This document shows positions 1-39,475 of a stretch of 39,475 nucleotides of DNA, piece after piece (position 1 is the first letter of the stretch; each line of letters begins with the position of its first letter). A program made the position numbers and the translations under genes. Source of the stretch: Methylotenera sp. (GTDB lineage: Bacteria > Pseudomonadota > Gammaproteobacteria > Burkholderiales > Methylophilaceae); the NCBI GenBank assembly GCA_023259635.1, contig JALRGX010000033.1, forward strand, positions 1-39,475. Direction: 5' to 3'. The notes under the pieces were generated by a model. The model had not been told where the DNA came from. It ran no database searches and saw nothing but the letters and a program-made list of their open reading frames with translations.

Positions 1-32
1 GGCGCATGAAGCGATTTCTTATATAATGTTCT

Positions 33-60
33 GGATTGCTTCACTTCGTTCGCAATGACA
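33..60. repeat. REP-like palindrome
   Basis: A short imperfect palindrome, ATTGC at 35-39 pairing with GCAAT at 52-56 around a TTCACTTCGTT-type loop. It resembles the short extragenic palindromes scattered between genes in many proteobacteria. It lies in the 234-base stretch before sodB, where no coding region is seen. Confidence 0.4.
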
Positions 61-182
61 AATTTACTGGTTGTCGAATTATTACAACCTCATCCCTTTT
101 AATATTCCAATATTGAGTGATAACAAAGCAAGTACGGTAAAAATAGCTTGCCTTACAATAATACCCGACTAAAATACCCTGT

Positions 183-188
183 TATAAT
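183..188 (+). promoter_or_regulatory. putative -10 box for sodB
   Basis: A perfect TATAAT lies 47 bases before the sodB start. No good -35 hexamer is visible at the usual spacing, so the promoter assignment is tentative. The ribosome binding site AGAGGA lies at 224-229. Confidence 0.35.
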
Positions 189-234
189 AGTGCTGTTGGC
201 ATTCAATATTTTCACGATTTGAAAGAGGATTATC

Positions 235-816
235 ATGGAACATCAATTACCACCATTACCTTATGCAAAAAACGCATTAGCACCACATATTTCTGAAGAA
301 ACATTTGAATATCACTATGGCAAGCATCACCAAGCCTATGTAACTAACCTCAACAACCTGATCAAAGGCACCGAGTTTGAGAACGCAAGCCTGGAAGATA
401 TCGTTAAAAAATCTGCTGGTGGCATTTACAACAACTCAGCTCAGGTTTGGAACCACACTTTTTTCTGGAACTGCATGAAACCTAACGGCGGCGGCGCACC
501 AACCGGCGCGCTGGCTGATGCAATCAACGCAAAATGGGGTTCATTTGATGAATTCAAAAAAGCATTTCAGGCTTCAGCTGTTGGCAACTTTGGCTCTGGC
601 TGGACCTGGCTGGTTAAAAAAGCGGATGGTTCAGTAGACATCGTTAACATGGGTCCTGCTGGCACCCCATTAACCACTGGCGACAAAGCACTGTTAACCA
701 TTGACGTTTGGGAGCATGCTTATTACATCGATTACCGCAACGCACGTCCTAAATTTGTAGAAACATTCTTGGCTTCATTAGCCAACTGGGATTTTGCAGC
801 GGCTAACTTTGCTTAG
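235..816 (+). CDS. sodB: Fe superoxide dismutase SodB
   Basis: Cytoplasmic superoxide dismutase, converting superoxide to oxygen and hydrogen peroxide. The 193-residue protein is collinear with E. coli SodB from its [16 protein letters not shown] start to the end. The four metal ligands are in place: His27 (EYHYGKHH), His74 (WNHTFFWN), Asp157 and His161 (DVWEHAYY). The motif after WNHTFFWN and the [10 protein letters not shown] segment favour the iron rather than manganese subgroup. There is no signal peptide. The start is supported by AGAGGA nine bases upstream. It appears monocistronic, with its own promoter-like TATAAT and a strong terminator directly downstream. Confidence 0.97.
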
Positions 817-872
817 TTGCTAACTAGTTATTTGTATTAAATATATATGTAACTTTATAAATTGCATACAGT

Positions 873-906
873 AAAAAAGCCCTAGAGTTTTTTCTAGGGC
901 TTTTTA
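873..906 (+). terminator. Rho-independent terminator of sodB
   Basis: Stem GCCCTAGA (879-886) pairs perfectly with TCTAGGGC (893-900) around a six-base loop. An A-run precedes it and a T-run follows, so it can act in both directions. Confidence 0.9.
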
Positions 907-1018
907 TTTAACTCATGGTGGAATGTAATAATTAAAACCTTATCCATCATCTTCTATGAAACAGCTACTATCATTTCAACAGCTTCTCTCAGTGAAAGTG
1001 CCACAAATTGCTATTGAT

Positions 1019-1030
1019 AAACATATGTTT
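1019..1030. promoter_or_regulatory. palindrome upstream of the ZnuD-like genes
   Basis: A perfect 12-base palindrome AAACATATGTTT with near-symmetric flanks (GATA on the left, TTATC on the right), 42 bases before the small exported protein. It could be an operator for a metal regulator such as Zur, since a ZnuD-like receptor follows. It does not clearly match the known Zur consensus, so this is only a candidate. Confidence 0.3.
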
Positions 1031-1071
1031 TATCTAAAGTAAATTGGACAAAGTCTGTTAAAATTCATGCC

Positions 1072-1401
1072 ATGCTGCAACGTTATGTCATTCATTTTGC
1101 GTTGATTTTTATATTTGCGTTAGCGCAGATGGGCGTTGCTACGCACGAAATCAGCCACTTAACTGACGCACGTCAGCATACACAGCAAGACAGCAAGTCT
1201 CAATCCAAACACGCAGCCGCGGAGCAATGTGAGCAGTGTATCAGCTACGCAAAAGTAGCAAGCGGACTGCAGTTATCTCCTTTTGCAATTCCGGAAATCA
1301 GCGCTGATTTCATCACTACGGTTAGTCATTTTGCAAGCTTTGATACACACTTCAGCAGCGCTTATTCCGCTCGCGCGCCCCCGCAAATAACAAGCATTTA
1401 A
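1072..1401 (+). CDS. small exported His/Cys protein preceding a TonB receptor
   Basis: A 109-residue protein I cannot name. It has a hydrophobic N-terminal segment (about residues 7-24, HFALIFIFALAQMG) that looks like a signal peptide or anchor. A short region rich in His, Gln and Ser follows, with THEISHL, KHAAAEQC and a CEQC pair near residue 53. Small proteins of this layout are often found next to metal-related TonB receptors; some resemble DUF2946. The TonB receptor starts 58 bases downstream on the same strand, so the two probably form an operon. A role in periplasmic metal handling is inferred from the His/Cys residues and the neighbour, not shown. Confidence 0.65.
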   Translation: MLQRYVIHFALIFIFALAQMGVATHEISHLTDARQHTQQDSKSQSKHAAAEQCEQCISYAKVASGLQLSPFAIPEISADFITTVSHFASFDTHFSSAYSARAPPQITSI

Positions 1402-1459
1402 TTTTTCATGCCGACAACGACGTTGCCGGTAATTTGCTTTTATTTTCGGGATTACTCAG

Positions 1460-3484
1460 ATGAATTACAGCCAGAATCCGTGTCTGCTCGCAACATGCGC
1501 GCTTAAACCTTTATTAGTTGTTATAACAGTTTTATTTACCAACCAAGCCACTGCTGCTGAAGCAAACACCACCATCGAGCTAGCCACTGTGCCGGTAACC
1601 GGAAATCCACCAGGTGTCAGTTCTGATGAGCTCATTGCTCCAGTTTCAATATTGAATGGGCGTGAACTTTCGCTGAAACGCGAAAGCACCTTAGGCGACA
1701 CATTGAATGGAATCCCTGGTGTCAGCGCATCCAGTTCTGGGCCTAATGCCTCCCGCCCGGTTATTCGTGGGCTGGATGCCGAGCGCGTGCGCATCATGCA
1801 GAATGGCACGGGTGTTTTAGACGCATCAAGCTTAAGTTCTGACCATGCCGTATCTCTGGACCCACTTGTAGTAGAGCAAATAGAGGTAATACGTGGACCT
1901 GCGGCTTTGCTTTATGGCGGCAGTGCAGTTGGCGGTGTGGTTAATGCGATAGACCACCGCATTCCGACCGAACAACTGGAAGGCATTACCGGACGTGCTG
2001 AAGGCAGTGTCGGCGGTGCAGATAGCCAGAACAACCTGGCCACCGTTATCGACGCGGGCAATGGAAAACTTGCGATTCATGCCGATGCCTATACTCGCAA
2101 AACCAGTGACCTGGACATCCCCGGGTTTGCAGTTTCCAGCCGTAAAAACAGGGCTGATGGCACACCGCGTGAGAATTACGGCAAGTTAATAAACAGCAGC
2201 GCCAGCGGGGAAGGTGGCGCTTTAGGCGCCTCACTCACGTTTGATAACGGCTATGCAGGCATTTCATATTCAGGGTTCAACAATAATTACGGCACAGTAG
2301 CCGAACCAACTGTACGCATTGACATGCAAAGTAAGCGCTGGGATTTTGCCAGCGAATTTGGAGAATTAGGCACAATCGTAGAACGGGTAAAACTCAAGCT
2401 GTCGCACACCGATTACCATCATCAGGAAATTGACGATGGCATCGTCGGCACGACATTCAATAATCGCGGCCTGGAGGGCAGCCTTGAAGCCGGGCACGCC
2501 AACATCGGCAACATAAAGGGCGTAGTGGGCCTGCAATTCCAGAACTCGAATTTTGAAGCACTAGGTGACGAGGCGTTTGTACCGGCAGTAAATACACAGA
2601 GCAAAGCCATATATATCTATGAAGAACTGCCGCTCAACCAGCTTAAATTGAGCTTTGGCGGACGTACCGAACATGTTTCCGTGGATGCAAAAAACGATAC
2701 TAAATTCGGTCCGGCACAAAACAATAGCTTCACCCCGGTTAGCTTTGCTTTTGGCGGCCTTTACACCTTCAACCCAAACTGGTCTCTTGCCACCAATCTT
2801 TCCCATAACGAGCGGGCACCCAGTTATTTTGAGCTTTATGCAGATGGTGCGCATTTGGCAACCGGCCAGTACGAAATTGGTAACAGAAATTTTGGTAAAG
2901 AACGCTCCAATGGTATCGATGCACAGATACGCTGGAAAGACGGCAAGAACAATTTCAATTTCGGTGCCTATTACACCAGATTCACCAGCTTTTTAGGTTT
3001 GCTGGATACTGGCAGCACGGACCCCGGCTCCGGCTTGCCGATTGCGCAATTCTCGGCTTTTGCTGCGACATTCAAAGGCCTGGAAGCTGAAGGAAAGTTT
3101 AATCTGGCAGAACATCTTGACCTGGCATTACGCGGCGACTACGTAAATGCAACTAACCGTGACAACAGCGATGCAATGCCGCGTATTGCACCATTGCGAT
3201 TAGGTGCCGGGCTGCATTACCAAAAGAACAGTTTTGGCGCACGGCTGGATATGCTGCATGCGTTCAAACAAAACCGCACGGCAGAGAACGAACTTGCAAC
3301 AGATGGCTACACCAATGTCAGCGCATTGGTAACTTACACATTACCGACCAAATTTAATCTGGAAGTATTTGCAAAAGCCAACAACCTGCTTGACCAGGAA
3401 ATTCGTGAGCACACATCATTCCTGAAAGACATCGCGCCACAGGGTGGCCGCTCTATCCTGCTGGGATTGCGTACTGATTTTTAA
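1460..3484 (+). CDS. TonB-dependent outer-membrane receptor, ZnuD-like
   Basis: A 674-residue outer-membrane receptor for active, TonB-driven uptake. It has a signal peptide ending near NQATAAEA (about residue 34), a plug domain containing RVRIMQNGTGVLDASS and the typical VEQIEVIRGPAALLYGGSAV segment (about residues 136-154), then a long barrel ending in LLGLRTDF with the terminal Phe used for barrel insertion. The plug with its D-x-SSLSSDHAVSLDP stretch resembles the ZnuD zinc receptor family, so zinc is the best guess; heme or another metal complex remains possible. It follows the small His/Cys exported protein. A perfect 10-base-pair hairpin lies just after the stop. Confidence 0.85.
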   Translation: MNYSQNPCLLATCALKPLLVVITVLFTNQATAAEANTTIELATVPVTGNPPGVSSDELIAPVSILNGRELSLKRESTLGDTLNGIPGVSASSSGPNASRPVIRGLDAERVRIMQNGTGVLDASSLSSDHAVSLDPLVVEQIEVIRGPAALLYGGSAVGGVVNAIDHRIPTEQLEGITGRAEGSVGGADSQNNLATVIDAGNGKLAIHADAYTRKTSDLDIPGFAVSSRKNRADGTPRENYGKLINSSASGEGGALGASLTFDNGYAGISYSGFNNNYGTVAEPTVRIDMQSKRWDFASEFGELGTIVERVKLKLSHTDYHHQEIDDGIVGTTFNNRGLEGSLEAGHANIGNIKGVVGLQFQNSNFEALGDEAFVPAVNTQSKAIYIYEELPLNQLKLSFGGRTEHVSVDAKNDTKFGPAQNNSFTPVSFAFGGLYTFNPNWSLATNLSHNERAPSYFELYADGAHLATGQYEIGNRNFGKERSNGIDAQIRWKDGKNNFNFGAYYTRFTSFLGLLDTGSTDPGSGLPIAQFSAFAATFKGLEAEGKFNLAEHLDLALRGDYVNATNRDNSDAMPRIAPLRLGAGLHYQKNSFGARLDMLHAFKQNRTAENELATDGYTNVSALVTYTLPTKFNLEVFAKANNLLDQEIREHTSFLKDIAPQGGRSILLGLRTDF

Positions 3485-3493
3485 CTACACAAT

Positions 3494-3526
3494 GCTATAG
3501 AGGTGACTCAATGCCGCCTCTATAGC
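3494..3526. terminator. hairpin after the TonB receptor
   Basis: GCTATAGAGG (3494-3503) and CCTCTATAGC (3517-3526) form a perfect ten-pair stem nine bases after the receptor stop. No T-run follows, so it may act as a 3' stabiliser rather than a true terminator. Confidence 0.5.
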
Positions 3527-3530
3527 CTAT

Positions 3531-3710
3531 AGGGCACTTTTATAAATGCAGAGTTTGGGATGTAGTACACAGCAACCGAGATAGTATGCGGCATAGAGCG
3601 AGGTTGCGACAACGCAGTTGCGGTGTAGACTAACCTTTAGGTTGTGTCGTAACCAAAAAACCGTGCAACGCAGTAATGCGCCCAAAAAATGTATTTATAG
3701 AAACGCCCTT
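3531..3710. repeat. dispersed intergenic repeat with inverted ends
   Basis: A roughly 180-base non-coding element. Its ends, AGGGCACTTTTATAAATGC (3531-3549) and the reverse complement of 3691-3709, match at about 15 of 19 positions. Its interior carries CCGAGATAGTAT and AGCGAGGTT, which recur in opposite orientation at 6141-6173. It looks like a MITE-like or large hairpin repeat, present in two intergenic spots of this window. Confidence 0.5.
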
Positions 3711-4144
3711 TAACCCAGCAACACCAATCCCCAGACTACCGCCACAATGATCAGTGCGATAAATACTGCTGCACTACCGATATCTTTCGCCTGTTTTGCC
3801 AATGGATGACGTTCAATAGAAGTGTGATCAACCGCTGCCTCAATTGCAGAATTCAGCAACTCTACAATCAGTACCAATAGCACACTGGCTATCATCAACG
3901 CCCGTTCTACAGGACTATCGCCCAGATAAACTGCCAGCGGAATTAATACTAATGCAAGAAAAACCTCTTGGCGGAAAGCATCCTCATGTTTAAACGCTGC
4001 AGAAAAACCCTGTAATGAATAACCAAAAGCATTGACCAGGCGACGGATACCGGTTTTGCCTTTGAATGGACTTGCGGCGGCCAGGTGTTTAGATTGCGGG
4101 ACTTGATGATCAGCCCTATGCTGATCATTTTCAGGAATTTGCAT
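3710..4144 (-). CDS. dgkA: diacylglycerol kinase DgkA
   Basis: Integral inner-membrane kinase that phosphorylates diacylglycerol to phosphatidate, recycling lipid released during membrane-derived glycan synthesis. The 144-residue protein has the family core: an amphipathic N-terminal helix (RRLVNAFGYSLQGFSAAFKHEDAFRQE), then three membrane helices, with the signature VELLNSAIEAAVDH carrying the catalytic Glu. The DgkA family is usually near 120 residues; the extra roughly 28 N-terminal residues here are polar and may be a non-conserved extension or a start called too early. The gene is monocistronic on the minus strand and its 3' end abuts the dispersed repeat. Confidence 0.93.
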   Translation of the reverse strand: MQIPENDQHRADHQVPQSKHLAAASPFKGKTGIRRLVNAFGYSLQGFSAAFKHEDAFRQEVFLALVLIPLAVYLGDSPVERALMIASVLLVLIVELLNSAIEAAVDHTSIERHPLAKQAKDIGSAAVFIALIIVAVVWGLVLLG

Positions 4145-4263
4145 TTTATGCTTTCAGCTGGTAGACAATAAAGAATTTAACAAATAATATCTAGTGCACA
4201 GATTTTAACATGCGCTATCATTACACTTTAAGTATTCAATCATGAAATTTCACAGGGTTCATT

Positions 4264-4536
4264 ATGGCACGCATGGTAAATTGTATTAAGTTAGGCAAAG
4301 AAGCTGAAGGCATGGACTTCCCACCGTATCCGGGTGAACTCGGCAAACGTATCTATGCAAACGTTTCCAAAGAGGCGTGGGCTGCATGGTTAAAACAGCA
4401 AACCATGCTGGTCAATGAAAACCGTCTTAGCTTGGCAGACCCATCAGCCCGTAAATATCTTACCGAGCAAACGGAAAAATACTTTTTCGGTGATGGCGCG
4501 GATACTGCAAGTGGCTATGTTCCACCTAAGAGCTAA
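4264..4536 (+). CDS. yggX: Fe(2+)-trafficking protein YggX
   Basis: Small cytosolic protein of 90 residues linked to iron traffic and protection of Fe-S clusters from oxidative damage. It starts with the family signature [18 protein letters not shown], including the conserved Cys7, followed by [12 protein letters not shown] and the W[17 protein letters not shown] segment typical of YggX. The length matches the family. A strong bidirectional terminator separates it from phoU, which is convergent. Confidence 0.95.
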
Positions 4537-4561
4537 TTAACCGTAAAGCGAAACATGTAAT

Positions 4562-4589
4562 AAAAAAGCGCCGGGATCGGCGCTTTTTT
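4562..4589. terminator. bidirectional terminator between yggX and phoU
   Basis: Stem GCGCCG (4568-4573) and CGGCGC (4578-4583) with a four-base loop, flanked by six A on one side and six T on the other, so it can serve both convergent genes. Confidence 0.92.
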
Positions 4590-4611
4590 ATTAGTAACAT
4601 ATGGTCGTCAA

Positions 4612-5319
4612 TTAAGACTGGGTCGTCTCGCGTTCCATTTCCTGCACGGTGGTATGGCGTACATCCTTACCTTTCACCATATACACCACATACTCTGCAA
4701 TGTTTTTAGCATGATCGCCGATACGCTCAATCGCTTTAGCCACAAATAACACTTCCAAAGACATTGAGATAGTACGCGGATCTTCAAGCATAAATGTAAT
4801 CAACTGGCGCATCGCTGAACGGAACTGTTCATCAACCAGTTCATCCTGCTTTGCCACAGCTACAGTTTTGCTATCGTCCAAACGCGCAAAACCATCCAAT
4901 GCAGTGCTCAACATCTCGCGCACTATGGTAACCATTGTCTTGATCTCATTAAAACGTGGCTTATACAAACGATCTTCTTCAAAGATTTTCTGTGCGGTAC
5001 GCGCAATCTTTGTGGCCTCATCGCCGATACGCTCAAGATCAGTGATGGTTTTCACAATCATCATGACCATACGCAAGTCACCTGCAGTCGGCTGGCGACG
5101 TGCAATGATATGGCTGCAATCTTCGTCAATCTGCACTTCCAGCGCATTTACGCGATGGTCGTTATTTATGACTTCTCTCGCCAGATTAGCGTCAAGTTTT
5201 ACCAGTGCCTCTAGCGCCTGGATGATTTGCTGCTCAACCAGGCCGCCCATCTCCAGCACTTTTCCACGCAACGCTTCCAACTCTGCATCATATTGCTTAA
5301 AGGTATGTTCAGAATGCAT
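4612..5319 (-). CDS. phoU: phosphate regulatory protein PhoU
   Basis: A 235-residue all-helical cytoplasmic protein that tempers the PhoR/PhoB phosphate response and high-affinity Pst transport. Two repeated three-helix PhoU domains are seen, each with the metal-contacting E/D-x-x-R-x-x-D-type helix: ITDLERIGDEATKIA (about residues 92-106) and AKAIERIGDHAKNIAEYVVYMVKG (about 194-217). The length is normal. No pst genes or phoB/phoR lie in the window, so phoU stands alone here. It is convergent with yggX. Confidence 0.95.
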   Translation of the reverse strand: MHSEHTFKQYDAELEALRGKVLEMGGLVEQQIIQALEALVKLDANLAREVINNDHRVNALEVQIDEDCSHIIARRQPTAGDLRMVMMIVKTITDLERIGDEATKIARTAQKIFEEDRLYKPRFNEIKTMVTIVREMLSTALDGFARLDDSKTVAVAKQDELVDEQFRSAMRQLITFMLEDPRTISMSLEVLFVAKAIERIGDHAKNIAEYVVYMVKGKDVRHTTVQEMERETTQS

Positions 5320-5397
5320 TTTATTTTTCCACTATTAACCAGTACGTTATCTTATGTACTTATTATGACAAAATTATTACAGAATGTATTTAAGCAT

Positions 5398-6057
5398 TTA
5401 TTTCTTATAGGTTTTAACGCCTTCAGCTGTAGCCAGCAACAACACATTAGCAGGACGCGCAGCAAACAAACCGTTGGTCACCACACCGACAATTTGATTG
5501 ATTTTTGCTTCCATCGCCACCGGGTCAGTAATTGTTAAACCATGCACATCCAGAATTATATTGCCGTTATCAGTAGTAAAGTCGCGCAATTGCGGTTGGC
5601 CACCCAGCTTGACCAATTCGCGTGCCACATAGCTCTTTGCCATCGGCAGCACTTCTACCGGCAATGGAAATTTACCCAGAACAGGCACATATTTAGTCTC
5701 ATCACAAATACAGATAAACTGTTTTGCCACAGCCGCCACGATTTTTTCACGTGTCAGTGCACCACCACCGCCCTTCAGCATGTGCATGTGTTCGGTGATT
5801 TCATCCGCACCGTCTACATAGATATCCAGACTATCTACGCTATTTAGGTCAAACACCTCAATACCATGGCCGCGCAAACGTGCCGCGGTCGCTTCTGAAC
5901 TTGCCACTGCGCCATCAATCTTATGCTTCACTTTAGCCAGCTCTTCAATAAAGAAATTGGCCGTTGAGCCGGTGCCCACACCAATAATGCCGCTTTTTAC
6001 ATATTCAACCGCTGCTTTAGCTACTTGTTGTTTTAATTCGTCTTGTGTATATGCCAT
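5398..6057 (-). CDS. rpiA: ribose-5-phosphate isomerase A
   Basis: Interconverts ribose 5-phosphate and ribulose 5-phosphate in the non-oxidative pentose phosphate pathway, or ribulose monophosphate metabolism in methylotrophs. The 219-residue protein shows the phosphate loop [12 protein letters not shown] (about residues 26-37), SSEATAARL, the catalytic DGADEI motif with both Asp residues, and [11 protein letters not shown] with the catalytic Lys and Glu. The length matches the family. The same-strand phoU is 78 bases downstream. Just upstream lies a copy of the dispersed repeat. Confidence 0.96.
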
Positions 6058-6099
6058 TTTAAGTTATGTCCTTGCAAATTCTTTAGGAAACCCGGAATC

Positions 6100-6250
6100 A
6101 GTGCCTGCGCTAGCAAATTGCTGCGTTGCGCGGTACTCGTAACCTCGCTGTATATTAAATACTATCTCGGTTTCTACGTTGCGTACGCCTTTGACGTATG
6201 AATAATGCGCTTTAGCGCATATATTCTACCGACACGCCCTTTACGGGTGC
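6100..6250. repeat. second copy of dispersed intergenic repeat
   Basis: Non-coding stretch sharing AACCTCGCT, then ATACTATCTCGGTT (6159-6172), with the reverse complement of the element at 3531-3710, along with a nearby CTGCGTTG and an end-type ACGCCCTTTA. It fills most of the 317-base gap between rpiA and ilvA, with no gene seen there. Confidence 0.4.
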
Positions 6251-6374
6251 ACTTTATCACGCTCGGCGACTTATTCCGTATTTCCTTTATAATATAAGTT
6301 ATATAATTTTATTCAATCCAGTACTATACACTGCACTAGTCCATTTTAGAAAGCTGGTTCATTTCAGAAATAAC

Positions 6375-7898
6375 ATGCCTACAGATACCGCACAAGATTA
6401 CTTAGAGAAAATACAACATTCACATGTATATGACGTTGCTAAAGTAACGCCATTAGACCTGCAAATCAATCTTTCCAAGCGCATTAAAAACAATGTGCTG
6501 CTCAAACGCGAAGATATGCAGCCGGTATTTTCTTTCAAGATTCGCGGCGCTTATAACAAAATGGCGAGCTTACCGCCGGAGGCGCTGGCAAAAGGTGTCA
6601 TTGCAGCATCCGCAGGCAATCATGCGCAAGGAGTAGCACTGAGCGCACAGAAACTTAAATGCCGTGCGGTGATTGTGATGCCGACTACCACACCGCAAAT
6701 CAAGGTCGAGGCTGTAAAAAGCCGTGGCGCTGAAGTTGTGCTGTTTGGCGATAGTTATTCTGATGCCTACGCCCATTCCCTCGAGCTTGAAAAAAGCGAA
6801 GGACTAACCTTTGTCCATCCGTATGATGACCCTGATGTAATCGCCGGTCAGGGTACGATTGCCATGGAAATCCTGAATGCACACCCGGAACCGATTCACG
6901 CTATTTTCTGCTGTGTTGGCGGCGGTGGACTATTAGCGGGCATCGCAGCCTACATTAAAGCGGTTCGTCCTGATATTAAAGTCATAGGCGTCGAAGCAAA
7001 AGATGCAGAAGCCATGACCGAGTCACTCAAAAAGAATGAGCGCGTGACGCTTGAACAAGTTGGCCTGTTTGCCGACGGCGCTGCCGTCAAGCAGGTAGGA
7101 AAACACACTTTTGCTTTGTGCCAGCAATATGTCGATGAAATGATTATCGTAGACAATGATGCCATCTGCGCCGCAATTAAAGACGTATTTGAAGACACGC
7201 GCAGTATTTTAGAGCCTGCTGGCGCCTTGGCAGTAGCCGGGCTGAAAGCTTATGCTGCCCGCGAGAACCTGCAGCATAAAACGCTGGTTGCAGTTGCATC
7301 AGGTGCGAACATGAATTTTGACCGCCTGCGTTTCATCGCAGAGCGTGCCGAAATCGGCGAAAAACGTGAAGCAGTACTGGCGGTTACTATTCCTGAAAAA
7401 CCAGGTGCGTTCAAGTCATTCTGTCGCTTATTGGGTGGCCGCAATATCACCGAATTTAATTACCGCTACTCCGATCCCCAGAATGCCCATATTTTTGTGG
7501 GTGTTGCCGTTTCAGACCCATCTGAATCCGCGAAACTGGTTACCGAGCTAGAACAAAAAGGCTTGCCAACACTGGACCTGAGTAATAACGAGGTCGCCAA
7601 GCTGCATTTAAGGCACTTGGTCGGTGGGCATGCGCCACAGGCTGAAAATGAAAAGGTATTCAGATTCGAATTCCCGGAAACACCTGGTGCGCTAATGAAA
7701 TTCCTGGATACAATGGGGCATGACTGGAATATCAGCCTGTTCCACTATCGCAACCATGGTGCGGACTTTGGACGTGTGCTGGTAGGCATGCAGGTTCCCC
7801 CGAATGAACTATCCGAGTTTTCTGAATTCTTAAATAATCTAGGCTACCCACATTGGGATGAAACAGAAAACCCGGCATACAAGCTGTTTTTGGGTTAA
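6375..7898 (+). CDS. ilvA: biosynthetic threonine ammonia-lyase IlvA
   Basis: PLP enzyme that deaminates threonine to 2-oxobutanoate, the first committed step of isoleucine synthesis. Of its 507 residues, the first roughly 320 form the fold-II PLP domain, with the Schiff-base Lys55 in FSFKIRGAYNKM, the substrate loop SAGNHAQGVA and the phosphate-binding GGGG run in CCVGGGGLLAG. Two ACT-like regulatory domains follow, beginning near AVLAVTIPEKPGAFKSF and VFRFEFPETPGALMKFL, which marks the long, isoleucine-inhibited biosynthetic form rather than the short catabolic one. No clear Shine-Dalgarno site precedes the start. Confidence 0.96.
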   Translation: MPTDTAQDYLEKIQHSHVYDVAKVTPLDLQINLSKRIKNNVLLKREDMQPVFSFKIRGAYNKMASLPPEALAKGVIAASAGNHAQGVALSAQKLKCRAVIVMPTTTPQIKVEAVKSRGAEVVLFGDSYSDAYAHSLELEKSEGLTFVHPYDDPDVIAGQGTIAMEILNAHPEPIHAIFCCVGGGGLLAGIAAYIKAVRPDIKVIGVEAKDAEAMTESLKKNERVTLEQVGLFADGAAVKQVGKHTFALCQQYVDEMIIVDNDAICAAIKDVFEDTRSILEPAGALAVAGLKAYAARENLQHKTLVAVASGANMNFDRLRFIAERAEIGEKREAVLAVTIPEKPGAFKSFCRLLGGRNITEFNYRYSDPQNAHIFVGVAVSDPSESAKLVTELEQKGLPTLDLSNNEVAKLHLRHLVGGHAPQAENEKVFRFEFPETPGALMKFLDTMGHDWNISLFHYRNHGADFGRVLVGMQVPPNELSEFSEFLNNLGYPHWDETENPAYKLFLG

Positions 7899-7972
7899 TA
7901 GCCTGTGCTAACAAAACTTGCCGCATAAATACCTGCGTTGCTAACGTAACCAGAAATACTTTGGAGATATGA

Positions 7973-9073
7973 ATGAACTTTACACCTGCTTTTAGCAAAA
8001 CACGAATCAGTCTGCTGTTACTGGTATTAATCACCGGGATTGCCGGTTGCAATAAAGAAAAAACCGCTGATACCCAGGCAGCTGCCGAATCAAAACCAGC
8101 CGGTCTTGCTTACGTCACCAGCCAGGATGACGGCGTTAGCGTCATTGACCTTGCATCCATGAATGTCGTAAAACAGTTTGATCTGAAAGACAAAGGCCCG
8201 CGCGGCTTGGCTATCACTGATGACGGTAAAAAGCTGGTAGTGGCAACACGTGAAAACGAGAGCCTGTCTGTCATTGATACAGCAACAGGTGCAATTCAGG
8301 AAATCAAAGTTGGCAAAAATCCTGAATTTGTCCGTATCCTTGGCAACTTTGCCTACGTTTCTTCCGAGCCAAGCGCCAAAGGTGGACCCCCGCCAAAACC
8401 AGGTGCAAAAGAAGAAGATGATGATGACGGAGAAAAAATTCCTGCCACAATCTCTGTAGTTGATTTAACAACCGGCACAAAAGTACGTGAAATCACTGGC
8501 GGCCCGGAAACTGAAGGAATTGAATTCTCAGCTGACGGCAGCAAACTCGTCATCACTAATGAAGCAGATAACACGGTTACTGTTCACGACATTAAATCCG
8601 GTGAACTACTAAAAACCATACCAACACACGAATATGGTGATCGTCCACGCGGCATTAAGGTTTCTCCTGATGGCAGCACCTACCTTTCTACATTAGAGTA
8701 CGGCAATAAATTCATGGTACTGGACAAGGACTTTAATTTTGTACGCACAGTAGAAACCGGACAAACGCCTTATGGTATTACCTATGATAGTTCCGGCAAA
8801 CATATCTTTGTAGCAACCAACAAGGAAAAAGCACTGCAAGTGTTTGATGCAAAAACTTATGAAAAAATTAAAGACATCCCCACCGGCAATCGCTGCTGGC
8901 ACTTTTCATTCACACCGGATGACAAACAGATTCTGTTAGCTTGCGGTAAATCAGATGCAGTGTTCGTGATTGATGCTGACAAATTGGAAGTAACAAAACA
9001 GATTGAAGTTAAAAATATGCCTTGGGGTGTAGTGACTTACCCTAAAGCCATGGGTAGCATAAGTAGTAAATAA
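7973..9073 (+). CDS. beta-propeller (YVTN-type) lipoprotein
   Basis: A 366-residue lipoprotein: a hydrophobic segment (residues 11-25) ends in the lipobox ITGIAGC, with Cys26 the lipidation site. The rest is a run of about seven propeller blades with repeated AYVTSQDDGVSVIDL, KLVVATRENESLSVID, GIEFSADGSKLVITNEAD and ITYDSSGKHIFVATN units. An acidic insertion with a poly-Pro/Asp stretch (GGPPPKPGAKEEDDDDGEK, about residues 138-156) interrupts one blade. It resembles YncE and the propeller proteins described near PQQ-dependent catabolic genes in methylotrophs. The ligand is unknown. It is monocistronic with a strong terminator. Confidence 0.8.
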   Translation: MNFTPAFSKTRISLLLLVLITGIAGCNKEKTADTQAAAESKPAGLAYVTSQDDGVSVIDLASMNVVKQFDLKDKGPRGLAITDDGKKLVVATRENESLSVIDTATGAIQEIKVGKNPEFVRILGNFAYVSSEPSAKGGPPPKPGAKEEDDDDGEKIPATISVVDLTTGTKVREITGGPETEGIEFSADGSKLVITNEADNTVTVHDIKSGELLKTIPTHEYGDRPRGIKVSPDGSTYLSTLEYGNKFMVLDKDFNFVRTVETGQTPYGITYDSSGKHIFVATNKEKALQVFDAKTYEKIKDIPTGNRCWHFSFTPDDKQILLACGKSDAVFVIDADKLEVTKQIEVKNMPWGVVTYPKAMGSISSK

Positions 9074-9124
9074 GTGTCTATGGCCCATCCACAGGATGGG
9101 TAGTTAGCTGCCTGGATTTACCTG

Positions 9125-9154
9125 AAACGCCTGATGAACCTCATCGGGCGTTTT
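9125..9154 (+). terminator. terminator of the beta-propeller gene
   Basis: A thirteen-pair stem (AAACGCCTGATGA at 9125-9137 with TCATCGGGCGTTT at 9141-9153, one G-T pair) has a three-base loop and ends in TTTT. Confidence 0.88.
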
Positions 9155-9431
9155 GCATTTTAGGCTGACCCTAACCAATACTTCACAGGCCGGGTAGTGT
9201 CTAGCTTAATGGGGGATTCATAATGCTGAAATTTGGGATAAAATAAATAAAAGTAGAAATATCCCCATGAATAGGTATCCGGTAACCAGGCGCTTTTGAT
9301 CTGTTGCTTAACTACAAAATACAAATTTCGGGAGCATTCGACTGAGCAATTTATAACAACAATACATAGCGGGGCATAATTAAAGTATCATTACCGCAAC
9401 TTTTATCATTTCCTCCCAAGCGAGATGAACG
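9155..9431. other. intergenic region, no gene seen
   Basis: AT-rich spacer between the propeller terminator and the hemerythrin-HD-GYP gene. It presumably holds the promoter of the latter, but no convincing elements were identified. Confidence 0.4.
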
Positions 9432-10613
9432 ATGCATACAATAGATATTTTTCCATGGAATGCCAACTTCAATACCGGAATTCAAAAAATAGATGAACAA
9501 CATGAAAAACTTGTTCGTTTATTAAATGAACTTGCCAGTTATGTGGCATTCAGTAATGAAATTCCAAAACTGGACATCATTTTTGATGAGCTTGCAAATT
9601 ATGCAATTTATCATTTTCAAGAAGAAGAGCATATTTGGCACGAGTACCTGCCAAATGACCCCGCCGAGTTAGAACATAAAAAGATTCACGAGAGTTTTGC
9701 TGAAACAATTACGCTCACCAGAGCAAAAATTAACACGTCTCCAAAAGAGATAATCGTTGAAGAACTTCTGTCTTTTTTAACGCGTTGGCTTGCAACGCAT
9801 ATTTTGGAAAATGACAGATATTTAGCCGGCTTGGTGCTTTCGATACAAACCGGCGCCTCTATTGAGGAAGCCAAAATTTTAGCCAAGAAGAGATTGGGCG
9901 GTGAAGCTAAAGTTCTTGTCGAGCTCATAATCTCTATCTATGACAATCTGTCTATAAACACACTAAGCTTGATGCGCGAGCTTAAAAATAAAATAGAGCA
10001 AGAAGAAAAAATTAAACAGTATACAACTCAGTTAGAGTCTACTTTCATGAAGATGGTGCGGTTAGCAACAACCTTAAGTGAAATGCGAGACCCCTACACT
10101 GCAGGTCATGAAAGTAGGGTAGCATTAATTGCTGTTGCTATTGGCAAAGAAATGGGGTTGGATGACAAGCGTATCGAAGGCCTTAATGTTGGAGGGCATT
10201 TGCATGACTTGGGGAAAATTTCGATTCCTGCAGAGATTCTTGCTAAACCGACAAAACTGAATGACGTAGAGTATTCACTCATAAAAATGCACCCTCAGGC
10301 GGGCTATGATGTTTTGAAAGATGTTGGGTTTCCTTGGCCTGTAGATCAAATCGCCTTGCAGCATCATGAACGAATTGATGGTTCCGGATATCCGCAAGGA
10401 TTAAAAGGTGATGAGATTTTATTGGAGGCTCGCATCTTGGCAGTGGCGGATGTCGTCGAGTCAATGTCCTCCCATCGGCCATATCGACCTGGCTTGGGCC
10501 TGGATAAAGCGCTAAACGAAATCTCAAGGGGGCGCGGAACATCTTATGACCCCAATGTTGTTGATTGCTGTTTACGACTATTCAGGGAAAAAGGGTTCGA
10601 GTTACCCGGGTGA
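9432..10613 (+). CDS. hemerythrin-HD-GYP fusion, putative c-di-GMP phosphodiesterase
   Basis: A 393-residue two-domain sensor. Residues 1-135 are a bacteriohemerythrin with all the diiron ligands: His24, His61, Glu65, His82, His86, His123 and Asp128. A linker helix (about 165-210) leads to an HD-GYP domain with the catalytic pair His258-Asp259 (HLHDLGK) and HHERIDGSGYP (311-321), so a working cyclic-di-GMP phosphodiesterase is likely. The hemerythrin part should bind oxygen or NO and control hydrolysis; this is inference from the fusion. It is cytoplasmic with no membrane segment. It is convergent with a second HD-GYP protein about 300 bases away. Confidence 0.92.
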   Translation: MHTIDIFPWNANFNTGIQKIDEQHEKLVRLLNELASYVAFSNEIPKLDIIFDELANYAIYHFQEEEHIWHEYLPNDPAELEHKKIHESFAETITLTRAKINTSPKEIIVEELLSFLTRWLATHILENDRYLAGLVLSIQTGASIEEAKILAKKRLGGEAKVLVELIISIYDNLSINTLSLMRELKNKIEQEEKIKQYTTQLESTFMKMVRLATTLSEMRDPYTAGHESRVALIAVAIGKEMGLDDKRIEGLNVGGHLHDLGKISIPAEILAKPTKLNDVEYSLIKMHPQAGYDVLKDVGFPWPVDQIALQHHERIDGSGYPQGLKGDEILLEARILAVADVVESMSSHRPYRPGLGLDKALNEISRGRGTSYDPNVVDCCLRLFREKGFELPG

Positions 10614-10919
10614 TAAATTTCTTAAGTGCAATTGTTCCAGTGAGCTAGTACACCAGGTCAATAGATAATGATCACTTATTGGAGCGCCAGATGAAGCAAC
10701 GGCTATACATCTGCCATACACGCACATTCACAGTTGAGCCTCCTCGAGGAGAGGACATATAAAGTACTCAGCACTTTGCATATTTACCCGAGCTAACAGA
10801 GCCCGAGATAAGTCTGCTTCATTTACCAAATTCCCGTAAGGGCCTAAAAGCGCAAGCGCGCCTACCTTGGCACCAACCCCTATCATCCAGCGCAAGGTAT
10901 GCCCAAACGATGAGCGAAC
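10614..10919. other. spacer between convergent HD-GYP genes
   Basis: About 300 bases without a credible coding region. A short GC palindrome around CCTCCTCGAGGAG (10740-10752) might be a weak transcription stop, but it has no T-run. Confidence 0.3.
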
Positions 10920-12032
10920 CTAGTCTTGGCATTCCTCCATAACTGCGCTGATCTCGGAGATATTTTTTTCAACGGCTTCAACACAATCTGGATCTAGTTT
11001 GCCTATAGCTGCCATACGCTGTAACTCTGTTATGGCTTCATCCATTGTCCATTTTTTCTTGTAAGGTCTTTGGCTTACTAATGCATCAAGAATGTCAGCC
11101 ACCGTAATAATTCTAGCTTCGATTGGTATCTCATCGCCTTTTAAATGATAAGGGTAGCCCGATCCGTCCATACACTCATGGTGGTAAGCTACAATATTCC
11201 TCATGATGGCTGAGTCTGAAGAGTTTTCAAGATTAAAGTCATGCAGTATCTTCTTAACCATTTCAACACCCTTGCTAACATGGGTTTGCATGATTTTTCT
11301 TTCATCTTCATCCAGAGCCCCCGGCTTAAGCAGGACTGTATCAGGAATCCCAATTTTACCGATATCGTGCAGAGGTGCAAATAAGTATACGTGCTCAATA
11401 AATTCATCACTCAGCTTATGCTTGCCGGAAATATGTTTCGCAATAATACGGGCATTTTTACCCATTCTTTCAAGATGAGCGCCTGTTTCGAAATCTCTTA
11501 GATTGGCAAAGTCACAAGCCATGTGCACCGTGGCATTGATGGAGCGTATGATTGAGAACTCCCTCACCAAAGTCATATTGATAATGTTGGAGAACAGCAC
11601 AATATCTCGCTGTACTTCTGGTGTGAATGCTGCAACTTTAACCGAGTCATAAAACAAGAACCCTATAAATGATCCTTGATCATACATAGGTACTGTAAAA
11701 GAAGATTTGTAACCTTGTTCAAGCACCCACGCAGAATGTTTATTAGTAGGCTGCAAGCTTTTTTCAATATCATCAATCACACGCTGCCCGCGCGACAAAG
11801 CTAAGTTGCTAAGCGACTTGCTATCCGCCAGATTATATTCGTACCCACTGATAGGAACACCCTTGCGGGTACTATTGATGAATGTTTTGAGCAGATCAGA
11901 AGAAGGGTCATAAATAGCACACCCAATCCGGTCTATTTGCGGAATGGTTTCCAGCAAGCGATCATGTAACCTGTTTAAACGTTCTTGCAGCGTTTCTGAG
12001 GTTGAAGCAATATCCAGAAGAGATTTTGTCAT
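10920..12032 (-). CDS. GAF-HD-GYP protein, putative c-di-GMP phosphodiesterase
   Basis: A 370-residue cytoplasmic signalling protein. An N-terminal GAF-like sensor covers about residues 20-160 (IGCAIYDPSSDLLKTF, SSFTVPMYDQGSFIGFLFYDS). The HD-GYP domain follows, with His222-Asp223 (LHDIGKIGIP) and HHECMDGSGYP at 284-294, plus EARIITVADILDALVSQRPYKK. Catalytic residues are intact, so cyclic-di-GMP hydrolysis is expected. The GAF ligand is unknown. It is monocistronic and convergent with the hemerythrin-HD-GYP gene, so two differently sensed phosphodiesterases sit side by side. Confidence 0.9.
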   Translation of the reverse strand: MTKSLLDIASTSETLQERLNRLHDRLLETIPQIDRIGCAIYDPSSDLLKTFINSTRKGVPISGYEYNLADSKSLSNLALSRGQRVIDDIEKSLQPTNKHSAWVLEQGYKSSFTVPMYDQGSFIGFLFYDSVKVAAFTPEVQRDIVLFSNIINMTLVREFSIIRSINATVHMACDFANLRDFETGAHLERMGKNARIIAKHISGKHKLSDEFIEHVYLFAPLHDIGKIGIPDTVLLKPGALDEDERKIMQTHVSKGVEMVKKILHDFNLENSSDSAIMRNIVAYHHECMDGSGYPYHLKGDEIPIEARIITVADILDALVSQRPYKKKWTMDEAITELQRMAAIGKLDPDCVEAVEKNISEISAVMEECQD

Positions 12033-12273
12033 AAACCCTCGAAAAGTATATAAATAGAAAAAGTGGAATTAATTTCAGGATTTATTATATGCCAATACTA
12101 AAACCTTTGTAGTAGTTACACACTTATATTTCAATGTTTGTTAATCTGGACTTACCCCGTTTTGATAGTCATATCATAATGTCTTGAGTTAGGTCTGGCT
12201 TTGTGGGATGGCAAGTTAATATCTCTACTCGAACCTTATAATATATTTCTTGATATTAAAAAAATGAAATATA

Positions 12274-12465
12274 GTGTGTTATGTTTCATTTATTAACATC
12301 AGAAAGCGATGTCTTCAGAAAATTTTTACTTATAGCCATGTTGTTTGCATTTTGCTGGTTTTGAATAGCTGCATCGATCAGAACGCACCTAACGTCATTA
12401 AAATAGCAGCCCATCCAACTTCGCTTCCTATGTTGCTTGATGAGAGCAGCATGAGTTTGCGTTAA
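12274..12465 (+). pseudogene. possible lipoprotein relic
   Basis: A 63-codon frame starting with GTG. Its middle reads like a lipoprotein signal (VVCILLVLNSC) followed by VIKIAAHPTSLPMLLDE, which recalls the start of a periplasmic solute-binding protein, but the frame stops at once. It may be the N-terminal remnant of a binding-protein gene, or chance. The surrounding 12,033-12,523 stretch holds nothing else recognisable. Confidence 0.25.
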
Positions 12466-12523
12466 TTTTTATCAGACGTGACCATAAAATTAGACTTATC
12501 TAAAATTTAAAGGACTTTCAATA

Positions 12524-13066
12524 TTGACCAATACGCCCAATCCCTCTTGCCAGTTAATTAAGTTCTTGCCTTGTGTGCCTAATTTCCCGCAACCTGGGGT
12601 AATGTTTAGGGATATTTCACCACTTATTGCTGATCCCCAGGCATTTCAGGTTGCCATAAATCAATTTGCAGAGCTTGCGCGTGAATTAAGTTTTACTCGT
12701 ATCCTTGCTATTGAATCTAGGGGATTTATATTCGGCTCGGCACTGGCTTTACAATTGCAGAAGCCATTATTATTAGCCAGAAAACCCAATAAACTTCCCT
12801 TAGCCGCACATTCAGAATCCTATGGTCTGGAATATGGTCAGGACTCATTGGAGATACAAGCCAATCATATTGATCAGCAATCAAAAGTCTTAATAATTGA
12901 TGATGTTGTTGCAACGGGAGGCACTCTGATGGCAGCTAGTGCCCTAATCAGAAAAACAGGCGCTCAAGTAGTCGGAGCACTTACATTATTGGAAATCGAT
13001 TCTTTAGGTGGCAATAACCGGTTGCGTGAGCAAGATATTCATGCTCATTCAATACTATCAGTTTAG
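12524..13066 (+). CDS. apt: adenine phosphoribosyltransferase
   Basis: Purine salvage enzyme joining adenine and PRPP to give AMP. The 180-residue protein has the family pattern: FPQPGVMFRDISPLI (about residues 21-35), AIESRGFIFGSALA, LLLARKPNKLP, the flexible-loop SYGLEYGQDSLEI and the PRPP signature VLIIDDVVATGGTL (about residues 122-135). The start is TTG, chosen because AAAGGA lies about ten bases upstream and no better ATG is in frame. The NTF2-like gene follows 27 bases later on the same strand, so they may be cotranscribed. Confidence 0.92.
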   Translation: MTNTPNPSCQLIKFLPCVPNFPQPGVMFRDISPLIADPQAFQVAINQFAELARELSFTRILAIESRGFIFGSALALQLQKPLLLARKPNKLPLAAHSESYGLEYGQDSLEIQANHIDQQSKVLIIDDVVATGGTLMAASALIRKTGAQVVGALTLLEIDSLGGNNRLREQDIHAHSILSV

Positions 13067-13093
13067 CTGCTTTTAATTTAATTGGAGAAAAAT

Positions 13094-13501
13094 ATGAATC
13101 TATCAGAAAAGAATGCCGTTGAGCAGGCAACCAATAACTTTTATGCCGCCCTTAACCTATTATTCACTGGTGACGATCAACCCATGCAAAACGTATGGTC
13201 ACATGCAGACGATGTTGTTTACATGGGGCCTGACGGTTTGTATCTTATTGGATGGACAGAAATCTCCAAGATGTGGTCAAAGGTTGCCGAAATGAAATTA
13301 GGCGGGACTGTAATCCCAATAAACTCACACACTATAATTGGTAGCGATATTTCAATGATTACTTGTGTTGAATCAGGTGAAAATGAGATCCAGGGGAAAT
13401 CTGAATCAGTTGGGATAAGATCATCTACCGTTTTCCGTAAAGAGAATAATGCTTGGGTGGTCATAGCACACCAAACAGATTTACTTGCGTTTATGAAGTA
13501 A
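13094..13501 (+). CDS. NTF2-like (SnoaL-type) small protein
   Basis: A 135-residue protein of the NTF2-like cone-barrel superfamily, recognised from the N-terminal helix (ATNNFYAALNLLFTGD), HADDVVYMGPDGLYLIGWTEI, and the strand pair ending VVIAHQTDLLAF. Proteins like this can be enzymes or ligand binders, and the sequence does not say which. The ATG at 13,094 is preferred over the TTG four codons earlier because GGAG sits just ahead of it. It follows apt closely. Confidence 0.75.
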   Translation: MNLSEKNAVEQATNNFYAALNLLFTGDDQPMQNVWSHADDVVYMGPDGLYLIGWTEISKMWSKVAEMKLGGTVIPINSHTIIGSDISMITCVESGENEIQGKSESVGIRSSTVFRKENNAWVVIAHQTDLLAFMK

Positions 13502-13705
13502 GCATAGGTATTTCTAATATGCAGCGTGATACTCAGTTTAGCGACTCATTCTAGTAAACACGCTTTTAATGATTGAGTTTCTAAATGAACTCAAAATTCC
13601 CATATCTTATTTATAAAAGGGAAAAAAATTCCCTTGTGACTGTTACCGAATTAAATAGTCAGAATATGTGTAATAGAAGTAACTGAAAATTTTAGGATGG
13701 CTGGT

Positions 13706-14395
13706 ATGAGATTTGTTTTATGCTTTCTGACTGTAATTTGCTTGCTAAGTGTTTCTCCAGCATTTTCTGAAGAAAATACTGGACGATTCTCGGGCCCTTA
13801 CGCTAGTTTAGGAGCTGGCTATCAGTATAGTGATATTTTTCATGAGAATGTCCGCACTGTGAACCCTATTATGGGCTTGTATAGGTCTTATGATCAGCCT
13901 AGCGCATCGGGGGAGGATGTTTTAGGGCAGGCGCTGGCAGGGTATGGTTATAATTTTGGCCAAAATTATAACTTATCTATCAACTTATTCTATAACTTTG
14001 GCGCAACTGGAGTAGCAGATATCAAGGCCACTTTTTACCAAGATACAGTTAAGCAAAGAATCAAAAATACGGTCGGTATGTTCTTGGCGCCAGGCTACTA
14101 CATCAGCCCGCAGGCTTTAGTCTTCCTAAAGGTCGGATATGTTCGTTCAGGACAGGAATATATTCGTGACTCACAAAACATTCGTCTAGATCGTACGATA
14201 CAAGGTTTTCTATGGGGTGTCGGGGCTAAGTATCTTGTGTCGGAGAATGTATTCATTGGTGTCGATGTTACAAGATATACATACGGTAAAAGCTCAGATA
14301 CAACGCGGCTCAACTATTTTCCTTTTGTAGATGTCGATGTGTCTTCAAAAGTAGAGCAGACTAGCGGGGTAGTTTCCATAGGATATCAGTTCTAA
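13706..14395 (+). CDS. small outer-membrane beta-barrel protein
   Basis: Probably a 229-residue porin-like or opacity-type barrel. A signal peptide (RFVLCFLTVICLLSVSPAFSEE) is followed by alternating aromatic strands such as GPYASLGAGYQYSDIF, ALAGYGYNFGQNYNLSINLFYNFG, ALVFLKVGYVRSG and a terminal SGVVSIGYQF ending in Phe, as outer-membrane barrels do. The function is unknown. The ATG at 13,706 is favoured over one three codons upstream because AGGATGG then falls at Shine-Dalgarno distance. The first tRNA-like fragment begins about 130 bases downstream. Confidence 0.75.
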   Translation: MRFVLCFLTVICLLSVSPAFSEENTGRFSGPYASLGAGYQYSDIFHENVRTVNPIMGLYRSYDQPSASGEDVLGQALAGYGYNFGQNYNLSINLFYNFGATGVADIKATFYQDTVKQRIKNTVGMFLAPGYYISPQALVFLKVGYVRSGQEYIRDSQNIRLDRTIQGFLWGVGAKYLVSENVFIGVDVTRYTYGKSSDTTRLNYFPFVDVDVSSKVEQTSGVVSIGYQF

Positions 14396-14523
14396 CTGGG
14401 AGGGTATCCTAGATTTTTTGTTAACGGTGGTTATTTACTGCCGAGGCATCCTTTCCTCGAACTGTATGGTAAACCCGGGTTAGCTCAGACCTCGTTTTTA
14501 TGTAATCTGAAGACGTAAATCAT

Positions 14524-14590
14524 GCCCACATGGGTTAGCTTGATTTAAATAATGGCCGGAGGCAGAATCAAACTACCGACACGTAGATTT
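14524..14590 (-). repeat. tRNA-Phe 3' fragment, copy 1
   Basis: On the minus strand this reads from a GTTGAAATCTACG anticodon-loop-like start through TGTCGG and a T-arm (TTTGATTCTG) to GGCC, with the CCA decayed. A weak relic of the terminator (CCCACA/TGGG) and AGCTTGATTT precede it on the plus strand, as in copies 2 and 3. There is no 5' half, so it is not a functional tRNA. It is interpreted as a displaced integration-site end. Confidence 0.65.
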
Positions 14591-14675
14591 CAACTTTAAA
14601 AATCATCACTTATATATTGTTTTAGGGCCGCCTTCACTAGCCTACGCTCGCCAGTACGTGACAAAATTATCACGT
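14591..14675. repeat. element-end arm shared with 34,483-34,566
   Basis: About 85 bases directly beside tRNA fragment copy 1 match the bases beside copy 5 at roughly 85 percent. Shared blocks include AAAAATCATCA, TTATATATTGTTTTAGG and TGACAAAATT. This is what two related integrated elements sharing recombinase arm sequences would leave. Confidence 0.7.
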
Positions 14676-14707
14676 TTATAATTTGATTAGTGGAAAAAAT
14701 ATCCTTC

Positions 14708-15505
14708 ATGGAAAAGTTAGCAAAATCCATATTTATTTCTCATGGTGGAGGCCCATTGCCACTGCTGGGTGATCATCAGCATAAAGCTTTGGTGATCGCC
14801 TTACAGAACTTGGCAAGAGCCATTACTAAGCCTCGTGCTATTGTGGTGGTAAGCGCTCATTGGGAGGAGAAAATTCCGACAATTACTGCCATACACCACC
14901 CCTCGTTAATTTATGATTACTACGGATTCCCTCCAGAATCATATGAAATTCAATACCCATGTCCTGGCGAGCCTTCTTTAGCTGAAGACATATTCAAACT
15001 TCTCAAAAACAGGGGCATCTCGGCTCAGCTTGATAGAGAAAGGGGACTGGATCACGGTGCTTTTGTCCCTCTTAAGATCATGTACCCAGAAGCGACTATT
15101 CCATGTATTCAATTATCGCTGGTGAACACTCTGGACCCCCTCCTGCATATTGAGATTGGACAGGCATTGCAACAATTGCATGAACAAAATGTTTTACTCA
15201 TCGGGTCAGGATTTTCATTTCACAATATAAGAGCATTTTTTGAGCCCACTAACATAGAATCACATCAACTCAATCAGGCATTTGAACATTGGCTGGAAGA
15301 TGTTTGCATTAATGAGAAATATTCGGAATTACAGCGTAGTGAATTGCTATGCCAGTGGAAAAAAGCCCCCGGAGCGCATTATTGTCACCCAAGGGAAGAA
15401 CATCTTATTCCGCTGCATGTGTGTTATGGCGCATCACAAGGGCCATGCGAAAAGCGAACTAAAATTTCCATTATGAATAAGGAGTCGAGCCTGTATGTCT
15501 GGTGA
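14708..15505 (+). CDS. LigB/DODA-type extradiol dioxygenase family protein
   Basis: A 265-residue class III extradiol ring-cleavage enzyme homologue, closest in layout to E. coli YgiD and plant DODA (4,5-DOPA dioxygenase). Visible landmarks are the metal-binding ISHGGGP near the start, IVVVSAHWEE (about residues 48-57), YYGFPPESYEIQYPCPGEP, GLDHGAFVPLKIMYP, LIGSGFSFHNIR and HPREEHLIPLHVCYGA near the end, which supply the His ligands for Fe or Zn. The substrate is unknown. The ATG at 14,708 is chosen over an in-frame GTG six codons earlier because family members start just before the ISHG motif. It is the only gene between tRNA fragments 1 and 2. Confidence 0.85.
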   Translation: MEKLAKSIFISHGGGPLPLLGDHQHKALVIALQNLARAITKPRAIVVVSAHWEEKIPTITAIHHPSLIYDYYGFPPESYEIQYPCPGEPSLAEDIFKLLKNRGISAQLDRERGLDHGAFVPLKIMYPEATIPCIQLSLVNTLDPLLHIEIGQALQQLHEQNVLLIGSGFSFHNIRAFFEPTNIESHQLNQAFEHWLEDVCINEKYSELQRSELLCQWKKAPGAHYCHPREEHLIPLHVCYGASQGPCEKRTKISIMNKESSLYVW

Positions 15506-15554
15506 AGTATAAAAGATAAGGACAGACTGCAGCTCTGTGTAGTTTAAAGACGTG

Positions 15555-15625
15555 AAAAATCCCACTAAAAAGTGAGCTTAATTTAGATGGTGGCCGGGGG
15601 CAGAATCGAACTGCCGACAAGCGTG
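15555..15625 (-). repeat. tRNA-Phe 3' fragment plus terminator, copy 2
   Basis: On the minus strand, GTCGGCAGTTCGATTCTGCC followed by CCCGGCCACCA is a complete tRNA T-arm and acceptor 3' strand with CCA (15,588-15,618). The hairpin CTCACT/AGTGGG then ends in a T-run (15,557-15,580), a terminator in the right place after a tRNA. The 5' half is absent. The region next to it, up to 15,757, has no gene. Confidence 0.85.
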
Positions 15626-15735
15626 AACTGCATTTAGTTATAATACCACCGATAGTGATGGCAACAATTACTACTGTTGGACAAATTACTGGCCCCTCAC
15701 GGAGCCTACATACCGTGTCGTAAAATGCAGATCAC
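15623..15735. repeat. inverted repeat pair next to tRNA copy 2
   Basis: GTGAACTGCATTTA (15,623-15,636) and TAAAATGCAGATCAC (15,721-15,735) are inverted copies matching at nearly every position, bounding an 84-base spacer. The right arm's AATGCAGATCACAA (15,724-15,737) recurs exactly at 38,297-38,310 beside tRNA copy 6. Confidence 0.55.
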
Positions 15736-15778
15736 AATTTATAAAACTTGATATTGATTGCCTGAAGTGTGTAATGCC

Positions 15779-16666
15779 ATGCCTCCGAAAACTTGCACTT
15801 TTTTAAGCCTGCACGCTTGGGTGTTCGGGCTGACCCTATTCGCCTTCACAAGCAATGCATATTCCGACTGGAGTGATCATGCGATTAGTTGGCGTTATGG
15901 CGAAACATTCCGGGATCCCTTCATCCAAAATAATATTTCCAAGAACATCTACAGCTATACCTACGCAAGTGGTTCTTCCAGTGGAACCAATTATTTGAAT
16001 GTAGACTGGCTGTTATCCGATGAGAATGATCCTATAAGAAAAAATTCCAGAGAGGGTGCAGAAGAGTTGTATCTGCTGTATCGCCATACATTTGATCTTG
16101 GTAATCTTCTAGATCGCCAATTTCAATTCGGTCCTGTCAAAGGGATGGGCGTTACGGCAGGGTTGGACCTCAATTACAAACAGGATGCTGGCTACAACTC
16201 GCGCAAACAGATGTTGGTCCTCGGGCCGACACTTATGATGAAGGTACCAGGCTTTCTCAATATTAGTCTTCTTGCACTGTGGGAGAGTAACTCTCCGCAT
16301 GCCTCCCGTGGGGCATTCGACCCCGGATATCCAGATCAACGCTATCACTACGATTTACATCCCATGCTAAATCTGGCCTGGGGTATTCCTTTTGCCTCAT
16401 CCCCCATAAGCTTTGAGGGATATGCAAACTTTATTACCTCAAAAGGTGAGGATGAAACTGGCCACGCTACGGCACCTGAAACCAATATTGATATGCGGCT
16501 TATGTACAACTTATCGGATGTAATAAAGAGCAGCACGTACAAAGTAAAGATCGGGGTGGAATACCAATACTGGAGAAACAAGTTTGGGAACTCAGATGCA
16601 AAAGTAGGGAATATGGAGGGCAATGTAGCCAGCACCCCGATGATACGGATGGAGGTTCATTTCTGA
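15779..16666 (+). CDS. Tsx-like outer-membrane channel protein
   Basis: About 295 residues with a signal peptide (FLSLHAWVFGLTLFAFTSNAYS) and a barrel of the nucleoside-channel (Tsx-like) type. Recognisable segments are ISWRYGETFRDPFI, NYLNVDWLLSDENDP, GPVKGMGVTAGLDLNYKQDAGY and MLVLGPTLMMKVPGFLNISLL, ending in MEVHF with a terminal Phe. The exact substrate cannot be read from the sequence. The start is uncertain: ATG at 15,779 is preferred to TTG at 15,758. It is the single gene of its block, with tRNA fragments on either side. Confidence 0.75.
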   Translation: MPPKTCTFLSLHAWVFGLTLFAFTSNAYSDWSDHAISWRYGETFRDPFIQNNISKNIYSYTYASGSSSGTNYLNVDWLLSDENDPIRKNSREGAEELYLLYRHTFDLGNLLDRQFQFGPVKGMGVTAGLDLNYKQDAGYNSRKQMLVLGPTLMMKVPGFLNISLLALWESNSPHASRGAFDPGYPDQRYHYDLHPMLNLAWGIPFASSPISFEGYANFITSKGEDETGHATAPETNIDMRLMYNLSDVIKSSTYKVKIGVEYQYWRNKFGNSDAKVGNMEGNVASTPMIRMEVHF

Positions 16667-16835
16667 AGGCAGCCAAGAGTTACCAGGCCAAGAATTAGCT
16701 GTGGCTAACACACCACACTCAAACCAGAAGAGACCGACTTTGCACCCAAATCTGATATATCTATAAAAGAAACATCAGATTCATACTTTTAGAAATCCTA
16801 GACAGCTCTTACATTGGCAAAGAATACTTAGGCAT

Positions 16836-16906
16836 AAAAAATCCCACATAAAGTGAGCTTGATTTAGATGGTAGCCAGGGGCAGAATCGAACTGCCGACA
16901 TGCGTA
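16836..16906 (-). repeat. tRNA-Phe 3' fragment plus terminator, copy 3
   Basis: On the minus strand it reads ATGTCGGCAGTTCGATTCTG, then CCCCTGGCTACCA (16,869-16,904), followed by CTCAC/GTGGG and a T-run (16,838-16,858). It is near-identical to copy 2 through the terminator, including AAGTGAGCTT and ATTTAGATGGT. There is no 5' half. Confidence 0.85.
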
Positions 16907-17001
16907 TATTCAATGCGCAGTTCAGAAATCATAAATAATGCCAAGGAACTTGTCTGTAGATCATCAATCTATTAAAGGACTCTTTTCATAGTGAACATGA
17001 C

Positions 17002-17532
17002 ATGCGACTTTTTGTGATTTTGTTTTTTGCACTCTTATCCCCAGCAGGTTTTGCCGAAAATTGCCCCGCACTTTTAACCCATCAGTTCAAGACTCTGCAA
17101 GGAGATCAGATCGACATGTGCCAGTATTTGGACAAGACGATTTTGGTTGTCAATACCGCCAGCAAATGTGGATTTACTCCCCAGTTTGAAAAGCTTGAAA
17201 AACTCTATTCCAAATACAAAGACAAGGGCCTGATGGTCATTGGTTTCCCGTCCAACGATTTCCGCCAAGAACTGAAAACCAGTTCCGAGATCGGGAGCTT
17301 CTGCAAGCTGACATACGGGGTCAAGTTTCCCATGGCGGAAAGTGGCTCCGTGACTGGTAAAAGTGCGAATCAATTATTTAAGCAGCTCAAGGCGGCCACT
17401 GGCCAGGAGCCACAATGGAATTTCTATAAATACGTAATTACTGATCACGGTCGCAAGGTAAAAGCCTTTCCGTCCACCACCGAACCGGACGATCCAGAAA
17501 TAATGAACATAATTCTTTCGACTCTGAAATGA
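17002..17532 (+). CDS. exported glutathione peroxidase-family protein
   Basis: A 176-residue thiol peroxidase reducing hydrogen or lipid peroxides. A signal peptide (VILFFALLSPAGFAENC) suggests periplasmic location, unlike the usual cytosolic BtuE. The Gpx catalytic set is present: the peroxidatic Cys in VVNTASKCGFTPQ (about residue 55), the Gln-bearing helix region, GFPSNDF, and WNFYKY with the Trp-Asn pair. A further Cys in IGSFCKLTYG could be the resolving thiol, as in thioredoxin-dependent homologues. The stop overlaps the next frame, so the two are probably cotranscribed. Confidence 0.9.
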   Translation: MRLFVILFFALLSPAGFAENCPALLTHQFKTLQGDQIDMCQYLDKTILVVNTASKCGFTPQFEKLEKLYSKYKDKGLMVIGFPSNDFRQELKTSSEIGSFCKLTYGVKFPMAESGSVTGKSANQLFKQLKAATGQEPQWNFYKYVITDHGRKVKAFPSTTEPDDPEIMNIILSTLK

Positions 17533-17543
17533 GGTACTCAAAA

Positions 17544-18299
17544 ATGACAATAATTAAGCGATGTGCTATCACTGCGTTATGCGGCCTGCTTACTCCTGCA
17601 GCGTTCGCAGATCCCTGCTTAACCCTAGAGAAACTGTCGCAGCTTGAAAGCCGTGAAATAACTTATCTGGTTGGCCGTATTCCGCCAGCGTTCAGACATG
17701 CCGTCGAAGATCAGGGTATCAGCCTGCAGATGCGGGAAAATGAAGCAGCACCATCTAGCACATGCTCAGTCTCCGAAACAATGACGATTCCGAAGGAGGA
17801 TATTGCCGAGGTAACCAAGCTTCTGGATCGTGATCCGGCCAAGCGCATTTTGCTCTTTTCTCAAGGCTACAGCTTGCCTTCTGAATCCAGGCTGGAAGCC
17901 AGCTTTGCAGTTGACCCCACCAATCTGGAGATCGCGCAACAGGACATCCTGCAAACAGGTTCTCTTGGAAAGCTGCGGGCCAGTGTTGAAATGATGTATT
18001 CCATGTTGTCGCAGTCTCGTGCGGAAACGGAAGAGCCTGCTGAGACTCTGCAGCCCTGGGGTGACGCCTCCAAGCGCAAGACTACAAAGAGTTGTTTGTC
18101 AAAATTCCGCACTAAAGGAAACTTACAGCAAGCCTGTGAGTGCAGGTCGGCGCAACTTGAAAAGCATTATTCGGCTCGCAGGTTGGACCATCTGGAATAT
18201 GTACTCTCAAACCCTTATGCCATGGCTACGGGGGCTGCCAAAGACTATACAATCCAGCAAGAGAGTATCCATGCACGATGTGAGCTTTCACCGGGCTAG
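17544..18299 (+). CDS. exported protein of unknown function with several cysteines
   Basis: About 251 residues that I do not recognise. There is a signal peptide (IIKRCAITALCGLLTPAAFADPC), a mature domain containing LESREITYLVGRIPPAFRHAVEDQG, and a C-terminal helical segment with SCLSKFRTKGNLQQACECRS and HARCELSPG. At least five mature cysteines suggest disulfides or thiol chemistry. It follows the exported glutathione peroxidase directly, so it may be a redox partner; that is inference. ATG at 17,544 has GAGG ahead of it; an earlier in-frame ATG at 17,529 overlaps the gpx stop. Confidence 0.65.
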   Translation: MTIIKRCAITALCGLLTPAAFADPCLTLEKLSQLESREITYLVGRIPPAFRHAVEDQGISLQMRENEAAPSSTCSVSETMTIPKEDIAEVTKLLDRDPAKRILLFSQGYSLPSESRLEASFAVDPTNLEIAQQDILQTGSLGKLRASVEMMYSMLSQSRAETEEPAETLQPWGDASKRKTTKSCLSKFRTKGNLQQACECRSAQLEKHYSARRLDHLEYVLSNPYAMATGAAKDYTIQQESIHARCELSPG

Positions 18300-18410
18300 C
18301 CCAAGACGTGCTTTTTGACCATACAATCGTTTTCCTGGATCTAGTAAACACAGGGCCAGCCCGTAAAACGACTGCATCATTAGGATTGGCTACTAGAAAT
18401 AAAACGATTT

Positions 18411-18675
18411 ATGCGCTCGCTGGATAGGGAGGAGTATTTAGCCATACTTCCCGATACCGATAAAAGCGGAGCAATAAAAATTGCAGAAGAATTCTACAAA
18501 GTGTTCGTACCACCACAATTGCTATAAAGGATGATCCTTCTATCAGGGTTACAGTCAGTATAGGCATAGCCTCTTTGGAAGGAACTAAATAATCTTTTGA
18601 TAACATCTGACCAGCGAAGCTGAACAGGCGATAAAGCGCGCTAAGAAAGCTGGTCGTAATCGTTATTCAATTTAA
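18411..18675 (+). pseudogene. degraded GGDEF (diguanylate cyclase) C-terminal half
   Basis: Reading frames broken by stops and a frameshift still spell a GGDEF domain: DREEYLAILPDTDKSGAIKI, where DREEY replaces GGEEF, then SIRVTVSIGIASLEGTK after a TAA, then EQAIKRAKKAGRNRYSI before the final stop. These are in correct order and spacing for the second half of a diguanylate cyclase. There is no N-terminal half and the active-site loop is lost, so it is a dead remnant. It fills most of the 18,300-18,786 gap; nothing else is seen there. Confidence 0.75.
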
Positions 18676-18786
18676 GATTTACGGTTTGAAATCTACCAGC
18701 ACTAATTTAACCGACTGTAATGCTCTAGTGAAATAGAATACCAATTGTGAAGTTAAAAAAGTATCTACAATAGCCGGGGCGATTCA

Positions 18787-20328
18787 ATGATTCATATGAC
18801 TTCAAAAAGAATAATTTTAATATTAGGCGACCAATTAAATGAGTCTCACCCTGCTTTGTCTGGATTTAACCCACAAACTGATTTAATTTTAATGGCCGAA
18901 TCTTCTGCTGAGGCGAATTACGTCTGGTCTCACAAAGCCAGAATCGTGATTTTTCTATCTGCTATGCGTCACTTTGCTGACAAATTATCTAAACACGGTT
19001 ACCACATTAAATATATTAAAGAGTCGGAATTAAGCTTAGTAAATATAGTCCGTGAACAACTCCTAAAACATCATGCAACACATCTTGTACTTGCTACGCC
19101 AGGTGAGTGGCGACTTAAAGTTCAATTAGAGTCTCTGGCGATAAATTTGGGAATTAAACTTCAAGTGATTGAAGACAATCATTTTTATATTACTTGTGAT
19201 GAGTTTAAAGAATGGGCATCGAACAAAAAAGAATTAAGGTTGGAATATTTTTATCGCTATATGCGAAAAAAACACAACATTTTAATAAATGTAGATGGCT
19301 CACCAAAAGGTGGGCAATGGAATTTCGATGTCCAAAATAGACGACCCTTTTCAAAAAAAGGGCCGGGATTAATTCCACCACCTTTATTTTTTGAGAATGA
19401 TCAAATCACACTAGATGTAATAACTTACGTTGAGAATAGATATAAGAGTCATCCAGGATCACTAGAAAATTTTAAGTGGCCTGTAACAAGAGAAGATGCT
19501 TTGCAAGCGCTGCATTATTTTGTTAAGCATAGACTAGAGAATTTCGGGATGTTCCAAGATGCAATGTGGGAAAGCACTCCATTTGGATGGCATTCAATCT
19601 TATCTGTAGCCCTAAATTTAAAACTGCTCAACCCAAGAGAAGTCATCAGTACCGTGTTGGAAGGCTATGAAGAGAGTAAGCTAAGTTTAGCAACTGTTGA
19701 GGGCTTTATTCGCCAAATAATAGGTTGGCGTGAGTTTGTAAGAGGTGTTTATTATTTAGACATGCCTAATTTATCAAATGAAAATTTTTATGCTCATGAA
19801 AGAGCCCTCCCAAATTGGTACTGGACCGCAAAAACGAGCATGAACTGTATGAATGCTACCATCAATCAGACCTTGAAATATGGCTATGCCCATCATATAC
19901 AACGTTTGATGATTACTGGTAATTTTGCACTGTTGGCTGAAATACTTCCCAAGGCCGTTTCAGAATGGTATCTGGCAGTCTATATGGATGCAATTGAGTG
20001 GGTTGAAATGCCGAATGTACTAGGAATGGCACTTTATGCCAATGGAGGCAGATTTACAAGTAAACCTTATATTGCAAGTGGGGCTTATATCAATCGTATG
20101 AGTAATTATTGTGATCGATGTTTATATAAACCGGATATCAAATATGGTGATAATGCTTGTCCAATGACAACTCTATACTGGAATTTCCTAATTAAACACC
20201 AAGCGAATCTTGATAAGAACCAGCGCACTAGATTAATGTCAATTAATGTAAAAAAAATAAATGACAATGAAAAAAGTGCCATTAAATCTCATGCCAAAAT
20301 GTTACTGGCTAATTTAAATGCAATCTAA
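18787..20328 (+). CDS. FeS-type photolyase/cryptochrome-related protein
   Basis: A 513-residue member of the deoxyribodipyrimidine photolyase-related family (FeS-BCP: PhrB/CryB type), flavoproteins that repair (6-4) photoproducts or sense light. It begins ILILGDQLNESHPAL and continues with the family's WSHKARIVIFLSAMRHFA. The FAD-binding half includes GYAHHIQRLMITGNFALL and DAIEWVEMPNVLGMALYANGG. The cubane Fe-S cysteines are visible: one in the MNCMNAT stretch, then NYCDRCLYKPDIKYGDNACP near the C-terminus. The gene is AT-rich compared with the glutathione peroxidase block and is preceded by the GGDEF relic, hinting at separate origin. The ATG at 18,796 is an alternative start. Confidence 0.92.
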   Translation: MIHMTSKRIILILGDQLNESHPALSGFNPQTDLILMAESSAEANYVWSHKARIVIFLSAMRHFADKLSKHGYHIKYIKESELSLVNIVREQLLKHHATHLVLATPGEWRLKVQLESLAINLGIKLQVIEDNHFYITCDEFKEWASNKKELRLEYFYRYMRKKHNILINVDGSPKGGQWNFDVQNRRPFSKKGPGLIPPPLFFENDQITLDVITYVENRYKSHPGSLENFKWPVTREDALQALHYFVKHRLENFGMFQDAMWESTPFGWHSILSVALNLKLLNPREVISTVLEGYEESKLSLATVEGFIRQIIGWREFVRGVYYLDMPNLSNENFYAHERALPNWYWTAKTSMNCMNATINQTLKYGYAHHIQRLMITGNFALLAEILPKAVSEWYLAVYMDAIEWVEMPNVLGMALYANGGRFTSKPYIASGAYINRMSNYCDRCLYKPDIKYGDNACPMTTLYWNFLIKHQANLDKNQRTRLMSINVKKINDNEKSAIKSHAKMLLANLNAI

Positions 20329-20367
20329 ATTAGTGGCGATTCAGTGCTAAATTCCAGCATCACCTAC

Positions 20368-21732
20368 TTAATTAAATAACTCATCATTTTTTCTTAAATA
20401 CTCTATTGCTTGCATATATTGAAAATCATTTTCAGTACCAAATTCTACCGGTAATTTATCATTAGATCGCGATTGATCAACGGAAGAAATTGTCTCTAAA
20501 TCACCAGTCGATTTTCTCGTTTTTTGATTTACATGTATTTCTTCTAAGTGATTAGGTAAATCAACTTCCCTAATGGTGGTAACTTTATTATTAACACTGT
20601 CTTTTGTTTCTTCAACAATAATGTCTGGAGTTATACCCTTAGCTTGAATCGACCTGCCACTCGGGGTGAAATATCTTGCCACGGTAATTTTAACTGCAGA
20701 GCCATCACTTAAAGGAAAAAGTGTCTGGATAGTTCCCTTACCAAAGGTTTGTGTACCAATAATTTTCCCACGCTTATGATCTTGGATGGCACCTGCCACT
20801 ATTTCCGAGGCTGATGCAGACCCACCGTTAACAAGCACAACTAAAGGCAGCTCTTTAAATTTTTTAGGCACAACACTCATGTAATCATCCTCTGGGTTTG
20901 AGCCTGAATAATTCTGGGGATTTGCAAATAACTGCATTTGCGAGTCCAGGGTTTTGCCATCAGAGTAAACAACTAGTTTATCCTTTTCGATAAAAGCGGA
21001 AGCTACTGCTACCGTGGAAGTCAGCATGCCACCTGGATTGTTACGAAGATCCAAGACCAAGCCTTTTAAGCTAGACGTAGTCTTCTGAGTTATATCAACT
21101 AGAGCGTTAGCTAAATCTACACCTGTATGTTCTTGAAAATGTGTGACTCTTAGATAAGGATACTCAGGATTTGAGAGTTTATATTTGACACTTGGATTTT
21201 TAATAATTGATCTTACTAATTTGAATTTTAATGGGGCACTTTCTTGTTTACGCAAAACAGTAAGCGCTACTACAGTATCTGACTTACCTCTAATTTTTTT
21301 AATTGCATCACCAAGTGACAGCCCTTTTGCTGCTGCTGCATCTATTTCAGTTATTATGTCGCCAGTTCTGACACCAGCTTTATATGCAGGGGTGTCCTCA
21401 ATAGGGCTAACGACTTTAAGCTCATCATTTTCTAGTGTGAGTTCAATACCTACGCCTCCAAAGTCACCTCCTGTTGCAATACCGAAATCTTTCAAACCCT
21501 CAAAATCAAGGTAGTTAGAATGAGGATCCAAGCCAGCAACGGCTGCAGTGACAGCATCTTTTAAAAATTTCTCATCATCAACAGTATCTACATATTGTGA
21601 CTTAACGGCAGAATAGACTTCAGCAAACTTACGAAGTACTTTTGGAGGAATTTCATAGTTATTTTCTATTGCATTTGTGGCATTTGAAAAGCTTAATAGA
21701 AAAATAGAACTGAAAAGTATTAGTTTCTTCAC
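20368..21732 (-). CDS. C-terminal processing serine protease (S41, Ctp/Prc type)
   Basis: A 454-residue exported protease that trims or degrades proteins from their C-termini in the periplasm. It has a signal peptide (LFSSIFLLSFSNATNA), a conserved lead-in DPHSNYLDFEGLKDF, a PDZ domain (about residues 85-165) and the catalytic domain with VLDLRNNPGG. The dyad is Ser307 in NGGSASASEIVAG and Lys332 in IGTQTFGKG, 25 residues apart as in the family. The C-terminal tail after ITPDIIVEETKD is variable and charged. It is convergent with the photolyase-like gene. Confidence 0.93.
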   Translation of the reverse strand: MKKLILFSSIFLLSFSNATNAIENNYEIPPKVLRKFAEVYSAVKSQYVDTVDDEKFLKDAVTAAVAGLDPHSNYLDFEGLKDFGIATGGDFGGVGIELTLENDELKVVSPIEDTPAYKAGVRTGDIITEIDAAAAKGLSLGDAIKKIRGKSDTVVALTVLRKQESAPLKFKLVRSIIKNPSVKYKLSNPEYPYLRVTHFQEHTGVDLANALVDITQKTTSSLKGLVLDLRNNPGGMLTSTVAVASAFIEKDKLVVYSDGKTLDSQMQLFANPQNYSGSNPEDDYMSVVPKKFKELPLVVLVNGGSASASEIVAGAIQDHKRGKIIGTQTFGKGTIQTLFPLSDGSAVKITVARYFTPSGRSIQAKGITPDIIVEETKDSVNNKVTTIREVDLPNHLEEIHVNQKTRKSTGDLETISSVDQSRSNDKLPVEFGTENDFQYMQAIEYLRKNDELFN

Positions 21733-22057
21733 TTTTAACCTTTAATCATCAATGTGAGTAAGAATGGCCAAACAAAAAGGTGCAATGTAAGATATCTTTT
21801 TAAGATCACTTAATTTAAATTGTTATTCATTCAGATTGACACATATCGAAAAAAGTTCGTATTTAAAAAAAATTTATAATAAAAAAATAATGTTATTTTT
21901 TTCTGGTGGGTGAAATTCATTCTATGTAAACGCCATCACACATATAAGTTAAGGTACTAATAAATTTCAAGCAAGTTAATGGTAATCTCTTGTATTCAAT
22001 CGTAATGTTTATATTTTGTAAGTTATCCGTAGTCAGAAATTAAAGAAGAGTTCAAAA
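21733..22057. other. AT-rich intergenic region
   Basis: About 320 bases upstream of the protease gene, strongly AT-rich, with no gene visible. It presumably contains the protease promoter and the ragged edge of the gene block that ends at tRNA fragment copy 4. Confidence 0.35.
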
Positions 22058-22134
22058 CAAAAAAGCCCACATTTCTGTGAGCTTTTAAAATGCTGGTGGC
22101 CGGCGCAGAATCAAACTGCCGACACGCAGATTTT
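22058..22134 (-). repeat. tRNA-Phe 3' fragment plus terminator, copy 4
   Basis: On the minus strand AAAATCTGCGTGTCGGCAG leads into TTTGATTCTGCGCCGGCCACCA (22,094-22,133), from the anticodon loop to CCA. It is followed by a perfect terminator: GCTCACA, loop GAAA, TGTGGGC, then T-run (22,059-22,086). No 5' half. It marks the left edge of the 12-kb anaerobic block. The 22,135-22,472 stretch to the next gene has no coding region. Confidence 0.85.
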
Positions 22135-22472
22135 AAAAAATATACGCAATACATATTTAATCAATAACTTGCAACGCCCGCAATCTTTGGAAATTAACTA
22201 GAGATTGATTCTTAAGAAGTTACGTTTTGGCTACGGATGCTTCATCCAGAAAACTAAGTTTTAATTCCTGTGGATAACAATCGCAGTTAATTTTGATGAG
22301 ATTACTGTATAAACAAAATTCAGGTCGATCCCTAGCTTTAAGATAAAACGGAAAATAAGTAAGAAAAACTTGCCGTTCATTTTTGATTTGAGCTGTCGGC
22401 TCAAAAGTTTCTATAAAATTAATGGTAGCTTATCTCAACACGCATCACCTCGTATATTTTAATCAAAATAAA

Positions 22473-22730
22473 CTACGTTTTAATGAAGTCAATTACAATA
22501 TTTCCCGGTTCACGTTGCCTGTACTGAAAAGTAACTGCAGCCCCATATCTCTGTTCCAATTGCAGCAGTAGCGGCAATGGGTCATGGTCATTCATGAAAC
22601 GCATTGTCTCACCGCTGGTCAGGGCATCCAATGCGCCAAAAATAGCAGCATGACGAAAACGCTTGGCAATCCCACGCGCATCAAATGGGTAGATTTGTTC
22701 GGATACTACATGGAGATGATTATTTAACAT
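22473..22730 (-). CDS. DUF2249 family small protein
   Basis: An 85-residue protein of the DUF2249 family (TusA-like fold). It shows the family core FDARGIAKRFRHAAIFGALDALTSGE, then the hallmark MNDHDPLPLLLQLEQRYG and a final GNIVIDFIK strand. DUF2249 proteins are repeatedly found with denitrification, nitric oxide and hemerythrin genes, but their role is not settled. The same-strand DGC-domain gene lies 118 bases upstream, so both may belong to one transcription unit driven from the FNR-type box at 23,340. Confidence 0.8.
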   Translation of the reverse strand: MLNNHLHVVSEQIYPFDARGIAKRFRHAAIFGALDALTSGETMRFMNDHDPLPLLLQLEQRYGAAVTFQYRQREPGNIVIDFIKT

Positions 22731-22848
22731 ATTTATCTTTCAAAAATTAAAAAATATTTACGTCAACCTTATCAATGCATCCGGCAGATATATTGAATCA
22801 AAGTCCCAGGGTTCATAAGCAAGCTTTAATATTTACAGTGAGTGTCAT

Positions 22849-23238
22849 TTATTCGCATAGCTGATTTGCTTTCAGGGTTAAGTCTGAAGCAATCAAATCA
22901 GCTTGCTCCCGATCAAATTCCGCGTGGTAGTGTTTTTTAATACCATGCTCATGCAGCAGTAAATGAAAGTCAGGACTAAGCCCACGTTCGGCAAGGCAGT
23001 GTTTCGCACAAGCCAACGGGCAGCCATCAATTGCGATAACAGGGCGTCCGGATTTGGCAATATTTACCAAGTGCGGCACATTGCCGCCTACACCTGCAAT
23101 GCAGGACATCTCTGCATCACCTTCACGATCCAACTTGAGTGCAATGTAATTCGCAGCCTGTGCTGCGCTTGAACATCCGGAACAGGAGTACACCAATGGC
23201 AATTTGCGATAATGCTGGGGTTTAATCCTCGTACTCAT
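22849..23238 (-). CDS. putative zinc-binding (DGC domain) protein
   Basis: A 129-residue cytoplasmic protein of the DGC-domain family. Conserved cysteine motifs are visible: VYSCSGCSSAAQAANYIA near residue 18, MSCIAGVGGNVPHLV near 46, and the name-giving DGCPLACAKHCLAERG near 72-87. These cysteines suggest bound zinc or another metal. Homologues occur with nitrogen-oxide respiration genes; the function is unknown. An FNR/DNR-type box lies about 100 bases upstream of its start, consistent with control by the neighbouring divergent regulator. Confidence 0.85.
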   Translation of the reverse strand: MSTRIKPQHYRKLPLVYSCSGCSSAAQAANYIALKLDREGDAEMSCIAGVGGNVPHLVNIAKSGRPVIAIDGCPLACAKHCLAERGLSPDFHLLLHEHGIKKHYHAEFDREQADLIASDLTLKANQLCE

Positions 23239-23339
23239 ATACCTTCATCTCTGTCGCGGCATTTCAAATGTTGGCAAGCAGGCGATATTTGCTCTATCCG
23301 TATTTCAATAAAGAGTAATGAATAATTTCATGCAAGTGT

Positions 23340-23353
23340 TTGACCAGAATCAA
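23340..23353 (-). promoter_or_regulatory. FNR/DNR-type box upstream of the DGC gene
   Basis: TTGACCAGAATCAA fits TTGAY-N4-ATCAA, the FNR/DNR operator. Its centre is about 108 bases before the DGC start codon, leaving room for a promoter with the box near -41 and a 65-base leader. The 23,239-23,652 stretch has no gene. Confidence 0.7.
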
Positions 23354-23652
23354 GTTTCAAAAATAATTGATTAGCAGTAGCGGAGAGCTTGAATTCAGGG
23401 TACATCACTTCAACTCGTTACGTGGCAAGAATAACTTCTCTAATCCTTGAAGCATCGCCGTTTTGTGCGATATCCGGCAGTGGTGAATTCAAGTCCATAG
23501 TAAGTGCTTCACCACATGGCATAAAGTAAGTAGAACGACCGCTTCAATAGTCAACGTTTACGATTCAAGTGATCTGCCTGGATGAGCTCGCCAACAACCT
23601 GGCAAAAATCAATGCAATCTTGATTTAACTTGAAACTTATCTTTTCTTATTC

Positions 23653-23666
23653 TTGACAAGAATCAA
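23653..23666 (+). promoter_or_regulatory. FNR/DNR-type box upstream of the regulator gene
   Basis: TTGACAAGAATCAA matches TTGAY-N4-ATCAA and differs from the box at 23,340 at two spacer positions only. Its centre is about 117 bases before the regulator start. TTCTAAT near 23,688 could be the -10, which would place the box close to -41, the activator position, and make the regulator self-controlled. Confidence 0.72.
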
Positions 23667-23776
23667 TTGAGAGATTGTTGTGAGATGTTCTAATTTCGTT
23701 CACATAATTTGCTGGACTTACCATTCCAACCGGTATGAGGTTTTGGCAAGCAACTGGACGTAGTATAAGGAGCTGT

Positions 23777-24460
23777 ATGTCTCTTAAGGTTATTTCACAA
23801 GCTTTAAAAAATTCTTCCTTATTTAAAGAACTTAGTTATGATCAAATTGAGAGAATCGCAGTACAGTCGCGGGTGATTGATTTTTCGAAGGGGCAAAGTG
23901 TTTTTAATCGTGGCGATCGGGCAATCGGTCTTTATATCCTGCTTGAAGGGCAGTTGAAGCTTGGGTTGACCTCTCCGCAAGGCTCAGAAAAGATTATCAG
24001 CATTATTTCTCCCGGTGAGAGTTTTGGTGAGGCAATCTTGTATCTTGAGCGTCAGTTCCCTATTTACGCTAAAGCAATTCTGGATTCAAAAGTTTTATTA
24101 GTCCCCAAGAGTCTTATTTTTTCTATGCTGGGCAGTGATCCTCAGTATGCTATCAAAATGCTCGCTGGTTTATCGATTAGAATGCATCAGCTGATTCAAA
24201 ACATTGAAATGCTATCGTTGCAATCCTCCACTCAGAGGTTCATCACCTATATGTTGCAAATAAGTGCCAAGGCCAAAGATGCAACTAAAATCAAGCTTCC
24301 TGCTAACAAGTTAACCATTGCATCATTATTAAATTTAACTCCGGAAACCTTGTCTCGAATTCTTACCAAACTTCAGCAATTGCAGTTAATAGAGGTCGAG
24401 GGAAGCAGCCTTACTATCGCAGACATTAAAAAACTAAGAAGTTATGATTTGAGTATCTAG
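23777..24460 (+). CDS. Crp/Fnr-family regulator, DNR type
   Basis: A 227-residue transcription factor. The N-terminal cyclic-nucleotide-like barrel runs over about residues 10-120 (FSKGQSVFNRGDRAIGLYILLEGQLKLG, ISPGESFGEAILYLERQFP), then the dimer helix (MLAGLSIRMHQLIQNIEMLSLQSSTQRF) and a winged helix with recognition helix TPETLSRILTKL, whose E-x-x-SR fits FNR-type TTGAT half-sites. It lacks the N-terminal Cys cluster of oxygen-sensing Fnr and instead follows the layout of the NO-responsive DNR of Pseudomonas. The ATG at 23,777 has AAGGAG ahead of it; an upstream in-frame extension looks non-coding. pdxS starts ten bases after its stop. Confidence 0.88.
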   Translation: MSLKVISQALKNSSLFKELSYDQIERIAVQSRVIDFSKGQSVFNRGDRAIGLYILLEGQLKLGLTSPQGSEKIISIISPGESFGEAILYLERQFPIYAKAILDSKVLLVPKSLIFSMLGSDPQYAIKMLAGLSIRMHQLIQNIEMLSLQSSTQRFITYMLQISAKAKDATKIKLPANKLTIASLLNLTPETLSRILTKLQQLQLIEVEGSSLTIADIKKLRSYDLSI

Positions 24461-24469
24461 GCTATTATT

Positions 24470-25393
24470 ATGACGAAATTATATAAAAATACAGATGATT
24501 TGCGTTTGAAAGTCGGGCTTGCCGAGATGCTTAAAGGGGGTGTCATCATGGATGTCACTGATGCTCGTCAAGCAGAAATCGCTCAACGTGCGGGTGCCTC
24601 TGCTGTAATGGCTTTGGAGCGTGTGCCAGCACAAATTAGAAGTGAGGGCGGTGTCGCGAGGATGGCCGCGCCACAGAAAATACGTGAAATTATGTCGGCT
24701 GTCTCTATTCCAGTGATGGCGAAATGTCGCATCGGACATTTCGCTGAAGCGCAAATTCTTCAAGAACTGGGGGTCGATTATATTGATGAGTCTGAAGTAC
24801 TTACTCCTGCAGATGAAGAACATCATGTAGATAAACATGGTTTTGTAGTTCCATTTGTTTGCGGGGCCCAAAACTTGGGAGAGGCACTAAGGCGAATCAA
24901 TGAAGGTGCAGCGATGATTCGGACAAAAGGAGAGGCGGGGACTGGTGATGTTGTGCATGCAGTAAAACATATGCGAAATATTACACGAGAGATTCGTCTT
25001 TTAACGCAGCTTCAAGATTCTGAGTTGTTTTCTTGTGCCAAAGACTTGCAGGCTCCCTATGAATTGGTTCGTATGGTAGCAAAAACCGGTAAGCTGCCAG
25101 TACCGAATTTCTCGGCTGGGGGTATCGCTACTCCGGCAGATGCTGCATTGGTCCGTCAACTTGGCGCCGAGTCTGTATTTGTTGGTTCAGGTATTTTTAT
25201 GAAAGATTCTGTAACGTTCTGTTCCGAAGCTGAGGCTGAATCAAGGGCCAAAGCGATTGTGCGAGCCACTGTTTATTTTGAAGATCCCAAAATTCTCCTT
25301 GAAACTGCTGCTGAATTACTTGGCACCATGAAGGGAATGGCTATCTCACAGCTCGCACCCAACGACTTACTTCAACATCGTGGAGAATCGTGA
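24470..25393 (+). CDS. pdxS: pyridoxal 5'-phosphate synthase subunit PdxS
   Basis: The synthase half of the DXP-independent PLP synthase, building PLP from ribose 5-phosphate, glyceraldehyde 3-phosphate and ammonia. The 307-residue barrel shows the family signatures: [18 protein letters not shown] with the key Asp, [46 protein letters not shown] with the Schiff-base Lys (MAK), and [17 protein letters not shown] with the second active-site Lys. It overlaps pdxT by four bases and directly follows the DNR-type regulator. Most betaproteobacteria instead use PdxJ/PdxA with oxygen-using PdxH, so this pair looks acquired and fits an anaerobic programme. Confidence 0.97.
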
Positions 25394-25983
25394 TTTCTTC
25401 TTTATCGATTGGTGTTTTAGCTCTGCAAGGTAGTTACGACGCCCATCTGCAAAGCCTTAAAAAACTCTCCATAGTTGCCAGGTTAATTCACCGGCCAGAG
25501 CACTTGGCAACTATCGATGCGTTGATTATTCCTGGCGGTGAATCAACGGCTATGTTGGAGCTTCTTAAAAAAACGGGCTCTTTTTGGGAAGAATTGCAGC
25601 AATTTGTCCATAAAAAGCCATGTTTAGGAACATGCGCAGGTGCAATATTGTTGGCTTCAAATGTAGAGAACCCCGCTCAGGACTGCCTGGGTTCACTAGA
25701 TATTACTGTGAAGAGAAATGCTTATGGCCGACAATTGCAAAGCTCGATTCATAGCGGGAAATGCAAATATGATGATGGCAGCATTGAACTTGTATTCATT
25801 CGTGCTCCCAAAATTGTCAGAATTGGGCCTGCAGTTGAAGTGCTGGCTGAACATGATGGAAGCCCCATTTGGGTGAAACAGGGCCAAACAATGGCAACAA
25901 CCTTTCATCCGGAACTAACATTGAACAAGATCGTATATAAAAAGTGGATAGAAAATATTAAGCATGAAATTTCTAATTTCTAA
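25390..25983 (+). CDS. pdxT: pyridoxal 5'-phosphate synthase glutaminase subunit PdxT
   Basis: Glutaminase partner of PdxS, releasing ammonia from glutamine and passing it to the synthase barrel. The 197-residue class I amidotransferase has [14 protein letters not shown] at the start, [14 protein letters not shown], the nucleophile elbow [11 protein letters not shown] with the catalytic Cys (about residue 80), and the His-Glu pair in TTFHPEL (about residues 175-181). The GTG start overlaps the pdxS stop in a GTGA junction, the usual translational coupling of this pair. Confidence 0.95.
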
Positions 25984-26350
25984 TATGTTCAGGTGGCGCT
26001 GAAATATCGTCTGACCATTAATCCATACTCCCGCATTGTCAGAATTCTCTGGTTCGTGCAATTTCCTCCCCCTATTTAGCTTCCCGATTCCTTTAATTTT
26101 AGGCTGTAATTGACGATGGTCAAGAAATCTCGCCGACACTTAAAATTCAATAAAATCATTGGCATAAACTCATGATCTGCTTGATGCATATACGAGCGTT
26201 TCTTTGCAAGAGATCTAATGCTGTAAAGCGTAAATTGGCATTGCGCATAAAGATATGCGCGTATGGTGTTGAGCACACTGAAAACTAATGATCCTGGGTT
26301 TTACATGTGTGCCCGATATTTATTTAATTAATGTTGTTAGGAGATGCAAA
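25984..26350. other. intergenic region before pqqA
   Basis: About 370 bases with no supportable gene. Frames on the minus strand are short and do not resemble known proteins. The region should hold the pqqA promoter; I found no FNR-type box in it. A good AGGAG lies at 26,339-26,343 ahead of pqqA. Confidence 0.4.
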
Positions 26351-26425
26351 ATGCAATGGATGGAACCTGATTTCTGCGATCTACGCCTAGGCTTTGAAGT
26401 GACAGCTTACGTATACGTTCGTTAA
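26351..26425 (+). CDS. pqqA: PqqA, RiPP precursor peptide
   Basis: A 24-codon precursor peptide. Its second half, DLRLGFEVTAYVYVR, is very close to Klebsiella PqqA, with the conserved Glu16 and Tyr20 three residues apart that PqqE joins by a carbon-carbon bond. AGGAG lies seven bases before the ATG. A strong hairpin follows before pqqD, as expected when the precursor is made in excess over the enzymes. It heads an apparent operon pqqA-pqqD-pqqE-membrane peptide-membrane protein-SerC-like-PyrD-like. pqqB and pqqC are not in the window. Confidence 0.93.
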   Translation: MQWMEPDFCDLRLGFEVTAYVYVR

Positions 26426-26433
26426 GTAAATCT

Positions 26434-26456
26434 GGGCGCGGCATTATGCTGCGCCC
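26434..26456 (+). terminator. hairpin between pqqA and pqqD
   Basis: GGGCGCGGCA (26,434-26,443) pairs with TGCTGCGCCC (26,447-26,456), ten pairs with one G-T and a three-base loop. Only TAAAACG follows, so it is more likely an attenuator or mRNA 3' stabiliser for the pqqA message than a full stop. Confidence 0.75.
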
Positions 26457-26479
26457 TAAAACGAGATAAGGAAACCCTT

Positions 26480-26773
26480 ATGTCTGAAAATAATATATTA
26501 GCGCCTCAGGATCGGCCAAAGCTTAATCCTAAGTATCTATTGCGCTGGGAAAAATCGCAAGATGCTTACATCCTGCTATACCCCGAAGGGGTAATCAAGT
26601 TAAACCCAAGTGCATCCGAAATATTGAAGCGGTGTACCGGTCAATTGAGCGTGGAAGATATGGTTGCTGAACTCAGCAGCCTGTTTGCGGATGCGCCTGA
26701 TATTACTCATAGTATCTACAAGTTTCTGGAGAATTCGTATGCCAAAGGATGGATCGACAACACAGGCTGTTAG
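26480..26773 (+). CDS. pqqD: PqqD, RiPP recognition element chaperone
   Basis: A 97-residue peptide chaperone that binds PqqA and presents it to PqqE. The family pattern is complete: PRPKLNPKYLLRWEKSQDAYILLYPEGVIKLNPSASEIL covers the winged-helix recognition element, and LFADAPDITHSIYKFLENSYAKGWID is the C-terminal helix pair. Length and motifs are those of a normal stand-alone PqqD. An AAGG-type ribosome site (GATAAGGAAAC) precedes the ATG. It overlaps pqqE by 35 bases. Confidence 0.95.
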   Translation: MSENNILAPQDRPKLNPKYLLRWEKSQDAYILLYPEGVIKLNPSASEILKRCTGQLSVEDMVAELSSLFADAPDITHSIYKFLENSYAKGWIDNTGC

Positions 26774-27893
26774 CCTTGATGGTCAAGGTAAACCAATGTG
26801 GCTGGTGTTGGAACTTACGTACCGTTGCCCGCTGAAATGTGTCTGGTGCAACAACCCGCTGGATTATGAACAATATGGCAGGAAAGAGCTTAATACTGAC
26901 GAATGGATCAGGGTGCTGCGGGAGGGGCGCGAACTTGGCGCTTTGCAACTCGGATTCTCAGGCGGCGAGCCTATGCTGCGGGATGATTTGGAAATTCTGG
27001 TGGCTGAAGCTGAGCAGCTCGGTTATTACACCAACCTGATTACTTCCGGTGTTGGTCTAAATCATGAGCGCTTGCAGGCTTTGAAGAAAGCCGGACTTAA
27101 GCAGATTCAGTTGAGCCTGCAATCAGCCAATCGCCAGCTTACTGATGAATTAGTTGGTGCACGTGCCCACGATCTCAAGATTGATGTCGCACGCATGATT
27201 AAGGCTGAAGGTTTTCCTATGGTGCTGAATGTTCCTGTATTCCGGCAGAACATCGACCAGGTTCAGCAAATCCTGGATCTGGCTGAGGAAATTGGTGTGG
27301 ACTATCTGGAATTTGCCAATATTCAGTATTACAACTGGGCGTTGCTTAACCGAGAAGAGTTGCTTCCTACACGGGAGCAGATCGTACATGCGGAAGCTGT
27401 TGTGAATGAAGCACGTCAGCGTATGGGTAAACGAATGACCATCTATTTTGTTATCCCGGATTATTACGAGAATCGCCCCAAAGCCTGCATGAACGGTTGG
27501 GGGACGATTCACCTGACCATCGCTCCGGATGGGGCTGCGCTTCCATGTCAGGAGGTACGCGTGATCAAGGGGCTGGAATTTCCGACGGTACGTGAGCACA
27601 GTCTTAGCTGGCTGTGGAATGATTCGCCTTTATTCAAGAAATTCCGTGGTGATGAATGGATGAAAGAGCCTTGCAGAACCTGTGATGAGAAGGAAAAAGA
27701 TTTTGGCGGTTGTCGCTGCCAGGCATTTTTACTCACCGGGGATGCCGCCAATACTGATCCGGCATGTTCAAAATCACCGCATCATCATGTTATTGAGATG
27801 GCAATCAACAGGGCACGAAGTAATAACAAAGAACCGCGACCGCTCATCAGGCGGCAACCAGGCGCTGTTATTACCTCGTTCATGGAATCATGA
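26739..27893 (+). CDS. pqqE: PqqE, radical SAM enzyme crosslinking PqqA
   Basis: A 384-residue radical SAM enzyme forming the Glu-Tyr carbon-carbon bond in PqqA. The radical SAM cluster motif is Cys30, Cys34 and Cys37 (ELTYRCPLKCVWC), followed by LGFSGGEPMLR. The SPASM part carries the auxiliary cluster cysteines: KACMNGWGTIHL, ALPCQEVR, EPCRTCDEKEKDFGGCRCQAF and DPACSKSPHHHV. All are those of genuine PqqE. The start at 26,739 is chosen because GGAGA lies just before it and the frame upstream runs inside pqqD. The last bases overlap the next ATG (ATGA). Confidence 0.95.
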   Translation: MPKDGSTTQAVSLDGQGKPMWLVLELTYRCPLKCVWCNNPLDYEQYGRKELNTDEWIRVLREGRELGALQLGFSGGEPMLRDDLEILVAEAEQLGYYTNLITSGVGLNHERLQALKKAGLKQIQLSLQSANRQLTDELVGARAHDLKIDVARMIKAEGFPMVLNVPVFRQNIDQVQQILDLAEEIGVDYLEFANIQYYNWALLNREELLPTREQIVHAEAVVNEARQRMGKRMTIYFVIPDYYENRPKACMNGWGTIHLTIAPDGAALPCQEVRVIKGLEFPTVREHSLSWLWNDSPLFKKFRGDEWMKEPCRTCDEKEKDFGGCRCQAFLLTGDAANTDPACSKSPHHHVIEMAINRARSNNKEPRPLIRRQPGAVITSFMES

Positions 27894-27991
27894 AAACGCC
27901 GTTTGATACTGCAACTGGCACCATTGTACTTGGCATGGTGCTGACAATGGTACTGTACCTGATTGTACGTAAACTCGTGTTAGGAGCCTAA
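27890..27991 (+). CDS. 33-residue single-span membrane peptide
   Basis: A short gene whose ATG overlaps the pqqE stop (ATGA) and which ends three bases before the next start, so its place in the operon is tight. The 33-residue product is nearly all one membrane helix: after KTPFDTATG comes TIVLGMVLTMVLYLIV, then RKLVLGA with positive charge at the C-terminal end. AGGAG within its own last codons serves the next gene. It may be a small subunit of the membrane protein downstream; this is inferred from coupling only. Confidence 0.75.
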   Translation: MKTPFDTATGTIVLGMVLTMVLYLIVRKLVLGA

Positions 27992-27994
27992 GCC

Positions 27995-28498
27995 ATGGAA
28001 CATCTGCTGGATTTTCTTTTACGCTGGATCCATTTTTTAGCGGGGATTATCTGGGTAGGTCATAACTATGCCAGTGTCATTCAGCGGCCTTCCTATCGGA
28101 GATTGCACCCTGAAGATTTCAGTGATGTACAAAGTCCGGTATACCTGGGATTGTTGAGTCGTGAACACGGTACATTCCGATATGCTGCAGTAGTCACTTG
28201 GCTGGCTGGTGTGGGTATGTTGTGGCAGCGTGGAATTCTTGTCGACGCTGTGACGATGCAAGGATATTTCGCAGTAATTGGAACTGGTTTCTGGATTGGT
28301 ACCGCCATGCTGGCAAATCTCTGGCTTGTGTTATGGCCTCATCAGAAGAAGGTGCTCGGCTTTGTACCTGCTTCTACCGAGGAACGGATTCGCTGCTCGA
28401 GGGTGACATTCCTCTCATCGCGCTGCAATACGATGATGTCTATTCCCCTCTTGTTTTTTATGGCAGCCAGCCAACATGGTGCGGCACTTTTTACCTGA
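27995..28498 (+). CDS. PuuD-like (DUF989) membrane protein
   Basis: A 167-residue inner-membrane protein resembling the N-terminal membrane domain of bacterial urate oxidase PuuD. Landmarks are LLRWIHFLAGIIWVGHNYASVIQRP near the start, SREHGTFRYAAVVTWLAGVGML, GTGFWIGTAMLANLWLVLWPHQKKVLG, and SIPLLFFMAASQHG at the end, giving about four membrane spans. Several conserved His residues lie at helix ends and could bind heme or a quinone. It lacks the cytochrome c part of full PuuD. In this operon it may pass electrons for, or from, the PqqA-derived product; that is inference. AGGAG precedes the ATG. Confidence 0.75.
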   Translation: MEHLLDFLLRWIHFLAGIIWVGHNYASVIQRPSYRRLHPEDFSDVQSPVYLGLLSREHGTFRYAAVVTWLAGVGMLWQRGILVDAVTMQGYFAVIGTGFWIGTAMLANLWLVLWPHQKKVLGFVPASTEERIRCSRVTFLSSRCNTMMSIPLLFFMAASQHGAALFT

Positions 28499-28505
28499 CC
28501 CGGTA

Positions 28506-29597
28506 ATGGATAATCCTTCCTACAACTTTGCCGCTGGTCCAGGAGTCATGCCAGCAGCAGTGCTGGAACAGGCGCAAAAGGAGTTTCTTAACTGGAATAA
28601 AAGCGGGATGTCACTCCTCGAAACGCCTTTTAGCGGCGCATCCTTTAAGAAACTCTTTCAGGAAGTTCGTGATAATCTGCGACAGCTGCTTGCAATACCT
28701 GACGACTATCAGATTCTGTTTATGCACGGTGGCGCCTCAGCCCAGTTTTCCCTCGTGCCTTTGAATCTGCTGGGTAAGCATGTAAAGGCGGATTATGTAG
28801 AAACCGGCTATTGGTCTGCAAAGACGATGCGTGAAGCAGGCCGTTATTGTCAGGTACGGGTTGCGGCCAGTTCTGCAGATACCGGATTTGATAGCATGCC
28901 AAACACATGGCAGATTGCTCCTCAGACAGCATATTGTCATATCACCAGCAATGAAACAGCGAATGGCGTGCAGTTTCATCATGACCCGGATACTGGAGAT
29001 ATACCACTCATCGCTGATATGACATCAGACTTTCTAAGTCGCCCAGTGGAAATTTCCCGATATGGCTTGATTTACGCAGGTGCACAGAAAAATATTGGTC
29101 CAGCCGGACTGACCGTGGTGATTGTGCGTAAAGATTTGCTCGGTCACGCTCATGCTGCTACGCCATCGGTATTCAATTATTGCCTGCAGGCCGAAGCCGA
29201 CTCTATGCTCAATACCCCCCTTACATTCGCAGTTTATTTGGCAGGCCTGGTTTTTCGCTGGATTGAATCACAGGGTGGCCTGGAAATGATGGCTCAGAAT
29301 AGTTTCCGGCGCAGTGCACGTTTGTATCAGGTTATTGATGACAACAATGATTTTTATTGCTGTCGGGTGCAGCCTGCGCATCGCTCATATATGAATGTCT
29401 GCTTTAATTTGGTCAATGAGGCGCTCACGGAAAAATTTTTGGCAGAAGCTGAGATTTCAGGGTTGCATCATCTGAAAGGACATCCCATGGTCGGCGGCAT
29501 ACGTGCTAGTATTTATAATGCCATGCCTGATGAGGGGGTCGAGGCGTTGATGCTTTTTATGCGCCATTTTGCTGAGAATTACCGCTCATATGTATGA
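28506..29597 (+). CDS. SerC-family aminotransferase paralog with altered substrate site
   Basis: A 363-residue fold-I PLP aminotransferase, clearly related to phosphoserine aminotransferase SerC. The PLP Lys motif YAGAQKNIGPAGLT is intact. The substrate-phosphate site is not: E. coli His41-Arg42 (SHR) aligns with Phe42-Ser43 (TPFSGASF); Arg77 of HGGGRGQF aligns with Ser (HGGASAQF); and Arg329 of KGHRVVGG is Pro (KGHPMVGG). The protein should bind PLP but probably not 3-phosphoserine. It sits inside the pqqADE operon, so an amine or keto acid on the crosslinked peptide product is a candidate substrate. The ATG at 28,506 is preferred; an upstream in-frame start overlaps the membrane protein. 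Confidence 0.85.
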   Translation: MDNPSYNFAAGPGVMPAAVLEQAQKEFLNWNKSGMSLLETPFSGASFKKLFQEVRDNLRQLLAIPDDYQILFMHGGASAQFSLVPLNLLGKHVKADYVETGYWSAKTMREAGRYCQVRVAASSADTGFDSMPNTWQIAPQTAYCHITSNETANGVQFHHDPDTGDIPLIADMTSDFLSRPVEISRYGLIYAGAQKNIGPAGLTVVIVRKDLLGHAHAATPSVFNYCLQAEADSMLNTPLTFAVYLAGLVFRWIESQGGLEMMAQNSFRRSARLYQVIDDNNDFYCCRVQPAHRSYMNVCFNLVNEALTEKFLAEAEISGLHHLKGHPMVGGIRASIYNAMPDEGVEALMLFMRHFAENYRSYV

Positions 29598-30495
29598 GCT
29601 ATTGTCTCGCACGCTGTTAAAAATTAATCCGCAGTACGCCCGTGCAATGGCATGCCACGCCACGCATTTAGCTTCCAAGTTTGTGCATAACAGGCCCCCT
29701 GAATCACTGCGGCGAAAAGTGATGGGACTGGAGTTTCCTGGACCGATAGGAATGGCTGCAGGTTTTGACAAGCACGGTGAACTTTATCCTGCACTTTCTG
29801 AAATCGGGTTCGGATTTGTTGAAATCGGTTCTGTTGTTCCACAACCTGAGCATCAGCGCAGCCGTGGACTTGAAGTCGTTGCTGCCAATTTGATGCGCTA
29901 TTCTCATCCACATCCGATTCCGCTTGGAGTCAGCCTGAGCATGAATCGAAAAACGCCATTTGCACAGATGTTCCAGGATTATCTTATCGGCATGCGGGGC
30001 TTGTGGAAATATGCTGATTATTTTGTGATTAATCTAGGCGTCCGTGCAGGTCCAGACCTGCATTTGCAGGAGAACCGTGCTGCCTTGTACAAGGTTTTAA
30101 CTAATGTTAAGGATGAACAGCGCCGATTGAATAGCGAGCATGGTGCTTATCGTCCCTTAGTGGTAAAAATTGATCAGCACCGCGGTGATACCAATGCCTT
30201 GCTATGCTGCGTCAGAGACTATTGTTTCGATGGACTTATTCTCGGCGGCGATAAACATCAAGGTGGAAATCAAGGTGAAAGCAACCGCACGCTTACCGGG
30301 CTAGCAAATGCGGTCAGAATATTAAGCGCCGATACTGCGGTAATTTCAGTTGGCGGAATCTGCACACCGCAAGATGTGGCCAATCATCTTTCTGCCGGGG
30401 CTGCGCTGATACAGATTTATAGCGGGCTGGTCGCATCTGGCCCTATGTTGCCACGACGTATTAATATGCATTTATCAAATACATCAATAGACTGA
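29590..30495 (+). CDS. PyrD-like (DHODH class 2) FMN enzyme with lost orotate site
   Basis: A roughly 301-residue homologue of quinone-linked dihydroorotate dehydrogenase. FMN-binding and framework segments are kept: GPIGMAAGFDKHGELYPAL, FVEIGSVVPQPEHQ, VISVGGICTPQDVANHLSAGAALIQIYSGL. The catalytic loop normally NISSPNTPGL is INLGVRAGPDLHLQ, without the base Ser or Cys and its Asn; the NRMGFNN-type Asn motif reads MRYSHPHP; the TNTT segment reads LGGDK. It should bind FMN but is unlikely to oxidise dihydroorotate. The N-terminal helices match class 2 membrane/quinone contact. The start overlaps the SerC-like stop by eight bases. Confidence 0.82.
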   Translation: MYELLSRTLLKINPQYARAMACHATHLASKFVHNRPPESLRRKVMGLEFPGPIGMAAGFDKHGELYPALSEIGFGFVEIGSVVPQPEHQRSRGLEVVAANLMRYSHPHPIPLGVSLSMNRKTPFAQMFQDYLIGMRGLWKYADYFVINLGVRAGPDLHLQENRAALYKVLTNVKDEQRRLNSEHGAYRPLVVKIDQHRGDTNALLCCVRDYCFDGLILGGDKHQGGNQGESNRTLTGLANAVRILSADTAVISVGGICTPQDVANHLSAGAALIQIYSGLVASGPMLPRRINMHLSNTSID

Positions 30496-30525
30496 TCTCA
30501 GATTGATGCCTAATGATTGGAAAAA

Positions 30526-31440
30526 TTAAGCTCGACACCCCTGACGAGTGCCTCGACGATGCAACTCCCGTTCTATTCCATTAAGCACATCCCATTTCCT
30601 GGAGCACCAGTCAGGTGCTAAGAGAACGTCACTAGCGGCGGTAGCCGTTACTCTATGAAATATAATATGTTCCGGTGTCCGTTCAATCATATCTGCTGAA
30701 ATTCTTATATAGTCATCCATTGACAAGGGTAAATACTCACCTCGTTTCCATTGATAAGCCAACAATGTGTTTTTAACCACATGAAGTGGGTGAAGTTTGA
30801 GACCATCGACACCAAGCTCAAGCACCTTGTCTAGTGTTCTATGGCAGTGCTGTTCTTCCTCTCCCGGCAATCCAATAATCAAATGGGTACATACAGGTAT
30901 ACCACGTGCCCTCGCTGCCAATAAAGTCTCTTTGTACTCAGAGAAACCATGTCCACGGTTAACGCGTACAAGGGTTTCATCAAATGCTGATTGCAAACCA
31001 AGTTCCAGCCAAACTTCCCAACCTTCATTTCGTAAGGTATCCAGCAATTCGAGCACCTCAACAGGTACACAATCGGGCCTGGTGCCTACCGAAATACCAA
31101 TGATATCAGGCTGTAACAAAGCTTCACGATAAAGGCTTTCCAGTAAAGTGACATCAGCATAAGTATTGGTATAAGCCTGAAAATAAGCTATAAAATGTTT
31201 CGCTCCGGTACGTTTGGAAATGGCTATTCTGGCCTTGGCCATTTGGCCATGCAAATCAAGACTTGAGCCGGCATCCGGGCTAAATGACACATTATTGCAA
31301 AAGGTACAACCACCATAACCTTTTGACCCATCTCGGTTAGGGCAAGTGAAACCTACATCAAGTGCAATTTTATGCACTCGTTTCCGGTATCGCTTGAGCA
31401 AATGTTGTCCAAATGTATTTATTTTGTCTGAAAGTACCAT
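30526..31440 (-). CDS. YhcC-like radical SAM protein (TIGR01212 family)
   Basis: A 304-residue radical SAM protein of the YhcC/TIGR01212 family, with unknown reaction. The cluster-binding stretch is the long-spaced form, DVGFTCPNRDGSKGYGGCTFCN, with Cys residues about 12 and 2 apart. After it come YFQAYTNTYAD, GISVGTRPDCVP, ELGLQSAFDETLVRVNRGH and THLIIGLPGE, all typical. It is on the same strand as and 220 bases downstream of ubiV and could be read through from that operon. No gene is seen in 31,441-31,660. It adds another oxygen-sensitive enzyme to this block. Confidence 0.88.
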   Translation of the reverse strand: MVLSDKINTFGQHLLKRYRKRVHKIALDVGFTCPNRDGSKGYGGCTFCNNVSFSPDAGSSLDLHGQMAKARIAISKRTGAKHFIAYFQAYTNTYADVTLLESLYREALLQPDIIGISVGTRPDCVPVEVLELLDTLRNEGWEVWLELGLQSAFDETLVRVNRGHGFSEYKETLLAARARGIPVCTHLIIGLPGEEEQHCHRTLDKVLELGVDGLKLHPLHVVKNTLLAYQWKRGEYLPLSMDDYIRISADMIERTPEHIIFHRVTATAASDVLLAPDWCSRKWDVLNGIERELHRRGTRQGCRA

Positions 31441-31660
31441 GTATATACTCTGCTGTATGTACCGCCGTCATTCATTATCGCAACACTAACCCTGCACATT
31501 CACGGCACTTTTAAACCAACAAAAATAACCATCACCTAAAGTTTATCTGTCAGTCATACCTCAATCAAATGAGGTCTTTGGGGTTTATATCGAGCGTAAT
31601 GTTTTACTGTGAGTTTGGCTGATCTGCTTCCTGTTTGAAATAACCAATCAAAGATAACGC

Positions 31661-32590
31661 TTATCTGCTCAATGAATGGTCATGATTGCTCCATTCATAT
31701 CCTGCAGCATGATTGTAAAATCCGTTAAAGCAAGGCACATCACCCAATAAAGATTGGACAATAGAAGCCGCCTGTTCTCCAGAAATACTCCCTTGCAGTA
31801 TTGAGTATGCAGTTTCAATGATTGTGTCTGTATGTAAACTATGCGGTGATATACGAAAATTAGTAACTCCCATCTCCATTAACTCCGGAATCTGGGGGAG
31901 AAGATTAAGGTAACCATAAGACATGGTTTGTATGCCGTTGATACAAAGAAAACGCTGGTCTGTCAGGGTTTTTAATGGCATACCATCAGGGTCGTGTTCA
32001 CAAACGTATTGGCAGTTATCTTTGACCCTGCCGTATGAACGAGCGTGATAGCACCTTGCTGACAGGGCAAGACCAACTCTTCCGGAAACTTGCACTTCAA
32101 GGCTTACATCAAGAGTTTTTGCAGTTTCGCCCATAACACTTATTGTGTTGCGTGGCAGTTCCGCTGGCAGCACTACATGATAAGCGCCATTTAAGGCCAG
32201 GTATCTTAAAGTTTCCTCGTTATAGACATTGCAGTATTGACCAATTCGATGTGGTTTTTTACGTAAATGATAGATTGCCGAGGTGTCGTTTGCCTCAACC
32301 TCATACTTTTCGTCGTGACAAAGCTCCTCCGTTATTTTTCGTTCACGCTGTGTCATGACCTCTGCCAGTGAGGAAAAAACTACTTTTTTACCTGCACGTG
32401 CCAGCCGATCAGTAATCTCAGCATAATAAGGCATCAGAAAAGGCGAGCGCTTAGAGCACACAACCTCTCCAAGGTAGACCGTATTGATAGGCGATTCATC
32501 AGCAATCTTGAAATAAAAATCCCGCTTTGTTTCAGCTGGCCAATGAAACAATATCGGTCCAAGCGTTAGGTTGCCTTGTATTGTATCCAT
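31661..32590 (-). CDS. ubiV: UbiV, anaerobic ubiquinone hydroxylation (U32 family)
   Basis: A roughly 309-residue Fe-S protein of the U32 family that, with UbiU, carries out the oxygen-independent ring hydroxylations of ubiquinone synthesis using prephenate as donor. The four cluster cysteines known in E. coli UbiV are all present: one in YLGEVVCSKR, and three in SARCYHARSYGRVKDNCQYVC. LCINGIQTMSYGYLNL is a further family segment. The ATG at 32,590 begins one base after the ubiU stop; an earlier start would overlap ubiU. It is third in the ubiT-ubiU-ubiV operon. Confidence 0.92.
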   Translation of the reverse strand: MDTIQGNLTLGPILFHWPAETKRDFYFKIADESPINTVYLGEVVCSKRSPFLMPYYAEITDRLARAGKKVVFSSLAEVMTQRERKITEELCHDEKYEVEANDTSAIYHLRKKPHRIGQYCNVYNEETLRYLALNGAYHVVLPAELPRNTISVMGETAKTLDVSLEVQVSGRVGLALSARCYHARSYGRVKDNCQYVCEHDPDGMPLKTLTDQRFLCINGIQTMSYGYLNLLPQIPELMEMGVTNFRISPHSLHTDTIIETAYSILQGSISGEQAASIVQSLLGDVPCFNGFYNHAAGYEWSNHDHSLSR

Positions 32591-32591
32591 G

Positions 32592-33605
32592 TTATTTCCA
32601 GCGTTTTGTCTCATAGGCCCCCAGCGTTTGCTTATGCCCTTCAGTCAAGGATAGAAGATGATCCATGTTGACGGTTCCACCTTCCAGGACAGTATCGATG
32701 GCGTTTCTCCATGAAGAGACAACGTTCTGGATATAAGCTTTTGATCGCTGACGTCCTTCTATCTTAAAGGCGTTAACCCCTGCAGCAATTAATTCGGGGA
32801 GAAGATCAGCAAGATTCAGGCTTAAGGGTTCTTCAAAGGCATAATAGGGATCATCCCTGTGTGCGACTGTGTAACGGCCCTTGCATATGGTTGGATAACC
32901 AGGATTCTGCGAGCAGGAAAAACTATCTATCGTAAATCTATTGAGCTCAGTATTAAGATTTCGATTAACATCCACTTGATAACTCACAAAGTTGGCAGGT
33001 GAGCATACACCATCCATATTCGTTGATAATCCTGTTGCATAATTGGTTAAGCTACAACGACCTTCAGCCATCAGCCCATGGTTTCCGAAAATAAAGCATT
33101 CAATTTCACATGGTATTTCTTGCTTCAATGATTTTATTTCTGCAATCGTTAAAATACGTGGCAGTACAACACGTTTAACATCAAATTCTTCACAATAAAA
33201 TTTAATGGCCTCAACGGATGGAGCTCCCGCCTGCACTGAAAGATGAAGTCGCAAATCTGGATATTTGTTTTTTGCGTAAAGCGCCACGCCCATGTCAGCA
33301 ACGATGATCGCATTAGCCCCCAGCTTATAAGCCAAATCAACGGCATCCTTCCACAACGGAAACTGACCTGCAGGGGGAAATGTGTTAAGCGCAACAAGTA
33401 CATGAGCCTTATGGTCATGAGCATAGGCAATCGACTCTTCCAATTCAGCAGTCGTAAAATTCAGTCCGGGAAAGTTGCGGGCGTTAGTGGCATTTTGAAA
33501 TCCACAATAGACTGTATCCGCCCCGGAATCGACAGCGGTGCGCAAAGAGGCTGGCGTGCCCGCAGGGCATACAAGTTCCGGTTTATGTTGAATATTGATG
33601 TTCAT
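32592..33605 (-). CDS. ubiU: UbiU, anaerobic ubiquinone hydroxylation (U32 family)
   Basis: A 337-residue partner of UbiV. It aligns with E. coli UbiU throughout: ELVCPAGTPASLRTAVDSGA, TNARNFPGLNFT, GYPTICKGRY, NAFKIEGRQRSKAY and the C-terminal TLGAYETKRW. Three of the four cluster cysteines are at their places (Cys184 in AEGRC, Cys201 in GVCSPANF, Cys241 in TICKGRY). The first one (E. coli Cys169) is Gly177 here, in FGNHGLMAEGRC; extra Cys166, Cys170 and His176 lie close by and might replace it. It overlaps ubiT by 23 bases, implying coupled translation. Confidence 0.92.
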   Translation of the reverse strand: MNINIQHKPELVCPAGTPASLRTAVDSGADTVYCGFQNATNARNFPGLNFTTAELEESIAYAHDHKAHVLVALNTFPPAGQFPLWKDAVDLAYKLGANAIIVADMGVALYAKNKYPDLRLHLSVQAGAPSVEAIKFYCEEFDVKRVVLPRILTIAEIKSLKQEIPCEIECFIFGNHGLMAEGRCSLTNYATGLSTNMDGVCSPANFVSYQVDVNRNLNTELNRFTIDSFSCSQNPGYPTICKGRYTVAHRDDPYYAFEEPLSLNLADLLPELIAAGVNAFKIEGRQRSKAYIQNVVSSWRNAIDTVLEGGTVNMDHLLSLTEGHKQTLGAYETKRWK

Positions 33606-34149
33606 TGGCCACTTTTCTGAGTATCGTTAAGAACTGCACACCGATTGGTCCGAAATAGGAAGCAGCTTCACTCGCCACGCTCCCGTCTATATCGTCCAGC
33701 GCGTTACGCAAACAGACAATTGCTTCTGTATCGCCAGATATTTGTAAATCTCGCGTAAAAAAAAGCGCATCCCCGTCAAAGCGACCATCTATCATTCCTA
33801 TGAGAGTGAGAAATGAACCGGAAATTGTGGCGTCTGCGTAAAATCCAGCTTTTTTACGTATTGCATTCAGATGAGGTGATGCTGGGTCAGGGCGAAGTAT
33901 TAAGTCAAAGGATAAGTTTGTAATTTCAATGAGAAAAGTTTTATGGTGGTGCCCCGACAGCCTGTTAAAGAGAGAAGGATAATTTCTTATTATTTTTACT
34001 ATTGTGCGATTTAAAACGTAATTTATTAATGGCAATGGTATAGGGCGAGCTAATAAACGCAGCAATTCCTCCTTACATGCAGGGTTCTTTCTCAAACGTT
34101 TAGCCAATATTGATAACATATTCATGGCAACAGACTGTATCGTCTGCAA
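33583..34149 (-). CDS. ubiT: UbiT, SCP2-domain lipid carrier for anaerobic ubiquinone synthesis
   Basis: A protein of up to 188 residues with a sterol-carrier-type SCP2 domain (about residues 60-165), including LIGMIDGRFDGDALFFTRDLQISGDTEA, the stretch that identifies UbiT. UbiT binds prenylated ubiquinone intermediates and is needed for anaerobic synthesis with UbiUV. The true start is unsure. An FNR-type box lies only 13 bases upstream of the longest frame, so a start at 34,125 or 34,119, or further in, fits an activator site better. It is the first gene of ubiTUV. Confidence 0.88.
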   Translation of the reverse strand: MQTIQSVAMNMLSILAKRLRKNPACKEELLRLLARPIPLPLINYVLNRTIVKIIRNYPSLFNRLSGHHHKTFLIEITNLSFDLILRPDPASPHLNAIRKKAGFYADATISGSFLTLIGMIDGRFDGDALFFTRDLQISGDTEAIVCLRNALDDIDGSVASEAASYFGPIGVQFLTILRKVANEHQYST

Positions 34150-34161
34150 ACATAAAAGACG

Positions 34162-34175
34162 TTGATTTTGGTCAA
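34162..34175 (-). promoter_or_regulatory. FNR/DNR-type box upstream of ubiTUV
   Basis: TTGATTTTGGTCAA is an FNR/DNR operator (TTGAT-N4-GTCAA). It stands directly before ubiT and shares its half-sites with the boxes at 23,340 and 23,653, as if one regulator controls all three units. With the box near -41, transcription would start about 34,127. Confidence 0.75.
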
Positions 34176-34406
34176 GTATTACTAGTTATATTTAAAAAGT
34201 CGTTTTAGCCATAATTTTTTTATGGATTTAATTAGCCTGAACTGCTCTCCAGACACATTAAATCGCAAGATGCCTAAGAATAATCCAATTTTGGTTTTAT
34301 CGACGATAGGATTCTTTGTTGTTGGTGTTGCGCTAAATAAGTGCTTTTTAGGGTAATTACCCTGTTGTTATGAAGGAAAAAATGAATATTTAGCTACGTT
34401 TTGGCT
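34176..34406. other. intergenic region right of ubiT
   Basis: AT-rich spacer with no gene between the ubiTUV control region and tRNA fragment copy 5. TACGTTTTGGCTA near 34,394 also occurs near 22,222, at the other end of the block; the meaning is unknown. Confidence 0.3.
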
Positions 34407-34482
34407 AAAAAAACCACATTGCTGTAAACTTTATTGTATATGGTGGCCGGGGGTAGCATCGAACTGCCGACACGTGGATTTT
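34407..34482 (-). repeat. tRNA-Phe 3' fragment, copy 5
   Basis: On the minus strand TTCAAAATCCACGTGTCGGC leads into AGTTCGATGCTACCCCCGGCCACCA (34,441-34,480), spanning anticodon loop to CCA. The terminator that should follow is recognisable but decayed (34,407-34,433, aligning with the hairpin of copy 4). The 5' half is absent. It bounds the 12-kb anaerobic block on the right. The 34,567-34,822 stretch beyond its arm has no gene apart from a terminator. Confidence 0.8.
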
Positions 34483-34566
34483 GAACTATAAAAATCATCA
34501 TTTATATATTGTTTTAGGCCCGTCTTCACTCGCCTATGTTCGCCAGAGTATGACAAAATTGTCACG
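34483..34566. repeat. element-end arm shared with 14,591-14,675
   Basis: Continuing rightward from tRNA copy 5, about 85 bases match those next to copy 1 at roughly 85 percent, including TTATATATTGTTTTAGG and TGACAAAATT. The match ends abruptly after GTCACG, suggesting a defined element end. A short frame here (34,481-34,663) is not credible as a gene. Confidence 0.7.
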
Positions 34567-34739
34567 GCAGTTTCTTGGACGTCACTTATTTAACGGAATG
34601 CTCGTGAGGTATTTGAAACGGTCTGATGCAGATAACGCCAGATGTCTATTTGTCACAGGATAATCCTTACAATATATTATGGCATCATTTCACTGGATAC
34701 CATGTGCATGCGACATATACCCAATTTCATGTCAGGCAT

Positions 34740-34776
34740 AAAAAGCCCGCTGACCAATTAAGGTCGAACGGGCTTC
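34740..34776 (-). terminator. terminator of the HAF autotransporter gene
   Basis: AAGCCCG (34,743-34,749) pairs with CGGGCTT (34,769-34,775), with an inner GACC/GGTC stem. On the minus strand the hairpin is followed by a T-run. Confidence 0.82.
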
Positions 34777-34822
34777 AATATGCCTAAGTTTTACATCCAG
34801 GCAATGGTAACAGTCCCATCCA

Positions 34823-36931
34823 TTAAAAGTTGGCGCGCAAGCCGGCTGTCACTCCCCAGGAAGCATCACCACCAGTAGTGGCAGTATTCGCCCCCACTGT
34901 TAAGGCAACATTGTTAGTTACGCGATGATCTACATCTATCGTGGCACGCATCCAGGTTTGCGTGATGCGTTTGCCTGGAAGATTAAAGCTCCATAGATCG
35001 ACTACGTTACCTTTCACGCCACTGGTGTTGTTCTCAAAGCGATGGGCAACTTCCGCACCTAGACGTAGATCTGTCGCGGTACTTAACGCTGTCTTGACCG
35101 CAGTGCCTGCACGCAGATCGTTGGTGGTCCAGGTGGACGCAGCAAAGTGCGCAGGAAAGCCTCCACCGGTCTCGGTGTAAGCATCCAGTTTAGATTTTAT
35201 CCAGGTGTAAGCCGCATATGGGCTGATGCTGAAACGGCCAATGGTTTTTGCATCTTTCCAGTCCAGTCTTGCACGTAATGCATAAACATTGGAGTTGGGA
35301 CTGGCATTGGAACTGTCCACCCCGGCGCCATTCATATAATGACGTGACATCTTGGAGTCAAACCGACCGTAGTATCCGGTAACGCTGGGTTGCAGGCCAT
35401 TATCAAATGCCTTGGCGCCTTCCATCAACAGATACTGGCCGTTGTAGCGGGCACTGCCATCCAGTGACAGGCTTTGTTGTGTCCAGGCTTGGCCGATACC
35501 AATGCCGAATCTGCTATTGCCAAAATCTTTACAGGCGCCTACTTCCGCTAACTCGGTATTGGTGCTGATACTGTTATGATGAGCCGCATCGGTCGTTGCC
35601 CAGGCGCAGGTGCCATTGTTATCGCTACGCGCCAGGCCGTTATCCAAGATAGATCGGTGATGGGCACCGAACAGGGTCATATTAGGCATGCCGGTTCCGG
35701 CCTGGATATTACGGCTGCCGGATTCGATCAGGCTGCTGTTAAAGGCAGCGAGGTCTACCAGAAGACCGCTGCCACTACCGTCACCATCAACGCGAGCCAG
35801 CCAGGCATGGCTAGCTTCATTATCGTCATAATAATTTCCAACTACTACATTACCATCAGCACTTACACCAGCCGCATAGTTGTCTATACTAGTTAAAAAA
35901 GTATCTGTCGGCGTTACACCGGCATCAGTTAACCAGGTGGCAATGGACTGCATACCGGTAGCGCTAGTCCAGCGGAAGGGCTCAGCATAGCCAAGATTAT
36001 TTGCGGAGGCTCCCACCACAACACCGCCATCAGACGAGACCGCTACAGCAATACTATTGTAACTGCCGCTACCGCTTGTATTCAGGAAGCCTAGACCGGT
36101 CATGCCTGTCGCACTGGACCAACGAAAGGCTTCCCTGTTGTCATTATTGTTCTGAGAGTACCCCACCACGATACTGCCATCACCCGAAACCGCGTTGGCC
36201 CAGCTATCGTAATACCCACTAGTCGTTCGAAGAAAACCTAAACCAATCATACTGCCGTTATTCCAGCGGAAAGCTTCATTATATCCCTCACCGTTTACAG
36301 AAATCCCAACCACAGTACTACCGTCGGCCGAGATCGCGTTGGCCCGACTGACGTAACGCCCACTACCTCCTGTATTCAGGAAGCCCAATCCGGTCATGGT
36401 GCCATTGTTCCAGCGAAAGGCTTCGGCATCACCATTATTATTCATGGAGTACCCAGCTACGTTACTGCCATCTGCAGAGACAGAAGTAGCCCAACTGTTG
36501 TAATTACCGCTGCCACTTGTATTAAGTGAACCTAAGCCTCTCATGCCAGTACCGCTGGTCCAGCGAAAGGCCTCCATATAATTATTATTGTTGCGAGAAG
36601 ATCCCACCACAACACTACCATCGCCTGAGACCGAATAAGAATAACTTTCGTTAACCACGCCCAAAAATTTCAAGCCTGTCATGGTACCGTTATTCCAGAG
36701 TGCGGCCTCATAGATGCCATTACTGTTTTCGAAAAAACCCACCGCAGTATTGCCATCAGCCGAGATCCCATTGACTGCGGTAGAAACGCTTGGCGCGTTA
36801 TTAAGTTCATCAAAGGTACCGGTTGCCTGAACTAGAGTGCTACCCAGACAGCTACAATAGATTGCAACAACCTTTAACCAAAGCTTATTTTGGAAATTAG
36901 TATTAAGAAGTAATTTCTGAGTAGTCTGCAT
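34823..36931 (-). CDS. HAF-repeat autotransporter
   Basis: A 702-residue surface protein. After a signal region (KVVAIYCSCLGSTLVQATG) come about seven tandem HAF-type repeats of roughly 45 residues, each with an AVSGDGSIVVGYS core, NNNDNREAFRW and TGMTGLGFLNTSGSG, covering about residues 45-390. The last roughly 280 residues form an autotransporter barrel (FGIGIGQAWTQQSLSLDGSARY, RLDWKDAKTIGRFSISPYAAYT, WGVTAGLRANF) with a terminal Phe. It is likely surface-exposed, perhaps adhesive; the ligand is unknown. Repeat units vary between copies, so it may expand or contract by recombination. It is divergent from the TetR gene. Confidence 0.88.
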   Translation of the reverse strand: MQTTQKLLLNTNFQNKLWLKVVAIYCSCLGSTLVQATGTFDELNNAPSVSTAVNGISADGNTAVGFFENSNGIYEAALWNNGTMTGLKFLGVVNESYSYSVSGDGSVVVGSSRNNNNYMEAFRWTSGTGMRGLGSLNTSGSGNYNSWATSVSADGSNVAGYSMNNNGDAEAFRWNNGTMTGLGFLNTGGSGRYVSRANAISADGSTVVGISVNGEGYNEAFRWNNGSMIGLGFLRTTSGYYDSWANAVSGDGSIVVGYSQNNNDNREAFRWSSATGMTGLGFLNTSGSGSYNSIAVAVSSDGGVVVGASANNLGYAEPFRWTSATGMQSIATWLTDAGVTPTDTFLTSIDNYAAGVSADGNVVVGNYYDDNEASHAWLARVDGDGSGSGLLVDLAAFNSSLIESGSRNIQAGTGMPNMTLFGAHHRSILDNGLARSDNNGTCAWATTDAAHHNSISTNTELAEVGACKDFGNSRFGIGIGQAWTQQSLSLDGSARYNGQYLLMEGAKAFDNGLQPSVTGYYGRFDSKMSRHYMNGAGVDSSNASPNSNVYALRARLDWKDAKTIGRFSISPYAAYTWIKSKLDAYTETGGGFPAHFAASTWTTNDLRAGTAVKTALSTATDLRLGAEVAHRFENNTSGVKGNVVDLWSFNLPGKRITQTWMRATIDVDHRVTNNVALTVGANTATTGGDASWGVTAGLRANF

Positions 36932-37127
36932 TTGTAAATAATTCTTTCTAAGCTATATATTCCACATGATTTGCCATAATTTACATTAAATTTATCAGAG
37001 AGAAATCACTAATATGTTCGGTAACTCTAGAAATAATATTTTATTTTTACCTTTAATTTCAAACAGTTGCATCACTACATGTGGAATGATTTAAAATGTT
37101 CGGTCTCGAATCAGAAGTTGATTAGAA

Positions 37128-37760
37128 ATGCACAAAAAAATTTTGCCTAAACTTAGAAACACCACCCAGCCTCCCCAGAATGAGGCTATGGATAACATCT
37201 TAGAAGCTGCAAATATTCTTATTAATCAGGGAACCCCCAACCTCACCGCACGAAAACTATCTCAGAAATCTGGATATTCTATCGGCGCGCTCTACCACTA
37301 TTTTCACAAAGCTGAACATGCTTTCATTTTGGTATTATTTAGAAGACGAGAAAAAAGGTTATATAAACAAATCGAGATCATTGATCAATTCGCCACCGAC
37401 AAGCCTCTCAGCAACCTGATAGAGCTTTTGGTTGACTCAGGATTAGCGGAATTTAACCGGATTAATAAAAATAAAAAGATGATTTTCGCTTTAGCAAAAA
37501 TAGCAATAAAGCTTTCCGAAAATCTTATAATGTTTGATAACGCTCTTTCGATCCTGGCCGACCCGCTTATTTCAGCTCGTAAAAGAAACACCACTGGTAC
37601 TTTTAGAGAAATTGAACGTGATGAATTAATTTTGCTTTTAAAGCTCGGCGTTATTGCACTAAGACGCCCTTTTTTAGAACAAAATCCTATTGCAGGCACT
37701 CAAAAACATCGTGATTTTGTCATTGACACCATGGTGCGTTTATTGGGAAATCAAGCTTAA
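37128..37760 (+). CDS. TetR-family transcriptional regulator
   Basis: A 210-residue repressor-type regulator. The N-terminal TetR helix-turn-helix covers about residues 20-65: AMDNILEAANILINQGTPNLTARKLSQKSGYSIGALYHYF, with the GALYHYF recognition signature. The C-terminal ligand domain is not recognisable. The DUF2127 membrane protein starts two bases after its stop, so they form an operon, and the autotransporter is divergent with about 200 bases between; either could be its target. Moderately AT-rich. Confidence 0.88.
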   Translation: MHKKILPKLRNTTQPPQNEAMDNILEAANILINQGTPNLTARKLSQKSGYSIGALYHYFHKAEHAFILVLFRRREKRLYKQIEIIDQFATDKPLSNLIELLVDSGLAEFNRINKNKKMIFALAKIAIKLSENLIMFDNALSILADPLISARKRNTTGTFREIERDELILLLKLGVIALRRPFLEQNPIAGTQKHRDFVIDTMVRLLGNQA

Positions 37761-37762
37761 GA

Positions 37763-38221
37763 ATGGCAAAAACTCTAAAAACAATTGCTTCCCTTAAGGC
37801 AATCCGCGGGAGCATGGCTTTTACAATTGGAGCGGGCCTGATTTGGGCACCTACAACCAAAGATCAATTTATCTGGGAGGATTATCCTGCACTGGTAGAA
37901 CTGCAATCATCATCTGCATTTAAAACTGCCATAAACTGGATTATAAGTTTTACAAATGAGCAGATAATCGCAATCGGTATATTAGCTTTTTCTCTAGGTA
38001 TTTTGCGCTGGGTTGAAGCAGTTGGAATCTGGATTAATAAGAGCTGGGCAGAATGGCTGGCTATTCTGACTGGCGTCATTTACATCCCATTTGAAATTAA
38101 TGAACTACTCTTTAGGTTCACCTGGTTAATGTTATTAATCCTATTCATGAACATCTTGATTGTTACTTATCTTATGTGGGTTCTACACCTAAAAAGACAA
38201 AAGGATATTGGATTGATCTAA
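37763..38221 (+). CDS. DUF2127 family membrane protein
   Basis: A 152-residue inner-membrane protein of the DUF2127 type. After LKAIRGSMAFTIGAGLIW come three further helices: IAIGILAFSLGILRWVEAVGIW, WLAILTGVIYIPFEINELL (with the family's YIPFEI-E-L core) and LMLLILFMNILIVTYLMWVL. The function is unknown. It is coupled to the TetR gene just upstream. Confidence 0.82.
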   Translation: MAKTLKTIASLKAIRGSMAFTIGAGLIWAPTTKDQFIWEDYPALVELQSSSAFKTAINWIISFTNEQIIAIGILAFSLGILRWVEAVGIWINKSWAEWLAILTGVIYIPFEINELLFRFTWLMLLILFMNILIVTYLMWVLHLKRQKDIGLI

Positions 38222-38236
38222 GCCTCCAGGGGATTT

Positions 38237-38290
38237 AAGTAAACTTAATTTAAATAGCGCCCAAGGACAGAATCAAAATGTTGATGATCG
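38237..38290 (-). repeat. degenerate tRNA-Phe 3' fragment, copy 6
   Basis: The bases align with copy 2 along the unit: AAGTAAACTTAATTTAAAT, then a decayed acceptor end and CAGAATCAAAATG in place of CAGAATCGAACTG. It is too decayed to stand alone, but position and collinearity support it. AATGCAGATCACAA beside it (38,297-38,310) is an exact match to 15,724-15,737 beside copy 2. Confidence 0.55.
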
Positions 38291-38310
38291 CTTTTCAATG
38301 CAGATCACAA

Positions 38311-38343
38311 AAGAAAAAGGACTCAGATTTTTCCGAGTCCTTT
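38311..38343 (-). terminator. terminator after the tRNA-Ile fragment
   Basis: GGACTC (38,319-38,324) and GAGTCC (38,335-38,340) form a stem flanked by A- and T-runs. On the minus strand it directly follows the tRNA CCA end, so it is the former terminator of that tRNA. Confidence 0.8.
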
Positions 38344-38349
38344 ATTATT

Positions 38350-38395
38350 TGGTGGCCCCCCTGTGAGTCGAACACAGCACCAACGGATTATGAGT
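38350..38395 (-). repeat. 3' half of a tRNA-Ile(CAU)-like gene
   Basis: On the minus strand it runs from the anticodon loop CTCATAA through TCCGTTGGTGCTGTG, TTCGACT, CACAG to GGGGGGCCACCA. The T-arm stem and CCA are intact and resemble tRNA-Ile2 with a CAU anticodon. The sequence to its right does not contain the 5' half, so it is a fragment, not a tRNA gene. The 38,396-38,615 stretch has no gene. Confidence 0.8.
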
Positions 38396-38615
38396 ACAAG
38401 TGAGTAATCACTATCGTCGCAGAAAGCCACAGAATTGTAAGTAATTTTTTGACTGGCTCTGCATTGTACTTTTCAAACCGAACCTATACCGAAATTTTTG
38501 TACAAAGTTGCAGCTATTTATGACGTAAAAACCATTAAAATCAATCAGTTGTGACTACCGCTCTCCGAACCGAACCCGATCCTGAGTTGGAATGCGAGAT
38601 TGGACTTCCCCGATC

Positions 38616-39164
38616 TCAGTAAACATTATCGACTCCATTGCCATTACCTCCGAGAACATTATCATCATCTTGCGATATCAAATTCTGATCGCTAGCATTA
38701 CTTGTCTCTGTGATATAAAGAAATCGCCACTCTGTATATTTTTCTTTATTGGCTAAAAATACTTCTAAGGCACCAAATCCGGTTTTTTTTAACGGCCTTC
38801 CATTACTAAAACTATAAATGCCAGCAATACCGCCTTGCTGAGTATATACCAAACCCCATTTATCCTGGCCAGTCAATGGGTCACGCCATGGCTTGCGCAA
38901 ATGACGTTTTACCGTGGGATACCGTGGATCTCTTAACAAGTCCTCCATTTTTTTAGGATATATTTTAAATCCACCTGGTGCAGCGTGATAATAGCTGCTG
39001 ATGGCAGCTATATACTGCTGCCCAATAAACAACAATTCACGTTCTTTTTCTCGCTGCTGCTCTACCTGAAAAATCATCGCGGCACCGCTAAGCGATAAAC
39101 CAATGAGCGCAATAATAAAAAGTATACCGAAATAGGTATATCCGTTATGACATTTATAATTCAC
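38616..39164 (-). CDS. pseudopilin-like type II secretion/pilus protein
   Basis: A 182-residue protein with a prepilin-type start: a short leader ending in Gly, then YTYFGILFIIALIGLSLSGAAMIF as the hydrophobic helix (about residues 10-33). The Glu usual at position 5 of the mature pilin is not present (Gly here), so it may be a minor pseudopilin. The rest, with YHAAPGGFKIYPKKMEDLL and LRKPWRDPLTG, resembles the GspG-like minor pilins of type II secretion or MSHA-type clusters. It is downstream of another pilin-like gene by five bases, so they are in one operon. Confidence 0.75.
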   Translation of the reverse strand: MNYKCHNGYTYFGILFIIALIGLSLSGAAMIFQVEQQREKERELLFIGQQYIAAISSYYHAAPGGFKIYPKKMEDLLRDPRYPTVKRHLRKPWRDPLTGQDKWGLVYTQQGGIAGIYSFSNGRPLKKTGFGALEVFLANKEKYTEWRFLYITETSNASDQNLISQDDDNVLGGNGNGVDNVY

Positions 39165-39169
39165 GATTA

Positions 39170-39475
39170 TTAGAAACTGTTATAGGCACTGCCATCTTGA
39201 GCCACTCCCTCTGCCCCACTAAAAATATCATACACTCCAGTCTGTGTAGAACCAGGATGGGGGACAGTAATCCATGTGTTACTACTGCCAGTAATAGGGT
39301 CTACTGGAATGGCTTTCAGGTAATGCCTTTGAACTAACTCGTTCAGATTCTCCGGGTAGCGATTATTATCCCCATAAAAATGCTCAATCGCCTCACGCAT
39401 TGTAGAAAGGTCATGCCTCAAAGATGTCTCTTTTGAATGATCAAGACTCACAAAATAATGTGGTGATACCAAAGT
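39170..39475 (-). CDS. GspG-like pseudopilin, N-terminus outside the window
   Basis: Partial at the right window edge. The 100 visible residues contain the region that follows the N-terminal helix in GspG-like proteins: SLRHDLSTMREAIEHFYGDN, RYPENLNELVQRHYLKAIPVDPITGSSNTW, then FSGAEGVAQDGSAYNSF at the C-terminus. The first visible Met is probably internal, since the hydrophobic prepilin helix is missing and must lie beyond the edge. It pairs with the pseudopilin-like gene just downstream. The cluster is probably type II secretion or an MSHA-type pilus. Confidence 0.8.
   Translation of the reverse strand, partial: TLVSPHYFVSLDHSKETSLRHDLSTMREAIEHFYGDNNRYPENLNELVQRHYLKAIPVDPITGSSNTWITVPHPGSTQTGVYDIFSGAEGVAQDGSAYNSF

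Follow-up and report, generated by a model that had tools for sequence, protein, structure and literature searches.

A second PQQ locus of Methylotenera sp. and its probable role as an oxygen-independent branch of PQQ biosynthesis

Organization of the gene cluster

The window, namely the whole 39,475-nucleotide stretch of Methylotenera sp. DNA that was analysed, carries seven genes, all on the plus strand at positions 26351-30495, which encode PqqA, PqqD, PqqE, a membrane peptide, and a PuuD_N-like, a SerC-like and a PyrD-like protein, respectively (Table 1). The run from pqqA to the PyrD gene, as originally predicted, was borne out. PqqA, PqqD and PqqE of the window are of the canonical kind, with the E-x3-Y core and scores above the cut-offs of TIGR02107, TIGR03859 and TIGR02109, respectively; the score of PqqD with NF002535 (94.2) lay slightly below the cut-off of 101. 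Neither pqqB nor pqqC was found in the seven-gene run, in agreement with the prediction, and both genes lie elsewhere in the genome. The claim of further oxygen-independent cofactor genes nearby was also confirmed, these being pdxS, pdxT, ubiV, ubiU and the gene of an SCP2-domain protein in the ubiT position. The Rfam search of positions 22000-35000 gave nothing reaching the gathering score. The order pqqE, puuD, serC on one strand was kept in 80/80 homologous loci (the best 80 of 180 relatives, used for the comparison of related loci), and therefore the gene order of the operon is more than chance.

Table 1. Features of the cluster and its surroundings in the window
Feature	Position	Strand	Remarks
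CRP/FNR-family regulator	23735-24460	+	Context
pdxS	24470-25393	+	Context
pdxT	25390-25983	+	Context
FNR/DNR-type palindrome TTGACGATGGTCAA	26110-26123		241 bases 5' of the pqqA start codon
pqqA	26351-26425	+	24-residue precursor peptide, core GFEVTAY; TIGR02107 31.2 bits (cut-off 20), PF08042 36.2 bits
pqqD, peptide chaperone	26480-26773	+	TIGR03859 87 bits (cut-off 46)
pqqE, radical SAM/SPASM Glu-Tyr crosslinking enzyme	26739-27893	+	TIGR02109 507 bits (cut-off 381)
33-residue single-helix membrane peptide	27890-27991	+	Homologues (tblastn) in 49/80 loci
PuuD_N-like (short DUF989) four-helix membrane protein	27995-28498	+	PF06181 49 bits (cut-off 26.9)
SerC-like PLP enzyme	28506-29597	+	TIGR01364 461 bits (cut-off 443.6); upstream ATG at 28476 possible, used for the scan
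PyrD-like FMN-type protein (class 2 DHODH fold)	29590-30495	+	TIGR01036 152 bits, below the cut-off of 200; scanned from the alternative start 29569
ubiV	31661-32614	-	Context, outside the unit; over cut-off (ubiV/ubiU profiles NF047965, NF047963)
ubiU	32592-33605	-	Context, outside the unit; over cut-off (ubiV/ubiU profiles NF047965, NF047963)
SCP2-domain protein in ubiT position	33583-34149	-	Context, outside the unit; PF02036

Canonical PQQ genes and paralogs in the same genome

A second PqqE (C69:12294-13343), PqqC (C69:13773-14447) and PqqB (C69:14534-15439) are encoded on another contig; canonical pqqA, B, C and E are all present besides the window cluster, which is the second PQQ locus of the genome. 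Of the two absences of pqqB and pqqC that had been proposed for checking, that from the cluster was found, whereas that from the genome was not. Another serC (C69:18402-19466) and another pyrD (match at C25:26228-26815 within a 341-aa frame) were located as well, so the SerC-like and PyrD-like proteins of the window are paralogs, and the objection that they might be the housekeeping copies failed. The canonical pqq set, together with the other serC and pyrD, makes a new cofactor unlikely.

Active-site residues of the SerC-like, PyrD-like and PuuD-like proteins

The equivalents of E. coli SerC W102, T153, D174, Q197 and K198, which we take to be PLP residues, were kept in 86/86 cluster SerC rows. 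At the equivalent of His41, which together with Arg42 presumably binds phosphate, Phe was found in 86/86 rows, and Arg was absent from the R42 equivalent in 86/86, whereas housekeeping SerC had H and R in 25/25. The SerC-like protein is accordingly predicted to keep its PLP residues and to have lost the phosphoserine site. In the SerC tree, for which 36 of the 86 cluster SerC were used, a 100/100 branch separates cluster from housekeeping SerC. A second SerC match was obtained in 25/30 genome entries (the own genome and 24 others); at 1e-60 none was found in the other five (G431, G638, G418, G698 and G706), where the search covered SerC-type transaminases. Both PQQ nitrogens derive from Glu and Tyr, and a transaminase is not obviously needed for making PQQ.

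For the PyrD-like protein, 80 rows were found in 85 loci; 76 of at least 200 residues and 40 bits were retained, together with that of the window. The equivalents of DHODH Asn172, Lys217 and GG, taken here as FMN residues, were present as N in 75/77, K in 77/77 and GG in 77/77 rows, respectively. Of the motifs that we assume to form the orotate site (NRMGFNN, the catalytic Ser175, Asn177 and TNTT), the NRMGFNN block was absent in 77/77 rows, and the Ser175 equivalent was S in 10/77. The protein would thus retain the FMN residues without an orotate site. In the fold comparison, its model (pLDDT 93.8) was matched to 7t5k, the DHODH of E. coli, with E 5.5e-23. The protein diverges fast, and a quinone-binding N-terminal region cannot always be recognised, as fewer than 49 residues precede the barrel motif in 18/77 rows (start codons chosen by script). 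The description of SerC and PyrD as redesigned paralogs is upheld by these residue losses, by the SerC branch and by the other serC and pyrD of the genome.

The PuuD-like protein (167 residues, model pLDDT 92.1) has four long helices and no cytochrome domain match. As described in PMC4562309, the urate oxidase PuuD consists of eight helices and a C-terminal cytochrome c and oxidises an N-heterocycle at the membrane, and short DUF989 proteins with another gene context are noted there. Among the residues added in the cluster protein, E57 and H58 were present in 86/86 rows and H23 in 85/86, with one gap. Binding of heme or a metal by His13, His23 and His58 is a guess, since the PDB sequence search was empty up to E 1 and Foldseek was empty at E 0.001 or better.

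Distribution of the cluster and of PqqB, PqqC and PqqE

Among the best 80 of 180 relatives, with loci fetched up to 20 kb, PqqB was encoded within the locus in 20/80 and PqqC in 19/80. Both branches lie in one compact gene run with gaps of at most 442 bases in five loci, the orders being pqqB-C-A-D-E-peptide-puuD-serC-pyrD (L075), pqqB-C-A-D-E-puuD-serC-pyrD (L134), pqqE-...-pyrD-pqqB-C-A-D (L077 and L114) and pqqA-D-E-...-pyrD-pqqB-C (L129).

The genome entries counted below, 56 or 86, correspond to 55 and 85 genomes, as G711 duplicates G431. PqqC together with a single PqqE match (1e-90) was recorded in 18/56 entries, and by coordinates this PqqE was the cluster's own in 18/18; its product should therefore be a PQQ precursor there, although a second PqqE may be hidden where a genome is a draft. 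Dechloromonas denitrificans is one denitrifier for which a single PqqE was found. A further PqqE besides that of the cluster was found in 36/56.

PqqC was matched in 83/86 cluster-bearing entries (82 over the cut-off) versus 38/274 class genomes. The PqqC-negative entries G670, G678 and G722 are MAGs or drafts; in G678 the contig stops at a distance of 8 kb from puuD of the cluster, and the G722 locus is a 4-kb contig, so that G670, with a contig of 397 kb but possibly an incomplete genome, is the sole fair case of PqqC absence. Neither PqqB nor PqqC was matched in G670 and G678 (the PqqB search covered six genome entries), and PQQ dehydrogenases are encoded 7-10 kb from the cluster's PqqE in both. 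The argument that the cluster suffices because PqqC is missing was downgraded to a hint, with G678 and G722 being fragmentary.

Upstream palindrome and link to anaerobic life

The upstream scan was made with 78 rows having at least 300 bases upstream, and an own pqqA lies directly upstream of the unit in 41 of them. Exact TTGAY-N4-RTCAA was present in 20/41 loci with pqqA as the first gene (the window counted) and in 0/37 loci taken as starting with pqqE, near relatives being included, so that the rows are not independent; none was seen ahead of the 15 canonical pqqA found. As background, 23 of 2960 stretches of 300 bases drawn at random from these loci, coding DNA included, contained it, and a narrower pattern with at least 9 of 10 letters was observed in 14/78 loci versus 0.76 expected.

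UbiV belongs to O2-independent ubiquinone synthesis. It was found in 46/46 cluster genome entries (the first 46 of 56) versus 0/34 PqqC-positive genomes without the cluster, two sets of unlike phylogeny; when the class sample was taken by itself, the counts were 4/4 with and 0/34 without the cluster. The 34 controls were deemed cluster-free by their PuuD match (none, or at most 48% identity), and seven (L050, L052, L054, L058, L059, L062 and L068) were also checked by gene neighbours, which were readable for the 30 best PuuD matches. A tie of the unit to anaerobic life is supported by this UbiV split and by the putative FNR-type boxes. According to PMC12423496, expression of Hden_0551-0553 of Hyphomicrobium denitrificans, ubiXDTUV and denitrification genes falls in the same regulator mutants, and UbiTUV is essential for denitrification of P. 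aeruginosa. The link between UbiTUV and the cluster is not absolute, because P. aeruginosa, which needs UbiTUV for denitrification, has only canonical pqq genes.

Proposed role of the cluster

The completion of PQQ by PqqB and PqqC consumes O2, and the crosslinking of Glu and Tyr in PqqA is done by PqqE with PqqD. We consider it probable, at roughly 80%, that the cluster constitutes a branch of PQQ biosynthesis which needs no O2 and yields ordinary PQQ. PqqD would present PqqA to PqqE, which would crosslink the Glu and Tyr residues within EVTAY, and the Glu-Tyr unit would be freed by an unlinked peptidase. The SerC-like, PyrD-like and short PuuD-like proteins with the small peptide may then replace PqqB and PqqC, the latter two presumably working when O2 is present. 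By arithmetic, C14H18N2O7 + H2O -> C14H6N2O8 (PQQ) + 14 H; without O2, water may be the source of the ring oxygens, and the 14 electrons may exit via the flavin and the membrane to the quinone pool and on to nitrate or another acceptor. It is somewhat favoured, with the hint from G670, that the PLP enzyme of SerC fold, the flavoprotein of DHODH fold and the short membrane protein of PuuD type jointly carry out the ring hydroxylations, amine ring closures and 14-electron oxidation and suffice without PqqB and PqqC; we know of no characterised enzyme of such kind for PQQ. In the original prediction, the alternative O2-independent route from crosslinked PqqA agrees with these data, while a new cofactor as its product does not. 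In favour of the branch are the five compact runs, the single PqqE shared with PqqC, the frequency of PqqC and of PQQ-type alcohol dehydrogenases among cluster entries, the entries G670 and G678, the UbiV split, the palindrome, the residue changes in SerC and PyrD and the H. denitrificans expression data. Against it stand the PqqC kept by nearly all cluster entries, the transaminase for which PQQ has no obvious need, the fast divergence of the PyrD-like protein and the purely canonical pqq genes of P. aeruginosa.

That product, a different redox cofactor made from crosslinked PqqA, with PQQ coming from the canonical locus only, is improbable. It would suit the EVTAY core in 67/67 PqqA found among 85 loci versus E(V/I)TMY in the 15 canonical ones found among 20 fetched loci, a split that may look too clean, as the window PqqA served as the query for cluster PqqA and the pattern applied for the canonical ones missed some loci. 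It would likewise suit the PqqE tree, where 36 cluster PqqE are split from 19 canonical ones by a 99/96 branch (one canonical row, L213, sits on a very long branch), and a transaminase, which would fit a product with a lost or changed amino group. Against it, the cluster PqqE is the sole one found for PqqB/PqqC in 18/56 entries, and the PqqA found in 15 of these 18 single-PqqE loci is of the EVTAY type, several lying beside pqqB-C-D; furthermore, PQQ-type alcohol dehydrogenases were matched in 56/56 cluster genome entries, 55 over the cut-off. As the leading reading it was dropped on the single-PqqE and fused-run results, the canonical pqq set of the genome and pqqB in 20/80 loci also counting against the claim.

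It is quite improbable that the three extra enzymes do not replace PqqB and PqqC but have an accessory role at low O2 in the modification, recycling or protection of PQQ or of intermediates, e.g. by re-oxidising those of AHQQ type for PqqC. PqqC is nearly always kept (83/86) and sometimes lies in the same gene run, as such a role would have it, whereas an own pqqA directly upstream (41/78 loci) and a further PqqE (36/56) are needless for a pure accessory, and in G670, which carries the cluster, no match was obtained for PqqB, for PqqC or for another PqqE. Housekeeping copies of SerC and PyrD beside a pqq remnant, to which the TIGR01364 score of the window SerC and the 5/30 entries without a second SerC match at 1e-60 would lend themselves, were rejected as extremely improbable on the residue comparisons and the SerC tree (H41/R42 equivalents lost in 86/86 and kept in 25/25 housekeeping SerC, 100/100 branch, NRMGFNN block absent in 77/77), with a second SerC in 25/30 entries, the own genome included.

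If the O2-independent branch is real, PQQ joins haem and ubiquinone as a cofactor with a known anaerobic route, and new chemistry is added to three enzyme folds. PqqB and PqqC use O2. Klebsiella and P. aeruginosa make no PQQ anaerobically, as cited in PMC12423496, and for both reasons it is a question how PQQ dehydrogenases receive their cofactor in denitrifying methylotrophs and alcohol oxidisers when O2 is absent; for studying this, the cluster supplies named genes, a signature that is clean across genomes, and organisms with a single operon.

Comparison with known systems

A pqqAED-puuD-serC-pyrD cluster of H. denitrificans (Hden_0548-0553) and other denitrifiers was described in 2025 (PMC12423496), where anaerobic PQQ synthesis is put forward speculatively on the basis of annotation and RNA-seq; the original prediction was made without knowledge of it. 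The search of open-licence PMC literature gave no test of the cluster's chemistry; the passages on Thiobacillus or Methylomirabilis mention no such cluster, and in the passage of the Methylomirabilis paper M. oxyfera is without PQQ synthesis genes. The H. denitrificans and window clusters share the same genes, the nearness to O2-independent ubiquinone genes and the same anaerobic PQQ proposal; apparently added here are the single-PqqE sharing, the UbiV split, the active-site losses, the palindromes and the PqqA core.

In common with the canonical pqqABCDE pathway, the window cluster has PqqA, PqqD, PqqE (over the equivalog cut-off) and the Glu-x3-Tyr core, but its run has the SerC-like, PyrD-like and PuuD-like proteins and a small membrane peptide instead of PqqB and PqqC. 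An MftC-type maturase of the mycofactocin system is not indicated, with TIGR03962 at 96.6 bits versus a cut-off of 265. The PF06181 (DUF989) core is common to the cluster protein and the cytochrome c urate oxidase PuuD, whereas the former is shorter, lacks the cytochrome c domain and has His23 and Glu57-His58 in addition. The UbiT/UbiU/UbiV pathway adjoins the window cluster and follows a like logic, in that an anaerobic gene set doubles the O2-using steps of a quinone cofactor, although its proteins are unrelated to those of the cluster.

Gene content of the cluster

The seven-gene run claimed in the original prediction was present on the window's contig (C73 of a 2.2-Mb genome), with the genes on a single strand and most of them overlapping or separated by only a few bases. 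According to the profile scores, PqqA, PqqD and PqqE passed the TIGRFAM equivalog cut-offs, and the PyrD-like protein was at 152 bits, below its equivalog cut-off of 200. Within the trees' sequences, the highest identities of PqqE (87%) and SerC (69%) were to a Methylotenera MAG.

Features located in the window
Feature	Position	Strand	Basis or remark
pdxS-pdxT	24470-25983		upstream of cluster
FNR/DNR-type palindrome	26110-26123		upstream of pqqA; sequence match
pqqA, pqqD, pqqE, 33-residue membrane peptide, short PuuD_N-like membrane protein, SerC-like, PyrD-like	26351-30495	+	
Large HAF-repeat protein	34823-36931	-	TIGR02913, 146 bits

SerC-like, PyrD-like and PuuD-like proteins

SerC residue positions were set by alignment to E. 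coli 1bjn, and the roles given to them (PLP residues, His41 and Arg42) are presumed. The PLP residues were retained in all 86 SerC-like proteins, in every one of which the His41 equivalent was Phe and Arg42 was gone; both His41 and Arg42 were retained in 25/25 housekeeping SerC, divided from 36 cluster SerC by a 100/100 branch. The PyrD-like protein was predicted to have the DHODH fold; among 77 rows, the FMN residues were retained, the orotate block was absent from all, the catalytic serine was found in only 10 and the N-terminal part was short in 18. The redesign proposed for both enzymes was thereby borne out. No second SerC match at 1e-60 was found in 5 of 30 genomes, some of which may therefore rely on another phosphoserine transaminase.

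The PuuD-like protein, with four long helices in the predicted structure, matched no solved fold in PDB sequence and structure searches. E57 and H58 were present in 86/86 and H23 in 85/86 (one gap), with other residues at these positions in ten short DUF989 paralogs. Outside pqq loci, a short DUF989 (PuuD_N-like) protein had a neighbouring peptide resembling the 33-residue one of the window in 10 of 25 non-cluster loci by tblastn (L044, L045, L047, L048, L049, L051, L053, L055, L061 and L068), and protein and peptide are perhaps a conserved two-part membrane unit. An acetylornithine-aminotransferase-like gene was nearby in three loci inspected by eye (L045, L049 and L051).

Distribution and gene order

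The cluster was seen in 4 genomes besides the window's own (class sample of 369; best-matching readable loci), and puuD-serC-pyrD in an additional one (G065) by an order-level search of 300 genomes. The alphaproteobacterial sample gave 7 matches in 289, 2 already known; longer stretches of six of the seven contained pqqA, pqqD, pqqE, puuD and serC in 6/6 and pyrD in 3/6. Scanning of genome contigs gave 180 relatives, the best 80 of which were analysed, many from Dechloromonas, Thauera, Aromatoleum, Denitromonas, Stutzerimonas and Marinobacter, genera known for denitrification. The predicted arrangement recurred among these best 80 of 180: the order and strand of pqqE-puuD-serC were conserved in 80/80, and PyrD was detected in 69/80 (tblastn, 1e-3). 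Gene positions were identical and identities near-identical in the loci of Dechloromonas agitata is5 (L104) and Acidovorax sp. 210-6 (L108), presumably by recent transfer or mixed assembly.

Link to PQQ

The absence of PqqB and PqqC held for the gene run and failed for the genome, where both were located on another contig (C69) together with a second PqqE and a canonical PqqA of EVTMY type; the cluster as the only pqq locus was thus ruled out. Nor are its serC and pyrD the housekeeping copies, as a second of each was found. PQQ-type dehydrogenase matches in this genome were four pieces, one above the family cut-off. PqqB and PqqC were also contained in 20 and 19, respectively, of the loci from the best 80 of 180 relatives, and five loci (L075, L077, L114, L129 and L134) held both branches together in one compact run.

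PqqC was almost always kept beside the cluster (54/56 and 29/30 cluster-bearing genomes, 83/86 in total, 82 over the cut-off), the PqqC-negative cluster genomes being few and unfinished; it was found in 38/274 class genomes, 4 of the 38 being cluster genomes. A single PqqE match (1e-90 or better) was obtained in 20 of 56 cluster genomes, 18 of which carried PqqC, and by coordinates the sole PqqE was the cluster's in 18/18. Therefore, unless a second PqqE lies in an assembly gap, these 18 genomes must be able to turn the crosslinked product of the cluster's PqqE into PQQ by way of PqqB/PqqC. PQQ alcohol dehydrogenase was matched (1e-40) in 56/56 cluster genomes, 55 above the cut-off, and among 14 controls in E. 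coli only, below it.

The core of cluster-type PqqA was EVTAY versus E(V/I)TMY in the canonical PqqA found (loci L069-L148 and L203-L222), and the residue preceding the crosslinked Tyr may distinguish the two types.

Link to anaerobiosis

UbiV was found in 46/46 cluster genomes tested versus 0/34 PqqC-positive class genomes without the cluster, groups not phylogenetically matched, and within the class sample alone in 4/4 versus 0/34. Two genomes of the same genus code carried, respectively, cluster and UbiV (G431) and PqqC with neither (G543). In 20 of 41 loci, an exact FNR/DNR-type palindrome preceded pqqA by no more than 300 bases, the distance being 170-250 bases in 19 of these 20. Such a palindrome occurred in 23/2960 random stretches and in 0/37 loci in which pqqE was taken as the first gene, and no exact one stood before the 15 canonical pqqA found. 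An anaerobic association of the cluster is thus established at sequence level.

The window also carries ubiV, ubiU, an SCP2-domain gene and pdxS/pdxT. The last pair, near the cluster also in another Methylotenera locus (L071), makes PLP directly, without need for the O2-using PdxH, and together with ubiUV may form one island of O2-independent cofactor genes.

Proposed route and comparison with the described cluster

The PqqA/D/E module, the shared precursor and the altered active sites of the cluster enzymes are likewise shown by sequence. The SerC-like, PyrD-like and PuuD-like proteins would take over from PqqB and PqqC, with water as the putative oxygen source and the membrane quinone as the probable electron sink. 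No functional test of the cluster was found in the open-licence PMC literature. In PMC12423496 (June 2025), pqqAED-puuD-serC-pyrD is already reported from Hyphomicrobium, Halomonas, Stutzerimonas, Methylophaga and Azoarcus, and anaerobic PQQ synthesis is termed tempting speculation; thus, the window cluster is a further member of this recently noticed cluster.
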